Origin: Metallyticus violacea
Lineage: Eukaryota > Arthropoda > Insecta > Mantodea > Metallyticidae
Assembly (NCBI GenBank): GCA_030762175.1
Contig: CM060846.1
Coordinates: 183,760,041 to 183,824,040 of the forward strand
DNA length: 64,000 bases
Direction of reading: 5' to 3'
The stretch's first letter is position 1, and every line of letters starts with the position of its first letter. Shown here piece by piece: positions 1 to 64,000 of this stretch. The notes under the pieces are model-generated. The model was given only the letters and a program-made list of their open reading frames with translations. It searched no databases and had not been told where the DNA came from. The position numbers were made by a program, and so were the translations under genes.

Positions 1-785
1 TATGAATGAACCTTGTCTTAGAATCTGTTAGCATTTCTACGTATTTTCGTAATTTCCAGGTTTTTCTTTCATAAAAGCTCTGATGGAGCATCATGCCTTA
101 AAACTGACATTTAATCCATAACCATACCAGAGAAAAGCATTTAGGTACATTTTCATAGATTTTGTTAAAAATTTCAAGAATTAGTGCCAGCTTTCCCACA
201 TCCCTGCATTTAATACAATTGATACTGCCTTCAAGTCGAACCATTTTATTGAAGCCTTGTCCTGCTCTTGACTGCAATGCAAACGAACATTCCAAATTTA
301 GGCCAATAGAGTCAGAAATGCAAATTTATTTCTTTGAAATATATTTTGTCCATCCTGGCTCTTCGTTAGAACGTGTTCATCACACTTCTGGTGTGGAAAA
401 ATGTTCGAATGACTTCCATGTGAAGACACCTTTCCTCTATCTTTGTCGTTCTTTCAACATTTTGAACTGGTCATCTGTAGTACGGAATAGTTTAAGTACA
501 TTATTTTCCCATTGCAGTGATATTTTTATCAGCTACCATTTTTCTCCTCTTAGTCAGAACCTTCACTATCGTTTCCAGAAACATTTCCATCGCCATTAAT
601 ATCTATATCACACAGAACTTCAATTTTCATTAAATACCTCATCACTATCAATTTCTTTCTCACAATCTATAAGAATGTATTCTAAAATGTTCAATTAACG
701 TCGAAACTTGCTGTTTTACGTATACAGCAAAAAAATTCATGAAATACTATTTTGTGACGTATTAAATGCATTTGGCATGTAGTTA

Positions 786-839
<54 letters not shown>

Positions 840-1379
840 CAACATGATCGCTATTCATTTCAAAGTACTCTGTCATAAAGTCCTGAAAATCTTCATGTTT
901 GTGTTTAATTTTTTTTAATTCACAGTATTACTGCGGAATGCTGCTTACAGAGGAATGACTGGTTATTGTCAATGCTCAGTTGCGCGGTTTGACATATACA
1001 GAAGTATAATGAAAATTTCGGTTGGCATTGTAAACACAGCTTTCTTTCAATTTGATGGATTGTCCCTTCATTTTGCATTGGATGTGAGAGAATAATTCAA
1101 CTGACGGATATCCAACACATAGATAGGAGGAGGTTCACCTCCAATATGGTCATCATATTCACAGGATTTCATTACCTTAACCTTTTTTTAGCTTTGAGGT
1201 TTATCAAGTCACGAGAGTACAGGTCAAAACTAAGATATTTACAAGGCATATATTCAAGAAAAATGTGCAGCGATTTTAGAAGAAATGCTTAAAAATATCT
1301 TTCGAGTTGCATTCGAAAGCCAAACACAATGCTTTGAAATTGATGATGATCATGTTGAATAAAGATTAGGGCGTATATG
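1..1379. other. No gene recognised; AT-rich DNA with an (AT)n microsatellite
   Basis: No recognisable coding region. Open frames at 98-295 (minus) and 162-599 (plus) overlap each other and show no family motif. An (AT)n run occupies about 788-837. The stretch ends at the mariner inverted repeat that starts at 1380. Confidence 0.5.
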
Positions 1380-2648
1380 TACGAGGGTAGGTCTATAAGT
1401 TTCCGGCCTCGCCGACAAGGATTATTGCCTTCACAAAATCCTTATCTGGTGTCATACCTTATCCGTTAAGTAACTAATTGCAGCTGTAACTTCCGCTCCG
1501 CTGTGCTCAGTTGTTCAGATATAGTTGCAAAAAGAAGGCTATGTGTAGAAGATTGTAACATGTTCAAAATGGAGTTTGGAGCTGCTATTAAGTTCTTCAC
1601 AAAAGAAGGGCTTACTCCTAATGAAATTAAACAACAATTGGACAGTATATGGGGAAGCATCCCTTTCATATTCTATCGTAAAAGAATGGATCAAACTTTT
1701 TCGAATTGGTCGAGAAAGCATTAAAGACGAAGAGCGAGCAAGTAGGCCCTTGGAGGTGCTCTCTCCTGAAAACATTGCTCTTGTGAAAGGAGAAATTATG
1801 CAAGACCGGCAGCTCAAAGTTACAGAAATAGCAGAAAGTTTGGGTCTTTCTATAACAACAGTCCTTCGAATTATTCATCGATATTTATACATGAATAAGG
1901 TTCGTACCTAGAACTCTTTCCTCAGTCCTAAAAGCAGTAACGAGTCATACGTTGTCAGGCATTTTTGGAGCTCTGCCGTGGCAAGAGAGAGAGAGAAGTT
2001 CTGCAAATCTTTGTTACAGAAGATGAAACTATGGCTCTCTACTATGATTCCTTGTCCATAAGAGAATCAATGGAGTGGTGTAAACCTGGCGAAGCACCGC
2101 CTCTAAAGGCTGTCACTCAGTCAATCCAGAAGATCATGGCCGCAATCTTTTGGGACTGTGAAGGAATACTCTTCATTGACTTCAAGGAGAGGAACACGAC
2201 AGTACATGGAGAGCATTCTGCTGGCCTACTGCACAGACTACGTGCTTCCATCAAAGAGGAAATCTGAGTGGTGGTGTGCGCCTTCTTCATGATCATGCCT
2301 GTGCACATATCTTTTGTTGCAAAGGAAGCTATGAAGGAATGTGGCTTCAAGGAGATCGACCATTCACCCTACAGCCCAGATCTAGCTCCCAGTGACTAGT
2401 TCCTCTTCTCAAAACTCAAGAAGGACCTTCGAGGAAGGAAAACTAAGTGTGACGAAGTGACGGATGCTGTTATGCTCATTTTGCAGACAAGACCACTGAT
2501 TATTTGGGGGGGGGGGTTAAATGTTAATTCAAAGATGTGGGAAGTGTATTGCAATAAAGGGTAACTATATTGAAAAGCGAAATATAGTTTTTGTCTTTAT
2601 CATACCTAGAAAACGGTGAGGCCGGAAACTTGTGTACCTGCCCTCGTA
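1380..2648 (+). mobile_element. mariner transposon with both terminal inverted repeats
   Basis: The element is bounded by TA at 1380-1381 and 2647-2648, the target dinucleotide that mariners duplicate. The ends are inverted repeats of about 30 bp: the left starts CGAGGGTAGGTCTATAAG and both arms share GTTTCCGGCCTC near their inner ends (about 1382-1410 and 2618-2646). The length of ~1.27 kb is normal for mariner. The interior codes for a mariner transposase on the plus strand that is broken by frameshifts and a stop. Good ends with a dead gene suggest a non-autonomous but once-complete copy. Confidence 0.9.
1503..2500 (+). pseudogene. mariner transposase, disrupted
   Basis: Mariner transposases cut and paste their own element using a D,D34D triad. 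The N-terminal part reads through several frames (about 1560-1910): FFTKEGLTPNEIKQQ, then SIVKEWIKLFRIGRESI and a second helix-turn-helix region ending ESLGLSITTVLRIIH. The catalytic part follows: EDETMALYYD around 2015-2045, SMEWCKPGEAPP around 2070-2100, FWDCEGILFIDF around 2149-2184, and YSPDLAPSD at about 2371-2397, directly followed by a stop where the family has an aromatic residue. Frame changes near 1650, 1910 and 2260 break it. It cannot make a functional protein. The family call rests on the WC.PGE, FWD.EGILLIDF and YSPDLAPSD signatures. Confidence 0.88.
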
Positions 2649-3219
2649 CATGTGTAGTTATGTATCACAATTGTGTGTCATATATAGTTAATTTACCACA
2701 AACCATTATTTTATGAAAATGGATCGAAACCTATATCCACCCTACATTTAACTTCACAAGAAAATGCAAACTGTTGATAAACAATATCAGTAGCTGCACT
2801 GAATATAAAGATTGATATAAAAGTTTTACTGGCATTAAACAACGCCTTTTATTGAACATTTTAATTTGAAGATATAAATATTATACGGATATCATCGATG
2901 AAATACATTACTTGTATGGCACAAATACCAAATTAAATCAGAATAAATCGTGTACTTAACTCTCGTTTCCATTATACAATGGGCCAGCCATAATAGGTGT
3001 GTAGAATACATTGGCAGACCATAGTTAAGACTAAGAATGCTTATCCATTTTCTTGAATGCAAGGATTTAATAATGTCACACCTTTTATTAACAGCTTTAC
3101 CTTGGGTTAACTGACACATATGACTATATACCTGTTATATGCAGCAAATAACTAACAACAAAAGAAAAAATATGAAGCAAAAGAATCTATACTTGAATAA
3201 ATTAATTTTACATTGACCA
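2649..3219. other. No gene recognised
   Basis: AT-rich sequence between the mariner and a tRNA-like repeat. The minus-strand open frame at 2892-3119 has no recognisable domain. Confidence 0.4.
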
Positions 3220-3225
3220 TTCCCT

Positions 3226-3530
3226 TGTTCTAGTGGTTGGCGTTGCCAACTGCTGGCAGGTCCTAAGTTCGATTCACGGTACCTGCTTATAAACATTCTA
3301 CGTTAGAGAGGTCCTGTACGGGGTTCACCCTGCCTTGTGAGAACAATTTGGAAAGCTGCCCGATAGAGGGGTAGGAACTTCTAACAAACCGCCGCATGTG
3401 GGATGCAGTGTGCAAATCACACGTTCTCCTGGAATATTGCAAGTCGCAAGACAGAGGTAGAAGACCTGGCAGTCACTGCGATAGGCCAAAAGCGTGTATT
3501 GGATAAAAAGAAGAAAAATGTTATCATTAT
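3226..3530 (+). repeat. Putative tRNA-derived SINE (type C)
   Basis: Starts with a tRNA-like head: a box A-like TAGTGGTTGGCG at about 3231-3242 and a box B-like AAGTTCGATTCACGG about 35 bases further on. A G+C-richer body unlike the surrounding AT-rich DNA follows to about 3500. Only one copy is visible in the window, so family status is inferred from the pol III boxes. Boundaries are approximate. Confidence 0.45.
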
Positions 3531-3790
3531 AAAAATATTCACAATGAAATGTTTTCTAAATACTAACACAAAGTATATCTTCGTTGATATTGGTAGTCAT
3601 AAAGAACAGGGAAAGTATTAAGCGATTCGACGTACACTCTTGGATTATATTCATTTCAATCCTATGTTTTGTCCTTACTTTATATATTGATTTGCTATGC
3701 CACTAGCCCTGATACTGAATATGAAGCAAAAATTATATAAGTTAACTGACCTTTATTATTGAGTAAATACAAAATTACATTGCACTTTAA

Positions 3791-4050
3791 ACCGCTAGGG
3801 GTGGCCGAGGTGGTTAAGGCGCGGACTCGTGAGCGGGAGGTCTGGGGCTCGAGTCCCGCCAGGACCATCCTCCCTGACTGAGGTTTCTTCCAGGTTTTCC
3901 TCAGTCCTCATAACTGGAAAATTCCGGGAAGGTACCCTAAACTTAGGCCTGGAACGTTTCCTTCCTTAAAAAAATCATTTCATGTATCACCAGTGTTCAC
4001 CGCCTGTGGTGCCACAGTAGTAAAAACGGGGGTTAAACACCATTAAAAAA
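3791..4050 (+). repeat. SINE-B copy 1, complete, with 12-bp target duplication
   Basis: tRNA-related head (GGTGGCCGAGGTGGTTAAGG, then CTCGAGTCCCG as box B) followed by the family's body: CCTCCCTGACTGAGG, TTAGGCCTGGAACG, CACCGCCTGTGGTGCC and GTTAAACACC. The exact 12-bp direct repeat ATTGCACTTTAA flanks it at 3779-3790 and 4051-4062, so this is a retrotransposed copy with intact ends. At least nine copies of this family lie in the window. Confidence 0.92.
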
Positions 4051-4055
4051 ATTGC

Positions 4056-4503
4056 ACTTTAACCCAAATGTAGACGCTAAGCTACCTAGATCCGAACTTG
4101 CATGCTTCGAATCAGTAGACAATATGCACATATGTTGCACTAAAGAAGTGATTTCTTTCAGTATTATTGCTCAAAATGTTAACCGAGTTTAAATAATAAA
4201 GTAAACTACAAAAATGAAACACAATACATTTTCTTTACTTTGTTACTACACAATAGTACGCTATTTAGCACAGAGAAATAAACAGTTCATAATAAAGATT
4301 ACTAGAGCTTTGACAACAAAAGGATGTTTATCATTGGTGCAATTTAACTGCGTCTTGCAAACTGTATATCTTTAATCAAGCTAGACGTTAGTATAATCAA
4401 GTTGCAAATTTGACTGTATAAAAACAGCAGACATTGAGATGTACCAATTCCTTCCCCTTTCAGAAACCGCACGACCTTGAAACTTTTGGAAGTTTTCGTA
4501 TAT
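4056..4503. other. Spacer between two inverted SINE-B copies; no gene
   Basis: AT-rich sequence without recognisable coding content. The minus-strand open frame 4344-4745 mostly reads through the neighbouring SINE and is spurious. Confidence 0.4.
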
Positions 4504-4781
4504 TTTTTTAATGGTGTTAACGGCCCGTTCTTTCTACTGAGGCACCACAGGCGATGGACACTGATGATATATGAAATGAATGACAAAATGGGAAAGGATT
4601 TTTTTAAAGGAAAGAAATGTTTCAGGCCTAAAATTTGGGTACCTTCCTGGCATTTGCCATTTATGAGGACTGAGGAAAACCTGGAAAAAACCTCAGTCAG
4701 GAAGGACGGTCCTGGTGGGATTCGAATTCCAGACCTCCCGCTCACGAGTCTGCCCCTAAACGACCTCGGCCACTAGAGGCG
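4504..4781 (-). repeat. SINE-B copy 2, with 12-bp target duplication
   Basis: Reverse-oriented SINE-B. The 3' part (reverse complement of GTTAAACACC, CACCGCCTGTGGTGCC) lies at the low-coordinate end and the tRNA head at 4700-4781. Flanked by GTTTTCGTATAT at 4492-4503 and GTTTTCGTGTAT at 4782-4793, a 12-bp duplication with one mismatch. It faces copy 1 across ~450 bp. Confidence 0.9.
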
Positions 4782-5222
4782 GTTTTCGTGTATCTGTGAT
4801 CCTGTGGGTCTGTACTGGCGATGACAATCACTGGAAGAGTTATTTATGCCAGGGAGACCACAGGGGAGTATAGCGCGTCCCGTGATGAAGGATTGTGGCT
4901 CAGGGCAAATGTACCTTAAACGGAATCCTTGGACACTAGTCGAACCCCAGAGTATAAGCCTTACACAGCTGTGCGGCACTCTGTCTGAGTGGACCTTATA
5001 AATTCCTATCTTCTCGTTGGACGTATGCAAATACTTTAATTAAAAAAAAAACCTGAGAATCACATTAATGAACCACCAGCAACAGCAACCAATTCCATCG
5101 ATGAGGAAGCTCTTCTGGAGCAGGCCTAAGGCACGAAACTGACTGTTATCGCTTGTGAGGGGATCTGGGCGAATTAGCCTTTGGATCTCGGTAAAGTTAC
5201 AATTATGACCGTAGCCAAGGAT

Positions 5223-6020
5223 AATCCTAAAGATCCTCCAGATCAACCTCATAAGAAGGCTGCCTTGGCTGTCTTCTGCAAACTTTCAATGAAGAAGGAA
5301 TAGACCTAGCCCTGATTAACAGGGGCCGAATCACAATACTAGACGAATGCCAAGGTAAGTTGACAAATTGCAACAAGAGCAATGGACTTAGAAATTGTGT
5401 TCTTGTTCTCAAGAGAATTCAATGTCTACCTCTTGTAAAAGTTTTCGCTAGTGATATCAACACGGTGAAAATCGACGGCTACAAAGAAGTAGGGAAGAAG
5501 GGCCTGCTACTGAGCACAGTCTATCTCTCCTACGATGGAGGATATCCACCCACCAGGGAACTGGGGTAGTTAGTTGCACATTGCACTCAGAGAGGGGAAC
5601 AGTTCATCTTTGGTTGTGACGCCAACTCTCACCTCGAAATCTGGAGTCGGTCCTGGTAGTCCAGTGGTAACCATACTTGCCTCGTAGACCCAAGATCGCG
5701 GGTTCAATCCCTGCTAGGGTCGATGGATTTTTTCGGGTGTAAAAGTTCTAAGTATGTCTTCCTTCGGAAGGGAAGTAAAGCCGTGGGTTCCGTGTCGTAC
5801 ATTTACGGCACGAAAAAGAACCTCAAGCCTGAAAGAAGAGACTTCTGAGCAAATTTCATCCGCTGTTTCATGCCCTAAATTGAATTGGACGATGATGACC
5901 TGAGATGTTAAAGAACATTCGTAATAAACCAAATCAACAAAACGAAATCTGGGGCAGCAAGGATGTCAATAAAAGAGGTTTTAGATTTTTTGCTCTCGTA
6001 ATCTATACTTACTGTTAATA
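5223..6020 (+). pseudogene. APE-type endonuclease domain, interrupted by SINE-A
   Basis: In ORF2 proteins this domain nicks target DNA. Visible in shifting frames: LRILQINLHKKAAL near 5228-5269 (the start of the domain), EEGIDLALINRGRI around 5294-5335, then STVYLSYDGGYPPTREL around 5515-5565 and FGCDANSHLEIW around 5609-5643, which matches the GDFNAH/GCDANAH catalytic motif of the family. The reading resumes after the SINE with IWGSKDVNKRG near 5947-5979. Several stops and frame changes make it nonfunctional. Confidence 0.8.
5645..5942 (+). repeat. SINE-A copy 1, nested in the endonuclease, exact 10-bp target duplication
   Basis: Contains the complete SINE-A layout: head with TAGTCCAGTGGTAACCA (box A) and GGTTCAATCCC (box B), then the body with TTTTTCGGGTGTAAAA, CCTTCGGAAGGGAAGTAAAG, TTTACGGCACGAAAAAGAAC, and a tail with GATGACCTGAGATGTTAAAG. 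The direct repeat CGAAATCTGG flanks it at 5635-5644 and 5943-5952, and host coding sequence resumes immediately after. Six or seven copies of this family are in the window. Confidence 0.95.
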
Positions 6021-6179
6021 ATCATCTCACATTTTTCAATCGCATAAGGCCGGAAGTTCCTAACATTACTTTTTATATGTAGTACATTAGTACTTTAATT
6101 ACCGATTGGAGGGAACGATGAACTATCTCTTTCTCATGGTTGTATATCCTTTAACGTATATGTAGTTAATAGAGTTACA

Positions 6180-7990
6180 CTCTACAGGAATCCCAGGAAG
6201 TTGTATATGCAGGATCTCTCAAGTAGTATTGGGTACAGTGATAGAAGTAGATGTTTTGATGATATTGACAAGATCGCCTATTTTATCCAAGTGCCAATAG
6301 CTGACAGTTATTGCGATAATAGCCCCATGAAATCACGGGAAAATCCAAGAAAGTGTCATGGTGAACTAAAGGCCTTGAATATAAGAGAGGCAGAGAAACG
6401 CGTCTCTTTAATAAGGGAAAAAAATAATAACTGCGGGTAAAGGGAATATCACATAGCTTCCATGGACTACAATAAAAGTATATGTAAGGCCAAAAGATTT
6501 GGGCAAACATTCTGTCAGAAAATATATAGCCCTTGTAATAAGTCAAATAAACGACAACGGAAAAATATACGATGTAGGAACAATATTTAAGCTACAGAAG
6601 TCTTTAATTTTGACTGAAGAAACAACATTCTCTTTGAAGTTAACTTTCCCGGGTGAAGACAAAATCTGAGAATTCACTGACTACTGTGAATACTCTAACA
6701 TTAAACAACGTAGAAGGACTGGGAACTTGTATGTCAAGTTGTCACAACTCATGGTGTTAAATGGGCAGTTAATAAATTTAGCCCATTTAAGCACCAGGTG
6801 GAGAAGGTATCTTGTTGCAGATAGGACCTTACTCACTTTATATCCTCCTCTTCAATTTCTTATGAGCCGGAATAATCTTAAGTTACATCCCCCAGTCCTG
6901 AAGAGCTACCAGAGTAGTTTTCAGTCCTAAAAGCGGACGTACACCAAAGCTAAGGCGGATCATTCTTGCATCGTCTATTTGATAGGCTATGGAAAGACTG
7001 ATTGAAAGACCATTCGAAAAAGACTTTTGTTAGATACTCCCCTCCATCGAAATCAACAAGCTACCAACAATCTTAGTCCTATGTAAGAGCGCTACTGTTC
7101 ATTCAGCAGACTGAAGGACTCGATGGCCAGCATCGAAATAGCCCTAGGGGCTTTTTAGACATATAGGCTATTTTAAAAAACACGTATTATAAGTCTATTG
7201 TTTTGGCTGCATAGAAAAATTTGGTCAATGTCACTCTTTGCAGTTAAATAACTTCCAAGCTCAGTAGCAGAAACATTACTGTTAGCCTTCTTGGAGAAAT
7301 GAAAATAATCATCGCCACGGAGTATTGCCCACAAGAAAACATTTCTCCCTCCTACTCAGGAGTACCGTGGAGGACAGTCTGCTTAAAGATACGACACAGG
7401 AGAAATATTACTACAAGGCTATGGGAATGACATAGCACTATTTATTTTGGGGAAATTTACCAATTCAGTCTCCGATGTGATGTACTGTAGACTGAGAAAA
7501 GTTTACAGCTGGTGCATGCAGACGGGTCTTACTATTAATCCTAGCAAAACATTGTTGTTCCTTTTACTAATAGGAGATTTCTTAAAAGACTAGGAATTTT
7601 AAAACTAGGCAATTAAATCATCGAATATTCTGAGACAGTTAAAGTTCTAGGCCTTATACCGGATAAGAAACTGATTTGGTATTTTCAATTGACAACATTC
7701 CCCGTAGAGACAGGTGGTTTCTGGTATACCACCAAACGCACTATCGGAACAACCTAGGGCCTAAAGCCACACATTAGCACTGGATATATGTTGCAATGGT
7801 CAGCTGCAGATATCTTACGGCGTCATTGTTTGATGGCGGAAAACTTTATAAACTATTATAACAGATAGGTTTACCAAGCTCCAGAGATTACCATGTCTCT
7901 GTGTTTACGGGGGTCTTAAGAAGTACTCCAAACATTGCACTAGAGACTTTCCTAGGTTTCTCTCACATGGATATCTATTTATAGTGGATG
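6180..7990 (+). pseudogene. ORF2 linker and reverse transcriptase, heavily decayed
   Basis: Linker fragments such as YMQDLSSSIGY near 6210 and YNKSICKAKRFGQTFCQ near 6464-6514 match the region before the RT in R1/LOA-type ORF2 proteins. RT fragments follow: HGVKWAVNKFSPFK around 6750-6791, KTFVRYSPPSK around 7019-7051, and a piece resembling the palm motif region around 7425-7460 followed by WCMQTGLTINPSKTLL at about 7511-7558. The catalytic Asp pair is not preserved in a readable frame. The call rests on order and short matches. Confidence 0.6.
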
Positions 7991-8600
7991 TAAGACTAAC
8001 TGCATATCGCTTGGAGCAGACAGGAAATTGGAGAAGCAGATGTGCAAAAACAAATAGATATACCTTCATAGTACTGAATATCAGATCCGACCCCATGAAT
8101 ACTCAATATTGTTTTCTCCCTACATTTAAGGTAACTCTCGCATCTGGAGAAGACTGGATGAAAGGAACTACACCTGAAAATGGATGTGACCAAAATGTGT
8201 GGTACACCGATGGATCCAGTATAGGGGATACAACTGGGTGCAAGGTTATATGGCTCATTTCCAAAGACAGATTAATAGCGTATGTCTTGAGAAATATTCC
8301 ACAGTTTTTCAGGCAGAAGTGGTGTCCTGAACTGTGTTCTTAAAAGACCTGAGAAAGGTTACCATGGTAAACGAATTCTCATTCTCACAGAGAGCCAAAG
8401 TGTTTTAAAAGCATTTTTTCCAACCGGGTAAAATCTAAACTGGTATGCAAAAGTGAAAATGCTCTGACTGCCCTGGCTTCTCGCAACAAGCTTGAACTGC
8501 GGTGCGTGCCAGGGCATAGGGCGTTTATAGAAATCAAAAAGGCAGATTATTTGGCCACAGAAGTTAATGATATACCCATTTTGGGGCTGAACCCACAGTT
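7984..8600 (+). pseudogene. RNase H domain of the non-LTR ORF2
   Basis: The frame 7984-8343 contains VWYTDGSSIGDTTGC (about 8198-8242), the first catalytic Asp motif of RNase H in ORF2 proteins. In other frames downstream there are LTESQSVLKAF (around 8384-8416; the catalytic DSQ is changed to ESQ) and LRCVPGHRAFIEIKKADYLA (around 8498-8557; the family has VPGH..I.GNE.AD.LA). Frameshifts separate the parts. Confidence 0.75.
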
Positions 8601-8734
8601 GAAATCAGCACACGAAGTGCTAAGACCGTAGTAAAAACATGGATTGGGGAAAAACATCAACTTAGGTTGCAAACCTATCCTGAACAAAAACAAGTTAGGA
8701 AATCGTTCATTGGCCCAAGCAACACTCATATCTC

Positions 8735-9016
8735 CTAAAATTGAACAGAAGAGTAATAAGGAAAGTAGTAACGTTAATTACTGAACATAGTCACTTCAGC
8801 AAACATCTACGTAAAGTGGGACTGTGTAAGGATGAATCCACTTGTATAATGTGCAAAAAGGATGAGGAGATTATTGCGCATGTTGTTTTTATTTCCCCAT
8901 TCTTGGTAAGAAAGGGACTTGCTCTTTCTACAACCAGGGAAAAATTGGGAACGGATGCTGACATTGGAACGAAAATATTTCAACTTCATCAAAGAACAGG
9001 TTTTAGGAAACAGTAA
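8735..9016 (+). pseudogene. C-terminal Cys/His segment of the non-LTR ORF2
   Basis: Reads LNRRVIRKVVTLITEHSH, HLRKVGLCKDESTCIMCKKD and EEIIAHVVF, the CxxC...H zinc-binding tail common after RNase H in these elements (family form: LTGHSHLSKHL...C..C...EE...H...C). One Cys is lost. It closes the 5.2-9.2 kb element. Confidence 0.72.
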
Positions 9017-9215
9017 AACCGTCTCTTTCTCTGGGGATTGCATAATAATTATTATAGGATGAATGCGGTAGGTCAACCAAACTCCAACAAACCCTCGTTA
9101 TCCATCCATCCATCCTTCCATCATCCTACAAAGAAGTCCGCAACCAGTTATCTAATGACTTCCTTCCGAGAGTCTCAAACTTATGGCTAAAAGACTTAAT
9201 TTTTATAATGTTATC

Positions 9216-9793
9216 AAGTTTAGTCACACAATAATTTTGTTGCATTAGGCCCGACCAATTTGTATGAAAATTGTTATTATTTATCTTTGCATGTACGATT
9301 TCAATAGAAAATCGATTTTACATGTGAAAATTGCATAACATTTCTCAGACTACTCCTACAATAAAACGCCTGTGCCATGCCAAAAAACGCATATTTCTGC
9401 TAAAAATTACACAAAAATTTCGACGCTCTTGATCATAAAAGTTATACATAATTCAGAATCCTATCTACATTATTTTCCATTTAAAACTTAATAGTGCATG
9501 AATTCAGTATAAACTGTACCAAATCGAACAGCGACGTTGATTATTTTTTTATCTGTATCATATGCTTGAATACTACATAGTAGTAGAAAAGCCTGGAACG
9601 AATGGTGTTTAATAATAATCCAAAATGCTTATGTATGTATATATATGCATAATAATCATATATATATATATATATATATATGACTATTATGCACACCCAC
9701 ATATCAGGTGAATCACGTGCCGGTGTTTTTTTTTTTTTTTTTCGCATTTATGCACCACGCAAAATGACATAAGCGCCTTAGGTCTTCTTTACT

Positions 9794-9827
<34 letters not shown>

Positions 9828-9843
9828 GCACGCACACACAATC
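9216..9843. repeat. Microsatellite-rich spacer
   Basis: No coding content recognised. Holds (TA)n at about 9659-9681, T(n) at about 9727-9742 and (CT)n followed by a short (CA)-rich run at about 9795-9840. The R1-like element starts directly after the last run. Confidence 0.7.
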
Positions 9844-10611
9844 ACATTGAACACTAATGACCTGCTAAATAAGAACCAATTTGCGTACACTCCGCAAACC
9901 GGAACAACTGACGCAATATTAACAGTGAAACACTTTATGGAAGAAGCTTTGAGAAACAAGCAACATATAGCTATGATTAGCTTGGATGTTCAAGGTGCTT
10001 TTGATGCGGTTTTGTGACCCAGTATTCTTAAGTCACTGAAGGATTTTCTATGTCCCAAGAACCTTTACCTATTAACAAAGAGTTATTTTAGAGGGAGAAG
10101 AAGCATGCTGTCAGCAGGCAGTATAGGAATAGAAAGAATCGTGAGCAAAGGATGCCCGCAAGGATCTTGTTGTGGACCTGGGTTGTGGAATATCCACTAT
10201 GATTCATTATTAAATCTTTGCTACAAACATTGCACAAAGGTGGTTTCTTTTGCAGACGATGTTGTTGTTTTGATTAGGGGAGGAAACAAACTAGAAATTG
10301 AAAACTACGCCAATATAGAAATGTTAAAGATCTCAAAATGGGCTACAAACAACAAAATAATATTCAATGAACAAAAATCGCAGGTTATATACATATCGAG
10401 GAGGAAATCCAGCACAAGCCAACAGTTAAGCATTTACTTAAATAACAGCAAAGTAGTGCAAGTTAAAACTATAAAATACCTTGCAGTGATTTTTGACAAT
10501 AGGCTGAAATTTAATCAGCACATAGACTATGTAACCGAGAAATGTACCATACTTATACACTCTCTATCCAGAACTGCCAAAATAAAATGGGGCTACGATC
10601 TGATGTGCTGA
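9844..10611 (+). pseudogene. R1-like reverse transcriptase, one internal stop
   Basis: The frame reads QFAYTPQTGTTDAILTVK, SLDVQGAFDAVL (RT motif A region), then a TGA stop at 10015-10017. It continues in the same frame with GCPQGSCCGPGLWNIHYDSL (the B region typical of the R1 clade), VVSFADDVVVL (the catalytic FADD) and VKTIKYLAVIFDNRLKFNQH (thumb start). The frame closes at 10611, and the reading continues in another frame from about 10580. R1-clade affinity comes from the GCPQGSCCGP motif and the linked RNase H. Confidence 0.85.
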
Positions 10612-11843
10612 GAATAATATACAATGGAGCCACTCTGCCCCTTCTTTCTTACGGGACACCTGTCTGGATAGACGCTATACAGCGGACTTACAATGCAAGG
10701 AAACTGAGAAGAGTACAAAGAATTATAAACATCAAAATTGCCAAGGCGTTTAGGACAACATCAAACGAAGCTCTCTGTATTATTACAGGTATAATTTCAG
10801 TAACAATAGCACTCAAAGAAATCGCCAAATTATACAACTTCACAAGAGGAATCGAGAGAAGACCAATCATAAATGGAAGACAAGCGGTAGACAGTGAAAC
10901 ACCGTACAGGGAATGGCCTCACCCTGCTGATATACCTAAAATAGTGGAGAAACAAAATGACAAAGAGTATACATTAAAGATATACACTGATGGCAGCAAA
11001 AGTGAGGCAGGTGTGGGGGCAGGAATAATAATGTATATTAATAATATACCAGTTCATCAACTACGGTATAAGCTGCACCAAAAATGCTCAAATAATCAAG
11101 CCGAGCAGTTCGCCATTTTGAGAGCCCTGGAACAGTTGGAAAATATAGACAATGCAACCTTCAACAAACGAACAGCGGCAATGCACACGGATAGTCGAAT
11201 TACATTAGGTTTAATAACAACCACACAAAACATGGTAACCTCTGTGAAAGAATAAGGAAGAAGTTAAAATCACTCCAACAAGAACTGGGAAATACATTTT
11301 ACTTGGGTTAAAGCACACAACGGCAATGAAGGAAATGAAATAGCAGATCGATTCGCTAAAGAAGCAGCGAAAAGCAAGGACCTGCCAGTGGATTATCAAC
11401 TCATCCCAAAATGTGAAGTGAGGAATGAATTAAGAGAAGAAAGTCAGCAACTATGGGAAACAGAGTGGCAAATGACAACGAACGGAGCGATTACATAATC
11501 CTATTTTCCAACTGTAGCTAAAAGGCTAAAAACCAACATCCTTCTAAGCCCCAATCTTACAGCGATCCTCTCAGGACAGGGGAAATTTGGAGCCTACTTT
11601 CATCGCTTCAAAATAGCAGAGAACCCATCATGTGTATGTCAGGAGGGTATACAAACGGTGAAACGCATTTTGTGGGACTGCAAATTTTTTAAGAAAGAGC
11701 GAGAAATATTTCGGAAAGATGTAGCAAAAGTAGCTAGGCGATGGCCAATAGACAATAGTGAACTTGTTCTAAAATATAATAAACAGTTTAAAACTTTTGT
11801 AAACAGTATAAATTTTGACAGTTTTCAAATTAACACAAATTGA
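10580..11843 (+). pseudogene. R1-like ORF2 C-terminal part: connection, RNase H, Cys-rich tail
   Basis: The frame 10542-11255 carries the connection region (LPLLSYGTPVWIDAI) and RNase H: LKIYTDGSKSEAGVGAGI (first Asp), SNNQAEQFAILRALEQL (catalytic Glu) and AAMHTDSRITLGLI (third Asp). After a frameshift near 11250 the reading resumes with HFTWVKAHNGNEGNEIAD (fourth motif) around 11298-11350. It ends with FHRFKIAENPSCVCQEG and the frame 11658-11843, ending KTFVNSINFDSFQ. At least two frameshifts separate the parts. Confidence 0.85.
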
Positions 11844-12054
11844 CTCAATAGGATAGGAAATGTGGTGACTGAGAATGATAATGTAAAAGCATTCAAATAT
11901 AACCAATTTAGGCAATCTTCAAATATGATTAGGTTAGAATAACAATGAAACAGTGTTCAAAAAGAGTATTAAGGATAACATGTAACAATGAAATGATAGC
12001 AATGCATGTAGTATTAGTAATTATTATAGTAATGGAGCATGCAGTAAATAAAGA

Positions 12055-12125
12055 AGATAAAAAAACACACACCCACACCCAAACCCACACCCACCCACCA
12101 CACACACACCCACACACAGATATAT
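12055..12125. repeat. ACACCC/CA-rich microsatellite
   Basis: An imperfect (CA)/(CCCACA) run at about 12064-12118 followed by a short (TA) run. The open frames on both strands across it are low-complexity artefacts. Confidence 0.8.
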
Positions 12126-12664
12126 ATAGAAGACTGCTTCAAAACTCAGTAAATAATTGGCTTAAGGGACAGAAGAAACTCGTGGTATAAAACCCATTCC
12201 ATAACATCGTAGTCTCACACTGAGAACTGCATCGGCTTTTTACATTTTATAAACTTTTATTCTACTGTATACATTCTTACCTACTCCATGGAAACTTCCA
12301 TTGAACGAGCCACCTATCATATGGAACAAATATCAAAATTATTGAAAAGAAAATGTCGGATCTATGCAAAGTAGAATGTCATAGGCCACAACCACTTTAA
12401 AACACGGTTAAATAATGGATATTATACAGTCATATGGATGTTAAATTAGTTATTAATTCATCTCTGGCATAATCTACGACGCACAACTTTTGTACGAAAG
12501 GCGCAATAACTTGCGCTAATTTAATATTGTTAAAATTACAAAAGAAGCTTAAAAACAAACGAAAAAGTTATAGTATCCAAGTAAAGCTTCGAGGCGAGAG
12601 CAGAATTCCAACCTGCTCATAATCAGATAGCATTTTGGTTTAATAGACGCTTGTTACCAAGTTT

Positions 12665-12745
12665 TGAGTGGTCGAGCGGAATTCATACGTTACGTTCAGT
12701 GCTATATTCTGAGAACTCAGGTTCGAATCTTTGGTAGAAGGTGGA
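12665..12745 (+). repeat. tRNA-like SINE head relic
   Basis: A box A-like GAGTGGTCGAGCGG near 12665 and a box B-like AGGTTCGAATCT near 12720 at tRNA-like spacing. No body of a family seen elsewhere in the window follows. It may be a tRNA pseudogene or an old SINE. Confidence 0.4.
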
Positions 12746-13165
12746 TTTTTTTACCCTTTATTTTGCTTTTCCAACAATGATGTAATGTTACGAAACAAAA
12801 ATGTTTATGTTAACATTATAAATAAATAACGTAAAACGGACGCGAACGCTTCATGCCTGTTGTTGGCACATATATAATGAATACGGTAACAAATTCATAG
12901 TCCGCAGGTTCATTTTTAACATCGGTATGTTGCAGTATACAAGAACTTCTCTACAACAGCATGCTCAAATATGCGTGAACCAAACAGGATGCTAGTTTGA
13001 GCATTTGTTTCCTTAATTAAGTGCTTTTTCAGCTATTTCTTTTTCCTTACTTTATCCCTACTTTATCCCCTTTAGCTCATCATAGTAATTACGGTTAATA
13101 AACGACAAACATATAAAATAGACAAATGAACCAAGAGTAAAACAGAAACAAAATGAAAAGAGAAT

Positions 13166-13245
13166 GCCTTACAGGATTTGAACATACGCAAATCCGAGCG
13201 AATTCATGAGAGCTCGATGGCTAGACCAATGAGCCACAGGAAGCT
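13166..13245 (-). repeat. tRNA-like SINE head relic
   Basis: On the minus strand, TGGCTCATTGGTCTAGCCA (box A-like) is followed at tRNA-like spacing by GTTCAAATCC (box B-like). The acceptor-like ends do not pair convincingly, so a SINE head is more likely than a tRNA gene. Confidence 0.42.
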
Positions 13246-14831
13246 TTTTGTGAACCTCTCTGTACAACGAAACATTTCCGTATCACGCTGTTTTCAAGTC
13301 AACAAAAAAGTAACATTTTTAAGCTTTTGGCACCTTCTTAGCATTCCCACAACATTTCATCAATGATACTACATAGATAGGCACAAGAACGTTTAAATGG
13401 ATTAGAAAACTCAGATACAAAAGAAATTGTTGTTTCACATAAATGGCTTCAAGCGGGTTTTCAGACACTGCTTGATCTAAATCCCCCATTGCTTCTCTGG
13501 TAGCAAGAAATGGAGAGATCAAAAGATGTGCGCAATGTGGTAATGAGGTGTGTAAGACATAGGTGATTACACAGATTTCGGAAATAACGGTGACGAAAAA
13601 TATCTAAAAATATTGCATTATAAACTTATTTCAAATAGGTAAAAACCAAATGGTTAACACGACAGCGATTTCATGCATTATTCTGTCCTTCAGGACCACG
13701 TTTATCTGAAGCCATAAGCTAAACTATAAAATTATGAGTTTTTCATCATCTTAGGAATAAAATTATTGAAGAGCGAGACTGTTGTTGCTGCTGATGAGCC
13801 AACACGTTAGCATATTCTACATGCTGATTCTGAAAAGTATTACTGTGCTGGTATCACGCGAACGGAGCCGGAAATTTATATCTGAGCTAAAAAGCTGAGA
13901 GTCAATCAATTAAACTTTACAGCAATACTCCATGAAGTAAGTAACATATGGCGCATTTTAAAATTAACAGGGAGCGAAGTGGTCCCACTTGTAAACGTCC
14001 AAATCAAGCACAATGATTAATGTCCAATATAAAAGGTGAACTTTTCTTTTACTGCTTGTGTAATGATATTTCCTTTTTCATAATAACGGGTAGAAAGAAG
14101 GGAACTGGACCATGTGATTCAACCAAATTTGGCACATTAAAATATTCATTAACAAAGTACACTATCGCATTGATGTTCTTTTTAATTTTACTGGGTGCCC
14201 ATAGCATGTTAATCTTAATTTCAGAATAATACTCTTTCTTCACATCTCCTACCTATAAAATATCCTATATTTAAATTTTGTGTAGAATTTCAGAAAAAAA
14301 TGGGAATGAAATTATATAGATTAAGCAAGTTTCCTCTTAAGAATATATAGCATCATAAGGAAACAAATTACAACATAAGTTGATGTTTTTCCCCAATCCA
14401 TGTTATTACCGCAAACACATCACCTTTTTAATTAACCGTATATAATAATTTATACTATACGATGTACCAGAATTGCCGTAATTTTAAAGTTATACCCGCG
14501 TATTCTTTCATGTCAGGCATGCCAAATTGTTTGAATTTTGTAGGGGTTTTAGGAAAGGATAAAATTAAACGTTATGTAAGTACTTTTAATTTATTTCATT
14601 TTCTCTGTAATATTTCCATTGCCGAATATGCTACATATCTAATATTCAATCGATGCACAGATATTCATATATGTTCATTTACTACTCTACTTGTGTACCT
14701 ACATTAAATATGTTTTCTTTTAGCTGTTAGGGATTCTGGGCTGCTGAGTTTGCTTTCAGTTCACATGGGTAAAGTGTTTATCCAATGACAGTACACAAAA
14801 AGAAACATTTACGACAAGGAATACATATGAA

Positions 14832-14834
<3 letters not shown>

Positions 14835-14882
<48 letters not shown>
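14835..14882. repeat. (AT)n microsatellite
   Basis: About 24 AT units, immediately left of the minus-strand mariner end. Confidence 0.95.
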
Positions 14883-14885
<3 letters not shown>

Positions 14886-14892
14886 TGGTATC

Positions 14893-16204
14893 CAGAATAT
14901 TCGGGACTGGTGCTGCCATTTGGTCAAAAACTTACTTTGAGACTAATGACCGCCGTAACCCTTGAAGTAGTTCCCTTCCACACGTATACACCAGTCTCAG
15001 CAATTCTGCCATTTTTCAAGTGCATCTTTGAAGTCATGTTCTTTGAGAGTGTTTAGCACTCTCTTCTTAAATCCTCTCAGTTGTGTCGAACCGACGTCCG
15101 TTCAACTTGATTTTCAGTTTGGGGAATACAGCGAAGTCGCAAGGTGTCAAATCTGGCTAGTACGGTGGTTGGGGACAACCGTCATGTTGTTTTTCGTCAA
15201 AAAGCATCTGGTGAACAAGGAATTGTGACGGCGTATTATCGTAATGCAGCAGGCAGTTCCCTTGTCCCTAAGGTTCGGACCGTCGTCTCCGCCCATTTTC
15301 ACGGAGCCGTCGCAAAACGTCACAGTAGTAAGTGGAATTCACTACTTGATTTGGTGGGACGAATTCTTTGTGCACAATCCCCTTGGTATCGAAGAAAACG
15401 AGAAGCACGCTCTTGACTTTGCTCTTCACTTGCCTCTCTTTTTTGATCTTGGTGAGTTCGAGCTCTTCCACTGGAAGGATTGTTGTTTTGTATCAGGGTC
15501 ATAAGCGTACACCCAGCTCTCGTCGCCGGTGATGACCCTGGACAAAAAGGTTGGGTCATCGGATACGGCCTGACGAAGCTCCGTGGAAACTTCAACACGC
15601 TGCGCCTTCTGATCAGTATCAGGATCCTTGACACAAATTTTGACGCGACAAGATGCATGCCCAATTCTTCATTAAAAATGTATTGGCATGCCCCATAACC
15701 AATTCCCACTTTATGAGTAAGGTCTTCAATGGTTCGACGTCGATCCTCACGTACGAGGTGTTCAACTTTGGCAGCAATGTCAGGCGTTGTGCAGCTGACG
15801 AACCTACCGGTGTGAGCACCGTCTTCAATAGCTGTACGACCGGCCCTGAACCGAGCATGCCACTCAAACACACGTTAATTTAACCTTCTTCCCTCAACAC
15901 TTTTTAGGATTATCAGGTACGGCTAATGCTTTGTCCCCCCAAATACTTGATGAATCATTGCGAGGGTCACCGTAGCATTTTTACCGAGATTTGCACAGTA
16001 TTTGATGCACACTCTCTGTTCATACTTGGATCCATCGTAAAATCGCCACACACTACACATAGAGTATCATGAAATGTACTATAGAATCTCAGCACATATG
16101 GGACTTTAAACACTGATTCATCAGATGTGCTAGTGTTGCCACCTAGCGGTACAAAACTCTACTGCAACTACTGTCAAGATGGCAGCACCAGTCCCGAATA
16201 TGTA
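14893..16204 (-). mobile_element. Second mariner, minus strand, with inverted ends
   Basis: The left end carries ATATTCGGGACTGGTGCTGC (about 14898-14917) and the right end its reverse complement (about 16181-16201), so the terminal inverted repeats are at least 22 bp. The interval of ~1.3 kb is normal for mariner. The coding strand is minus, opposite to the 1.4-kb mariner, and the two differ in sequence, so they are separate families. Confidence 0.87.
15000..16040 (-). pseudogene. mariner transposase, frameshifted
   Basis: The longest frame (15871-15320) starts with the HTH region: FEWHARFRAGRTAIEDGAHT, then CTTPDIAAKVEHLVREDRRR and HKVGIGYGACQYIFNEELGM. After frameshifts the catalytic core is read in pieces: VIT-type sequence and a Tyr/Asp region around 15480-15540, and in the frame 15471-15268 VLLVFFDTKGIVHKEFVPPN and STYYCDVLRRLREN, matching the FFD.KGI.H.EFVP and TYY...L.RLR signatures of mariner. 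The region toward 15000 is degenerate. Not functional. Confidence 0.88.
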
Positions 16205-16486
16205 TTACCCATTTCGATAATTATTTGGCGATTCTGGAACAGGGGATGTTACTGGCACAATTCCCCTACACTGAAAGATGAATTACAATAAACAGGTTGA
16301 AAAATCTTAACTACTGGAGACAATATCGCGAATAAAAATAGAAATTCAATCTAACAAATACATTATTTACAAAAACACAATCTGGACAAAACCAGGAAGC
16401 TTGCATTTCTTACTTACTAAAACAATAAGGTGCATTCATTATTTTTATAAATGGGATGATGGCACGTGTAGCAAAAGTCAAGACAG
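16205..16486. other. No gene recognised
   Basis: AT-rich DNA between the mariner end and a minus-strand SINE. Confidence 0.4.
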
Positions 16487-16722
16487 TAGGTTTGTTTGTT
16501 ACAGTTTAACGTCTCTAATAACAACGAAGGTTTAAGGAGACGGCGAATCAATGGTTCGAGACGAGTACGTAAATGAGCCCGGAGTCCTATCATTCACCAT
16601 TTCAGAGTAAGGAAAAACTGCGGGAAAATTTTTCCCAGGCAGCTGACCTATGGAATTCGAACCATAAACCCCCACATTTACAGGCAGTCACGCCGACCAG
16701 AATACCACGGAGGGGGGATCAA
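16487..16722 (-). repeat. Putative tRNA-derived SINE (type E)
   Basis: On the minus strand the head reads TGGTATTCTGGTCGGCGTGA and, at tRNA spacing, ATGGTTCGAATTCC. A ~150-bp body ends in GACGTTAAACTGTAACAAAC. The 3' end resembles the GTTAAACA end of SINE-B, but the body differs. Confidence 0.55.
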
Positions 16723-17074
16723 GATAGTAATTAGTTAAAGAACGTTGGTAAATAAATCAACAAAGTTAGTATTAATGTTACTTGTTATTATATTCCTAAA
16801 AATAGAAGGGGATAATTGTAGATAATTCTAGTGCTTACTATCATTTGGGGGGTCTGAGTTCAAATTCCTTGGGGCTGGCTACTTTGTTCTTCTGCTTTCC
16901 TCTATTCGTTTAGACGACTGTTTGGATGAATCTTTATATTCCACGAAAATTTGGCTTTATCGTTTCCTTTCATCTCATTCCATTTATTCTGTTGCAGGGT
17001 CGAAAATGGCCTGATGGTGTGTGCGGTGTTGCGGTTTCTGCCATGGCTCCTTGTGTGGCAGCGGCGTTTGGTGT

Positions 17075-17366
17075 CAGTCCTGGTGGTGTAATGGTAACCA
17101 TACTTGCCTCCTAAACCCAAGATCGCGGATTTAATCCCGGCCAGGATAGATGGGTTTTTTCGGGTGTAAAAATCCTAAGTATAGCTTCCTTCGGAAGGGA
17201 AATAAAACCGTGGGTATCATGTCGTAAACTTACGGCACCAAAAAGAACCTCAAGCCTGAAAGAAAGGGGCTCTGAGCAAAATGTATGCTCGTTTCACGCC
17301 CTGAGCTGAGTGGGACGCTGATGGCCCGAGATGTAAAACAGCGCTCATAATAAACCAACAATAAAA
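17075..17366 (+). repeat. SINE-A copy 2
   Basis: Head with GTAATGGTAACCA and a degenerate box B (GGATTTAATCCC), body with CCTTCGGAAGGGAAATAAA, ACTTACGGCACCAAAAAGAA and CTCAAGCCTGAAAG, tail GATGGCCCGAGATG. Full length, no clear target duplication seen. Confidence 0.9.
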
Positions 17367-17837
17367 GTTATATTTGGAAACATGTTAAGGGCCCCGCTTG
17401 CTTCCGCGCCTCACCGCCCATGGATTATGACAGTACGATGTCGCCCTACCCTTATTCCTTCCTCCAGGATGTGTAGACACAATAGCACGGCTGAGGTACC
17501 AAAGTCTTCACAAATCCAAATCCAATTTTGCGTAAAACAGCAAGTCCAAACTAAAAAACAAGTTTATCTTTAATTAGTTCTATGAAGATATTTTCTCTAA
17601 ATATGAAACATTTTATGGCCTTAATTATATTATGATAGGCTGTAAGTAGTTTCTATTTGTATTATAAACTGATGCATAGGTATAATAGTTATGTTATTTC
17701 CATACGCCACTTCACATTTGGCAAGAACGGAAGTAGTCGCATTTGGCAAAGCGTTAAAGACTAATTATTTACTCTTTCAGAAAACTTAGTATATTTATAT
17801 TAAAACACTTCAAATTGTGCGTCATATCTGTTTCATA

Positions 17838-18119
17838 CCTCCACGGGTGGCCGAGGTCGTTAAGACACGGACTCGTGAGCGGGAGGTCTGGGTTCGAATC
17901 CCGCCAGGACCGTCCTCCCTGACTGGGTTTTCTTCAGGTTTTCCTCAGTCTTCATAACTGGCAAATGCTGGGGAGGTACCTAAACTTAGGCCTGGAACGA
18001 TTCCTTTCTTAAAAAAAATCCTCTCCCAATATAACATTTCATTTCGTATATCATCAGTGTCCACCGCCTGTGGTGCCTCAGTAGTAAAAACGGACGTTAA
18101 ACACTGCTCAACAACAACA
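17838..18119 (+). repeat. SINE-B copy 3, with 14-bp target duplication
   Basis: Full-length SINE-B with head GGTGGCCGAGGTCGTTAAGA and box B GGGTTCGAATCCC. Flanked by ATATCTGTTTCATA at 17824-17837 and ATATATGTTTCATA at 18120-18133, one mismatch in 14. The 3' tail is CAACAACAACA. Confidence 0.92.
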
Positions 18120-18249
18120 ATATATGTTTCATAATAAGCCTACCACAGTATAAACCGCTAATACCATCATATTCCACAGTCTTTGCATTTTTATTTAACA
18201 AATGCCAAGCCACTGACCATTAGGCCATTAGGCTGCGAGCTTTCCAGTA

Positions 18250-18810
18250 TTTTTCAACAGCACAGTTCAAATTGTTTAGTGCAGAACATTCGTCCAGATG
18301 AGCAGCAATCGTGGGTTGTCCAGAAAGCAATCAGGCGAAGTAGCTAGGTTAAAACGATACAAATTAGCAGTCATAAATCTAAACAGTGCCACTGCTGCAG
18401 CACGAGGTGAATCGGGAACACAGTAGGATCCACAAAGCAACCCCAATGCTTATCTTTAGCGGAGTGAGAAGTCATACAAAGAAAACACTCTTAACCCTCT
18501 AATTTAGCAGAATGGAGTAACAAGTCTCTGCAAGTCTTTTGAAGAATGCCAGTTCCCTTTTACGTCAGAAAATGCGCCTTCGCGTTTCCTTGAAGGCCGC
18601 AGTGAGACGGTACCCACTGAAAAGCAACTCCTCTGTCAATCCCTTTCAAAAGTTTCCTACAGTTTTGTAGACAGGAGCTTGTAGTCTCCTGGATACTTGA
18701 CAAAGCCTGCAGAGTAGATATAGAATGATAAAATATTACTATCTTCTCAAAATGCAGCAAGTTATTGCAAAGCTACAGACATAGCCTCAAGTTCTCCATC
18801 GAAGTGAGTT
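18250..18810 (-). pseudogene. RNase H and C-terminal tail of a third non-LTR element
   Basis: On the minus strand from about 18800 downward: FDGELEAMSVALQ (catalytic Glu motif), STLQALSSIQETTSSCLQNC, then FQWVPSHCGLQGNAKAHFLT, which matches the WVPSH.GL.GNE.AD.LA motif of retrotransposon RNase H. After a frame change, SPRAAAVALFRFMTANLYRF near 18370-18430 resembles the Cys/His tail (RASAVA.FRL.TGHD.L). RT is absent. It differs from the other copies here, so it is a separate, 5'-truncated insertion. Confidence 0.75.
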
Positions 18811-21115
18811 GTAAATAATCCAACATGCAGGTAAAAGGGAAAATGATCGGATTAGTACCTTGATATAAATCTAACAATTCTCATACGGATATAATGTTCC
18901 CTACTTTAATCTCTTACACTGACGTAAACTGATTCTATATTCTGACCGGCCCACACTAACTCTGTCCGTTCCTGAACTCTGCTCGCTAACCTTTTACTTC
19001 TTTCATTAATCTCTGTCGCCCAACGGGCATTCTGTTTTTTTCTATAGTATCGCAACATCCCTCGCTAAATTAAATGCCCTCGTTTATTATTTTATTCCCG
19101 ACTTATAAGTTCACCATTGGCTATCTTAAATTTTTATTATACAGCTAAGTTCTCCTTATTCGCGTATTTTTATGCGATGACCATTGGTTAAAACTACTCT
19201 CCCTCTTCTGACATTCACTATTTCCACAAGCCTCAATTTCCTAGAAACAGCCTGTCATAAATTTCAGCATTTTCCTTATATGCTGGACTTCTCTAGTAAT
19301 GTCCCTTTCCTCCCTTGGTTATTTTTAGATCGCTAAATGTTATCATACATAACGCACCCATGTTTCCCATTTTTTTTTTTTTCGCACTCATTTTCATGAA
19401 TTGACCCCGGCCTGCCTGTAATAAAACATTTCGTCTCGGTTGTGACGTTTTACTTCCCTTTTAGAATCATTTCTATATTTTTCAGAGTGTGCTCCTTAGT
19501 TTTGTTCTACAGTCCCATTGCAGTCATTTCCTCACTTGACCATCTTGACCATCTAAGCTTTTGTTTTTGTCGGCGAATTTCCTTCCAAAATATTCACATG
19601 GAGAGTACAACCCGTGAGTGACAAGAAATCTTCCCCCTTTTGTATTTCTCTGCCTTGGGTTAGAAAGGGCATATTGGCGAGCCGTCATTAGGGTACACAT
19701 ACACATTAGTTTCCTCTGTCTCTTTCTTACAGGTTTACCTACAGGTGGCTACAGTCAACACAAAATTAATACAATGCCTCTTGCAAATTACTGTTACCTG
19801 TCAAAATTATACATACACGTACATGTCTCAAATCATATCAATCCATAATAAACATATCTCTAAATCACCTAATTATATACATACATAGTAAATACCCATA
19901 TCAACTCAATACTTTTATAAATATAACTCTGCACACTCAATTCTTATGTCTATGTAATTATCACTACACTCAATTTATTAATCTAATAAAGGTAGCCTAT
20001 AATTACGGCTGCAAGACATTCCATGAACATTTATGTTGATAATCTGGGCATTTCGAACATGAGAGGAAAGGACAAGTACAAATGACACCAAAATCACTGC
20101 CAGACAAAATCAACTAGACACTGCATTTTAAGCATTTGTAAAAGCTATATATTTAACATAAAATTCCATATCTTCGCCATCTTTTGAAAAGAAATGTCAA
20201 GTACTGTGCCGTTGTCGGTCATTAAAAGTTTACTAGAATTCAAGGTCACATTACACAAGCTGACATAACCCATGAATCATCAGGATATGAAATGAAACAA
20301 GTGTTATAACATCAATTAGCACACGATATGTACATTTAAAAGGTTTTGGGTATTTGACTATGTATATGTATCAAATTGTGCTTCTTTGTCATTCATAGTG
20401 TCACGTTATGTAAATTTTAATGTTTCGTTTAGAGTTCTGAATTTGATTAGTTAATCATACCAATTAATCGAACATAATTCCAGTATGGTTGTCAATTAAA
20501 TTATTTGAACAACGGGATCAATTAAAATTTCACGAATGTGTCAATATTAAAAGCACAGGAGTCCCGTATTGTCCTTGGGCTGTTTTAATGTGTTTCAATG
20601 TTTGTAACTTGCTCTACGAGAGTGTTAATTATATTGTCATGCAGTGCCCCCACTGCGTACACGTCTAGCAACAACTTACACCAACAAAAACCTTGAAGAC
20701 GGCGATCCGCATATAAGCTCAAGCAGACTAAACCTGGAAACTTTCCGCCCTAAGAAGTTAAAAGCTACTAATAAAAAATCTGAATGTTGTTAATTCCAGA
20801 GTAATACAGCGCTACATATCAAGGTAGGGTTGGGTACCTAGCAAAGTACAAAATTCCACAAAAGGAGTAATTACTTCCACCAATGCAATGATACATTGTC
20901 AGAAATTTATTATTTATTTTAAGAATATTCCTTACTACACTAATTTTTAAAAATGAAACACTTTTCCTAATGTTTAGTCTCATTTCTTAATAATGAATAT
21001 AAGCTTGTTTAACCCGATACTCATAGGAACACATATTGAAGCATATAGAATGCATAGATTTTATGGCAGTAGTTTCGTTACAATAGCCAATTTCACCAAG
21101 ATGCTCCTTAGATTA
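18811..21115. other. No gene recognised
   Basis: 2.3 kb of AT-rich, partly pyrimidine-rich sequence. Short open frames at 19524-19706 and 19618-19848 lie on opposite strands of the same DNA and show no domain. Confidence 0.4.
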
Positions 21116-21117
21116 GA

Positions 21118-21625
21118 TTATTCATTAAGGCAAGGAGGAAGGATTATTGTCTGTTTTGTAATTCTCAAATAAGGAAATGAAATAGGATAAAGAAACTGGA
21201 AGGTAATGTGCGGGCCGCCAACAGGGCCAAACAGTTCTCCATCCTTTGCGCCAGCCCATATTGCCGGACCATCCGTCAAGCTTTCGCAACCTAAGTGAGT
21301 CACGGCTGTGCCCTCATCTCATAAGGTGGGAGGCTACGAATTAGGACAGATGTTTACCAAAGGTTCAAGGCCAAGGCAGGAAGATTGAGACCTGTCAACC
21401 TCACAAACGGCACTTCAATGTACAAAACCATTTTTGAATGAATGAGATGAGAAAGGGATGGAATGTGCAATAATATTGAAGAAGTGTAATTGGGGAACAA
21501 GCATGACCGTAAGAAAAATTGTGGAAGTGCCGCAATATCCACAATACCGCTCCACCGCCAGAGCGATTGAACCCGCGTCTGCATTCCAGTCTAGTACTCT
21601 AGCAAACTGACCACGGTCGTTTTAA
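21118..21625 (-). repeat. Putative ~500-bp tRNA-derived SINE (type D)
   Basis: On the minus strand, a tRNA-like head at the high-coordinate end reads GTGGTCAGTTTGCTAGAGTA (box A) and GCGGGTTCAATCGC (box B). A ~430-bp body follows, containing GCCTCCCACCTTATGAGATG, GTGACTCACTTAGG and GCCCTGTTGGCGGCCCGCAC. The G+C-rich body stands out from the flanks. Single copy in this window. Confidence 0.6.
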
Positions 21626-22544
21626 AGCAAGCCTTTGTACTCTGCAGAGCTAGGTGTCGGACAATTGCAACCCAGAACATTGAATCCATTATTAAATTTC
21701 GGGAAAAGCTTTGGCAACTAAAAAATAATACTCTTCAAATAAAATTTTGAAAATTTGCCATGCAGCAATGCTCCAGTCTTCATAGCTATGCAATAAAATT
21801 GGGGTTTTCTATTGAATTTTTGAGAATATAATAACTTTAAGACATCAAATCGTAGAATTTTAGCAAAGAGCCAGATAATCTGTATAAACCTAGATATTGA
21901 TTCGGAGAAACTAGATGAATGTAACATGAGTTTGTACACGATACTTGCACTTTATTTACAAATTAATAAAGTAATTTGTAAAGCGTGAAAATTATAGTAG
22001 AGCAAAACTCATTCGGCGAGTTTTGTTTCTCTTTTAAAAACTCGTGGGGAAAGTGTACACGAAAACATTTTGTATTTGTAAAACTTGTACAAATTACCTA
22101 TAATGAAAACGTGAGCAGTATGTAATAATATTTCCAGCTCTTACTTCCGGGAATGTCAACATACGCTCATGTTTGAAATTATGATTGAAGCAATAATAAC
22201 TAGGGGAAAAGTATGTCGAAATTTAATTTCATTATATTAGCTTAGTTGACTAAATATATTCTTTTAACAATTATCATTTCGCTCCAATGTATCTAAATTG
22301 TATTCCTACCACCTAACAATTAAGCACTAATAAGTTTACACATACAGGATGGTACAAAAAAATTAAGACAATATTTTCAGATCGGACACCTGAGGTCTAA
22401 GGAACTGATTTCCAAGATCTGGAACTTTTAAATTGATATGAAAATACTATTTAGTCAGCAACCAAGCCAAGTACCTATAAAAATTATAATCAGTTAATGT
22501 CTGCTCAAATAAAGGGAAAAACCTGATTCTAATTATTAACACGT
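21626..22544. other. No gene recognised
   Basis: AT-rich DNA without motif-bearing frames. Confidence 0.4.
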
Positions 22545-22920
22545 AGCATTTCATAAAGTTATGGACTATGTTGTTCTGTTCTTTTTGCAATATTATGCAT
22601 ATCATTTATGACAACTTTATGTGGTAAGTGTGTAAATTTTACGTAAGTAAATGTCGGTTGAGCTATTAGTTCAGTGGTTAAAGAAATGTTAGCATTCGAA
22701 AGATACCGAGATCAAGTGTACATCAGTGTTATATCTTCAATTATTTCACATTTTCCTCCCCACTAATTATTATTCTATGTAATTTTTTTTTTCGGTTTAT
22801 AAATGTTTTATTTCAAAGCCATGTTCACACATAAATATGAATGCATGAAACAAAGAAGAATTCTAATGACCATTTATTGCTACGAACTGTCCTCCAGCCG
22901 AGAGAAACTTCTTGGAAAGA
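22545..22920 (+). repeat. Left arm of a long inverted repeat
   Basis: Pairs in reverse complement with 23505-23890. Landmarks in order: GTTCTTTTTGCAA, CATTTATGACAACTTTATG, GGTTGAGCTATTAGTTCAGT, GTGTACATCAGTGTTATAT, AACAAAGAAGAATTCTAATG, CATTTATTGCTACGAACTGT and CCGAGAGAA. The part around 22654-22720 (TTAGTTCAGTGGTTAAA then a degraded box B) is tRNA-like. Confidence 0.85.
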
Positions 22921-23504
22921 AAATGCGTTGTCAGTGTTTCAAACGCTTTCTGGCTGTAAATTCAGATGGTAAGCTCACCTTCATTGGAAAGAGATAGCAC
23001 GCTCCCATCACCCTCACCCTTCAAAACAAATGGCCTGAACCTTTCAATTGGCGCATGCTCAATGCCTCAACCTATTGGTCAATCTTACTAGACCGTTTAT
23101 GAACTTAACAGAGTTTGATATTGTTCATTTGAATGAAGCAACACGTTTACTGTCATGAACAACTATTAAACGTTTGCGGAGCTTGCAGACAACTTCTTGT
23201 TTATGCGACATGCGTCTGTTGCAGCACAATTGTGCAAACACAATTGATAGTGGTAACTTATCCACTACACTAAACCATGTCTACCGAAGGCTGATATGCA
23301 CTGTCAACAAACATTATACCCTTCCGCGCTATGCTGGGGTGGAACGACGGGAATAAGCCACATGACTGGACATGAGGAGAAGTGGAGGGAATAAGGTGTG
23401 TACATTGAAGCGAACGGCCCTCTATTGGTCCCATTATGACCACAGTATTAGTACAGTAGTTTCTTAAACAATTAAACTCACTATTGCTTGAAAAACTCGA
23501 TTAT
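22921..23504. other. Spacer of the inverted repeat; no gene recognised
   Basis: About 580 bp with somewhat higher G+C than the arms. Short open frames here (such as 23174-23356) show no transposase motif. Confidence 0.4.
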
Positions 23505-23890
23505 AGCTTTTTATTGGTTCTCTCGATTGGAGGACAGTCCATAGCAATAAATGGCCATTAAAAATCTTCTTTGTTTGATTTATTCATATTTTGTGTCAAC
23601 ATGGTTTTGAATTAAAACATTTATATATCGAAAAATTAAATGACATACAATACTAATTACTAGAGAGAGGAATGGGTTGTAATAAACAAATTAAAATATA
23701 ACACTAATGTACGCTGGACTTCGTCTCGGTATCTTGCGAATGCAGCATTTCCTTAACCACTGAACTAACAGCTCAACCGAGCATTTACCTTCTCGAAACT
23801 AAACAGTTTCACCATATAAAATTGTCATAAGTGGCGTGCATACCCTCCCTTGCAAAAACAACAAAACAGCCCATAAAGTTATATAATGCT
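23505..23890 (-). repeat. Right arm of the long inverted repeat
   Basis: Reverse complement of 22545-22920 at roughly 80% identity by eye, with small indels. Read on the minus strand it shows the same landmarks, including GGTTGAGCTGTTAGTTCAGT and GCGTACATTAGTGTTATAT. Either the arms of a foldback/MITE-like transposon or two oppositely inserted copies of one repeat. Confidence 0.85.
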
Positions 23891-23989
23891 AGTACTAATA
23901 CTAGGAGAAGAAGTAAGACATTTGTGCTATGGTCAAAAACTCGTGCGCTTATTGACAACACATCTCAGCTTTCGTTAAACAGGTAATAG

Positions 23990-24828
23990 GTAGTTCGTGT
24001 TTTTGCACGTTTTGCTACCATTGCTGCCAGCGGATGTACCGGGAAAGATAACCCTAGCAGACGTTCTCATCGCTCGACCTTGCACTCGTTTACCAGAGTC
24101 TAAGAGAGAATTAAACTTTGTTGGTACACAGATCGCGAACCCGTCGCACTGTTCCTTTCGAAGAACGGTTGCTCGCAGATTTCGGGCAAATAAAGTTGCA
24201 TGAAGAACGACTGCATCCATTCCTCTTCTGAAAGTACAAGCCTTGGGACCGGCGGTGTTCGTATCTCAATTGCAATTCTGACATAGATCTTAGAGCAGCA
24301 GGGTCAAAGGATTTTTTCCCTCAGTGCTCTTAACAGATGAGACCACATTCACCAGTGTAAAAATGAGCTGATTCTCAATCACAAGAACAGCCACATTTGG
24401 GATTATGTGAATCCACATCCGTCGTCGAGGCAAACTATTGCACCAATGGAGTGCAAACAAGTGGGCTGACATTATTAATAATTATTTTATTAGCCCGTAG
24501 CTTGTTCCTGTTCGGTTAAATGATCACTTGCGCCGTCATTTTCTAATTAACAACTGCTGGGTTTCTTGAAAATATTAGTCTAAATATTAGACATCAGATG
24601 GGATTTCAGAATCATGGAGCGCCTCCTCATTGCGATATTAATGTGTGATACCATGAATGAAGAGGGGTCCTACAGCTTTGCCATCGCACTCTCCTGACGT
24701 CACTCCCATAGACTTTTTCCTATGGGGTATCTCAAGAGCTTAGTGTTTGAAACACCGCTTACCTCTATGGAGCTTCTCAAGTGATTGAAACACCAGTTGC
24801 TTCAGACGAGGAATTGGTGGGAAAAAAT
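23990..24828 (+). pseudogene. Tc1/IS630-type transposase relic (SETMAR/DUF4817-like insect family)
   Basis: On the plus strand, in shifting frames: VLLTDETTFT near 24330-24358 (first catalytic Asp: family form VLFTDEATFT), WSANKWADIINNYFISP around 24440-24490, a degraded GAPPH motif near 24615, and FFLWG then LKSLVFETPLTSMELLK around 24714-24783 (family form PLDFFLWGYLKS.VY.TPV.S.EEL). Upstream pieces toward 24000 resemble the linker between HTH and catalytic domain. Stops are frequent and a partial SINE-B abuts its right end. Confidence 0.72.
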
Positions 24829-24950
24829 ATTTATGAAGACTGAGGAAAACCTGGAAGAAACCTCAGTCAGCGGGGACGGTCCTGGCGGGTTTCGAACCCC
24901 AGACCTCCCGCTCACGAATCCTTGCCTTAACGACCTCTCGGCCTCTCGTA
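24829..24950 (-). repeat. SINE-B copy 4, partial (head plus start of body)
   Basis: Minus-strand SINE-B with head (complement of CGAATCCTTGCCTTAACGAC) and box B GGGGTTCGAAACCC. It stops after CTCAGTCTTCATAAA, so the 3' half is missing. It joins directly to the transposase relic. Confidence 0.85.
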
Positions 24951-25030
24951 GTGGTGTACGCGCTTTATCCAAAAACAAATTGCTTCTATGTGCCTATTTT
25001 AGGGCAATTTTCAGGAATATGAGTCCGTAA

Positions 25031-25684
25031 CACAGTAAAAAAAGTTAAGTTAGGCATATCATCAAAACTCTTACAGTTATAAAGGGCATTTTAGGCAACC
25101 GATAAGAGAGACTTTGCTGCAGATGTTAAACCAATATAAAATGCTTTGCAAAGCTTAGAAGATACAACATTCTTGGAGGCACATTTAACAAATGGTGTCA
25201 TCTTAAATCCTCTGGATAAACTGGAGCTGTGAACGTATTGAAACGGGTAATAGCGCAGTGTTTGCATTAAGCTAGTCGGCACGGGAGTGAACCTGCAACC
25301 AAACGTGACTAGTGGGATGGAGATAGTTTGGAGCGAAATATTTTAAGGTTGGGAATGTTCAAAACATGCATTGATTAAGTGCCGTGCCGTAACAATCTTT
25401 CAAAATATTGTTGAGCTCTCAATTTAGGATGCAAATGGTTAAAATGTTAACGAATTTTTATTGAAATTCTGTATTTCATTGCAATTTTTGTGCCCTTGAA
25501 TGATACGGAATGGTCAAAGGGTAGGGAGGAACCTTTCGGTCTTGGAACGTTGTTGCCAAGTTATTAAGATGGGTATCGAAAGACGAAACGTTTTTTCAAA
25601 GACAGCGGCCGAGAATTGCACGAGAAAAAAGAATAGGAATTTTAATATGCAGGATATTTTCCCTTTTTCACCGGTTTTACTATT
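25031..25684. other. No gene recognised
   Basis: AT-rich DNA. Open frames at 25091-25282 and 25500-25756 are short and without motifs. Confidence 0.4.
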
Positions 25685-25862
25685 GAGGTGACAGGCATTG
25701 ATGATACATGAGATGAAATGATAAAAAGCGAAAGGATTTGTTAGTGAAGGTAGCATTTAATGCCTAAGTTTACCTTACTTACCCGGCGTTTTATATTAAG
25801 AAGAGTGTGTCTCTATGCTCACGAGTCTATGCTTTAATGACTTGGGCTATCCGATCCAGGAG
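25685..25862 (-). repeat. SINE-B copy 5, degenerate
   Basis: Recognisable from GATGATACATGAGATGAAAT (25700-25720), the GCCTAAGTTTACC and ACCCGGC blocks and CTCACGAGTCTATGC, in the order of a minus-strand SINE-B. Much of the middle is diverged or deleted, so this is an older copy. Confidence 0.7.
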
Positions 25863-26505
25863 ATGACAATGAAGATAATGCAGTAAATTGGTGGGCTTAA
25901 TGAACACAGATGTAAGGAAGGAGTAATTGCATAAAAATCAATATTTCGAAAAACTGGAGCTGTAGAGATCAAGATTTACATTCACTTTTATACTGCCTTT
26001 GAAGCAGAACACAGATATTTCAAATAGTATGCTATTTATTTTTCTGCTTTGAGCATTTTATTTCACTTCGATTGTCTTCTGCCTTTGATGATGAGCATAG
26101 GTGTTTCAAAAATTGCGCTAATTTTCAGATTTCAGTGTTTTATTCATTTTTGCTTCTCTAGTTCTTATTTTTCCCTACATTGTTCTTTATGAGTTACTTC
26201 ATTTTTCATTTTTAGTATTTATGATTTTTTATACGTACACATTTTCCAAATGTACAAAAGTTATCATATAGGCTGTGATAAAAAGTATGAGATAATATTG
26301 ACCTAATATAATTGACTATAATTAATTCAAATTGTGCTACAATATCCCAACTTTGAGATTTTCCAATAAACTGTATTTAGATGCACCTCTAGCACTTTAA
26401 TTTAATATAAAATTTAAAATACAAACAAGAAATATTCATATTTAGCTAAGAGCCTTTAGAGATGAACGATCCCATAAATGTTATCTTTCTTTTCGTTTAC
26501 AAATA
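25863..26505. other. No gene recognised
   Basis: Very AT-rich. Ends in the (AT)n run at about 26508-26521. Confidence 0.4.
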
Positions 26506-26520
26506 AATATATATATATAT

Positions 26521-26803
26521 TGAATGGTGTTTAACGCCCGTTTTACTGCTGAGGCACCACAGGCGGTGAACACTGATGATACATGAAATGAAATGATATA
26601 TTGGGAAAGGATATTTTTTTTAAGAAAGGAAACGTTCCAGGCCTAATTTAGGGTGCCTACCCGGCATTTGCCAGTAATGAGGACTGAGGAAAACCTGAAA
26701 AAAAACTCAGTCAGGGAGGACGGTCCTGACGGGATTCGAACCCCAGACCTCCCGCTCACGTGTACGCGCCCGCGCCTTAACGGCCTCGGCCACCTGTGGC
26801 GAT
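26521..26803 (-). repeat. SINE-B copy 6, complete
   Basis: Full-length minus-strand SINE-B with box B GGGTTCGAATCCC (as its complement). Its 3' end abuts an (AT)n run at 26508-26521, and TTATATATA follows on the other side, so it appears to have inserted into or duplicated an AT-rich target. Confidence 0.92.
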
Positions 26804-27566
26804 TATATATAAAATACTGATTATATAGTCAATACCAAATTCATTATTTGATGTCTCAGCTTCAGGCATCGTATAGTACAGTAATGCTTCAGTACCGGAA
26901 AATTAGTTGACTCAAATCGCACATTTGAAATGGCAAATTGCTCAGTGTGTGAAGATCTGCGATGTAGTTTACAAGCATGTGTGACTCAAGGACGCATCCT
27001 TGCCGCGGTCATTGCCACCATTATCTAGCAACTAGTAGCACAAGTCTTCCACACGTCATGAAGGCCGTCTTCCATGCTACCCCTCCCCGCAAAACCCGCT
27101 GTGAAGATGGTCGGTTCGCACCGCACTACTCCACTACAATGTGTTTGCTTTTCACAAAGCTTTCAAATGCTCGCATATTTGCTTAATAAAGAAATATATA
27201 TATAAAGAATGTATGTGTCTGCTTTCATGTGTTTTCCTTACACAATCCCAAATCCTTTGAATCACCTGAACGAAATGCTGTACGCGATTGTTTTAGAATC
27301 ATACAAAATATTCACTTTATCTCAATATTTTGACAAATAAACCGTAAAGTTTATTCCTTTGACATGATAAATCAAAGTTATATTTCGAATTTTTAATCTA
27401 TCTCGACCCAATTTTAGAACTGCCCTCAACTATGTGAATATTTATTTCTCTGTGGCATAACCCCTTATTTTTTCTCGATTTCATCCCCCTATGAGGTGGA
27501 AAGGGACCCGCATGGGTAGAAAATCTTATTACATGGGTAGAAAATCTTATTACGTATTGTAAAGAT
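26804..27566. other. No gene recognised
   Basis: No supported gene. A 21-base unit containing GTAGAAAATCTTATTAC is tandemly duplicated at about 27512-27553, just before the polypyrimidine tract. Confidence 0.5.
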
Positions 27567-27567
27567 A

Positions 27568-27824
27568 TGTTGCCCTTTTCTTTCTTTCTTTGTTTCTTTC
27601 TCTCTTTCTTTCTTTCTTTCTTTCTCTCTCTCTCTCTTTCTTTCTCTCTTTCTTTCTTTGTTTCTTTCTTTCTCTCTTTCTTTCTTTCTTTCTTTCTCTC
27701 TCTCTCTTTCTTTCTCTCTTTCTTTCTTTCTTTCTTTCTCTCTTTCTTTCTTTCTCTCTCTTTCTTTCTTTCTCTCTCTCTCTTTCTTTCTCTGTTTCTT
27801 TCTTTCTCTCTCTCTCTTACTCTC

Positions 27825-27855
<31 letters not shown>

Positions 27856-27907
27856 CTCTCTCTTTCTTTCTTTTTCTCTCTCCCCCATCTCTCTTTCTTT
27901 CTTTCTT

Positions 27908-27940
<33 letters not shown>

Positions 27941-27966
27941 TTCTTTTCTTTTCTTTTTCTTCTATT
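27568..27966. repeat. ~400-bp polypyrimidine (CTTT/CT)n tract
   Basis: Nearly pure C/T on the plus strand, built from mixed CTTT and CT units. The three overlapping Ser/Phe/Leu-only open frames across it are artefacts. Such mirror-like purine/pyrimidine tracts can form triplex DNA. Confidence 0.95.
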
Positions 27967-28190
27967 TTTTATGGGGGTCGCAGAACACGAATATTATACT
28001 TATTTCGGTTTCACGTTAGCACCCAAGATTCCAACCCTTAAGAACGGAATACTGTAAGGTAGATATTGTTTGGAGAAGGTATACATTTGTACAGTTAGCT
28101 GTTTGGTTAACTTACGGAAGTTCTTTAAAATCTCATGTCATAAATGTTTAATTGAATTCAGAACTTAAAACGGACGAATTTTGCTCTACG

Positions 28191-28312
28191 ACACGGGACC
28201 CACGGTTTTACTTCCTTTCCGAAGGAAACCTTACTTAGGATTTTTACGCCGGGACTGAAGATCTTGGATCTAAGAGGCAAGTACGGTTACCACTAAAGGA
28301 CCGAGACTTTTA
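28191..28312 (-). repeat. SINE-A copy 3, head-containing fragment with internal deletion
   Basis: Minus strand: head with AGTGGTAACCGTACTTGCCT, then directly GGCGTAAAAATCCTAAGTA and CGGAAAGGAAGTAAAAC. The box B and the segment just after it are missing, and the 3' half of the SINE is absent. Confidence 0.8.
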
Positions 28313-28668
28313 TACAGTATCTGTATGTTGCTTGATATAATGTACTTTTTTCATCTCCATTGATTCCGATGGCTCAATGGAGATAAAAAAGGAATGTTTA
28401 TATATTTATGATCAATAAAATTTTTATTTATTTGTCTGTTTCTGCCTATATTACATGTTGATAGAAATTAGTACAAATTAATTTAAAATTGCATATGCTG
28501 AACATGTTATGATGGTTTTCCTTTTAATAGTTAGAAGAAAACTGATAATTGTTTAACATCTTCAAACAATTCACTTGTTTTGTAAGACAAAATAAGCCCC
28601 GGAAAAGCAAAGATATGCATCCAGTATATTTTAAGGTTGTTTTATGTGACTGGTCTGAATAATGGGGC
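28313..28668. other. No gene recognised
   Basis: AT-rich. GGCTCAATGGAGATAAAAAA and the preceding TTTTTTCATCTCCATTGATT form a small imperfect inverted repeat at about 28346-28393. Confidence 0.4.
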
Positions 28669-28750
28669 ATATATATATATATATGTTTCAGTAACAACTT
28701 TATGCTGATGACCTGAGATGTTAAAGAGCGTCCGTAAATAAATCAATCAA
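28669..28750 (+). repeat. (AT)n run and a solo SINE-A tail
   Basis: After an (AT)n run at 28669-28684, the sequence GCTGATGACCTGAGATGTTA followed by AAGAGCGTCCGTAAATAAA (about 28703-28742) matches only the last ~45 bp of SINE-A. A strongly 5'-truncated copy. Confidence 0.8.
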
Positions 28751-30130
28751 AGTAAGAACGTTTTTGAAAAAATGCAGATGAAGGCAGGCTATAGCAATAA
28801 TTATATAGCCGATCACAATTATGCTTCTAAGTAGAATATATTGCTGTTTCATAGTTGTTATACTTTTTTTTTTTTTAAACATTTTTGCTTGCTGGGACCA
28901 AATTTGTATTTTAAAACGCATCTTGAGAAAGCGGTAGTATTTAAAGAGTGTGATACAGTGAAACCTGCACATGCTAACTTACAAATGTTCCTTGCCTAAT
29001 AGTAAATATGCATTCTTTTATTCTACTACCGCAAATCGCAGATCTTCAAACTGCGAAATTAACGAGCTTCAAAGCCTTGGCCAGAAGGATCTTAAATGGC
29101 ATAACAGTTTGTGGGTTATGTTCCTAACATATAAATGCTGCACGATGAAGCAATACGACGAAATCCAAAACAGAGGCATAACGTACTCATCCAAGATAGT
29201 CTACCACTACATTAAATAATCCCTGGAGTATCTTTTCGACCGTGAAATTATGACAAGCGCTAAAGGCCTTACGTAGTCAAATAACCAATTTTTAAAAATA
29301 TTATTAAATATTCCTATATTACTTATAATTAAAATAGAATATTTATGTATATGTTAGTGTACATAGGTGGTTACCAAAATTTATAAAAATCACTATGCAA
29401 TCCCATTAATTGTAAATCTCTAAAATCAATTCGGTCCATGAAGCAGTGCCAATTGATTTTGACCACCTTGGGGATAACACCAGTGGAGCCGGATTTCATT
29501 AAGACAGCAAAAATACTAATTGGATTAAAAACTGAAGCCTAAGAATGCAACAATTTAAATAATGGAACGAAACGGGAAAGTTGATATTTTTATATTTTCT
29601 TTTACATGTTAGTAATTAATATGTCAAGTCAAATATGAACTTCTGTTAAAATGTATTAAATGTGGCTCATGCACACTCATAGAATATGTACTATCTGTTG
29701 CAATATCACGTTATTTAAAGCGTATATATATTAAGAGACTAACAATTCCTTTTCTTTCCCAAACATGTTCGAATTACAACTATAGACATTTATCTGTAAC
29801 ACTGGCATTTTCATCCACCCAAAGGACAAAAACCCATATGCGGTTGGTCAACAGACAGGGCATTACATGCATGTTACATAATTGTTTAAATTGTTTCTTT
29901 GAGCCCCATGAAAGGCAGTATGTACTCCTGGTAATATTACCGTTGCAATGGCACAATTAACTGTCATAATTTGTTCAGAAACAAAATGACATTAGTTACA
30001 CGCTCTTTACCATCTAAAGATACATGTCCTAGTAATATATTACGCCATTTCGTTACTAATGTGGACGAACTTAGCAACACCACTCAGTGCCACCCACAAC
30101 TTGATAACTGAACAATTTCACATGAGACGT
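28751..30130. other. No gene recognised
   Basis: 1.4 kb AT-rich DNA. Short frames at 28721-28972 and 28971-29219 have no recognisable domain. Confidence 0.4.
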
Positions 30131-30179
30131 GTTTGTGCACGGTAGGTTTCAAGACTGCTGATTCCCGAACACAAGGACG

Positions 30180-30765
30180 ATCGCGTCCAGATTTGCTTTC
30201 AGTTGAGCTGATGTTACAGGAAGACGCTGCTGAAGCTTGGCTACATCAATTCGATCCTGAGAGCAAACAGCAAATCTCTCTGTGGTCACCATCACACACA
30301 CACACACGCGCGCGCGGAGTTTTGCTTCTTCTGCTAGGAAAGATATTCAAGAAATAGTTTACCAGCACGTCGTACCTACTCAACAACTGTAACTGGGCAG
30401 TACTGCGACATGTCCTGAAACCTCTGCAAGGTCATATAACACAATTATAAAAGGCCACGTTTTCGTGCAACAAACTGGATTACACATCGCAAGTGTAGTT
30501 GCCGAAAACCTCTAAAAATCAATGTGTGTGTGTGTCTCACTTTTCCTACAGTCCAGATTCACCGCGGTGCGAGTTCTTCCTTTTCTCAACGTTGAAGAAG
30601 CTCCTTTGTGGGAGTTATTTTCAATCAGCAGCAGCAGCAGCGATGAAGATTGCGGAGATGTGTCTGAAGAACCTGCCAAAATATTATTCCCAGCATGTCT
30701 TTGAAGACAGGCAGAAACGCCGGCATTATATCCAAAGGTGATTTCTTTTGAAAAATATCGTTAAA
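30180..30765 (+). pseudogene. mariner-type transposase relic (catalytic part)
   Basis: Read in pieces on the plus strand: EAWLHQFDPESKQQISLW (30231-30284), matching the mariner segment after the first catalytic Asp (GDE.W...FDPESK.QS..W). Then YSPDSPRCEFFLFSTLKKLL (30550-30609, family form YSPDLAPCDFFLFPKLK) followed by LKNLPKYYSQHVFEDRQKR (30664-30720) and KGDFF near 30736, the usual C-terminus. Short CA/CG and TG repeats interrupt it, and stops separate the parts. The HTH region is missing or unreadable. Confidence 0.78.
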
Positions 30766-32071
30766 ATTATGAGCACAAATTATGTTGAGGTAAACATTAT
30801 GAGCATTCTTTGCTGAACAGTAGCTAATATAGAATTGTGCCCCATGCTATAACGCAGAGAAAAAGGTCGCCCATTCACTTCAAGCGCCCAACGTCGTGGC
30901 TACTTAGAGAAACGTCCACCAGATTCTGGTCCTATCGCAGTGTTACGATTTTAATCACCTTTAACTATAACAGCAGGGGTTCACGCTATTTGAATCTGAG
31001 TTTTCGTCTCGAATCAACTAATTAACAATTAAAAAGAACCCTCTAGAATAAGCATAACGTCTTTACATCCGATGAAGCTATCCAACGCGTTGGCGCATTT
31101 TGCGAATAAGCCGTAAATTGGACATCCCTGTTAACATGCGAGTAGAACTTTATAAAGAATCGTCTTCCTTTAAGTAGATGTTAGGCAACATAGGCAGGTG
31201 CAGTAGTTCGCAACAAAAATTTTCGTTCTTCCAAATTGAGATGCACTTGACTATGGTTTAGAGAGGACAGCCTATAATGGATAGGTTGAAAGTGTAAACT
31301 TAGTATTGGGCTAAGAGTGTTGAGCTAAAACGATTTGTTCAAAAATATATTACTATCAGTCGCTAGCATTCCACAATGTGACTTTTTCTTGCCCAAACAC
31401 AAGATATTGTATAGACCGTAAGAGAGTTCAAGCAGGCTCGATTAACTCTTAACTTAACTCTTAACTAATCGTAAATAAACTGCCTTTAAAATATTCTCCA
31501 AAAAAAATGAGAAAATTCTGTAACTATATACTTTATAGATTACTAAAAACAAAGTATTACTTCCGTTTATCGAATAGCAATATTCTATTTGCAAATGTAA
31601 ATGTAAATGATAACTAGGCATCGGAATTCTTAAGTACTTAACACCAAAGTTTGCTCAAACACAAACAGAGCAAGCTCTGAGCTACATTCCGGGAAGTACT
31701 TCAACAACTGTTGAGGGACAGGCGTAAGAGGAGAGGGTTATTTATAGCTCGTTACCTATTGTACCCTTCCCACCTTTTGTCTACAGTCCAATACCAACGT
31801 AACTCCATTCCGCCATATTTTGCTTTTAGAGCTTAGAAACCCTGATGCCTAATCATAGCATTGCACATCACACAAAATTGTATGAAGTTCAGAGGTCCTA
31901 ATACGACTAATTTTTATTGTTCGTTTAAACTATTTGACCTCAATTTAGAGAAAATATGTCATAAGTTTTAACATTTAAACCAAACGAATTTGCTTCACAC
32001 AACGAATGCACTAAAAATGTTCGTCGTCAAGAGCTCAATCCGTGAGCTCACTGTCACAGGTATCCAGTTGC
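30766..32071. other. No gene recognised
   Basis: 1.3 kb AT-rich DNA with no supported feature. Confidence 0.4.
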
Positions 32072-32082
32072 ATGAAATCTAG

Positions 32083-32356
32083 TTATCATACTTGCCTCCT
32101 AAACCCAAGATCGCGGATTTGAACCCGGCCAGGACCGATGGATTTTTTCGGGGCGTAAAAATCCTAAGTATGGCTTCCTTCGGAAGGGAAGTAAAGCCGT
32201 GGGTCCCGTGTTGTACGTTTACGGCACGAAAAAGAACCTCAAGCCTGAAAGAGAGCCCTATGACCAAAATTTGTCGGCCGTTTCACGCCCTGAGTTGAAT
32301 GGGACGCTGATGACCTGAGCTGTTAAAGAGCGTCCATAAATAAATCATTCCAAAAA
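32083..32356 (+). repeat. SINE-A copy 4, 5'-truncated, with exact 11-bp target duplication
   Basis: Lacks roughly the first 20 bp of the head including box A, starting near TTATCATACTTGCC. It then has box B (GGATTTGAACCC), the full body and the tail. Flanked by ATGAAATCTAG at 32072-32082 and 32357-32367. The truncation was therefore present at insertion. Confidence 0.92.
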
Positions 32357-32724
32357 ATGAAATCTAGGAATAGCAATCTTGAGACTTAGATGGCGTAGGG
32401 AAGCGAAGCATCCAGGGATATGACACACTACGGACCAATAAGTTAAAGCCTTATAAACAGGTTGAAAATGTTTGTTACTGTATGACTGTATGGACTTAAA
32501 ATGTTATGTGTGTGTGTGTGTGTTCTTTTAATTTTAGTTACACACACACACATATAAATTGCAGGTATTAGAAATAAATGAAACACCTAAAATTTCCTAC
32601 ATTTTTCACTATATCTCAAACAACTTTTGTTCTTCAAAGCCAGAAGACAAGTGAAGGTGGTAAAAACAAATATTGAATCTTGAAAGTAATGTAGTGCATG
32701 GAAACAAATCAAACTAGTAGTAAG

Positions 32725-32768
<44 letters not shown>

Positions 32769-33890
32769 GCCCTCTCTCTATCTCCGACTAAACTTTCAGA
32801 TCTATGAGTCCGAAATGTACCAATAAGTGTTCAATTAAAATCATAATCGAAATCCCTACTGTGAGACAGGGATGTTGGGCAACCGGAAGGGAGACTGTTT
32901 TAACAGGACGCCTACGATTGTTCATATGGAACGAAACAATAGTAAAAGTAAAATAAAAGGATTTACTAATATTACAAAATAACATATATATGACATTCTT
33001 AGAAGAACAGGTAGCAAATTAAGTAATATTAAATTCTCGGGATAAATTGAGGCTGTGGAGTAAACATCGAAATTTTTGTTACTGTGATATAGTTCGGAGT
33101 ATCACCATAACATATTGTGTCCACTAAACTTTCCCGCTTCAATGGCGTAAGTTTTGTAAATCTGCCACTATAGCGTTCTGAATTATACTCTGAAACATGG
33201 GGCGTATACCATCATTATGTCGCATGCAGCATCCGCCACTGACTCAACCGCTTCATCCAAGCATATGCATATTTCTCAATGTTTTGAAGGATGTGGAAGA
33301 AAGCCTATAACCTCTCAACATTTTTTACATATATTCTATCCAATTTCGCGCAAAATCCAAGAGAATGCTTTACTTAACCCTTTAATACTCCACATTTTTT
33401 ACATTTGCTTTAATCCAATTTTCCGTCTAGTTCATTACTACAGTGTATATTGCTATCGCTCGGTAGGATATATTATGATTTAAAGTGTCTTAGAAGGGTA
33501 CAGAAACGAGAGCTGACATCCACGCCGTTTTGGTCGATCTCACAACAAGAAGAAAAAACTAAGTTAGTCGATATATTTATTTTGGAAGAATTGTTGGATC
33601 GCTCCACATAGCCACACATTAATGTCTAGATCCAACCACTACCTTCCAATTTATGAGCATCTGGAAAGTACAGCCAGATGCTCTTAATTATTCATATGTC
33701 TGCCTCGAGCCATCATAACTGCTTGAAGGACTAAATAGGACTATAGAAATAAACCTTTCGGTGGCACAACAAAACAGAGTACGTACACACTATTTCATTG
33801 TTTTCAAACTCCTTTGTTACTTATATATCACATCCTAAATCCTCTCCTTGAGACCTAGAAAATTCTCAGGGAAGTTTCTCATGTGCATCT
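32357..33890. other. No gene recognised; dinucleotide repeats
   Basis: Contains (TG)n at about 32503-32521 facing (AC)n at about 32541-32552, and (AT)n at about 32730-32766. No credible coding region. Confidence 0.5.
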
Positions 33891-34204
33891 TTGTTTAGTA
33901 ATCTCCTTTATTGTTCTTCTGAAAATAATTTCTTATTAGAATGTAGACAACGCTGTGTTTCAACACTTAAGTGCACAACCTATCCTCGGATCCTTGGGCC
34001 TCCTCCGGTACTGATGATGATGCTTGTAAATCAGCGTGCTGTGATAAGAGGTTTCAACAGCAGAAAATGTGCCCGCGATATACATGCATCGAAAACCGAA
34101 GACTTGTTTGTGGCGATCAATGTGTGAACATCAGTACTGTGGTCTGTTAGTACTTGTAATGAACCTGGTGCAACTCTTTTACTTGTGTGGGAAAGTATGC
34201 AGTG

Positions 34205-34645
34205 CAACGATGCGTACTGCAGCTGATGACGTTCATTGGAATCGTGCCAATGAACTCATTAGAACGAATCTTCGCATAACGCAGGAACAGGTGTCAATCA
34301 AATGCGGCATATCAAGGGAGCGTGTGCAGGCGATAATTGCAGAACTGCGATTACGCAAACATTGCGCACGATGCGCCTCGAAACTCCTTCCTGACAGGAT
34401 ACAGAAGGGATAGCCAACAACTGCTTCTGCGCTATGAACGGAAGGGCGATGCATTCTTAAAGAACATTGAAACAGGTGGCGAAACCTGGGCACACCACTT
34501 CGATTCCGAAAATAAGAGGTTATCCTTGATGTTTCGCCACAGAGTATCACCTGTACCCAAAAGTTCAAGGCTCTACCATCAGCAGGGAAACTCATGCGTA
34601 CAGTCATTTAAGGAAGATTTGATACATATTCAAGCCTAAAAGAGC
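34205..34645 (+). pseudogene. mariner/SETMAR-like transposase fragment
   Basis: Plus strand: HTH part ANELIRTNLRITQEQVSIKC and ISRERVQAIIAELRLRKHCA (34248-34371), then in another frame LLLRYERKGDAFLKNIETGG (about 34419-34478) with ETWAHHFDSENKRLSLMFRH (34479-34538), matching mariner motif TGDETW.HHFDPESKRQS. The catalytic Asp is changed: GGET instead of GDET. The second half of the catalytic domain is absent. Different in sequence from the other three mariner relics. Confidence 0.8.
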
Positions 34646-36469
34646 ATTACTTCTGAAAAGTACTGTGGAACCCTTTAAAAAAACTGAAAGCACGAATTCG
34701 AAGAGTTCATCCACACATCCTGTGGAGCAGTCCCCACTATGCGTTTTTATGAAATTTCAATATTCCATTATGGAAGTATCCCTTAAAATTTTAATGTTAT
34801 ATGTGTATTTCATAGCTTTATAAAGTAATGTAAACAACACTCATATTATTTTATATGGTGTCAAGGAAGTTAATATTACCTTATGTATTAAACCGCTCTT
34901 TGCATAACTATCTTTAGAGTTGTTTCTTCAGTGATATGCATATTTTATATTACTGCTGTACATAGTTGATTTCATATCTCATGTATTATTTACATATTTA
35001 TTACAAAAATGAGCAGAAAAACAGCTATCAAAATTGTTTTTCTATGTGTGAAAATATTTATAGTAACTAATTTCGAAAATAATTCTAATATTCTTTACAG
35101 CATCTATTACTTAACATTATTTGTTCATTTAAGTTTCAGCAGAATATAAAAAATCTGATTAACCTTGGATTCACGTAAGAAGCCCGTTAAAACTACTGGT
35201 TTACTAATAAGGAACATGTTTATATTCTATATAACGATATTATACAGATATTTTAATGATAATTAAGAACCATCCAAAATCATTCCTCGCTGTTTCGTGT
35301 TTCCATTTCTTTTCAAGTCGTTGCGCTGTTTCAATTTACTTCAGCAATAGGATAAAAATGGCAATTTTTAAACAAGTAATACGACTAAAAAACATAAAAA
35401 TTCAGCAAATTTCCAAGAACTTGGGATTTATCTGTAATTTATTTAGTTTTCGGAACAAGTTCAAAAGTGCTATAAGAGATAACAAAGCTACTCCGATATA
35501 ATACTGTGCATCTAACGAATTTTTGTCCTTAAAAAGAAATTCATATCCAGAGACTTCATCTCTCCCAAGACAGACATTTTCAGCATAACAACATTCATTA
35601 AGCTAATTTATGAAAGAAATATTCGACAAATTTGTGCGCGTACGAGCTAAAATAAATGAAAATAGCTATTAGCTATCTAGGAGATTCTGAAAATTCCACA
35701 AATATTACTGTTTCGGGTGTTTTTATGGGGATCTGAAAATAAAAATTATGGCAGCGAAATTCCTTATGCGGCTTCTATCTTATAAGGATGAGGAATTTCG
35801 TGCTTAAGTTGCATGGATGTTTGCTATGGAAATTGCATGGAACTTCTGGTTCGAAATAGGCGGGACAAAGGATAAGCTGAAGGTGGCGTTTTCAGATCAT
35901 GAATGTGTTTCACAAGTACGCTACTTTTGCAATAAACAGGAGCATTACATTATTTTTCTTCTGCTGCCGAGATGTGAAATGGGAAGAAATGATTATAAAC
36001 AGTTTCATAATAGCTATCTATCTTCCCATTCTTCAAATATCCTGCAGTTTTATTTTTGGAAATCTTCATTCAAATTTGTTTGCCTCTTTGTTGTTCCCTT
36101 TCCCTAAAGCTTAAAGTCTTTGTCCCTAGGATGAATTAAGGAAAACGCGACAAGGCAGCAGACAATGATACCAAAAGACTTCATTTCAAGCCCAGTGAGA
36201 TCGATAATTTGCATATAGCTCTTCCACTTAAAAGCTACATGTAAGCAATCACAAAGGAGGGGAGTCGGCACTATTGTTTTTCAGATTTTTTTGGGCAATG
36301 TATGGCACTGCATAGCATCTTGCTTACTGGACGTGGGGTGTTCCTTGAGGTGCTTATGAAGCTATGTAAACACTAGCATTTAAAGCAGCACATCTCTTCA
36401 AGGTGCCTAAGTGAACTAAAAATGTAATAGGCTCTAACATGTGAATATTTAAAAGTACTTATATAAATA

Positions 36470-36470
<1 letters not shown>
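34646..36470. other. No gene recognised
   Basis: 1.8 kb AT-rich. Open frames at 35256-35501 and 35817-36107 have no known motif. Confidence 0.4.

Positions 36471-36512
<42 letters not shown>
36471..36512. repeat. (AT)n microsatellite
   Basis: About 20 AT units. Confidence 0.95.
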
Positions 36513-36514
<2 letters not shown>

Positions 36515-38859
36515 CAGCCGTTTTGGGGTTAGCTGCAGTCAGGTCCTCTTCTTCCGACCCAGCTCCACTCTTTACACCCTCCCCGTGAACTCCAAGAAAC
36601 CAACAACCAAGGCACATAAAAAAATTCAACTAACTTCCGTTTCTATTTACTGACGCAGTCTCATTTTAGGATGTATAGGAATGTGCGTATAAAAAGCGTC
36701 GGTCGGAAGACATGGTCCAACATAGAGTCAGCAGCAAACAGCATGAAATCCGGAAACAAGAGTTATTGAAAAAAAAAAAAAAACTGGAGCGAAACCAAGA
36801 TAAATGGGCGAGAAGGATGGGAAAAGGGGCTCACAGAGTTCAGAACGGGGATGGGGGGAGAATTAGTGGGGTCGCGAAAGCAGTGGCGGTTCACGCAGAC
36901 AAATCTGTCCGTTGACACGGTTAGAGAGTTCATGCCCCTCAACCCCCCAGCGCATCATTCAACATTTCGAAAAGAAAAAAAATATACTACGATAACATTT
37001 TGTTGGTGGTTTCCCTCTAGAATGTGCTTTCTGTAATTCCGAGAATGTTTTCAACCAGCATTTGAAGAAAAAAATTGTGGTTATATCCAAACGTAAATGT
37101 GATAAGAAACAGTTAAGTGAGAAATTTATGGATTTTTAAGAGTTTACGCGATAAGGAATATAAGAGCAATAATTTTGAAATTAATATATTTTAATCACCA
37201 TTCTTGTTAATACATTTCTTTTAAATATAACGCCTGTGTTCTTATACCCATACTAATTGTGTTCGTATTTCCTCATTTCAAAGTTCACTCCAACAGAATG
37301 TTGGCTGAATTTGTATAGAAGAGGAAAATTGTGTCTCGAAAGTTTATTTCTGCGCGCTCTATTTCAAACGCGGTGTACTCAGTTGGTACTGTAGAAAATT
37401 TACAATTCTGGAGGAAGAAAGTTTATTACAAATGAGTGAACTTGGAAATTGCGCATCAGAAAACCATCATATGATCTACTCTCTGAATGTAATTTGCGCT
37501 AAATTTATTTAACTTTCCCGCACTGTGGGAACTGTGAATGCCAAATGGGGAGAAAAGAAAATTCTATTGCACACATCCGCTCTCAACAGAACCTCGATAC
37601 ATTATAAACGAAGAACACATCAGCAATTATGTAGAGAGTATAATTATATTATTATATCTGGGTGTTGTAGGATAGAAAATGAATTTACAAAAGTTAACAA
37701 ATACGCTAACAATTGCTCCACAACCTTAGTTATATTTAAAATCTGATTTAACTGCTGTCTTAACGCACAACTTATAAATAAAGAGGCTTTTGTAGATTCA
37801 GCATCCATTTCAGCGAGAATTTGAAGACCAATAACGTCAAGGGCGAATTATTTTTGTAAGCAAAAAGAGCCAAATATGGAATTTATTAATGCAAAAAAAA
37901 AAAATGAATCACATAAAACCTTCTTGCCTTTCGAAGAATTTCAGAATACCAGTAAACATTTAGTTAAGAGTTTCATGTTAGAACAATGGGCATCATTTAT
38001 ATGTAAATACAGAAGCCCCTGCCAAGGATTTAAGTTTTTAAAAGGAGACTCAAATCTAATATGATATACAGGCACACATGAAGCACAATACGTATCTGTG
38101 CCTGCGTGCGCAATGCTAAACCGTTTGACAGGTATCAAAGAAATCTGAACACGTATTGTTTAAAATCGAGCGAGAAATAAAGACTACCTTAACATTTGGG
38201 AAAAATCTACTCTCCCTTAATTTTATCTTCTTTGAAGAATGAAAAATCAACATATTCTTCGAGTGCCCAAGCAATCAGAATCAAATTGCAGACTTTCTTT
38301 CCCTTCAGAATCTTGCGAATATTTAGTTGTATGATACACTTACTACTTTTACTTGATTTCATTCCCTAAGAAGCGGGAGGTAGATTCCAGAAGGAATGGG
38401 AAATTCCATATGCTTATATGCATAGGTAACGCAAAGAAATCCAATTGTTTGTTAATATATTAAAGCATTTAACTTTCTTTCATCATTAAGTTTACGTAAT
38501 TTCAGTCATTCTGCATATAGTCTGCTTAAACGCCCTTCACTGTATGTACACAATGATTTGATTTTCCGTAAATAAACACATGAACTGCTTTAGAAAAATG
38601 CAATAATATTCAAGTTTACTCCAAACACATTGTCAAAATACTGCACACGTGCACACTGCACAACAATTACTAATATTCTTCTAGGAATGCAAGAGCAATA
38701 TATTAGTAACACTAAAAAAAGGTTTTCATTTGAAAACTACCAAAAAAGCCGGGAAATATATTGTAGTGAAATAATGTCCACGAGGGTCTGTATTACAGTC
38801 CTTGAGGTTCTGGTAAATTTCACAATATTTATACAAAACTTGTACTGTTCTACAGTATT
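36513..38859. other. No gene recognised
   Basis: 2.3 kb. A more G-rich patch lies at about 36790-36930 with a 15-base A run before it. Open frames (36712-36915, 37525-37746, 37876-38064) are short and without recognisable domains. Confidence 0.4.
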
Positions 38860-41800
38860 AAATTGATGAGCTTGCTTCTTCTGCTCATAATGTCTAACAC
38901 CTCACCAGGATTGATATCCTGATGCCAATGTACTGACATTAAAGCAAGATTACTTAAACGTTCGTCACTGATTCTATTTCTCAGGTAAGTCTTGAACCGT
39001 TTCATTGTTGAAAACGATCATTTCGCACTGACTGTTGAGGCAGGAAGGGTGGCTAACATTTTAAGGAGGCAGAGCATTCTGGGTTTAATCCTGCAGGACA
39101 TGCAGTCAAAGAACTTATGACATCATTGGTCTTAATTTTTTTCTCTGTGGATTTCCATTTTTGGCACCATATCCAGATATTACCACCTGAATACAAAGAA
39201 AGCTTATTTAATTTATCAGCTGCAGTTTCTTCGACATTTCTGGGTAACAAAATATCAAAAGCAGACAACATATCTTTGTTCTGCTCAAAACGTGCTTGGA
39301 GATTTGAAATCAATTCATCAGTGCATGGAATAATGACACATGTTCTGCATTACTCTTCGCAGTATGTGCTGGGTGATTGTCCCACTCGGTCTTTCCTGCT
39401 AGTCTTTGAATTTGGATTTCAGAATCGAACACGTTGTATAATTCTTCACCAGCATTTCTTCTTAATGTTTCAAACTGCTGTACTAAATCACAGGTATATT
39501 CCAAAGCGGAGCTAAGATCGTGCTCAGGGTTTTGCAAATAAGTTGAAAGGCGAACCGTGAAAGACAGCAATTTTTCGCATGTTAACTGTGAGATGAGAAA
39601 CGAACTTTTCTCTACGGCTGCCAGTAATTATGCTTTTTGCTCACTGAAACAGACTGAAGGCTTGCAACAATTAGTTCCAGAAGCTCAACGAAAACAATAA
39701 CGCATCTCTACAAATCTTGTGTTGCAAAGGCCCATCAGCCTGGACTTCTTGTGGGAAGGTAACAACTCATTAATTCTGTTCTTTAGAGTCATGTCGGCAA
39801 AAGGATGATTGCGAAATAGGTCACATACGTCACTCATAGTACAATTGCGCAAATGAGTTGTAGTCAGACAGGGCTAAATTCAGTCTGTGATTAGCACAAT
39901 GAGCAAATTCTTTTGAATATTGCTCTTTCACTTTAGCTTGAGCTCCATTGCATTTTCCAGCTGTAGATGATGTACCATCATACCCTTGCCCCACCAGGTT
40001 GCTCATATTTAGACCTAAGCTGACGCACTCTTCTATGACTGTCTTAGCAATGGTTACCGGTCAAGTCATATAAGGCACAAAACCGAAGAAGTCTTCTCTC
40101 AAAAATAGCAGGATTTGACATATAAAGTTAGGGCTGCTCCGTTTCTGAAATATCTAAAGTTTCATTTGCAATAATCTAAAATATTTTGCTTAATTTACAT
40201 CACTGTTAAGCTTTCGTCTTATTATTTCTCCACACAAACCCAGAAATTCATTCTGAATTATAGGGCTAATGTAAGTTTTGTTTTTTCCCTGCATTACCCA
40301 CCAGGCTTTCTGGGATTTTGTCACCAGCATCATGACGAAAAGATAAGAGAGCCCGAAATTTTCTGTATTTCTTTTCAGGCTTTGACAATTTTAAGGGACC
40401 ACTATCTCCATTCCCTCTCAAAGGCAGTTCATTGTGATCACGAAATATTAATATTTTTATTATTGGAAGAAGAACGTCTCTGTTTTATTTAATTTCTTTC
40501 CTCCCTAGCTATTGATCTGAGATGCAACATCTTCTCGGCCAAACTCTATTGTCAAAAACCGCTCAGCTGATAAGACATGGTCTTTATGATAATAGTTGCG
40601 TGATGATTGTTAAATGCTTCTATAGCTTTCTCCCATTTACAGAATGACTTTGTCACCAAACATCCCAAGTAGTGATGACCACCTTGACCTACGCCTTGGT
40701 TATAAAAGAGAACGCAATAACGGCAGTAAGCACCATCTTGCATTTTTAAATATGTTAGCCACTTCCACCTACCCAGCCACTTATTTTGAAATGCGAGTCT
40801 CTCAGACCCATGGACACTAGAGGAATCACAAAGCATTTATCAGGCTTCAAATCGGTTGTTAGTATGCCATACATAATATCAATAGAAATTTTAATATAGT
40901 TTGTTTCTTGTACCAGCAGACCAATGTCACTCACAACCGGTATTAATCTGTGGGAAACTGTTCAATTCCTTATCCCATCCCGTACTGATATGACACGTTT
41001 TAATATAAGCTTTGACATCAACATCATCATCAAAATTCACTTCATTCAAAGCGCTAGTCTTCGATACTTTAATCGTAGGTTTGGAAAAAAAAATATTGAT
41101 TTTGACGTTCCTCTTCCAATTTTCAAAACCACTTTTTAGATTTGCCACAGCATAAAAACAACTTCATAACAATAGAAATGTTTGCTTACTGGCACGCTTT
41201 TAAATTTAAGCTATAAGACCCGCCAAATAAATTGACCACTCCACTCTTCAGCAAGTAGTGTCCGGTAAGGCGAACAAACCAACCCTATCCCCTACTGATA
41301 GTGATGTGTGTATAGTCGGGAGCAAAGGAAAGAATTGCAGTAACAGCTTCATTTGATTATTCAAGTGTTTTAGTAATGATTTTCTCTTATATGTTTTTTT
41401 TTTATATTTAATTTATTTTGAGAAATACGGTATTAAGAGTGGTTATTTTTTGTTTCGTAGGTGGATCATATTGTATACAGTTCTCAACCTTTGATCAAAC
41501 TTTGAGAAAATTTAAGCCCGGACTTAATTTGACTATTTTCCTAATCATCTTCATCATCATTTGTCTTGTTAGTATGAATGAATGAGAGTATAGCATCATT
41601 CTACAGTTAGCACACGAGGAAAAAAATAAAACATTTAGTTTGGATAAGCAAAATGCATGATTGTGAGACTTTAACTTTATATTATCTTCACCATAAAAAT
41701 GTAATTGAATTTATATTTTTACGCTTTGTTTAAAAATCTGCACTTGACGATAACGAACATCATACACGAGTTTTCATGGATTAATACATTCGTCTAGACA

Positions 41801-42268
41801 TTTATAAATATGTGTTAAATAGGTACTTATATTATAAAAAAGAATGCCTTTTATTAAATTCTCAATTAGTTAGGACGTTGGTAATATGCACAGTATCTAG
41901 TGTTACGTACTGTATTGAATTGCCGTGGCATGAACCATTAACAGAACTATAGTGGTCCCTGACTGTACCTCACCCTCCACAAGTGACTTTGGGTTTATGG
42001 AATGTTTGGAAATAAGGAATGCAAGAAGGTGAAGAGAGGCACGTGCTGAACCGGAGTGGTGACTCACCTTTACTACTCTTTTGTTCCGCGCAGCCGCTGA
42101 AACTGTATGACAGCATGACTGTGATGATGCTAAGATGAGAAGCTTGAATGAACGTTTTCACTGTTTTCAAACTATATTTGTTTTTTATTTATTTATTAAC
42201 ATTCCAATACATTTGGGCATCCGGACCTCCTTGACCCCCCGCTTAAATACGTCATTGCCAACACTAAA
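38860..42268 (-). mobile_element. TTF-finger hAT transposon relic
   Basis: Minus-strand order from high to low coordinates: a candidate 5' end at about 42220-42268, an untranslated or unreadable stretch, an N-terminal segment (41148-40927), a TTF-type zinc finger (40836-40552), RNase H-fold pieces (about 40000-39700) and a C-terminal dimerisation region (about 39570-38870). The 5' end reads TGTTGGCAATGACGTATTTA, then a G-run and GGTCAAGGAGGTCCGGA, which resembles the G-rich ends of ZMYM/TTF-type hATs. No matching 3' inverted end was found near 38860, so it may be lost. Confidence 0.68.
38870..41148 (-). pseudogene. hAT transposase with TTF-type zinc finger, many breaks
   Basis: N-terminal part (41148-40927) is unclear. 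Next comes the TTF finger (40836-40552): RLAFQNKWLGRWKWLTYLKM, DGAYCRYCVLFYNQG, then FCKWEKAIEAFNNHH, the order typical of TTF-finger hAT proteins. After stops: GQGYDGTSSTAGKCNGAQAK and FAHCANHRLNLALSDY (about 39985-39870), matching the GQGYDGA..M.G...GVQA and YVHC.AH.LNL motifs. The C-terminus (39570-38870) includes STMKRFKTYLRNRISDERLS followed by NLALMSVHW, the hAT dimerisation signature. At least six stops or frameshifts. Vertebrate and arthropod genes derived from this type exist, but this copy is dead. Confidence 0.85.
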
Positions 42269-42524
42269 TAGTCTTACTGATGCAATGAAATAATTATGTA
42301 GGATATAGCATACCATTATCTTCAGACGTGTAACATGAATTTTCTGTACAATAATTATGCAGATAATTTACTTATTTCCTTTCAAATAGACGTAGCACAG
42401 GACACGGTATTTGGACATTTGAAAAAGTTTATGTGATCTTTATAGATAATGAAAAGGATTCGAAAGTCCAGATATAAAGTTTTATTTTTGTATTATTTTA
42501 CACAGTCCATCAAAAATTTCGGAC
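42269..42524. other. No gene recognised
   Basis: Short AT-rich gap between the hAT end and a tRNA-like repeat. Confidence 0.35.
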
Positions 42525-42720
42525 CGCGCTCGTGGTCTTTTTGTCTCCGTGTCTACCTGCAAATCCGGAGGACCAGGGTTTGAATCCCGTAAGGTTTGAT
42601 GCCTTGGTAAGGGTTTTTCCGGACTGTTCCCCTACCTTGAAAATATAGATGTCAGCTAACTTCAAGCGTTTTAGACTCTGAGCTCGTTTAGGCACTCATT
42701 TAACCAAACATTCAATCATC
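42525..42720 (+). repeat. Putative tRNA-derived SINE (type F)
   Basis: GCTCGTGGTCTTTTTGTCTC (box A-like) and CAGGGTTTGAATCCCG (box B) at tRNA spacing, then a ~120-bp body ending CATTTAACCAAACATTCAAT. Body unlike SINE-A or SINE-B. Confidence 0.55.
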
Positions 42721-44465
42721 GTATTTTTACAATTTCGTTGTTAAACTGTAACAAACAATCACAGATTTTGAACGATATAATGGCGAAATAAAGCCAATTT
42801 CTCTGATTATTAAGAAAGATTCTCCATTTTCTGAGCACCATAATATGAACGATGAATTAACGTACAATTGATAATTCAGTTAATTGTCCCACAGCATGGT
42901 AGATTTAGAGATCAATTATTTTACAGTCGCTTGCATACTCCTTCTGTTGATTAGTGATGGACACTCGCATTACCTAAGACTTCAGTAGGTAATTCAATGC
43001 GCGCAATTTGGGAGAGTAGGCAACAAGTAAAGAACAGTGGTGTCCCTAAAATTTTCACAACATTTCCAATGTCATTTTTATATATCATAACCAGGTGGCT
43101 ATGATACTGGCTTTCAGAAAACAGCAAATAATTCACATAACCACCATAGGAACGCCCTCCTCATCCTTACAAAATGGCCCGTCTTTTGTAAATTCATTAT
43201 GAAACAAGTACAAATTAATTATATTACATAAAAGAGTCAACGCTTTTCAGATAACACCAATACATGGTAGGAATCTTGTACATTTTTTCGCCACATTATT
43301 TTCAGATACATTTGCAAGGAAAATAATGTATGTATTTGCAGAAAAAAAAAAACAGTATTTACATTGCTACAAAGGGCTTCGTTCAGTGCCTCCGTTTTTC
43401 ATTAGCGATAACAAAATGAGTGGGACATAAAGATATTTAGACAAATTTATTAAGTATTAAGCTCTCTTTCTATCCAAAAATATCTGCCAAAATTTCAGGG
43501 ACCTATAATATTAGCCTCAGATGATTCTTCAGAGGGTTTCTGTAAATGTTTTGTACTTTATCTTACTTTGAATACAAATAAGACATTGAATTATTTTTCC
43601 CATATAGCCCCCTTGCTTTGGAAAATACTTTTTCTAGTATCCTCCAATTTCTTAAAGCCGTTAGATTCAAGTATGGTTGCGCGTTTCTGTAAAGATGCTC
43701 TGTAGCTAGGTACACAACTGACATCGTTTCATGCCGGTAGAGTAGAGAAAGCGATGGTCGGAATCAAGAAGTGCGGTTGCTGCAAATATGTGGGTTTCAC
43801 TTAAAAGCACTAACAAAAGAGTGGGGGTCACCTTGACGGTCATTCCTTGTGTTATTAAATGACATGAACCAAATTAATTGTTGCAAACTGAGCTCCCATG
43901 CATTGCCCTTAAAAAAGAGTGTGGTCCTAAACGAAATATTGCGGCTTTTGCTTCAACAGATGGGACTTTTCTTGTTCGGCGTTTTTAAGAGAGGCATTCT
44001 ATCACTCTCTCGCAATGTTTACCTACTTTCGTATTTTGTATTTTACAGATTTTTCAACTCCGGTAAGAGCAACCGTTTCAGCAACACATTCTCTTACTGT
44101 TTTACCAGCAGGTACAAATAAACGTCCATATACTCTTTATTATACGGCTCTCTCCTGATCGCTGAACAGACCCAGCATTATGACTTGACATGTCGACAAC
44201 AGTTGGGTTGAACAAAACACCTCCCTCTCTGCAGTCGAGTTGTTCCCTACATGCTATCCCTCTGCTTCCCATGCACAGTGGACTTGTTTTCATTCTCTTG
44301 TTCTAAGGACTCTTGAGACGAATTGTGCGCTTAATGAAACCAAACGTTATCATAAACCAGAAAACAAATAGTTTCCAAAGTTTCTGCTTAGTTTTTTTAG
44401 TAAATTCGTTAATAATCCCTATTTTGTTTTAAATGATAAAGTTTTTAGCCTTTCTTCATATTCAT
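42721..44465. other. No gene recognised
   Basis: 1.7 kb AT-rich. The 90-codon plus-strand frame at 43849-44121 shows no domain and AT-biased composition like its flanks. Confidence 0.4.
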
Positions 44466-44469
44466 CCAT

Positions 44470-44673
44470 TCAGGCTGTTATTGGACAATGACCACCAATT
44501 ACAGATATACGGAAATTTCCAAACTTCCCTTTCCACTCATACATACATCTAGGAGAGAAAACTTTTTCTCCATAACGAGCAAGCATGCTGATGCATCTGT
44601 TGCTAGGAGCTGGGGTGTTGGCAAGTCTAAGAATTTGAGAAAGCAATGACACTTGAGAGGACATATTTCTCAC
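44470..44673 (-). pseudogene. Possible mariner-like HTH fragment
   Basis: The minus-strand frame contains RYGEKVFSPRCMYEWKGKFG followed by NFRISVIGGH. This resembles the first helix-turn-helix of mariner-like transposases (YG...LS...VYEW..RFK.GR.SV.DD.R.GRP). Nothing of the catalytic domain follows. A weak match. Confidence 0.4.
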
Positions 44674-45180
44674 TGATTACTACATGCTAACATACTTGTT
44701 ATAGCATTTCCTTCTCCAGCTTCTAGTCTCTGGACAACCAACAGCTTGCAGTGTTGCAATATTGTGTTCCCGTTGTTACCGTGTATCAGAGGATCAATTT
44801 AATAAGTACTCCTAGCGCAGGGGCGAAATATTTCTATTACATATAAATTACCTAACGAGCCTATTAGAGAACATCTTTGCAGGTAAGTACGTGCAAACAA
44901 CATTGTTTAGCTTTTAGATTCAATTTTACTACCGATTTTATTTCACGTGTACAACAGTTCACCATCCCAGTGTTATTATGAAACTCTCCAGTATATGTGC
45001 TCGACGATAACACGTTCATATCATGACGGCATGAATGCACGGAATCTGTATAAATGTAAGTACAACAGTGGCAATGTCAGCAACATCTAGCAATAATACG
45101 TTTATGTGGCCATAACATATCACTGTAATAAACATATCTTTCTTTCTGCTTATTCCTTAGTAAGTTCATTTGCTAGCAGT
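44674..45180. other. No gene recognised
   Basis: AT-rich spacer before the DDE pseudogene. Confidence 0.35.
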
Positions 45181-46251
45181 CATGAGCCAGTATGGCAAAT
45201 GAAATGGAAGTGCGTGATTGCGTCAAGCCGCACAGTAAGCCGAGTAAGACGTGCCCTAGTTTTAAAAGAGAAGTAGTAAGAAGTGTAGCGCGAAAAATGA
45301 TTTTAAAGTATACAACTATTTAAAAAATATTCAGAATAAAAAGAGGGACAAACATCTTGAATTTAAAATAATGTCACAGATTAACAGCAGAGGTCTGTGG
45401 AGTAAATAACAAATACTAATTGAAGCCTCTGTGTTGAGGTCAAAAGACCTGACTGTGGCAGTGGTCGGTGTTTGTGTCATCTCGAAAACATATAGGACCC
45501 TAAGAGAATTACACATCTAAATGGTTTTGATAAGGACGTTGTACGAAGGACATTATTTGGAGCTTTTACGATGAAGGTGAATTTCTAACAATTTCCAAAG
45601 TTTTAAACACCAACATTACATAAAAAGGCGCTAATTCATGCACTTATAGATTATTGCGCAGTTTAGGCTTCAAATACAGAAAAAAACAAATAGCGGACGT
45701 AAATTCTTAATGAAGTGGAGTGACCTTGTGGCACCGCGGTTAAAATTTTTGCGCACAAATTCGAATTTCTGGCGACAAAGACCAACCTTTAACGTATTTA
45801 AATGAAACTTGGGTTACTCAAAACAACACTCAAAAATGCATTTGGCAAGGCTCCTGTAATAATGGTGAACTGAAGGTACCTTTGGGGAAGGCCAGAAAGC
45901 TTATCACTTGTCATGTAGGATCGGCAAAAATTAGTTTTGTATCAGAAAACAAATGGTTATTTCGTTCTAAATCAACATGATAGTATCACGAGGTAATGAC
46001 AGTTATAACAATTAAAGAGCGGTTTTTGAATGAGTTCTTAAATTGTTTAGAAGATGGAAGTATACTAATAAAGGACAATTTTGTTTATCATTCGATCACT
46101 ACAAACAAAATTCCAAATATATAAACTAGAATAGGTGATATATTTTAATGGTTGCAAAAAGGGGGGAGATTAAGTTTTCGGCAAACAAAACAAAAAACTA
46201 ACTTCTACCGTTCAAACATCAGTCTGAAATGGACGAACTTGATAAACTTTG

Positions 46252-46503
46252 TAATAGTGTTTAACGTCCGTTTTTACTACTGAGGCATCACAGGCGGTGG
46301 AGATGAGATGAATGATTAACTAGGAAAGGAAAGGGTTATTTTTAAGGAAGGAAGCGTTCCAGGTCTAAGTTTAACGCACCTCACCGGCAGTTACTATTTA
46401 GGATAAACTGGAAAAGTCTGTCAGGGAGGACGGTCCTGGTGGGAATCAAATCTCAGACCGCTCACGAGTCCGCGCCTAAACGACCTCGGCCACCCGTGGC
46501 AGT
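46252..46503 (-). repeat. SINE-B copy 7, inserted in the DDE pseudogene
   Basis: Minus-strand SINE-B with small internal deletions (for example the GATACATGAGATGAAAT block is shortened). It falls between the second and third catalytic motifs of the DDE pseudogene, whose reading resumes after it. No clean target duplication is visible. Confidence 0.9.
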
Positions 46504-46786
46504 CAACTGGTTAATGAAAGGGTGCTTGAGGTATTTCGATAGCTTCCGTATCATTGTAATTACAATCCAATTAAAAATGTGTGTTTTCAAACAAAGCGCG
46601 AGGTTGCAAATAAAATTAGGACATTTAATATGAAAGACGTTTAAAGACTCATTAAAGAAGAAATAGACAACGTGAAACAGAAAGATTGGAATCCTACATC
46701 CGACACGCTGAAAATTACAAGAGGAACATTTAGGGAAGAAATAGGACGTGACGAAATGTTAGAACCAACAACAACAATAAACAATA

Positions 46787-46788
46787 AC

Positions 46789-46864
<76 letters not shown>
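46787..46864. repeat. (AAT)n microsatellite inside the DDE pseudogene
   Basis: About 25 AAT units, encoding poly-Asn in the frame that runs in from upstream. The acidic C-terminus downstream is in a different frame. Confidence 0.95.
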
Positions 46865-46978
46865 TTACATTTGCAAGATTATGATGACGACAGAGACGGA
46901 CTGCTAACTGATGAAGACAATGATGATGAGTTGGACACCTACGCCGACTTCGAGTCTCTACCACTTCCGCTGGATTAA

Positions 46979-47920
46979 ATATCAGGTAAACAATATGATT
47001 TATTTTGAAAGCAAATGAATTTTTAGGAAACTATAACTGCTATAATAGGCATGATGCTGCTTGCATTAAGTGCGACAGACAGGGCGATAGTGGTAGCACG
47101 GGATACAAGTGATAGCGGAAAGTCTGAGTTGGCATTTACGTGCCATTGGCTGCAGCCGATCCCTTTCCCATTTGAAAATGTTTTACGTACTAAGTTAATT
47201 AAAACACTGTTTAATCCATTTTAATTGCAAATGATAACAATGTATACATATAATACAGCTCATTAACCACATTCTGGGAATTTACGTGTGTTTATTCAGT
47301 GTCAGATAGTGAAGTGATAAGGTTAGTGAATATAAAACGACACATACACAGCAAAGCTGAAAATGGAATTGATCTTATGCTTCACTGTACAAGGCCGTGA
47401 CCTTTTGTGCTTTTTATTAGTAGTGTTGAACCCGCCGCAGGGCCGCTTATTTACCCAATGGGTCGCCTAGTTCTCTAGATACGGCTGAAAAAGCACGTGA
47501 ATAGATACAAATACAACTTTTTCTACTATTAAATTGGCACCCTTCAGTTAGCAACCAGTAAATCAAATTAACTTCCGCTTTCTGTCCTGTAAAAAGCTAT
47601 TGCAATACCGCCTGCGAGATGCCACCAGGATGTTATTTAACGAAGACCAAGCTGTGATGTCCGTCGACTGACCTACAACTTGGTGATGTTCTTCTGTTTA
47701 ATGCGGTGCTACAATTTCCCTATTCAATCTCGATGGATAAGACGAGAAGGGTTGTTATATTGGGATAATAGGCGTCACTTCGGGGAATCGAGCTAGGCCG
47801 ACTCCTCCAGGAAAGATGAGGTGTTTCCAGACGAATGTTGAATAACTCGACCAACTGTGTTAAAAGTATATGTATTTATTAAAGAGTTTTCTTATACAGT
47901 TGGACGTGGAGGCTTCCGTC
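46979..47920. other. No gene recognised
   Basis: AT-rich DNA between the DDE pseudogene and a SINE-A. Confidence 0.4.
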
Positions 47921-48210
47921 GGTCCTGGTGGTGTAGTGGTAACCATACTTGCCTTCTAAACACAAGATCGCGGGTTCAAACCCGGGGCCAGGATCGATGG
48001 ATTTTTTCGGGCATAAAAATCCTAAGTATGACTTCCTTCGGAAGGGAAGTAAAGCCGTGGGTCCCGTGTCGCACATTTACGGCACGAAAAAGAACCTCAA
48101 GCCTGAAAGAGGGGCCTCTGAGCAAAATTTGTCGGCCGTTTCACCCCTTGAGTTGAATGGGACGCTGATGACCTGAGATGTTAAAGAGCGTCCATAAATA
48201 AACAAATAAA
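47921..48210 (+). repeat. SINE-A copy 5, complete
   Basis: The best-preserved head in the window: GGTCCTGGTGGTGTAGTGGT, AACCATACTTGCCT and box B GGGTTCAAACCC. Complete body (CCTTCGGAAGGGAAGTAAAG, CATTTACGGCACGAAAAAG) and tail GATGACCTGAGATGTTAAAG with ATAAATAAACAAATAAAAAA. A weak AGGCTTC repeat flanks it. Confidence 0.95.
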
Positions 48211-50352
48211 AAAAAACGAAGGCTTCTCTCCTGTCTCTGAATAAATTCAGGGACCTTTTACACAAGTGTAATGCCCAAGCAGGAGTAATAATTACCTAAC
48301 ATAAGAGTTATTGTTAAATAAGTTTTACGACCATGAGGTTGACAGTCACCAGGTCTTGTCATCATTAAGTTATAAGATGTTCATGAATTGGGTTTGTTAG
48401 GCTTAAAACTAAACTATACTTCGTCAGCACAATAATTCTGTCTATCTATAACATGCACACGTAGACATGACATTTTAAGTGAGTGGAAAAGAGAATTGCT
48501 TTTTTTTATGCAAGTGTTTCTCTGAGGACCCTTTCAGGTCACGTCACCTCTGGGTGGTAAGGCAAGTCATCCCTAATATTTATTACGTCTACGTGTGACT
48601 ATGTTTAGGTTTATACACCATGTTTCACTAACTAGGATATACAGGTGCTCTTAAACAATACCATGTTCTTATTATACCTTGTCAACGTTACGATTCCTTA
48701 TAATACCACGCTTTCGTTACAAAGCCGACTCCTCGTTACACTATTAGCACAAACAAAAGGGAGTAGGAATGCGTTTTTTCTCTGCGCATCACAGGCCGCT
48801 GTATTTGCTCCTTAGAATATCACGTTGAATTATTTTTGCGCATGTAGACGTAAAGTAAGCGCAAGCCCGAAATTACATCTTTTGTGTTCTCCTTGTCCAG
48901 AGATAGGCAGAAGTTCAAGCAACTTGTACAGGACTGATTGGCCTGCTGACTGATATGCAGGCTCTCCAAATAGGATGGATTGCAAATGTTTCCTTATAGT
49001 TCTTTGAAAAATGATTTAATCGCCCTCAGACGTGCTTGTTATTCTTCGCCATTGGGTACGTAATCTTTAAAGCTAATGAGTAAAAAATAATAATAAGCGC
49101 CACTCACACCTACACCGGATTGTTCTCCGTGTAGCATTTGTCGGATATATGATTTCGTTTCACACTCAGGAAATATTCGAATCAATGTGAGCCATACACA
49201 ACATATGGCACAGTTCCACTATTTTGGTACGCGTAGCCACGTCGCTTGCCAAATTGGTTTTTAGTGTTTTTCGAAGGAGATTCTAGGTCAAGGGTAGAGT
49301 ATTACTGGCACCGGCGGCAAGTGTGGTAACTGAAGAGATTCCAGCGCTATTAAGTTGTGTGCTGTTATATAACTAACCTGACTGTGTGTAAATACATGAT
49401 ATTCTCGAGCATGATGTACAACAATTTCAAATTAGATCCTTCGAACAAGAGATCAAATTAGTGATTGGACAGTAGTACGAGGTTTTGATTAGTTTTGTGA
49501 TCGCGTATATTGCAATTCGGCTAAATAAGCTTTTATATTTAAAACAAATTCAGAAAGCTATAGATTGATGATGGCACAAATTCTTTAAACCGGCCATTTA
49601 TTCGAACTATGATTAAGAATGGGCACCCTGAAGAAGAATCAGCCACCTTGCACCTACGTATTTTTTAACGATTTTTATAAAGAACCCCTTAATTTTCTCG
49701 TTCAGTCTAACATCTCGAGTACTTAAAATTCCGAAAACTCTTATGACATGATAATTTAAAAGTGCTTCATACGTAAGCTATGCACATCTTGATTTAAATA
49801 GGACATTATTACAAACGGTAAAACAATAATATGTAAAACCTTTTTGTTACATGCATTATTATTGATGAGATATATTTTAACTTGGAACGTAAATAAAATA
49901 GCGAGGACATTAAAAAATCATGAAAATATATATCATGGAGGCCTCGTTTCCAGAGGTTGGGGTGGCGTGTACGTGTATATTTCAGTGGCATCTTCTCTTT
50001 ACAGTTTACACTTGCAACGTCACACTTACCCAGTAGATAATCATTGTGAATTCCATCTTTTCGCACAAAGCTCATTGTTCCATTAACGAATCTTCATATT
50101 GTATAACTGTATCCAGTTGTTTCATATCACAACGTTGTACTAAATGTATATTGGTGTGGCTATTTTGTGTTTGCTTTTGACGATAACAGGCTCAGAAACT
50201 TGCTTACTCAGATATGATGTTGAAAAAAGGAACAAGTATTTGGAGGCCTTTGGATGAGCTCGGAGTAGTCACAATGGGCCTTAATTCTAGAAAATTTTTA
50301 TATTTGAAAATATGTTTTTCAGTATATTGCCAAATCAAAGTTCAATTGACTT
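48211..50352. other. No gene recognised
   Basis: 2.1 kb AT-rich DNA. Overlapping opposite-strand frames at 49809-50086 lack motifs. Confidence 0.4.
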
Positions 50353-50635
50353 TTTTAATGGTGTTTAACGCCCATATTTACTACTGAGGCACCACAGGTG
50401 GTGGACATTGATGATACATAAGATGAAATGATATATTAGGAAATTATTTTTTTTTTAAAGAAAGAAGCGTTCCAGGCCCAAGTTCAGAGTACCTCCTCGG
50501 CATTTGCCATTTATGAACAGTAAGGAAAACCTGGGAAAAACATCAGTCTGGGAGGACAGTCCTGACGTTGTTCGAACCCCAGACCTCCCGCTCAAGAGTC
50601 CGCGTCTTAACGACCTCGGCCACCCGTCGCGGTGA
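50353..50635 (-). repeat. SINE-B copy 8, complete
   Basis: Full-length minus-strand SINE-B (box B as complement of GTTCGAACCCC). Its 3' side ends at AATGGTGTTTAAC. Imperfectly similar TTGACTTTTTT and TCGACTATTTT flank it and may be an old target duplication. Confidence 0.92.
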
Positions 50636-52386
50636 TCGACTATTTTGATTGTGCATCTGCTTCTGAGGACAACTTTTCACAGGGAAGAAATCCCTCACCC
50701 AATTGTGAGAAGTAAAAGTTCCCAAGAAGCAAGCAGTAAAATCATGAGCCAAGCAATTTTTGGCATCCAGCATATAAAGACCAGACATTTTTACACGATT
50801 TTCTCGTTATTTTTACGAAATTCAAAAGAAGAGCAAACAAAAACACAATAATGAAATTATTCGAAATGGCATTCCATTTCAACAAGAAAGAATGATATTC
50901 GTTTTGAGAATACCGCGACATTTTGTTTTAATCTGTCTTATCAATCGAGAATATATTTCGTTCACATTCTATTTTCTTACCAGCGTTCACTGAGTTTTAC
51001 AATTTCATAGAATGTCTTGCCAATCTGTACACTTAATGACAGGGCCAAACAGTTGAGAAACGCTGCAATAAACAACAAACTAAGTTAGCATTGGAATTTT
51101 CTTGTCAGAATGTTTGCTTGCTACAGAATCAATCCCGGTTTAATATAGAATAAAATTAATGACTCAAAGTGAATTATTCCCAGACTACTTGTTTAAAACA
51201 GTTATCTATAGGTAAATTCTTTCCCGCACTCATTCCAAATACTTTATACCAGCATTTTATTATTTTCCACCCTTCAGAAATCAATTTGGTGGGTTAACAA
51301 ATGAAACAAATGAAAAAAAAATTAGTAATAATCTAATTAACCAAATGTCATAGCACATGTACATATTTAGAATTGTGCCTTTGTCTTAGTGATGTAAACT
51401 TTTTAATTCTGTATTCCATGTCGACATTCACGGCGCTTTGGAACCATTAATTGAATAATACTTTAATGAAGGCCAACTGGGTTCGCGTATATCATAAATA
51501 CGCACATGGTAAGAGAAATAAATTCATCTTAACAAAAAGGTACCGTACACTAACGAATCGGTTTTCGGTGCTTACAAAGCGTGCAAAATTTTCATTTTTC
51601 TGGGCTTTGAACTCGCGAACTTTGTGTTGTGCATCAGAAGGGTCAAAGATCTTGGCTATATACATAAGAAAAAATAACTGCTTATTTTTCTAACTGTGAG
51701 GACGGGAGGGAAACTTGTGGCCTCTCCTTCAGCATACCGGACGAGAGACGGTAAACGACTAGTACCTGTACAGCGGTCCTGAGCAGAGGAAAATTGAAAG
51801 GAAAAAAAGAGGATATACACTGCGACACGATGATGGCCACCCTCTTAATTAATCTGCAACACGTTGCTACCCAAGTCCATCTATCTAAGTGCCTATTTAA
51901 AAACCTATAGTTAGTCATGTTTGTACTTTGAACAATAAAGGGATAGCCTCGAGATATTTCGTGCTAAATTGCATTTTTTCAAAAGAATGAAAGGCCTTCA
52001 TGCAAAGTCATAAGATTAGTACAGTAAGTAACTTTCATCTGCAAGGTAGGAAACAAACAAGCAAACATAAAGCAAGTAAATCTCGAATTGACAACCAGAA
52101 AACAGATGTTGTTTCGAAAAAAATGGGATATTTGGAACTTAAAACTGAATATAAATAAATAAACATGGTGTAAATTCTAATGATGTGCGTTTTTCCAAAA
52201 GGTTATCGAGAGCTCGCTCCGTAGCCATTGTGTAGCTGAGATTTCCTAGGGAAGCGGTTTCGGGTGGCAGCACTGACCGCGCAGAGCGTATAGCTGTGTT
52301 CACTTAACCATCAAGGCAAGCAACACACTCCAAATTCCAAACCTTAGCAATGGTGGGCGGATTACCTGCTAAAAACCTTAATACCT

Positions 52387-52430
<44 letters not shown>

Positions 52431-52875
52431 GGTTTCGAAGGAAGGAATATCAGAAATGTAGGATACAACTTTCTCCTGTGGGATGCAGATCATACGAGTA
52501 CGAAGGAACTTGTCGATGACCTGTTATTTTATCACTCTAAATTTCTATCAGTTATAATTTAGTTTGAATGGTGTGTTGAAGTTGCGAAAAAGGTGGATTT
52601 CAGCCACAGGAGTGTAACAAGAACTTATTTTATCTTACAGAACCTCTAGGAGGAACGTGTGAGTTTAGCGGTACGAACCGCGGCCAGAGCCATGGATGAA
52701 GATGGAGTTCCTAGCATTTCTAGAACGCAGGAGTCCGTGCGAGGCGGAAGTGCCGCTTCCACACTAGAGGACGGTGTGACAATTCCATTCACGCACACCG
52801 CCAACCCCACTCGGAAACGATGAAATTAACGAGGGACGACAATACACCTGATAGTAATTACCCATCCCAGTTCAC
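50636..52875. other. No gene recognised; long A run
   Basis: 2.2 kb. A run of about 41 A at 52389-52429 is the only strong feature. It may be the tail of a retroposed sequence lying to its left, but no parent family was recognised. Confidence 0.45.
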
Positions 52876-53158
52876 CTACCACCGCCAAGGGTGGCCGAGG
52901 TCGTTAAGTCTCGGACTCGTGAGCGGGAGGTTTGGGTTCGAATACCGCCAGGACTGTACTTCCTGACTGAGGTTTTTTCCAGGTTTTCCTCAGTCCTCAT
53001 AAATGGCAAATGCCGGGGAGGTACCCTAAACTTAGGCCTGGAACGATTCCATCCATAAACTCCTTTCCCAATATATCATTTCATCTCATGTATCATCAGT
53101 GTCCATCGCATGTGGTGCCTCTGTAGCAAAAACGGGCGTTAAACACTATTCATTCATT
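52876..53158 (+). repeat. SINE-B copy 9, complete, 8-bp target duplication
   Basis: Full-length plus-strand SINE-B: GGTGGCCGAGGTCGTTAAG, GGGTTCGAATACCG, body, CGTTAAACACTATTCATTCA. Flanked by CAGTTCAC at 52868-52875 and 53159-53166. Confidence 0.92.
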
Positions 53159-53210
53159 CAGTTCACATAGCGACCAGGAAAAGCAATTACAAAAAACATC
53201 ATCAGCATAT

Positions 53211-53292
53211 TCTGTACCACAGGATTCGAATCCTAGACCTCCCCCCTCGAATGCAAGCCATAAGTGCTTCTGACCGAACCAAATGGCTCGGT
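53211..53292 (-). repeat. tRNA-like SINE head relic
   Basis: Minus strand: TTTGGTTCGGTCAGAAGCAC then, at tRNA spacing, AGGATTCGAATCCTG (box B). No known body follows. Confidence 0.42.
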
Positions 53293-54810
53293 CGCATGTT
53301 ATGAGGAATTTGAATGCCGTACGATATTCCAGACAAATGAAGTTTAGCCGCGAACAAGGGTCTCAGTTGCTTTTCGCAAGTTTTGTGAAGTACTGCACCG
53401 ATGTCATTGTTGTCTGCTGAATAGGAATGCATGGTGTAACACAACATAGACCCCAGTTCTTTTTTTAAAAAATCTAACTTAAAATATAAAAGTAAATATT
53501 GCGAGAAAAAAAACAATAAACGTTAGTTCATAGGTTTATTACTTAAACCAATGAGGTATATATTATATCTATAGTAAAGCAATACATATTATTAATTTAA
53601 TCTATATCACTGAAAGTAATGTAAAAACTGAAATTATTTGGTACTGAAAATAACTGAAAAAAAAGCATTTGAAACACACATATATATATAAGCTATCTGC
53701 TTAAAACCTCTTATGAATTTAACATTAAAATACGCTTCTGAATGAACAAATGTATCATACCATTTCACTTTAAAAAATAATTTAAGGTTAGACCTTTGAA
53801 GTGAAGTAACCATTACTAATTTCTACTCATTAAATCTTACAGATATGCATATATTTATATATTATACATTACAAACAGTTCCAAATTCATTTTTCAATAA
53901 TTATAAGAACATTTTAACTTATTTGCCAATGATAAAGTATTGGAATTAAACGTTTGAAGTCATAACATTACTTAGTGTCTACTCAAAATCTTATACACTT
54001 AATATTTACATTTATAAGCAATCCTTGTTGTGAACTCCTAAGCCCCAGTTTTTGTCGAAGTTGAAATAGAAAATCTGATATTCTTCACCGAGATACTTCC
54101 AACATATGTTCCGAAAATAGTTTTACATCTATCGTGATTGGATGATCGTCTCAATAAGTAAGAGCTAAATGAAAAATTTAAATATTTTTGCCCGTGCTTA
54201 CATTTTGCTATGAAACTATCAGAAAAGATGCGCAGTATTATGGGATTTTCTCGCATACACACCAGAATGTTCATCTTGCGTAAATTTAATGCAAATACGC
54301 TCAATAATATCATCTTTTTCATAATGTCTTATATCACTGGTTCACAGTTTTTGAAATCTTCCCTTTTATTTCAAATATTTCAAAGTCTCGTGAAACGTAG
54401 GTTTTTGCCTATCACGTAAACATTCAGAAGGAACGAGAAGAGCCGTTGGACTCTTTTAGTTTTGGTTATATTATTGCATTTTACATAAGTTTTGAAGATA
54501 ACAACACACAAACAACACTAAACGTGTAGTCAGGTTCTTCTTTAACGATAAGTTTGTAATTTACAGAGATTTGATTTATTACAGACGTAGATCAGTGCGG
54601 AGTTTTTTTTTTTTTTTTTTTTTTCCAGTTTTCTGACTGCTGGATCTGGAGGATGATGATTGGGTATTGCTTGAATCAGAGGATTTGTGCAATAGGTAAA
54701 AGTTTTCTGTAATCGTTCATAGCTCAAGCGGAGGAACGTGATTGCCTCGGTACATGTAAATCATTGTGTAGAGTTGTGTTTCGCACTACCAAGATTATCC
54801 TGTTGTGGTC
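53293..54810. other. No gene recognised
   Basis: Very AT-rich. A T run of about 22 lies at 54604-54625. Open frames here have no motif. Confidence 0.4.
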
Positions 54811-55081
54811 GGTCCCGGTGGGCTGTGGTAACCGTACCTCGTACACCCAAGATCATGGGTTTAATCCCTACCAGGGCGTAAAAATCGTAAGTATGGCTTT
54901 TTTGGAAGGGAAATAAAAGTCATCGTCCCGTGTTGTAGATTAACGGCACGTAAAAGAATCTGGAGCCTGAAAGAAGAGGCTTTTGAGTAAAAGGTATCGA
55001 GCGTTTCAAGCCCTGAATTGTATACAACGCTGATGAGCTGAGATGTTAAAAATGCATCCGTATACAAAGCAAATAAATAAA
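54811..55081 (+). repeat. SINE-A copy 6, diverged
   Basis: Head GGTCCCGGTGGGCTGTGGTA, shortened in the anticodon-arm region, with box B GGGTTTAATCCC. The GATGGATTTTTTCGG block is deleted; body and tail are otherwise present (TTAACGGCACGTAAAAGAA, GATGAGCTGAGATGTTAAAA). Older than copy 5. Confidence 0.88.
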
Positions 55082-55161
55082 ACACCCTGTTATCAATAGG
55101 AGGTATCTGTTCTGGATGATGTGAATTCCTACAATTTAAGCGAAAGATGCATAGCCCCATA

Positions 55162-55782
<621 letters not shown>

Positions 55783-55800
<18 letters not shown>

Positions 55801-57151
55801 AATATCACATCTTGCTCCAAAAACCATAAACACGGATAAAACGGGCCACTCGCTCAACAGTAACCACATCATCTGCAAGTCCCCAATAGAGGAGGGCAAA
55901 CCTAGGCTATGTCTAAAAGCTGCCAGATAATGGCATTCAATTAAAATGTGACGCACTGTAAAGGGGTGGTAACAGTAAAAGTGACTAAAACGGCAATGCC
56001 CAATTCTAACACGAGCTAAAATTACTTCTTCGCGATGAACAGCGCGAGAAGAAGTAGACCAATTAAAAGGGGCTGATTTACACTCCCGAAGCTTATTGGT
56101 GGGTATTAAATTCCACTCCCGCGCCAGCGGGAGAGAACGCCTCGTCGTAAGGAATGTTTAAAATCCCCAAGTAAAAACGGTGCTCGTACTCAGCAGAGAT
56201 TAAAAGGGCGGATTTAGCTGCGACATCTGCGGCCTCGTTGCCTGATAGTCCCACATGTCCAGGAACACAGAGCAGCGTTACCCTGACGCCAGCATCAAGA
56301 AACATAAAAACAGCAACCTGGATCTGCTGCACAAGAGGGTGGTAGTGGTACAGCTGTTTAAAAGATAACAGGGCACTCAAAGAATCTGAACATATAACAC
56401 TATTCCCCAGCCTCTGATCAGAAATAAATAAAATCGCCCGATAAATAGTATAAAGCTCCGCCATAAAAATAGATGTCGCAACGTTAAGACTATGCGTAAA
56501 ACTTACTCCGTTAAAAACAAAAGCACATCCTACTCCTGTGTCAGATTTCGAGCCGTCGGTATAGATAAAATTCCAGCCATTAAAAGAAGATTTGATTTCG
56601 CTAAAAGAACAACGAATAATATATGCTGCTGTCGACGACTTAGTACAGGACGTAAGCCCAAGATGAACGGGGGCCTCTGCTGAAAGCCAAGGGGGAGAAG
56701 TAGTTTCCCCGGCTAGGAAAAAAGCAGGTAACTCTAAGTCCAAGGTCCTTAGCAGCTCCCGAAAACGAAAGCCAGCAGGCTTAGGAGTAAAAGACCGAGC
56801 AGCAAAAAAATCATCGAAAGACACATTAAAAAACGGCCCATTCGTGGAATGACGACGATGCGCGGCTAGTCGGCAACCATACGCAGAAAGTAAAATATCC
56901 CTTCGATATAACAACGGAGGTTCTCCAGACTCCGCACATAAACATAACACAGGACTGGTGGGGAATGCTCCAATGGCTACACGGATACCCCGGTGATGAA
57001 TCGGGTTAAGGCGTGGAAGAACAGAAGGTCGCGCTGAACCGTAAACCACACAGCCATAATCCAGTGTTGACCGGATGAGAGATCGATAAAAACATAAAAG
57101 AACAGTCCGGTTTCTCCCCAAGGTGTGCCACTTAAAACACGTAAAATGCAA
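55783..57151 (-). pseudogene. ORF2 C-terminal part of the I-like element: connection, RNase H, tail
   Basis: The frame 57151-56093 contains the connection (LIRSTLDYGCVVYGSARPSV) and RNase H with all four motif regions: FIYTDGSKSDTGVGCAF, FMAELYTIYRAILF, VICSDSLSALLSF and CVPGHVGLSGNEAADVAAKS. A frameshift at about 56135 ends this frame early. The reading continues in another frame with LRECKSAPFNW, an HCRFSHFYCYH segment and SIGDLQMMWLLLSEWP, to a stop at about 55783-55785. The His/Cys segment is the short conserved tail of I-like ORF2. Confidence 0.9.
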
Positions 57152-58485
57152 ACAGAACGTTCAAACTTGCCTCTGAGTTGAGCAATATGCGATGGCCAGC
57201 ATAGTTTTCTATCAAAGATAAAATCAAGGAATCTAACCTCGTCTGCGAAAGCAACAGGATCTGGGCCAACATCGAGAGACGGTGATGAATAATCCTTATG
57301 GCGCCAGAAATTCATACAGACGGTCTTCTCAGCGGAGAATCGGAACCCGTGATTTATACTCCAAGCGTAAAGGCGGTCGAGACAGCATTGGAGGCGGCGT
57401 TCCAAGAGACAAGTTCTCCGGGAGGAAAGAAAGATGGCAAAATCGTCAACAAACAACGACGATTGGATCCCTGGCGGTAAACACTCAGCAATGGAATTGA
57501 TGGCGATGGCAAATGGTGTGCAACTAAGTACCGAGCCCTGAGGTATACCGTTCTCTTGAATAAAATCAGAAGATAAAACTGAACCCACGCGAACGTTAAA
57601 TACCCGGTCTGTCATAAACTCCCGAATGAAAATTGACATCCGATCAAATATACGCCATTCATGAAGCGTACGAAGGATACCGCCCCTCCAACAGGTATCG
57701 TAAGCCTTCTCCAAATCAAAAAAGACAGCAAAAGTTTGGCACTTTCTCGCAAATCCGTCCATTATATGGGTCGAAAGAGACGCAAGATGGTCGATGGGTG
57801 AGCGATGACGACGAAAACCGCACTGTATGTTCGTCAATAGGTGCCTCGACTCCAACCACCACATAAGCCGTCCATTAATCATGCGTTCCATCACCTTGCA
57901 GACTCAATTGGTGAGGGTAACTGGACGGCAGCTGGAAGGAAGATGTGGGTCCTTTCCAGGTTTCGGAATAGGAATGACGGTGGCCACTCGCCATGCGCAT
58001 GGAAACGTGCCATCACACCAAATACGATTGAAGTTTTGGAGTAAGTAAGCCTTTCCTTCGGTCGATAAGTTCTGCAGCATAGCAACGTGAATACCGTCTG
58101 GCCATGGAGCGCAATGGCGAGAGTAAGAGAGTGCTTGCTCCAATTCCCTGGACGTAAACGGGACATTATAGCACTCCTGATTGTCGGAGGCAAATCCTCT
58201 GTTATCAACATGCTGTTTAATCATGCGAAACGCAGGAGGGTAATTGTCAGAGCTGGAAAACTGAGCGAAAGTGCGACCTAAGGTATTTGCCATATCTGAA
58301 GGGAAAGTAAGCACACGATGTGATACCTTAAGACCGGGTATTGACCTAAAACCAGGTTTGCCTGCAACACGGCGTAGTTTATCCCAAACCAGACCTGAAG
58401 GCGTTGATCGGTTGAAGGATGAGGCGAAAGCATTCCAGGACGCCTTCTTGCTATCTTTGATAACTCGACGGCATTTTGCGCGCAA
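56977..58485 (-). pseudogene. ORF2 reverse transcriptase of the I-like element
   Basis: The frame 58485-57904 holds the linker and RT start (LEQALSYSRHCAPWPDGIHV; then FPCAWRVATVIPIPKPGKDP). A TGA stop at about 57901-57903 interrupts it. The same frame continues 57894-56977: GFRRHRSPIDHLASL, FFDLEKAYDTCWRGGIL (motif A), NGIPQGSVLSCTPFAIAINS (motif B), SLFVDDFAIFLSS (catalytic FVDD) and FRFSAEKTVCMNFWR. A frameshift near 57100-57150 moves the reading into the next frame. Apart from the stop and shift the RT motifs are intact. Confidence 0.92.
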
Positions 58486-58535
58486 TTGTTTTTACCGGAT
58501 CATGTTCTCAGACGTAGGGTGGCGACGAAAAGCTC

Positions 58536-59441
58536 TCAAGGCACCTCGGCGTGCACACAATCCGTCCCGGCATTCGTCGGTCCACCAAGGAACCGGACAG
58601 TGTCGGGGTATGAAGACGACCGGGGAATAGCCTGATTGGCGGCAGCAATAAGAACCGTGTTTAGGTGTTCGATCATAACGTCAGTAGACGGATAAGCACA
58701 CCCTGAAAACAGGACAAGAGAACGGAAAAGATTCCAATTTGCTTGGTCTACAAGCCACTTAGGCGCGCGCTGGAAATGTACTTGGGAAGACAGGATACGA
58801 ATGTAACACGGGAAGTGATAACTAGAGTACGAATCAGAGAAAACGTGCCAGATAAAGTGCAAATAAAGCGAGGCGGAACAGAAAGATAGGTCCAGATGGG
58901 AAAAAGCTGTGAGTACTGTTGAGAGAAAAGTGGGTTCACCTGTGTTCAGTAGAGTAAGATTGTGGCGATCTATAAAATCAGCCACCAAGCTACCTCTCGC
59001 ACAATCTACGGAGGAGCCCCATAAGGGATGGTGCGCATTGAAGTCCCCCAAAAGCAGTATAGGGGGCGGCAGCTGGGATAGAAGGTGATCCAGATCTACC
59101 GCTGTGACAGCAACGGATGGAGATAGGTAAATGTTACAGACTGTGAAAGTAATGCCAGAAAAGGAAACCGTTGCCATTGCAGACTGTAGGGTAGTTTCCA
59201 GGCACAGAGAATTATACACGTCGTCTCTGATTAATATTAAAACTCCGCCATGCGCGGGAGTGCCATCTTCGGGAGGAAGATCGAATCTTACCGAAGAGTA
59301 TCCGCGAATATTGAATGTATTCTGAGGTCGAAGTTTAGTCTCCTGGAGGCATAAAAGCGAAGTTTCAGTCGATCGTAAAAGCAACTCGAAGTCTTGTCTC
59401 CGACTGCGGAGCCGACGTACATTCCACGAAAGGATAGCCAT
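58536..59441 (-). pseudogene. ORF2 N-terminal APE endonuclease of the I-like element
   Basis: The start codon is chosen at 59441 (MAILSWNVRRLRSRRQDFEL) because all I-like ORF2 proteins begin close to this WN motif, although the frame is open upstream to 59564. Catalytic motifs in order: WNVR, LLCLQETKLRP (Glu), ILLLGDFNAHHPLWGSS (Asp/Asn), THL-like HLDLSFC, and the last motif, which is SSYHF where the family has S.DHF, so the Asp is lost. The frame closes at 58536 and RT continues in another frame from 58485. Nicking activity is unlikely. Confidence 0.9.
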
Positions 59442-59520
59442 TGTTAAAATTAGGTAAAAGAAATAAAAAAGGGACCACCTTACTTTTTGGTCGGACCAGG
59501 ACGAATCAACCGTCCTTTCT

Positions 59521-60820
59521 TCAAGCGCGTGGCACTTGGTGTGGTTTGTCAGGAGCTGGTACATCCTGTTTCATAACATCCTCGGAAGGAGGGCTATCCC
59601 TCTGGGAAGAATCAGCCGATTCCAACACTTGGAATCGGTTTGAGATGGAGAGAGGCGGTGACGGTGACCGCCTAGCGGGCATGCACCCAAAGTCATTGTC
59701 GGAGCTCGACCTCCGAGGAGTTGAGGGGCTTTGATTCTTCTGTCTGTTCTTCCCTTCAGTAGTGGACGATTTTAAGAAGTCAGTCTTTGTGGACACTGTC
59801 TTAAATTTGATTGGGCTAGCGGCAAAGACGACTGGATGGGCATTGACAGAGCGTTTTGCAGAGGCAGGCACAGTAGAACTTGTAGCAGCTTTGGAGAACA
59901 CCAAGTCACATGTTTGCGTGCTACGGTCACGCCGTGAAATTGCGGTGGCTGCAATAGAGCTATGTACCCGACTTGGGTACCGTAGGTTGATAGGACTGAT
60001 ATCGTTTGCGGGCCTCTGAGAAGGAAAGTTTCTCCCTAACACGGATTACCTGGATGCTACGTTCCTCACGATAACGAGGGTAGCCACGGGACGTGGCCGG
60101 GTGGGCACCACGGCAGTTCACAGAAAGGGGAGCTGATGGACATGCTCCCTCGTGACTCTCTTGTGCGCATGTAGCACAAACCGATTTTGGGCTCTTGCAT
60201 GATAACCGTGTGTGGCCGAAACGTTGGCACTGGAAGCATCGCAGAGGACTAGGAACATACGGGCGGTCTGTTATCACCTCGTATCCTGCCCGGATCTTCT
60301 GCGGCATCTCAACCCTATTAAAGGTGAGGAATAATGTATTTGTTGGTTGTACCTCGCCATCCCTTTTCGCTTGAACACGATAAACGGAGGTCAAATTTTG
60401 ATCTGCCAAATAGCCCTGAATTTCTTCATCTGACATGCCGTCGAGTACAGAGGTAGTAATTACTCCTCGGGAACAATTGTGGGTTCGATGCGCTTCAACT
60501 CCGATCGGGTACCCGTGTAGCAAAATAGCCTTAAGAAGGGTATTGGTTTGAGAGACACCTGTCGTCTCAACTAATAAGGCACCATTGCGTAGACGCGCGC
60601 ATGATTTTACAGGGCCAGATATGCAGTCCAATACTTTGTGGTTAATAAAAGGGTTTACACGGGTAAAAGACTGACCTTCCTCTGTTCGGTTAATAACTAG
60701 GAAATCAGGGAGTGAGACCTTAGTAACCCCTTTCACGTCCACTCTCTTCCTCTTTGTATTAAGATGGAGATTATCTTGTACTATAGCGGATTCATCCTCC
60801 ACCATTACATCTGTCTCCAA
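59521..60820 (-). pseudogene. ORF1 (gag-like, zinc knuckles) of the I-like element, one frameshift
   Basis: ORF1 proteins of I elements bind the element RNA and form the ribonucleoprotein particle. The first frame (60820-59960, 286 codons) starts METDVMVEDESAIVQDN, has an RRM-like middle part (CARLRNGALLVETTG) and then zinc knuckles CFQCQRFGHTRLSC and CATCAQESHEGAC. A third knuckle region (VNCRGAHPATSRGYP) lacks cysteines expected by the family. VREKLSFSEARKRYQ follows, after which the frame shifts between about 60040 and 59975. The tail continues in the frame 60042-59521 with a Ser/Pro-rich region (STPRRSSSDNDF, ARRSPSPPLS). Without the shift it would be about 430 codons. Confidence 0.88.
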
Positions 60821-61225
60821 TAGCAGGCTGCTTCCTGGGCGTCACCCCGGCTTAGATTAGTTGCCCTGGCCTGGAACAAGTAACCTCAGGGTCACACTTT
60901 CCTGGGTATATACAAAGGGACCCAATCGCCTACAGGAAGTTTACAGCACATGCAATGGCCCCTCCATAGGCCTAGCCTTTACCAGGGGATACGTTCCGGT
61001 CCTAAGGGATGACCCAGTGCTGGGAGTCACGCCATTGCCCAATCACATTTGACCGTGTCAAACACGGGGGCATCCTTCAGACCAAAAGCAGGGAGGTATA
61101 AAAGTTAAAAGTAAAACGGAGACGAACTAAAAAGGAGTCAAACGCGCAAAGCGCGAACCTGTTGGAGCACTCGGGTGCCTCGGGGTCGCTTCGCCCCGTA
61201 CCCAAAAATTTGGGCCCCTGAGGGG
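60821..61225 (-). promoter_or_regulatory. 5' UTR / putative internal promoter region of the I-like element
   Basis: A G+C-rich leader between the element start and the ORF1 start codon. It includes GCATGTGCTGTAAACTTCCT and several short direct motifs. Elements of this class use an internal pol II promoter in this region. The promoter role is inferred from position only. Confidence 0.5.
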
Positions 61226-61239
61226 ATAGCCTCATATAG

Positions 61240-62205
61240 AGTAGCTATATTATCTAATTAGTCGAATTGATGACACGTTTGTGTTTTTAGTTAATAGCTG
61301 ATTTGGTTCGAAGAATATGTCTGAATTGAATTCTTTGTTAGCATTTAGATATTCTTTTTGGTCTTTAAAACAATATGTGGTTTGTGTCGCAGGAATGAAA
61401 ACTGTGTCCCAAGCAGAGAATATTTTAATACACTTCGTTTTAATTCCTGAACTAATTGAATGTCTATATAATACAAGATTTAGCCTACATATCTCTCTGA
61501 GCAGAAATTTTGTTTTGTGTAATGAGAACTGTTGGGCTAAACATTTTGGGTGATATATTTAAGTCCCTCTTCGTTTTGCTGTGTTGTTGTACTCCACAAG
61601 CATAAAATCCCTTTATTTTGTCCCAAAACATGCTTAACAATTAGGTGGATAACTAACTTTGATGGTACATGGAATAATGTGATTTCGGGAGGTGGGAAGA
61701 ACTTGCTGGAAATCTACAGAAAGAAATTAAGCTATTTATATATTTTGACAATGTCACCGCTTTTAGACGTACATAGTTTTGCATGCCTGTTCGGTTTTGA
61801 ATAATGCTCATATTGTCTTGTTTTTTTTTCTTTGTTTTTTTTTTTCATCGTCCTCTTGCAGACATAGGACAATTTCTGGTTCGCAATATTAACATTTAAT
61901 ACCTTTTCGGACCCCTCATTTAAGTTCATATCATGAAATACTAACTGGAAGTATGGATTTCTGCTATCCGTGGAAATGCTATATAAATTTTCGAAATTGA
62001 TAAATCGGAGGGAGGGGGAGGACATTGCTTTTACGTTTCATTGTGGGAATATTGGCAATGCTGTCGAGGAAAACTAGCAATATTATTTCTAACTTGCTAT
62101 TACATAATGATATTAATATAATAGGTCAGTAGTATACATCCCTTTTCCGATGATTAAATTGATATGCTGATATCAAAAGTGGAGGATGTGGATGAGGTGG
62201 TTTGG
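61240..62205. other. No gene recognised between the I-like element and the viral block
   Basis: AT-rich. Open frames at 61317-61553 and 61550-61804 do not resemble polymerase, integrase, protease or capsid proteins. The minus frame 61732-62025 is low-complexity in part. The left boundary of the virus-derived region is not evident. Confidence 0.4.
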
Positions 62206-62224
62206 TGGGGGACGTTGATAGTTG

Positions 62225-62854
62225 TTGCTGGTGGAGGTGATGGGAGTGGGGGTGACGATGTTGCTGGTGGGGGCTGGAGTGATGAGAGGGGTATACAAAT
62301 TGTTATCAAAACCTCAATTTCAATCGTCGATCAAGCATTCAATTTAAATCATCGGAAAATGGGTATTTTATTATACATAAATTAACACATATTTAAAGTA
62401 ACGGGGGGTGTTCACACACAAAAATAGCAAATGATATCGTAATTAAGACAGATACCAACATACTTTAGCCCTTCGGCCACTGGGTTTCCAATTCCGCACT
62501 GATCATAGACTTCTCCCCCTCGCACCTGTGTCATTTCCAATAGGGGTGGTTGGTGGTGGAGGTGATGGTGAGGGTGACGATGTTGCTGGTGGAGGGCTGG
62601 AGTGATAAGCGGGGTGTACGAATTGCTATCAAAATCTCAATTTAAATCGTCGATCAAGCATTCAATTTAAATCACCGGGAAAATGGGTATATTTATTATA
62701 GATAAATCAAATACACGTTTAATGTAACGGGGGAGTTCAAACAAAAATACGCAAATGATATTGTAAATAAGACAGATTCCAACATACCTTGGCCCTTCCG
62801 CCACTGGGTTTCCAGTTCCCCACTGACTCCCTCGCACCTGCGTATTCACAATAG
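62225..62854 (+). repeat. Two-copy ~315-bp direct repeat abutting the polymerase fragment
   Basis: Unit 1 about 62225-62545, unit 2 about 62546-62854, offset 311-322 bp because of small indels. Shared landmarks: GGTGACGATGTTGCTGGTGG (62251 and 62573), CGTCGATCAAGCATTCAATT, AAATGGGTAT, GGCCACTGGGTTTCCA/GCCACTGGGTTTCCAG and CTCGCACCTG, with similar ends (CAATAGG). The start of each is GGTGGAGG-rich. No reading frame is conserved between units, so it looks non-coding. Unit 2 ends within ~10 bp of the polymerase open frame. Confidence 0.88.
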
Positions 62855-62858
62855 GATA

Positions 62859-63290
62859 TTGTCTTCTCTGTTAGCCACGTACAGACCGGGGGAATGGATG
62901 TCTCCCAAGGATCCAATTGTAGGGTGTATGACAGTTGATATGGAAAAGTACGGTGATGGTGCGTATATTTGCAGATTTGCATCTATAGGCCCAAAAAGTT
63001 ACACCATAGAGGCTAAGTGTGGGGATAAGAAGCACTATGTCTGTAAAATTAAAGGCATCACCCTCAACTCGGGGAATTTGCAAAATGTAAACGCCGACGT
63101 TATCAGGAACATCGTACTGAGGGATAATTCAATGTCTGTAGTACTTGAAAGCACACAGACATCCAGGAAAATTCTAGGAACTGTGGTAACTGAGTCTTCA
63201 GTGAAAACCTATAGGATGGTGGTCAACAGGGGGTGCAGAGTAAAAACTTTGATTCCTACCCTTACGGGTATAAAAGGCGTGTCTAAATGA
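62859..63290 (+). pseudogene. C-terminal fragment of a protein-primed family B DNA polymerase (Polinton/adintovirus-like)
   Basis: Family B protein-primed polymerases copy the genomes of Polintons/Mavericks, adintoviruses and adenoviruses. Only the last ~143 codons are in frame here, opening with a non-ATG codon, so the start is not a true start. Recognisable blocks: YRPGEW (8-13), then MEKYGDGAYICRFASIGPKS (28-47), with GPKSY at 44-48 being the conserved K-x-Y-type block after the palm, and VCKIKGITLNSGN (61-73), the family's K.KGI.LN. Exonuclease motifs, terminal-protein region and the palm motifs (SLYPS, DTDS) are absent upstream, where the ~315-bp repeat lies. The stop at 63288-63290 overlaps the ATPase start. 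Either a 5'-truncated remnant or a gene broken by the repeat. Confidence 0.82.
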
Positions 63291-63934
63291 CAGCTCATCA
63301 GTCACCAACAATGTCTACTAACCAACACTTTAAATTTAGTTTCCCATGCACCATGCTAATTGCAGGTCCTTCGCGGTGCGGTAAGTCTACATTTGTGAAA
63401 AATTTAATTACCACTGCAGGATGGATGTTTAAAAGACCCATGAGAAAAGTGTTGTGGTGTCATCCGTCAGAATATTTTACCAAACCAAGCCCGTTCTTCG
63501 ACTCCCATGCAGGAATACCAGATTTGGAGACTGTTAACGAGGGAGATTTAGTTATTTTAGATGATTTAATGTACGAAGAAGATGGGGAAAAGGTTTCAAA
63601 GTTTTTCACTAGAGATTCACATCACAAACGCTTTGGGATTATTTACATTTTACAAAACGTGTTTCCACAAGGAAAGAGATTTCGAACTATATCTATAAAT
63701 GCTAACTACATTGTCGTGTTTAAAAACAATAGAGATAAAATGCAAACTGATAAGCTTTGTCAACAGATCGAGCCAAAGAACTCTAAGTTTCTGTTAGAGG
63801 CATTTGAAAAGGCTACTGAAAACCCGCACGGTTATCTAGTGTTGGATTCCACTCAGTACACGCCAAATCATTACAGGTATCGAACCGGTGTCCTACCAGG
63901 AGAAACGCCTTCTGATTTTATACGCAATTGTTGA
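63287..63934 (+). CDS. A32-like (FtsK/HerA-type) DNA-packaging ATPase, Polinton/adintovirus-like
   Basis: An intact 215-codon frame. Such ATPases pump the genome into the capsid in Polintons, adintoviruses and related double jelly-roll viruses. Walker A is GPSRCGKST (27-35), Walker B is DLVILDDLM (87-95), and the third motif HHKRFGIIYILQN (112-124) carries the Gln-Asn sensor typical of this group. The length is normal for the family. The first ATG (63287) overlaps the polymerase stop as ATGA; a second ATG at 63311 (Met9) is an alternative. No internal stops, all motifs intact. A 3' signal AATAAA follows at 63978-63983. It may be part of an integrated or recently active viral element continuing beyond the window. 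Confidence 0.92.
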   Translation: MTAHQSPTMSTNQHFKFSFPCTMLIAGPSRCGKSTFVKNLITTAGWMFKRPMRKVLWCHPSEYFTKPSPFFDSHAGIPDLETVNEGDLVILDDLMYEEDGEKVSKFFTRDSHHKRFGIIYILQNVFPQGKRFRTISINANYIVVFKNNRDKMQTDKLCQQIEPKNSKFLLEAFEKATENPHGYLVLDSTQYTPNHYRYRTGVLPGETPSDFIRNC

Positions 63935-64000
63935 CCACTTTTCTGAAGGTTTAATTTGAGTGCTCCTCGAGAGTTTAAATAAACGAGCAACGATCACACT
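63935..64000 (+). promoter_or_regulatory. Short 3' flank of the ATPase with AATAAA
   Basis: GAGTTTAAATAAACGAGCAA near 63971-63990 contains AATAAA at 63978-63983, 44 bp after the stop. It could be a polyadenylation signal or a TATA-like element for a following gene. The window ends before this can be decided. Confidence 0.5.

What the first reader, a model, noticed from the sequence alone, without database searches (positions are those of the whole stretch)
62859..64000. Virus-like cassette: polymerase C-terminus overlapping an intact packaging ATPase
The sequence shows GPKSY and KIKGITLN blocks of a protein-primed PolB followed directly by an ATPase with GPSRCGKST, DLVILDDLM and a QN sensor. 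Known Polintons and adintoviruses carry both genes. The ATPase is uninterrupted in a window where every other mobile gene is broken, which suggests recent insertion, ongoing activity or constraint.
Basis: partly seen in the sequence, partly recalled or inferred. Interest (0 to 1): 0.9.

Follow-up and report, generated by a model that had tools for sequence, protein, structure and literature searches.

The report
Decayed Polinton from an exploding family
The piece is the left end of an old, broken virus-like transposon (a Polinton) in an insect-like genome; close relatives in the same genome have multiplied so recently that many are identical in the parts compared, and a few look like mirror-image by-products of a replicating linear virus genome.

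Summary
In detail: window 62859-63290 holds the end of a protein-primed PolB, and 63287-63934 an open 215-aa packaging-type ATPase. Reading rightward shows integrase, penton-like, capsid-like and adenain-like protease genes, then a right terminus and a 6-bp target duplication: a Polinton/Maverick from window 62128 to C17:183837618. This copy is old and dead: PolB is lost up to its catalytic motif, nine other genes are frame-broken, a LINE sits inside. The PolB-ATPase overlap is a by-product of a frameshift, and the open ATPase is what chance allows (P about 0.3). The family is not dead. All 98 capsid hits scored (of 2675 candidates) are identical over 429 aa; 72 of the 98 sit with a long PolB frame and the ATPase at the expected spacing. 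Copies A and B differ at 1 of about 9,420 bases in the body. 12 of 12 copies have perfect 6-bp target duplications. Eight copies look mirror-image or composite; three were mapped, and all five with both ends read have one perfect 6-bp duplication around the whole unit. So they were rearranged before integration, as fold-back replication of a free linear genome predicts. The element is a new member of a known kind; the integrated snap-back genomes are the surprise.

The parts
62122..62127 (.). left target-site duplication TAGGTC; the right one at L020:3579-3584 (C17:183837619-183837624) reads TGGGTC
   Evidence: direct reading; 5 of 6 bases agree
62128..64000 (+). left part of one Polinton copy; it continues to C17:183837618 (L009 whole, L020:1-3578), about 15.45 kb including a LINE of about 6 kb
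   Evidence: terminus AGTAGTATA as in the burst copies; mapping of copy B pieces
62128..62866 (+). left terminal-repeat region, about 67-75% like that of the burst copies over most aligned pieces, with an internal duplication at a spacing of about 323 bases (62218-62502 and 62540-62826)
62866..62867 (.). junction of an internal deletion joining the terminal region to the PolB 3' part just after the catalytic DTDS motif; not seen in the 10 upstream pieces compared (9 other copies: L002 and L011 are one copy)
62859..63290 (+). PolB C-terminal fragment without the catalytic motif, with a private frameshift near its end
63287..63934 (+). packaging-type P-loop ATPase, open frame, 215 aa

Best explanation
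Shown: the window holds the left end of an old, decayed Polinton/Maverick with terminal repeats, a 6-bp target duplication (one mismatch) and the usual gene set in order (PolB, ATPase, two small ORFs, chromodomain integrase, penton-like, pX-like, capsid-like, protease, accessory ORFs). A sister lineage in the same genome has very recently amplified to at least about a hundred near-identical copies. Inferred mechanism: an integrated copy expresses PolB, which copies the element as a free linear molecule primed by a protein at its AGTAGT ends and displaces one strand. The integrase inserts such linear molecules with a 6-bp stagger. Errors of strand-displacement replication (a displaced strand folding back and priming on itself, or a template jump) make mirror-image and internal-deletion genomes, and the integrase inserts these too. 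The window copy, whose terminal region is joined to the end of PolB, may be an old deletion genome of that kind or may have lost the piece after insertion. Packaging into particles by the ATPase, capsid proteins and protease is inferred from gene content only.
For: Gene content of copy B: DNA_pol_B_2 2e-50, rve 5.5e-14, Chromo 5.5e-9; protease against African swine fever virus S273R 4.9e-5; integrase against foamy virus integrase 9.5e-11. Termini: 12 of 12 copies with perfect 6-bp duplications and AGTAGT ends. One copy has an extra AGT at one end, and an internal terminus in P3 has extra ACT units, as slippage of a protein-primed start would give (inference). Recency: A against B, 1 mismatch in the 9,423-base body alignment, none in three smaller pieces of 1,995, 578 and 579 bases, 4 in the 2,350-base right end; 0 substitutions in 6,498 aligned bases of a right-end inner piece over 11 copies against B; 98 of 98 scored capsid hits identical. 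Snap-back: P1 and P2 are unequal-armed inverted copies with the right terminus at both ends. In pieces of at least 1,000 bases, substitutions against B are shared by both arms, 3 of 3 in P1 and 7 of 7 in P2, none in one arm only. Three of these are common to P1 and P2 and so may be private to B; the four others of P2 show that its two arms came from one molecule. Outer 6-bp duplications are perfect for P1, P2, P3, C8:44.82 Mb and C5:10.95 Mb, 5 of 5 with both ends read.
Against: No reads, RNA or particles were seen. Capsid-like and penton-like genes have no convincing profile match, and the AlphaFold2 models of ATPase (pLDDT 42.5) and capsid candidate (33.5) are unusable. The ATPase has no hit to a packaging ATPase of known structure. 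Not all copies are near-identical: P2 has 10 substitutions against B, and one copy on C2 has 24 in 5,001 bases. Terminal repeats of single copies differ more (16 of 7,460) than the inner pieces of different copies, so those differences cannot be read as age. The genome searches score only the best candidates, which favours identical copies. Only three of the eight rearranged copies were mapped inside.
Confidence: 0.85

Rival explanations
1. The ATPase of the window copy is kept by host or element selection (domesticated), which is why it alone is open.
For: Open frame of 215 aa in a broken element; fewer private nonsynonymous changes than neutral, one-sided P 0.018.
Against: Chance alone leaves it open with P 0.30. 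The private ratio of 0.42 is looser than the dN/dS of 0.15-0.17 between copy B and seven older copies. Open relatives abound, so nothing needs this copy.
Confidence: 0.04
2. The mirror-image copies arose after integration, by host inverted duplication or nested insertion.
For: Inverted duplications of host DNA do happen; no reads were examined.
Against: Five of five with both ends read have one perfect 6-bp duplication around the whole unit and an element terminus at both outer ends. A later duplication would mirror host flank or leave the second end without terminus and duplication.
Confidence: 0.07
3. The mirror copies are assembly errors from fold-back chimeric reads.
For: Such chimeras are known from long-read libraries (recalled); no reads available here.
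Against: The two outer flanks of each of the five differ apart from the 6-bp duplication, whereas a fold-back chimera repeats one flank. Axes differ between P1 and P2 and the arms are unequal.
Confidence: 0.08
4. The identical copies reflect gene conversion or assembly duplication, not a recent burst.
For: Some older copies lie in near-identical pairs on C17, e.g. 344.21 and 344.26 Mb. Two of the 12 copies (C2:57.7 and C10:9.5 Mb) sit at the same place of a similar flanking sequence.
Against: The 12 copies whose ends were read have 12 different target duplications and lie on 10 scaffolds; the two with similar flanks differ in their duplications by a base present on both sides. Gene conversion would have to homogenise spacer and termini on all scaffolds.
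Confidence: 0.05

Closest known systems
Polinton/Maverick elements (polintoviruses), as defined in PMC4028283 (passages seen) and for vertebrates in PMC8097293 (passages seen)
   Same: pPolB, RVE integrase, packaging-type ATPase, cysteine protease, candidate capsid genes, terminal inverted repeats, 6-bp target duplication, about 15 kb
   Different: Vertebrate copies are mostly few and decayed, at most 38 intact in one genome in that paper, with intactness judged on all eight genes and both ends. Here 72 of 98 scored capsid hits have a PolB frame of at least 1411 aa, the ATPase and the capsid gene together, a looser test. Integrated mirror-image genomes were not met in the passages or listings seen.
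Adeno-associated virus snap-back and deletion genomes (PMC8235507, passages seen)
   Same: Symmetric and asymmetric self-complementary genomes with the same end twice, one class holding the capsid region head to head; deletion genomes with both ends and a missing middle
   Different: AAV is a parvovirus with another way of starting replication (recalled), and those genomes were seen in virus particles; here they are seen integrated, within a 6-bp target duplication
Stick-insect Mavericks (PMC5691397, one passage seen)
   Different: No element structure, dating or rearranged copies in the passage seen; that this host is a stick insect is my guess from its COI protein

Membership tests
[quoted passage not shown]
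   DNA_pol_B_2 2e-50 in copy B; an open frame of 1432 aa is the commonest, 81 of the 137 rows typed. The window copy keeps only the end, without DTDS.
Polinton/Maverick | retroviral-type (RVE) integrase | tested here: met
   rve 5.5e-14 and Chromo 5.5e-9; foamy virus integrase 9.5e-11; broken pieces in the window copy
Polinton/Maverick | FtsK-like genome packaging ATPase | tested here: inconclusive
   Walker-type motifs and position beside PolB fit; profiles give only weak hits, mostly to the P-loop; no structure hit; model unusable
Polinton/Maverick | adenovirus-like cysteine protease | tested here: met
   S273R of African swine fever virus 4.9e-5, residues 44-135 aligned; no Pfam hit
Polinton/Maverick | double jelly-roll major capsid protein | tested here: inconclusive
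   429-aa protein in the expected place, assigned by position and recalled likeness; no profile hit; model pLDDT 33.5
Polinton/Maverick | penton (minor capsid) protein | tested here: inconclusive
   About 345-aa frame upstream of the capsid candidate; no supporting profile; assigned by position and recalled likeness
[quoted passage not shown]
   Repeats of about 650 bases in most copies read; 12 of 12 duplications perfect in the burst copies; 5 of 6 bases in the window copy
Polinton/Maverick | replication as a free linear protein-capped genome | not testable with these tools
   Inferred from mirror-image copies; no DNA from outside chromosomes was available
Adintovirus (proposed animal virus family) | virions; criteria of the defining paper | not tested
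   The defining paper is not held; no particles or reads

The most novel reading that the evidence does not exclude
The genome carries a natural record of a Polinton replicating as a free linear protein-primed genome in an animal germ line within roughly the last ten to hundred thousand generations: full genomes, deletion genomes and one-ended snap-back genomes of one lineage, all inserted by the same integrase, much like the defective-genome population of a DNA virus. On this reading the family is, or very recently was, an active virus-like agent, and its defective genomes may compete with it.
Probability: 0.65. Interest if true: 0.8.

Novelty: new member of a known kind. Interest (0 to 1): 0.6.

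Why it matters
Whether Polintons of animals still live as viruses, and whether they replicate outside the chromosome, is open: one paper says that their particles have not been observed (PMC8097293, start of abstract as listed). A family with about a hundred near-identical copies and integrated snap-back genomes points to a living animal in which free linear genomes, defective genomes, transcripts, small RNAs and particles can simply be looked for. The mirror copies are also a general signature that can be sought in any genome, to tell elements that replicate as free linear DNA from cut-and-paste elements.

Tried and rejected
Rejected: a conserved PolB-ATPase overlap (by-product of a frameshift); constraint on the ATPase; a shared deletion lineage (the window's junction is in none of the 10 upstream pieces, from 9 other copies, compared); age from terminal-repeat divergence (repeats carry tandem units and differ more than the insides).

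Led nowhere: relatives in viral contigs for ATPase, capsid candidate and PolB (none confirmed); PHROGs; structure models (no fold search was made with them); search of solved structures with the ATPase and capsid alignments and with the acidic ORF; exact-pattern and integrase counts over the genome (not completed).

In one search pieces under 1,000 bases and insertions or deletions were not compared.

Full report
What was checked. The window lies on C17 (392.6 Mb, the largest scaffold met) of a 2.32-Gb genome, at 183760041-183824040. A mitochondrial contig (C35) has ND2 followed by COI, which reads without stops under the invertebrate mitochondrial code. By eye and from memory the COI looks like that of a stick insect or close relative; this was not tested.

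What the element is. Reading to the right gives, in order, small ORFs, an integrase with chromodomain in broken pieces, a penton-like ORF in pieces, a pX-like ORF, a LINE insertion of about 6 kb with a duplication of about 14 bases (13 agree, by eye), a capsid-like gene in pieces, a protease-like gene in pieces and accessory ORFs, ending in ACTACT at L020:3578. The left terminus AGTAGTATA starts at window 62128. The 6-base flanks are TAGGTC and TGGGTC. Of the 12 genes compared, only the ATPase is full-length and unbroken; the pX-like frame aligns in one piece over 137 of 139 residues.

Is the open ATPase meaningful? The other genes of this copy carry 13 frame breaks by my count, so 1.2 are expected in the ATPase, with P(none) 0.30. 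Between copy B and seven older copies dN/dS is 0.15-0.17, so the protein was under selection while the elements moved; changes private to the window copy give a ratio of 0.42. This fits an element that moved under selection and has been decaying since.

The family. The ATPase is at 150 scored places of 1841 candidates; 102 of the rows share one score, presumably one protein. All 98 scored capsid hits of 2675 candidates are identical over 429 aa, and 72 of these 98 have a long PolB frame and the ATPase at the expected spacing. These searches score the best candidates only: they give lower bounds and favour identical copies. Copies A and B differ at 1 base in a 9,423-base alignment of the body and at 4 in the 2,350-base right end; three smaller pieces show none. 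In a right-end inner piece 11 copies show no substitution against B over 6,498 aligned bases. Others differ more: P2 has 10 substitutions against B in the pieces compared, and one copy on C2 has 24 in 5,001 bases. At a recalled insect rate of about 3e-9 per site and generation, a divergence of 1e-4 to 5e-4 means some 20,000 to 80,000 generations; this is rough. Twelve of twelve copies on ten scaffolds have perfect and different 6-bp target duplications, with 45 of 72 bases G or C against 38% G+C in the flanks.

Gene assignments. In copy B: PolB (DNA_pol_B_2 2e-50), integrase (rve 5.5e-14; Chromo 5.5e-9), protease (S273R, 4.9e-5), integrase against foamy virus integrase (9.5e-11). Capsid-like, penton-like and pX-like names rest on order and on recalled likeness; the profiles give no support and the models are unusable. 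Gene content and a size of about 15 kb agree with the description of Polintons in PMC4028283 (passages seen).

Mirror-image copies. Two capsid pairs lie head to head on C13. Mapped against copy B (element coordinates 1-14929), P1 (C13:87463041-87476169) is 14929 to 8717 followed by 8156 to 14929. P2 (C13:97007141-97022240) is 14929 to 8981 followed by 5787 to 14929. Both ends are the right terminus and the arms are unequal. Within the shared arm, in pieces of at least 1,000 bases, every substitution against B is present in both arms (3 of 3 and 7 of 7; none in one arm only). Three are common to P1 and P2 and may be private to B, so P1 shows only that its arms agree; the four others of P2 are marks of one molecule seen in both its arms. 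P3 (C2:111648443-111663220) joins 1-2525 to 8510-14929 and then runs 5755 to 1 inverted, so that the left terminus is at both ends. A right-end piece gave 40 scored hits of 711 candidates, with two opposed pairs (C8:44.82 Mb, C6:113.83 Mb) and one lone reversed end beside a capsid gene (C3:8.14 Mb). A left-end piece gave 40 full-length hits of 596 candidates, with three opposed pairs (C5:74.30 Mb, C5:10.95 Mb, and P3). So eight rearranged copies were met; P1, P2 and P3 were mapped inside, the other five are inferred from opposed ends. Both outer ends were read for five (P1, P2, P3, C8:44.82, C5:10.95), and all five have a perfect 6-bp duplication around the whole unit (AACCTG, GAGCTA, TACGTT, TGCCAG, GTGCTC). 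For C6:113.83 and C5:74.30 only one end was caught, and C3:8.14 was not read.

Reading of it. One duplication around the whole mirror unit means that the unit was made before the integrase inserted it. Unequal arms that are copies of one molecule are what a displaced single strand gives when it folds back, primes on itself and copies out to its own end. This needs a free linear genome and strand displacement, as protein-primed replication provides. The extra AGT at one end of one copy, the extra ACT units at the inner terminus of P3 and the AGTAGT ends fit a start that slips by one triplet, as is recalled for adenovirus. AAV populations contain the same set: symmetric and asymmetric snap-back genomes and middle-deletion genomes (PMC8235507, passages). 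The window copy, a terminal region joined to the end of PolB, may be an old deletion genome or may have lost the piece in place; this was not decided.

Literature. Mavericks in vertebrates are usually few, with at most 38 intact copies in one genome (PMC8097293, passages). In two stick insects Maverick repeats are abundant (PMC5691397, one passage). Polinton-like viruses of Oxyrrhis also show copies with mostly identical capsid proteins (PMC12721341, passages), so recent spread of this kind is not unique. Two searches were aimed at mirror-image Polintons; their listings (titles and starts of abstracts) show no report of them, nor do the broader listings. These cover open-licence papers only. 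The Vsr-like stretch in PolB falls under a remark that Polinton PolBs hold diverse endonuclease insertions (PMC11071308, passage); the search for Polinton with 'Vsr endonuclease' gave no paper.

Verdict. The finding in the window is an ordinary, dead Polinton copy. What makes it worth following is the family: very young, many copies with core genes open together, and carrying integrated snap-back genomes that point to free linear replication.

Noticed in passing
L018:1507-1794 (PolB of copy B, residues 503-598 of the L018 part): A Vsr-like endonuclease stretch (phmmer 0.0014) lies between the first DNA_pol_B_2 stretch (279-472) and the DTDS motif (923); the window copy has lost that region.
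   Followed up: partly
L017:9242-9410 (PolB of copy B, near its start): A run of 7-residue units; the commonest PolB frame lengths in the genome differ in steps of 7 residues, a possible fast-changing marker for the copies' family tree.
   Followed up: no
window 57904-60820 and L009:3164-9218: Two LINE copies of similar sequence (by eye) on the - strand, one just left of the element and one inside it.
   Followed up: no
G000 scaffold C17: 19 of the 26 ATPase rows ranked above the burst group (window copy included) lie on C17, which is 17% of the genome; some are segmental duplicates, and the list is biased because the query came from C17.
   Followed up: no
L027/L037 (C2:57.7 Mb) and L030/L040 (C10:9.5 Mb): Two of the 12 copies read are inserted at the same place of a similar flanking sequence, with duplications GAGAAC and GAGGAC; together with the G+C-rich duplications this hints at a target preference.
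   Followed up: no
L014:7365-8008 (copy A, left end): Copy A starts with a partial terminal repeat, then 68 bases of PolB inverted, then a fresh terminal repeat: another scar of a template jump.
   Followed up: partly
L024 and L034 (copy at C17:65.7 Mb): Terminal repeat match of 990 bases with 1 mismatch instead of about 650, so repeat length varies between copies.
   Followed up: no
L019:598-1131 (copy B): Accessory ORF of about 177 aa with a run of acidic residues near its end and no convincing profile or structure match; decayed pieces of it are in the window copy.
   Followed up: partly
G000:C35: The mitochondrial COI appears twice at a 15,478-base spacing, so the contig looks like a dimer of the mitochondrial genome.
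   Followed up: no
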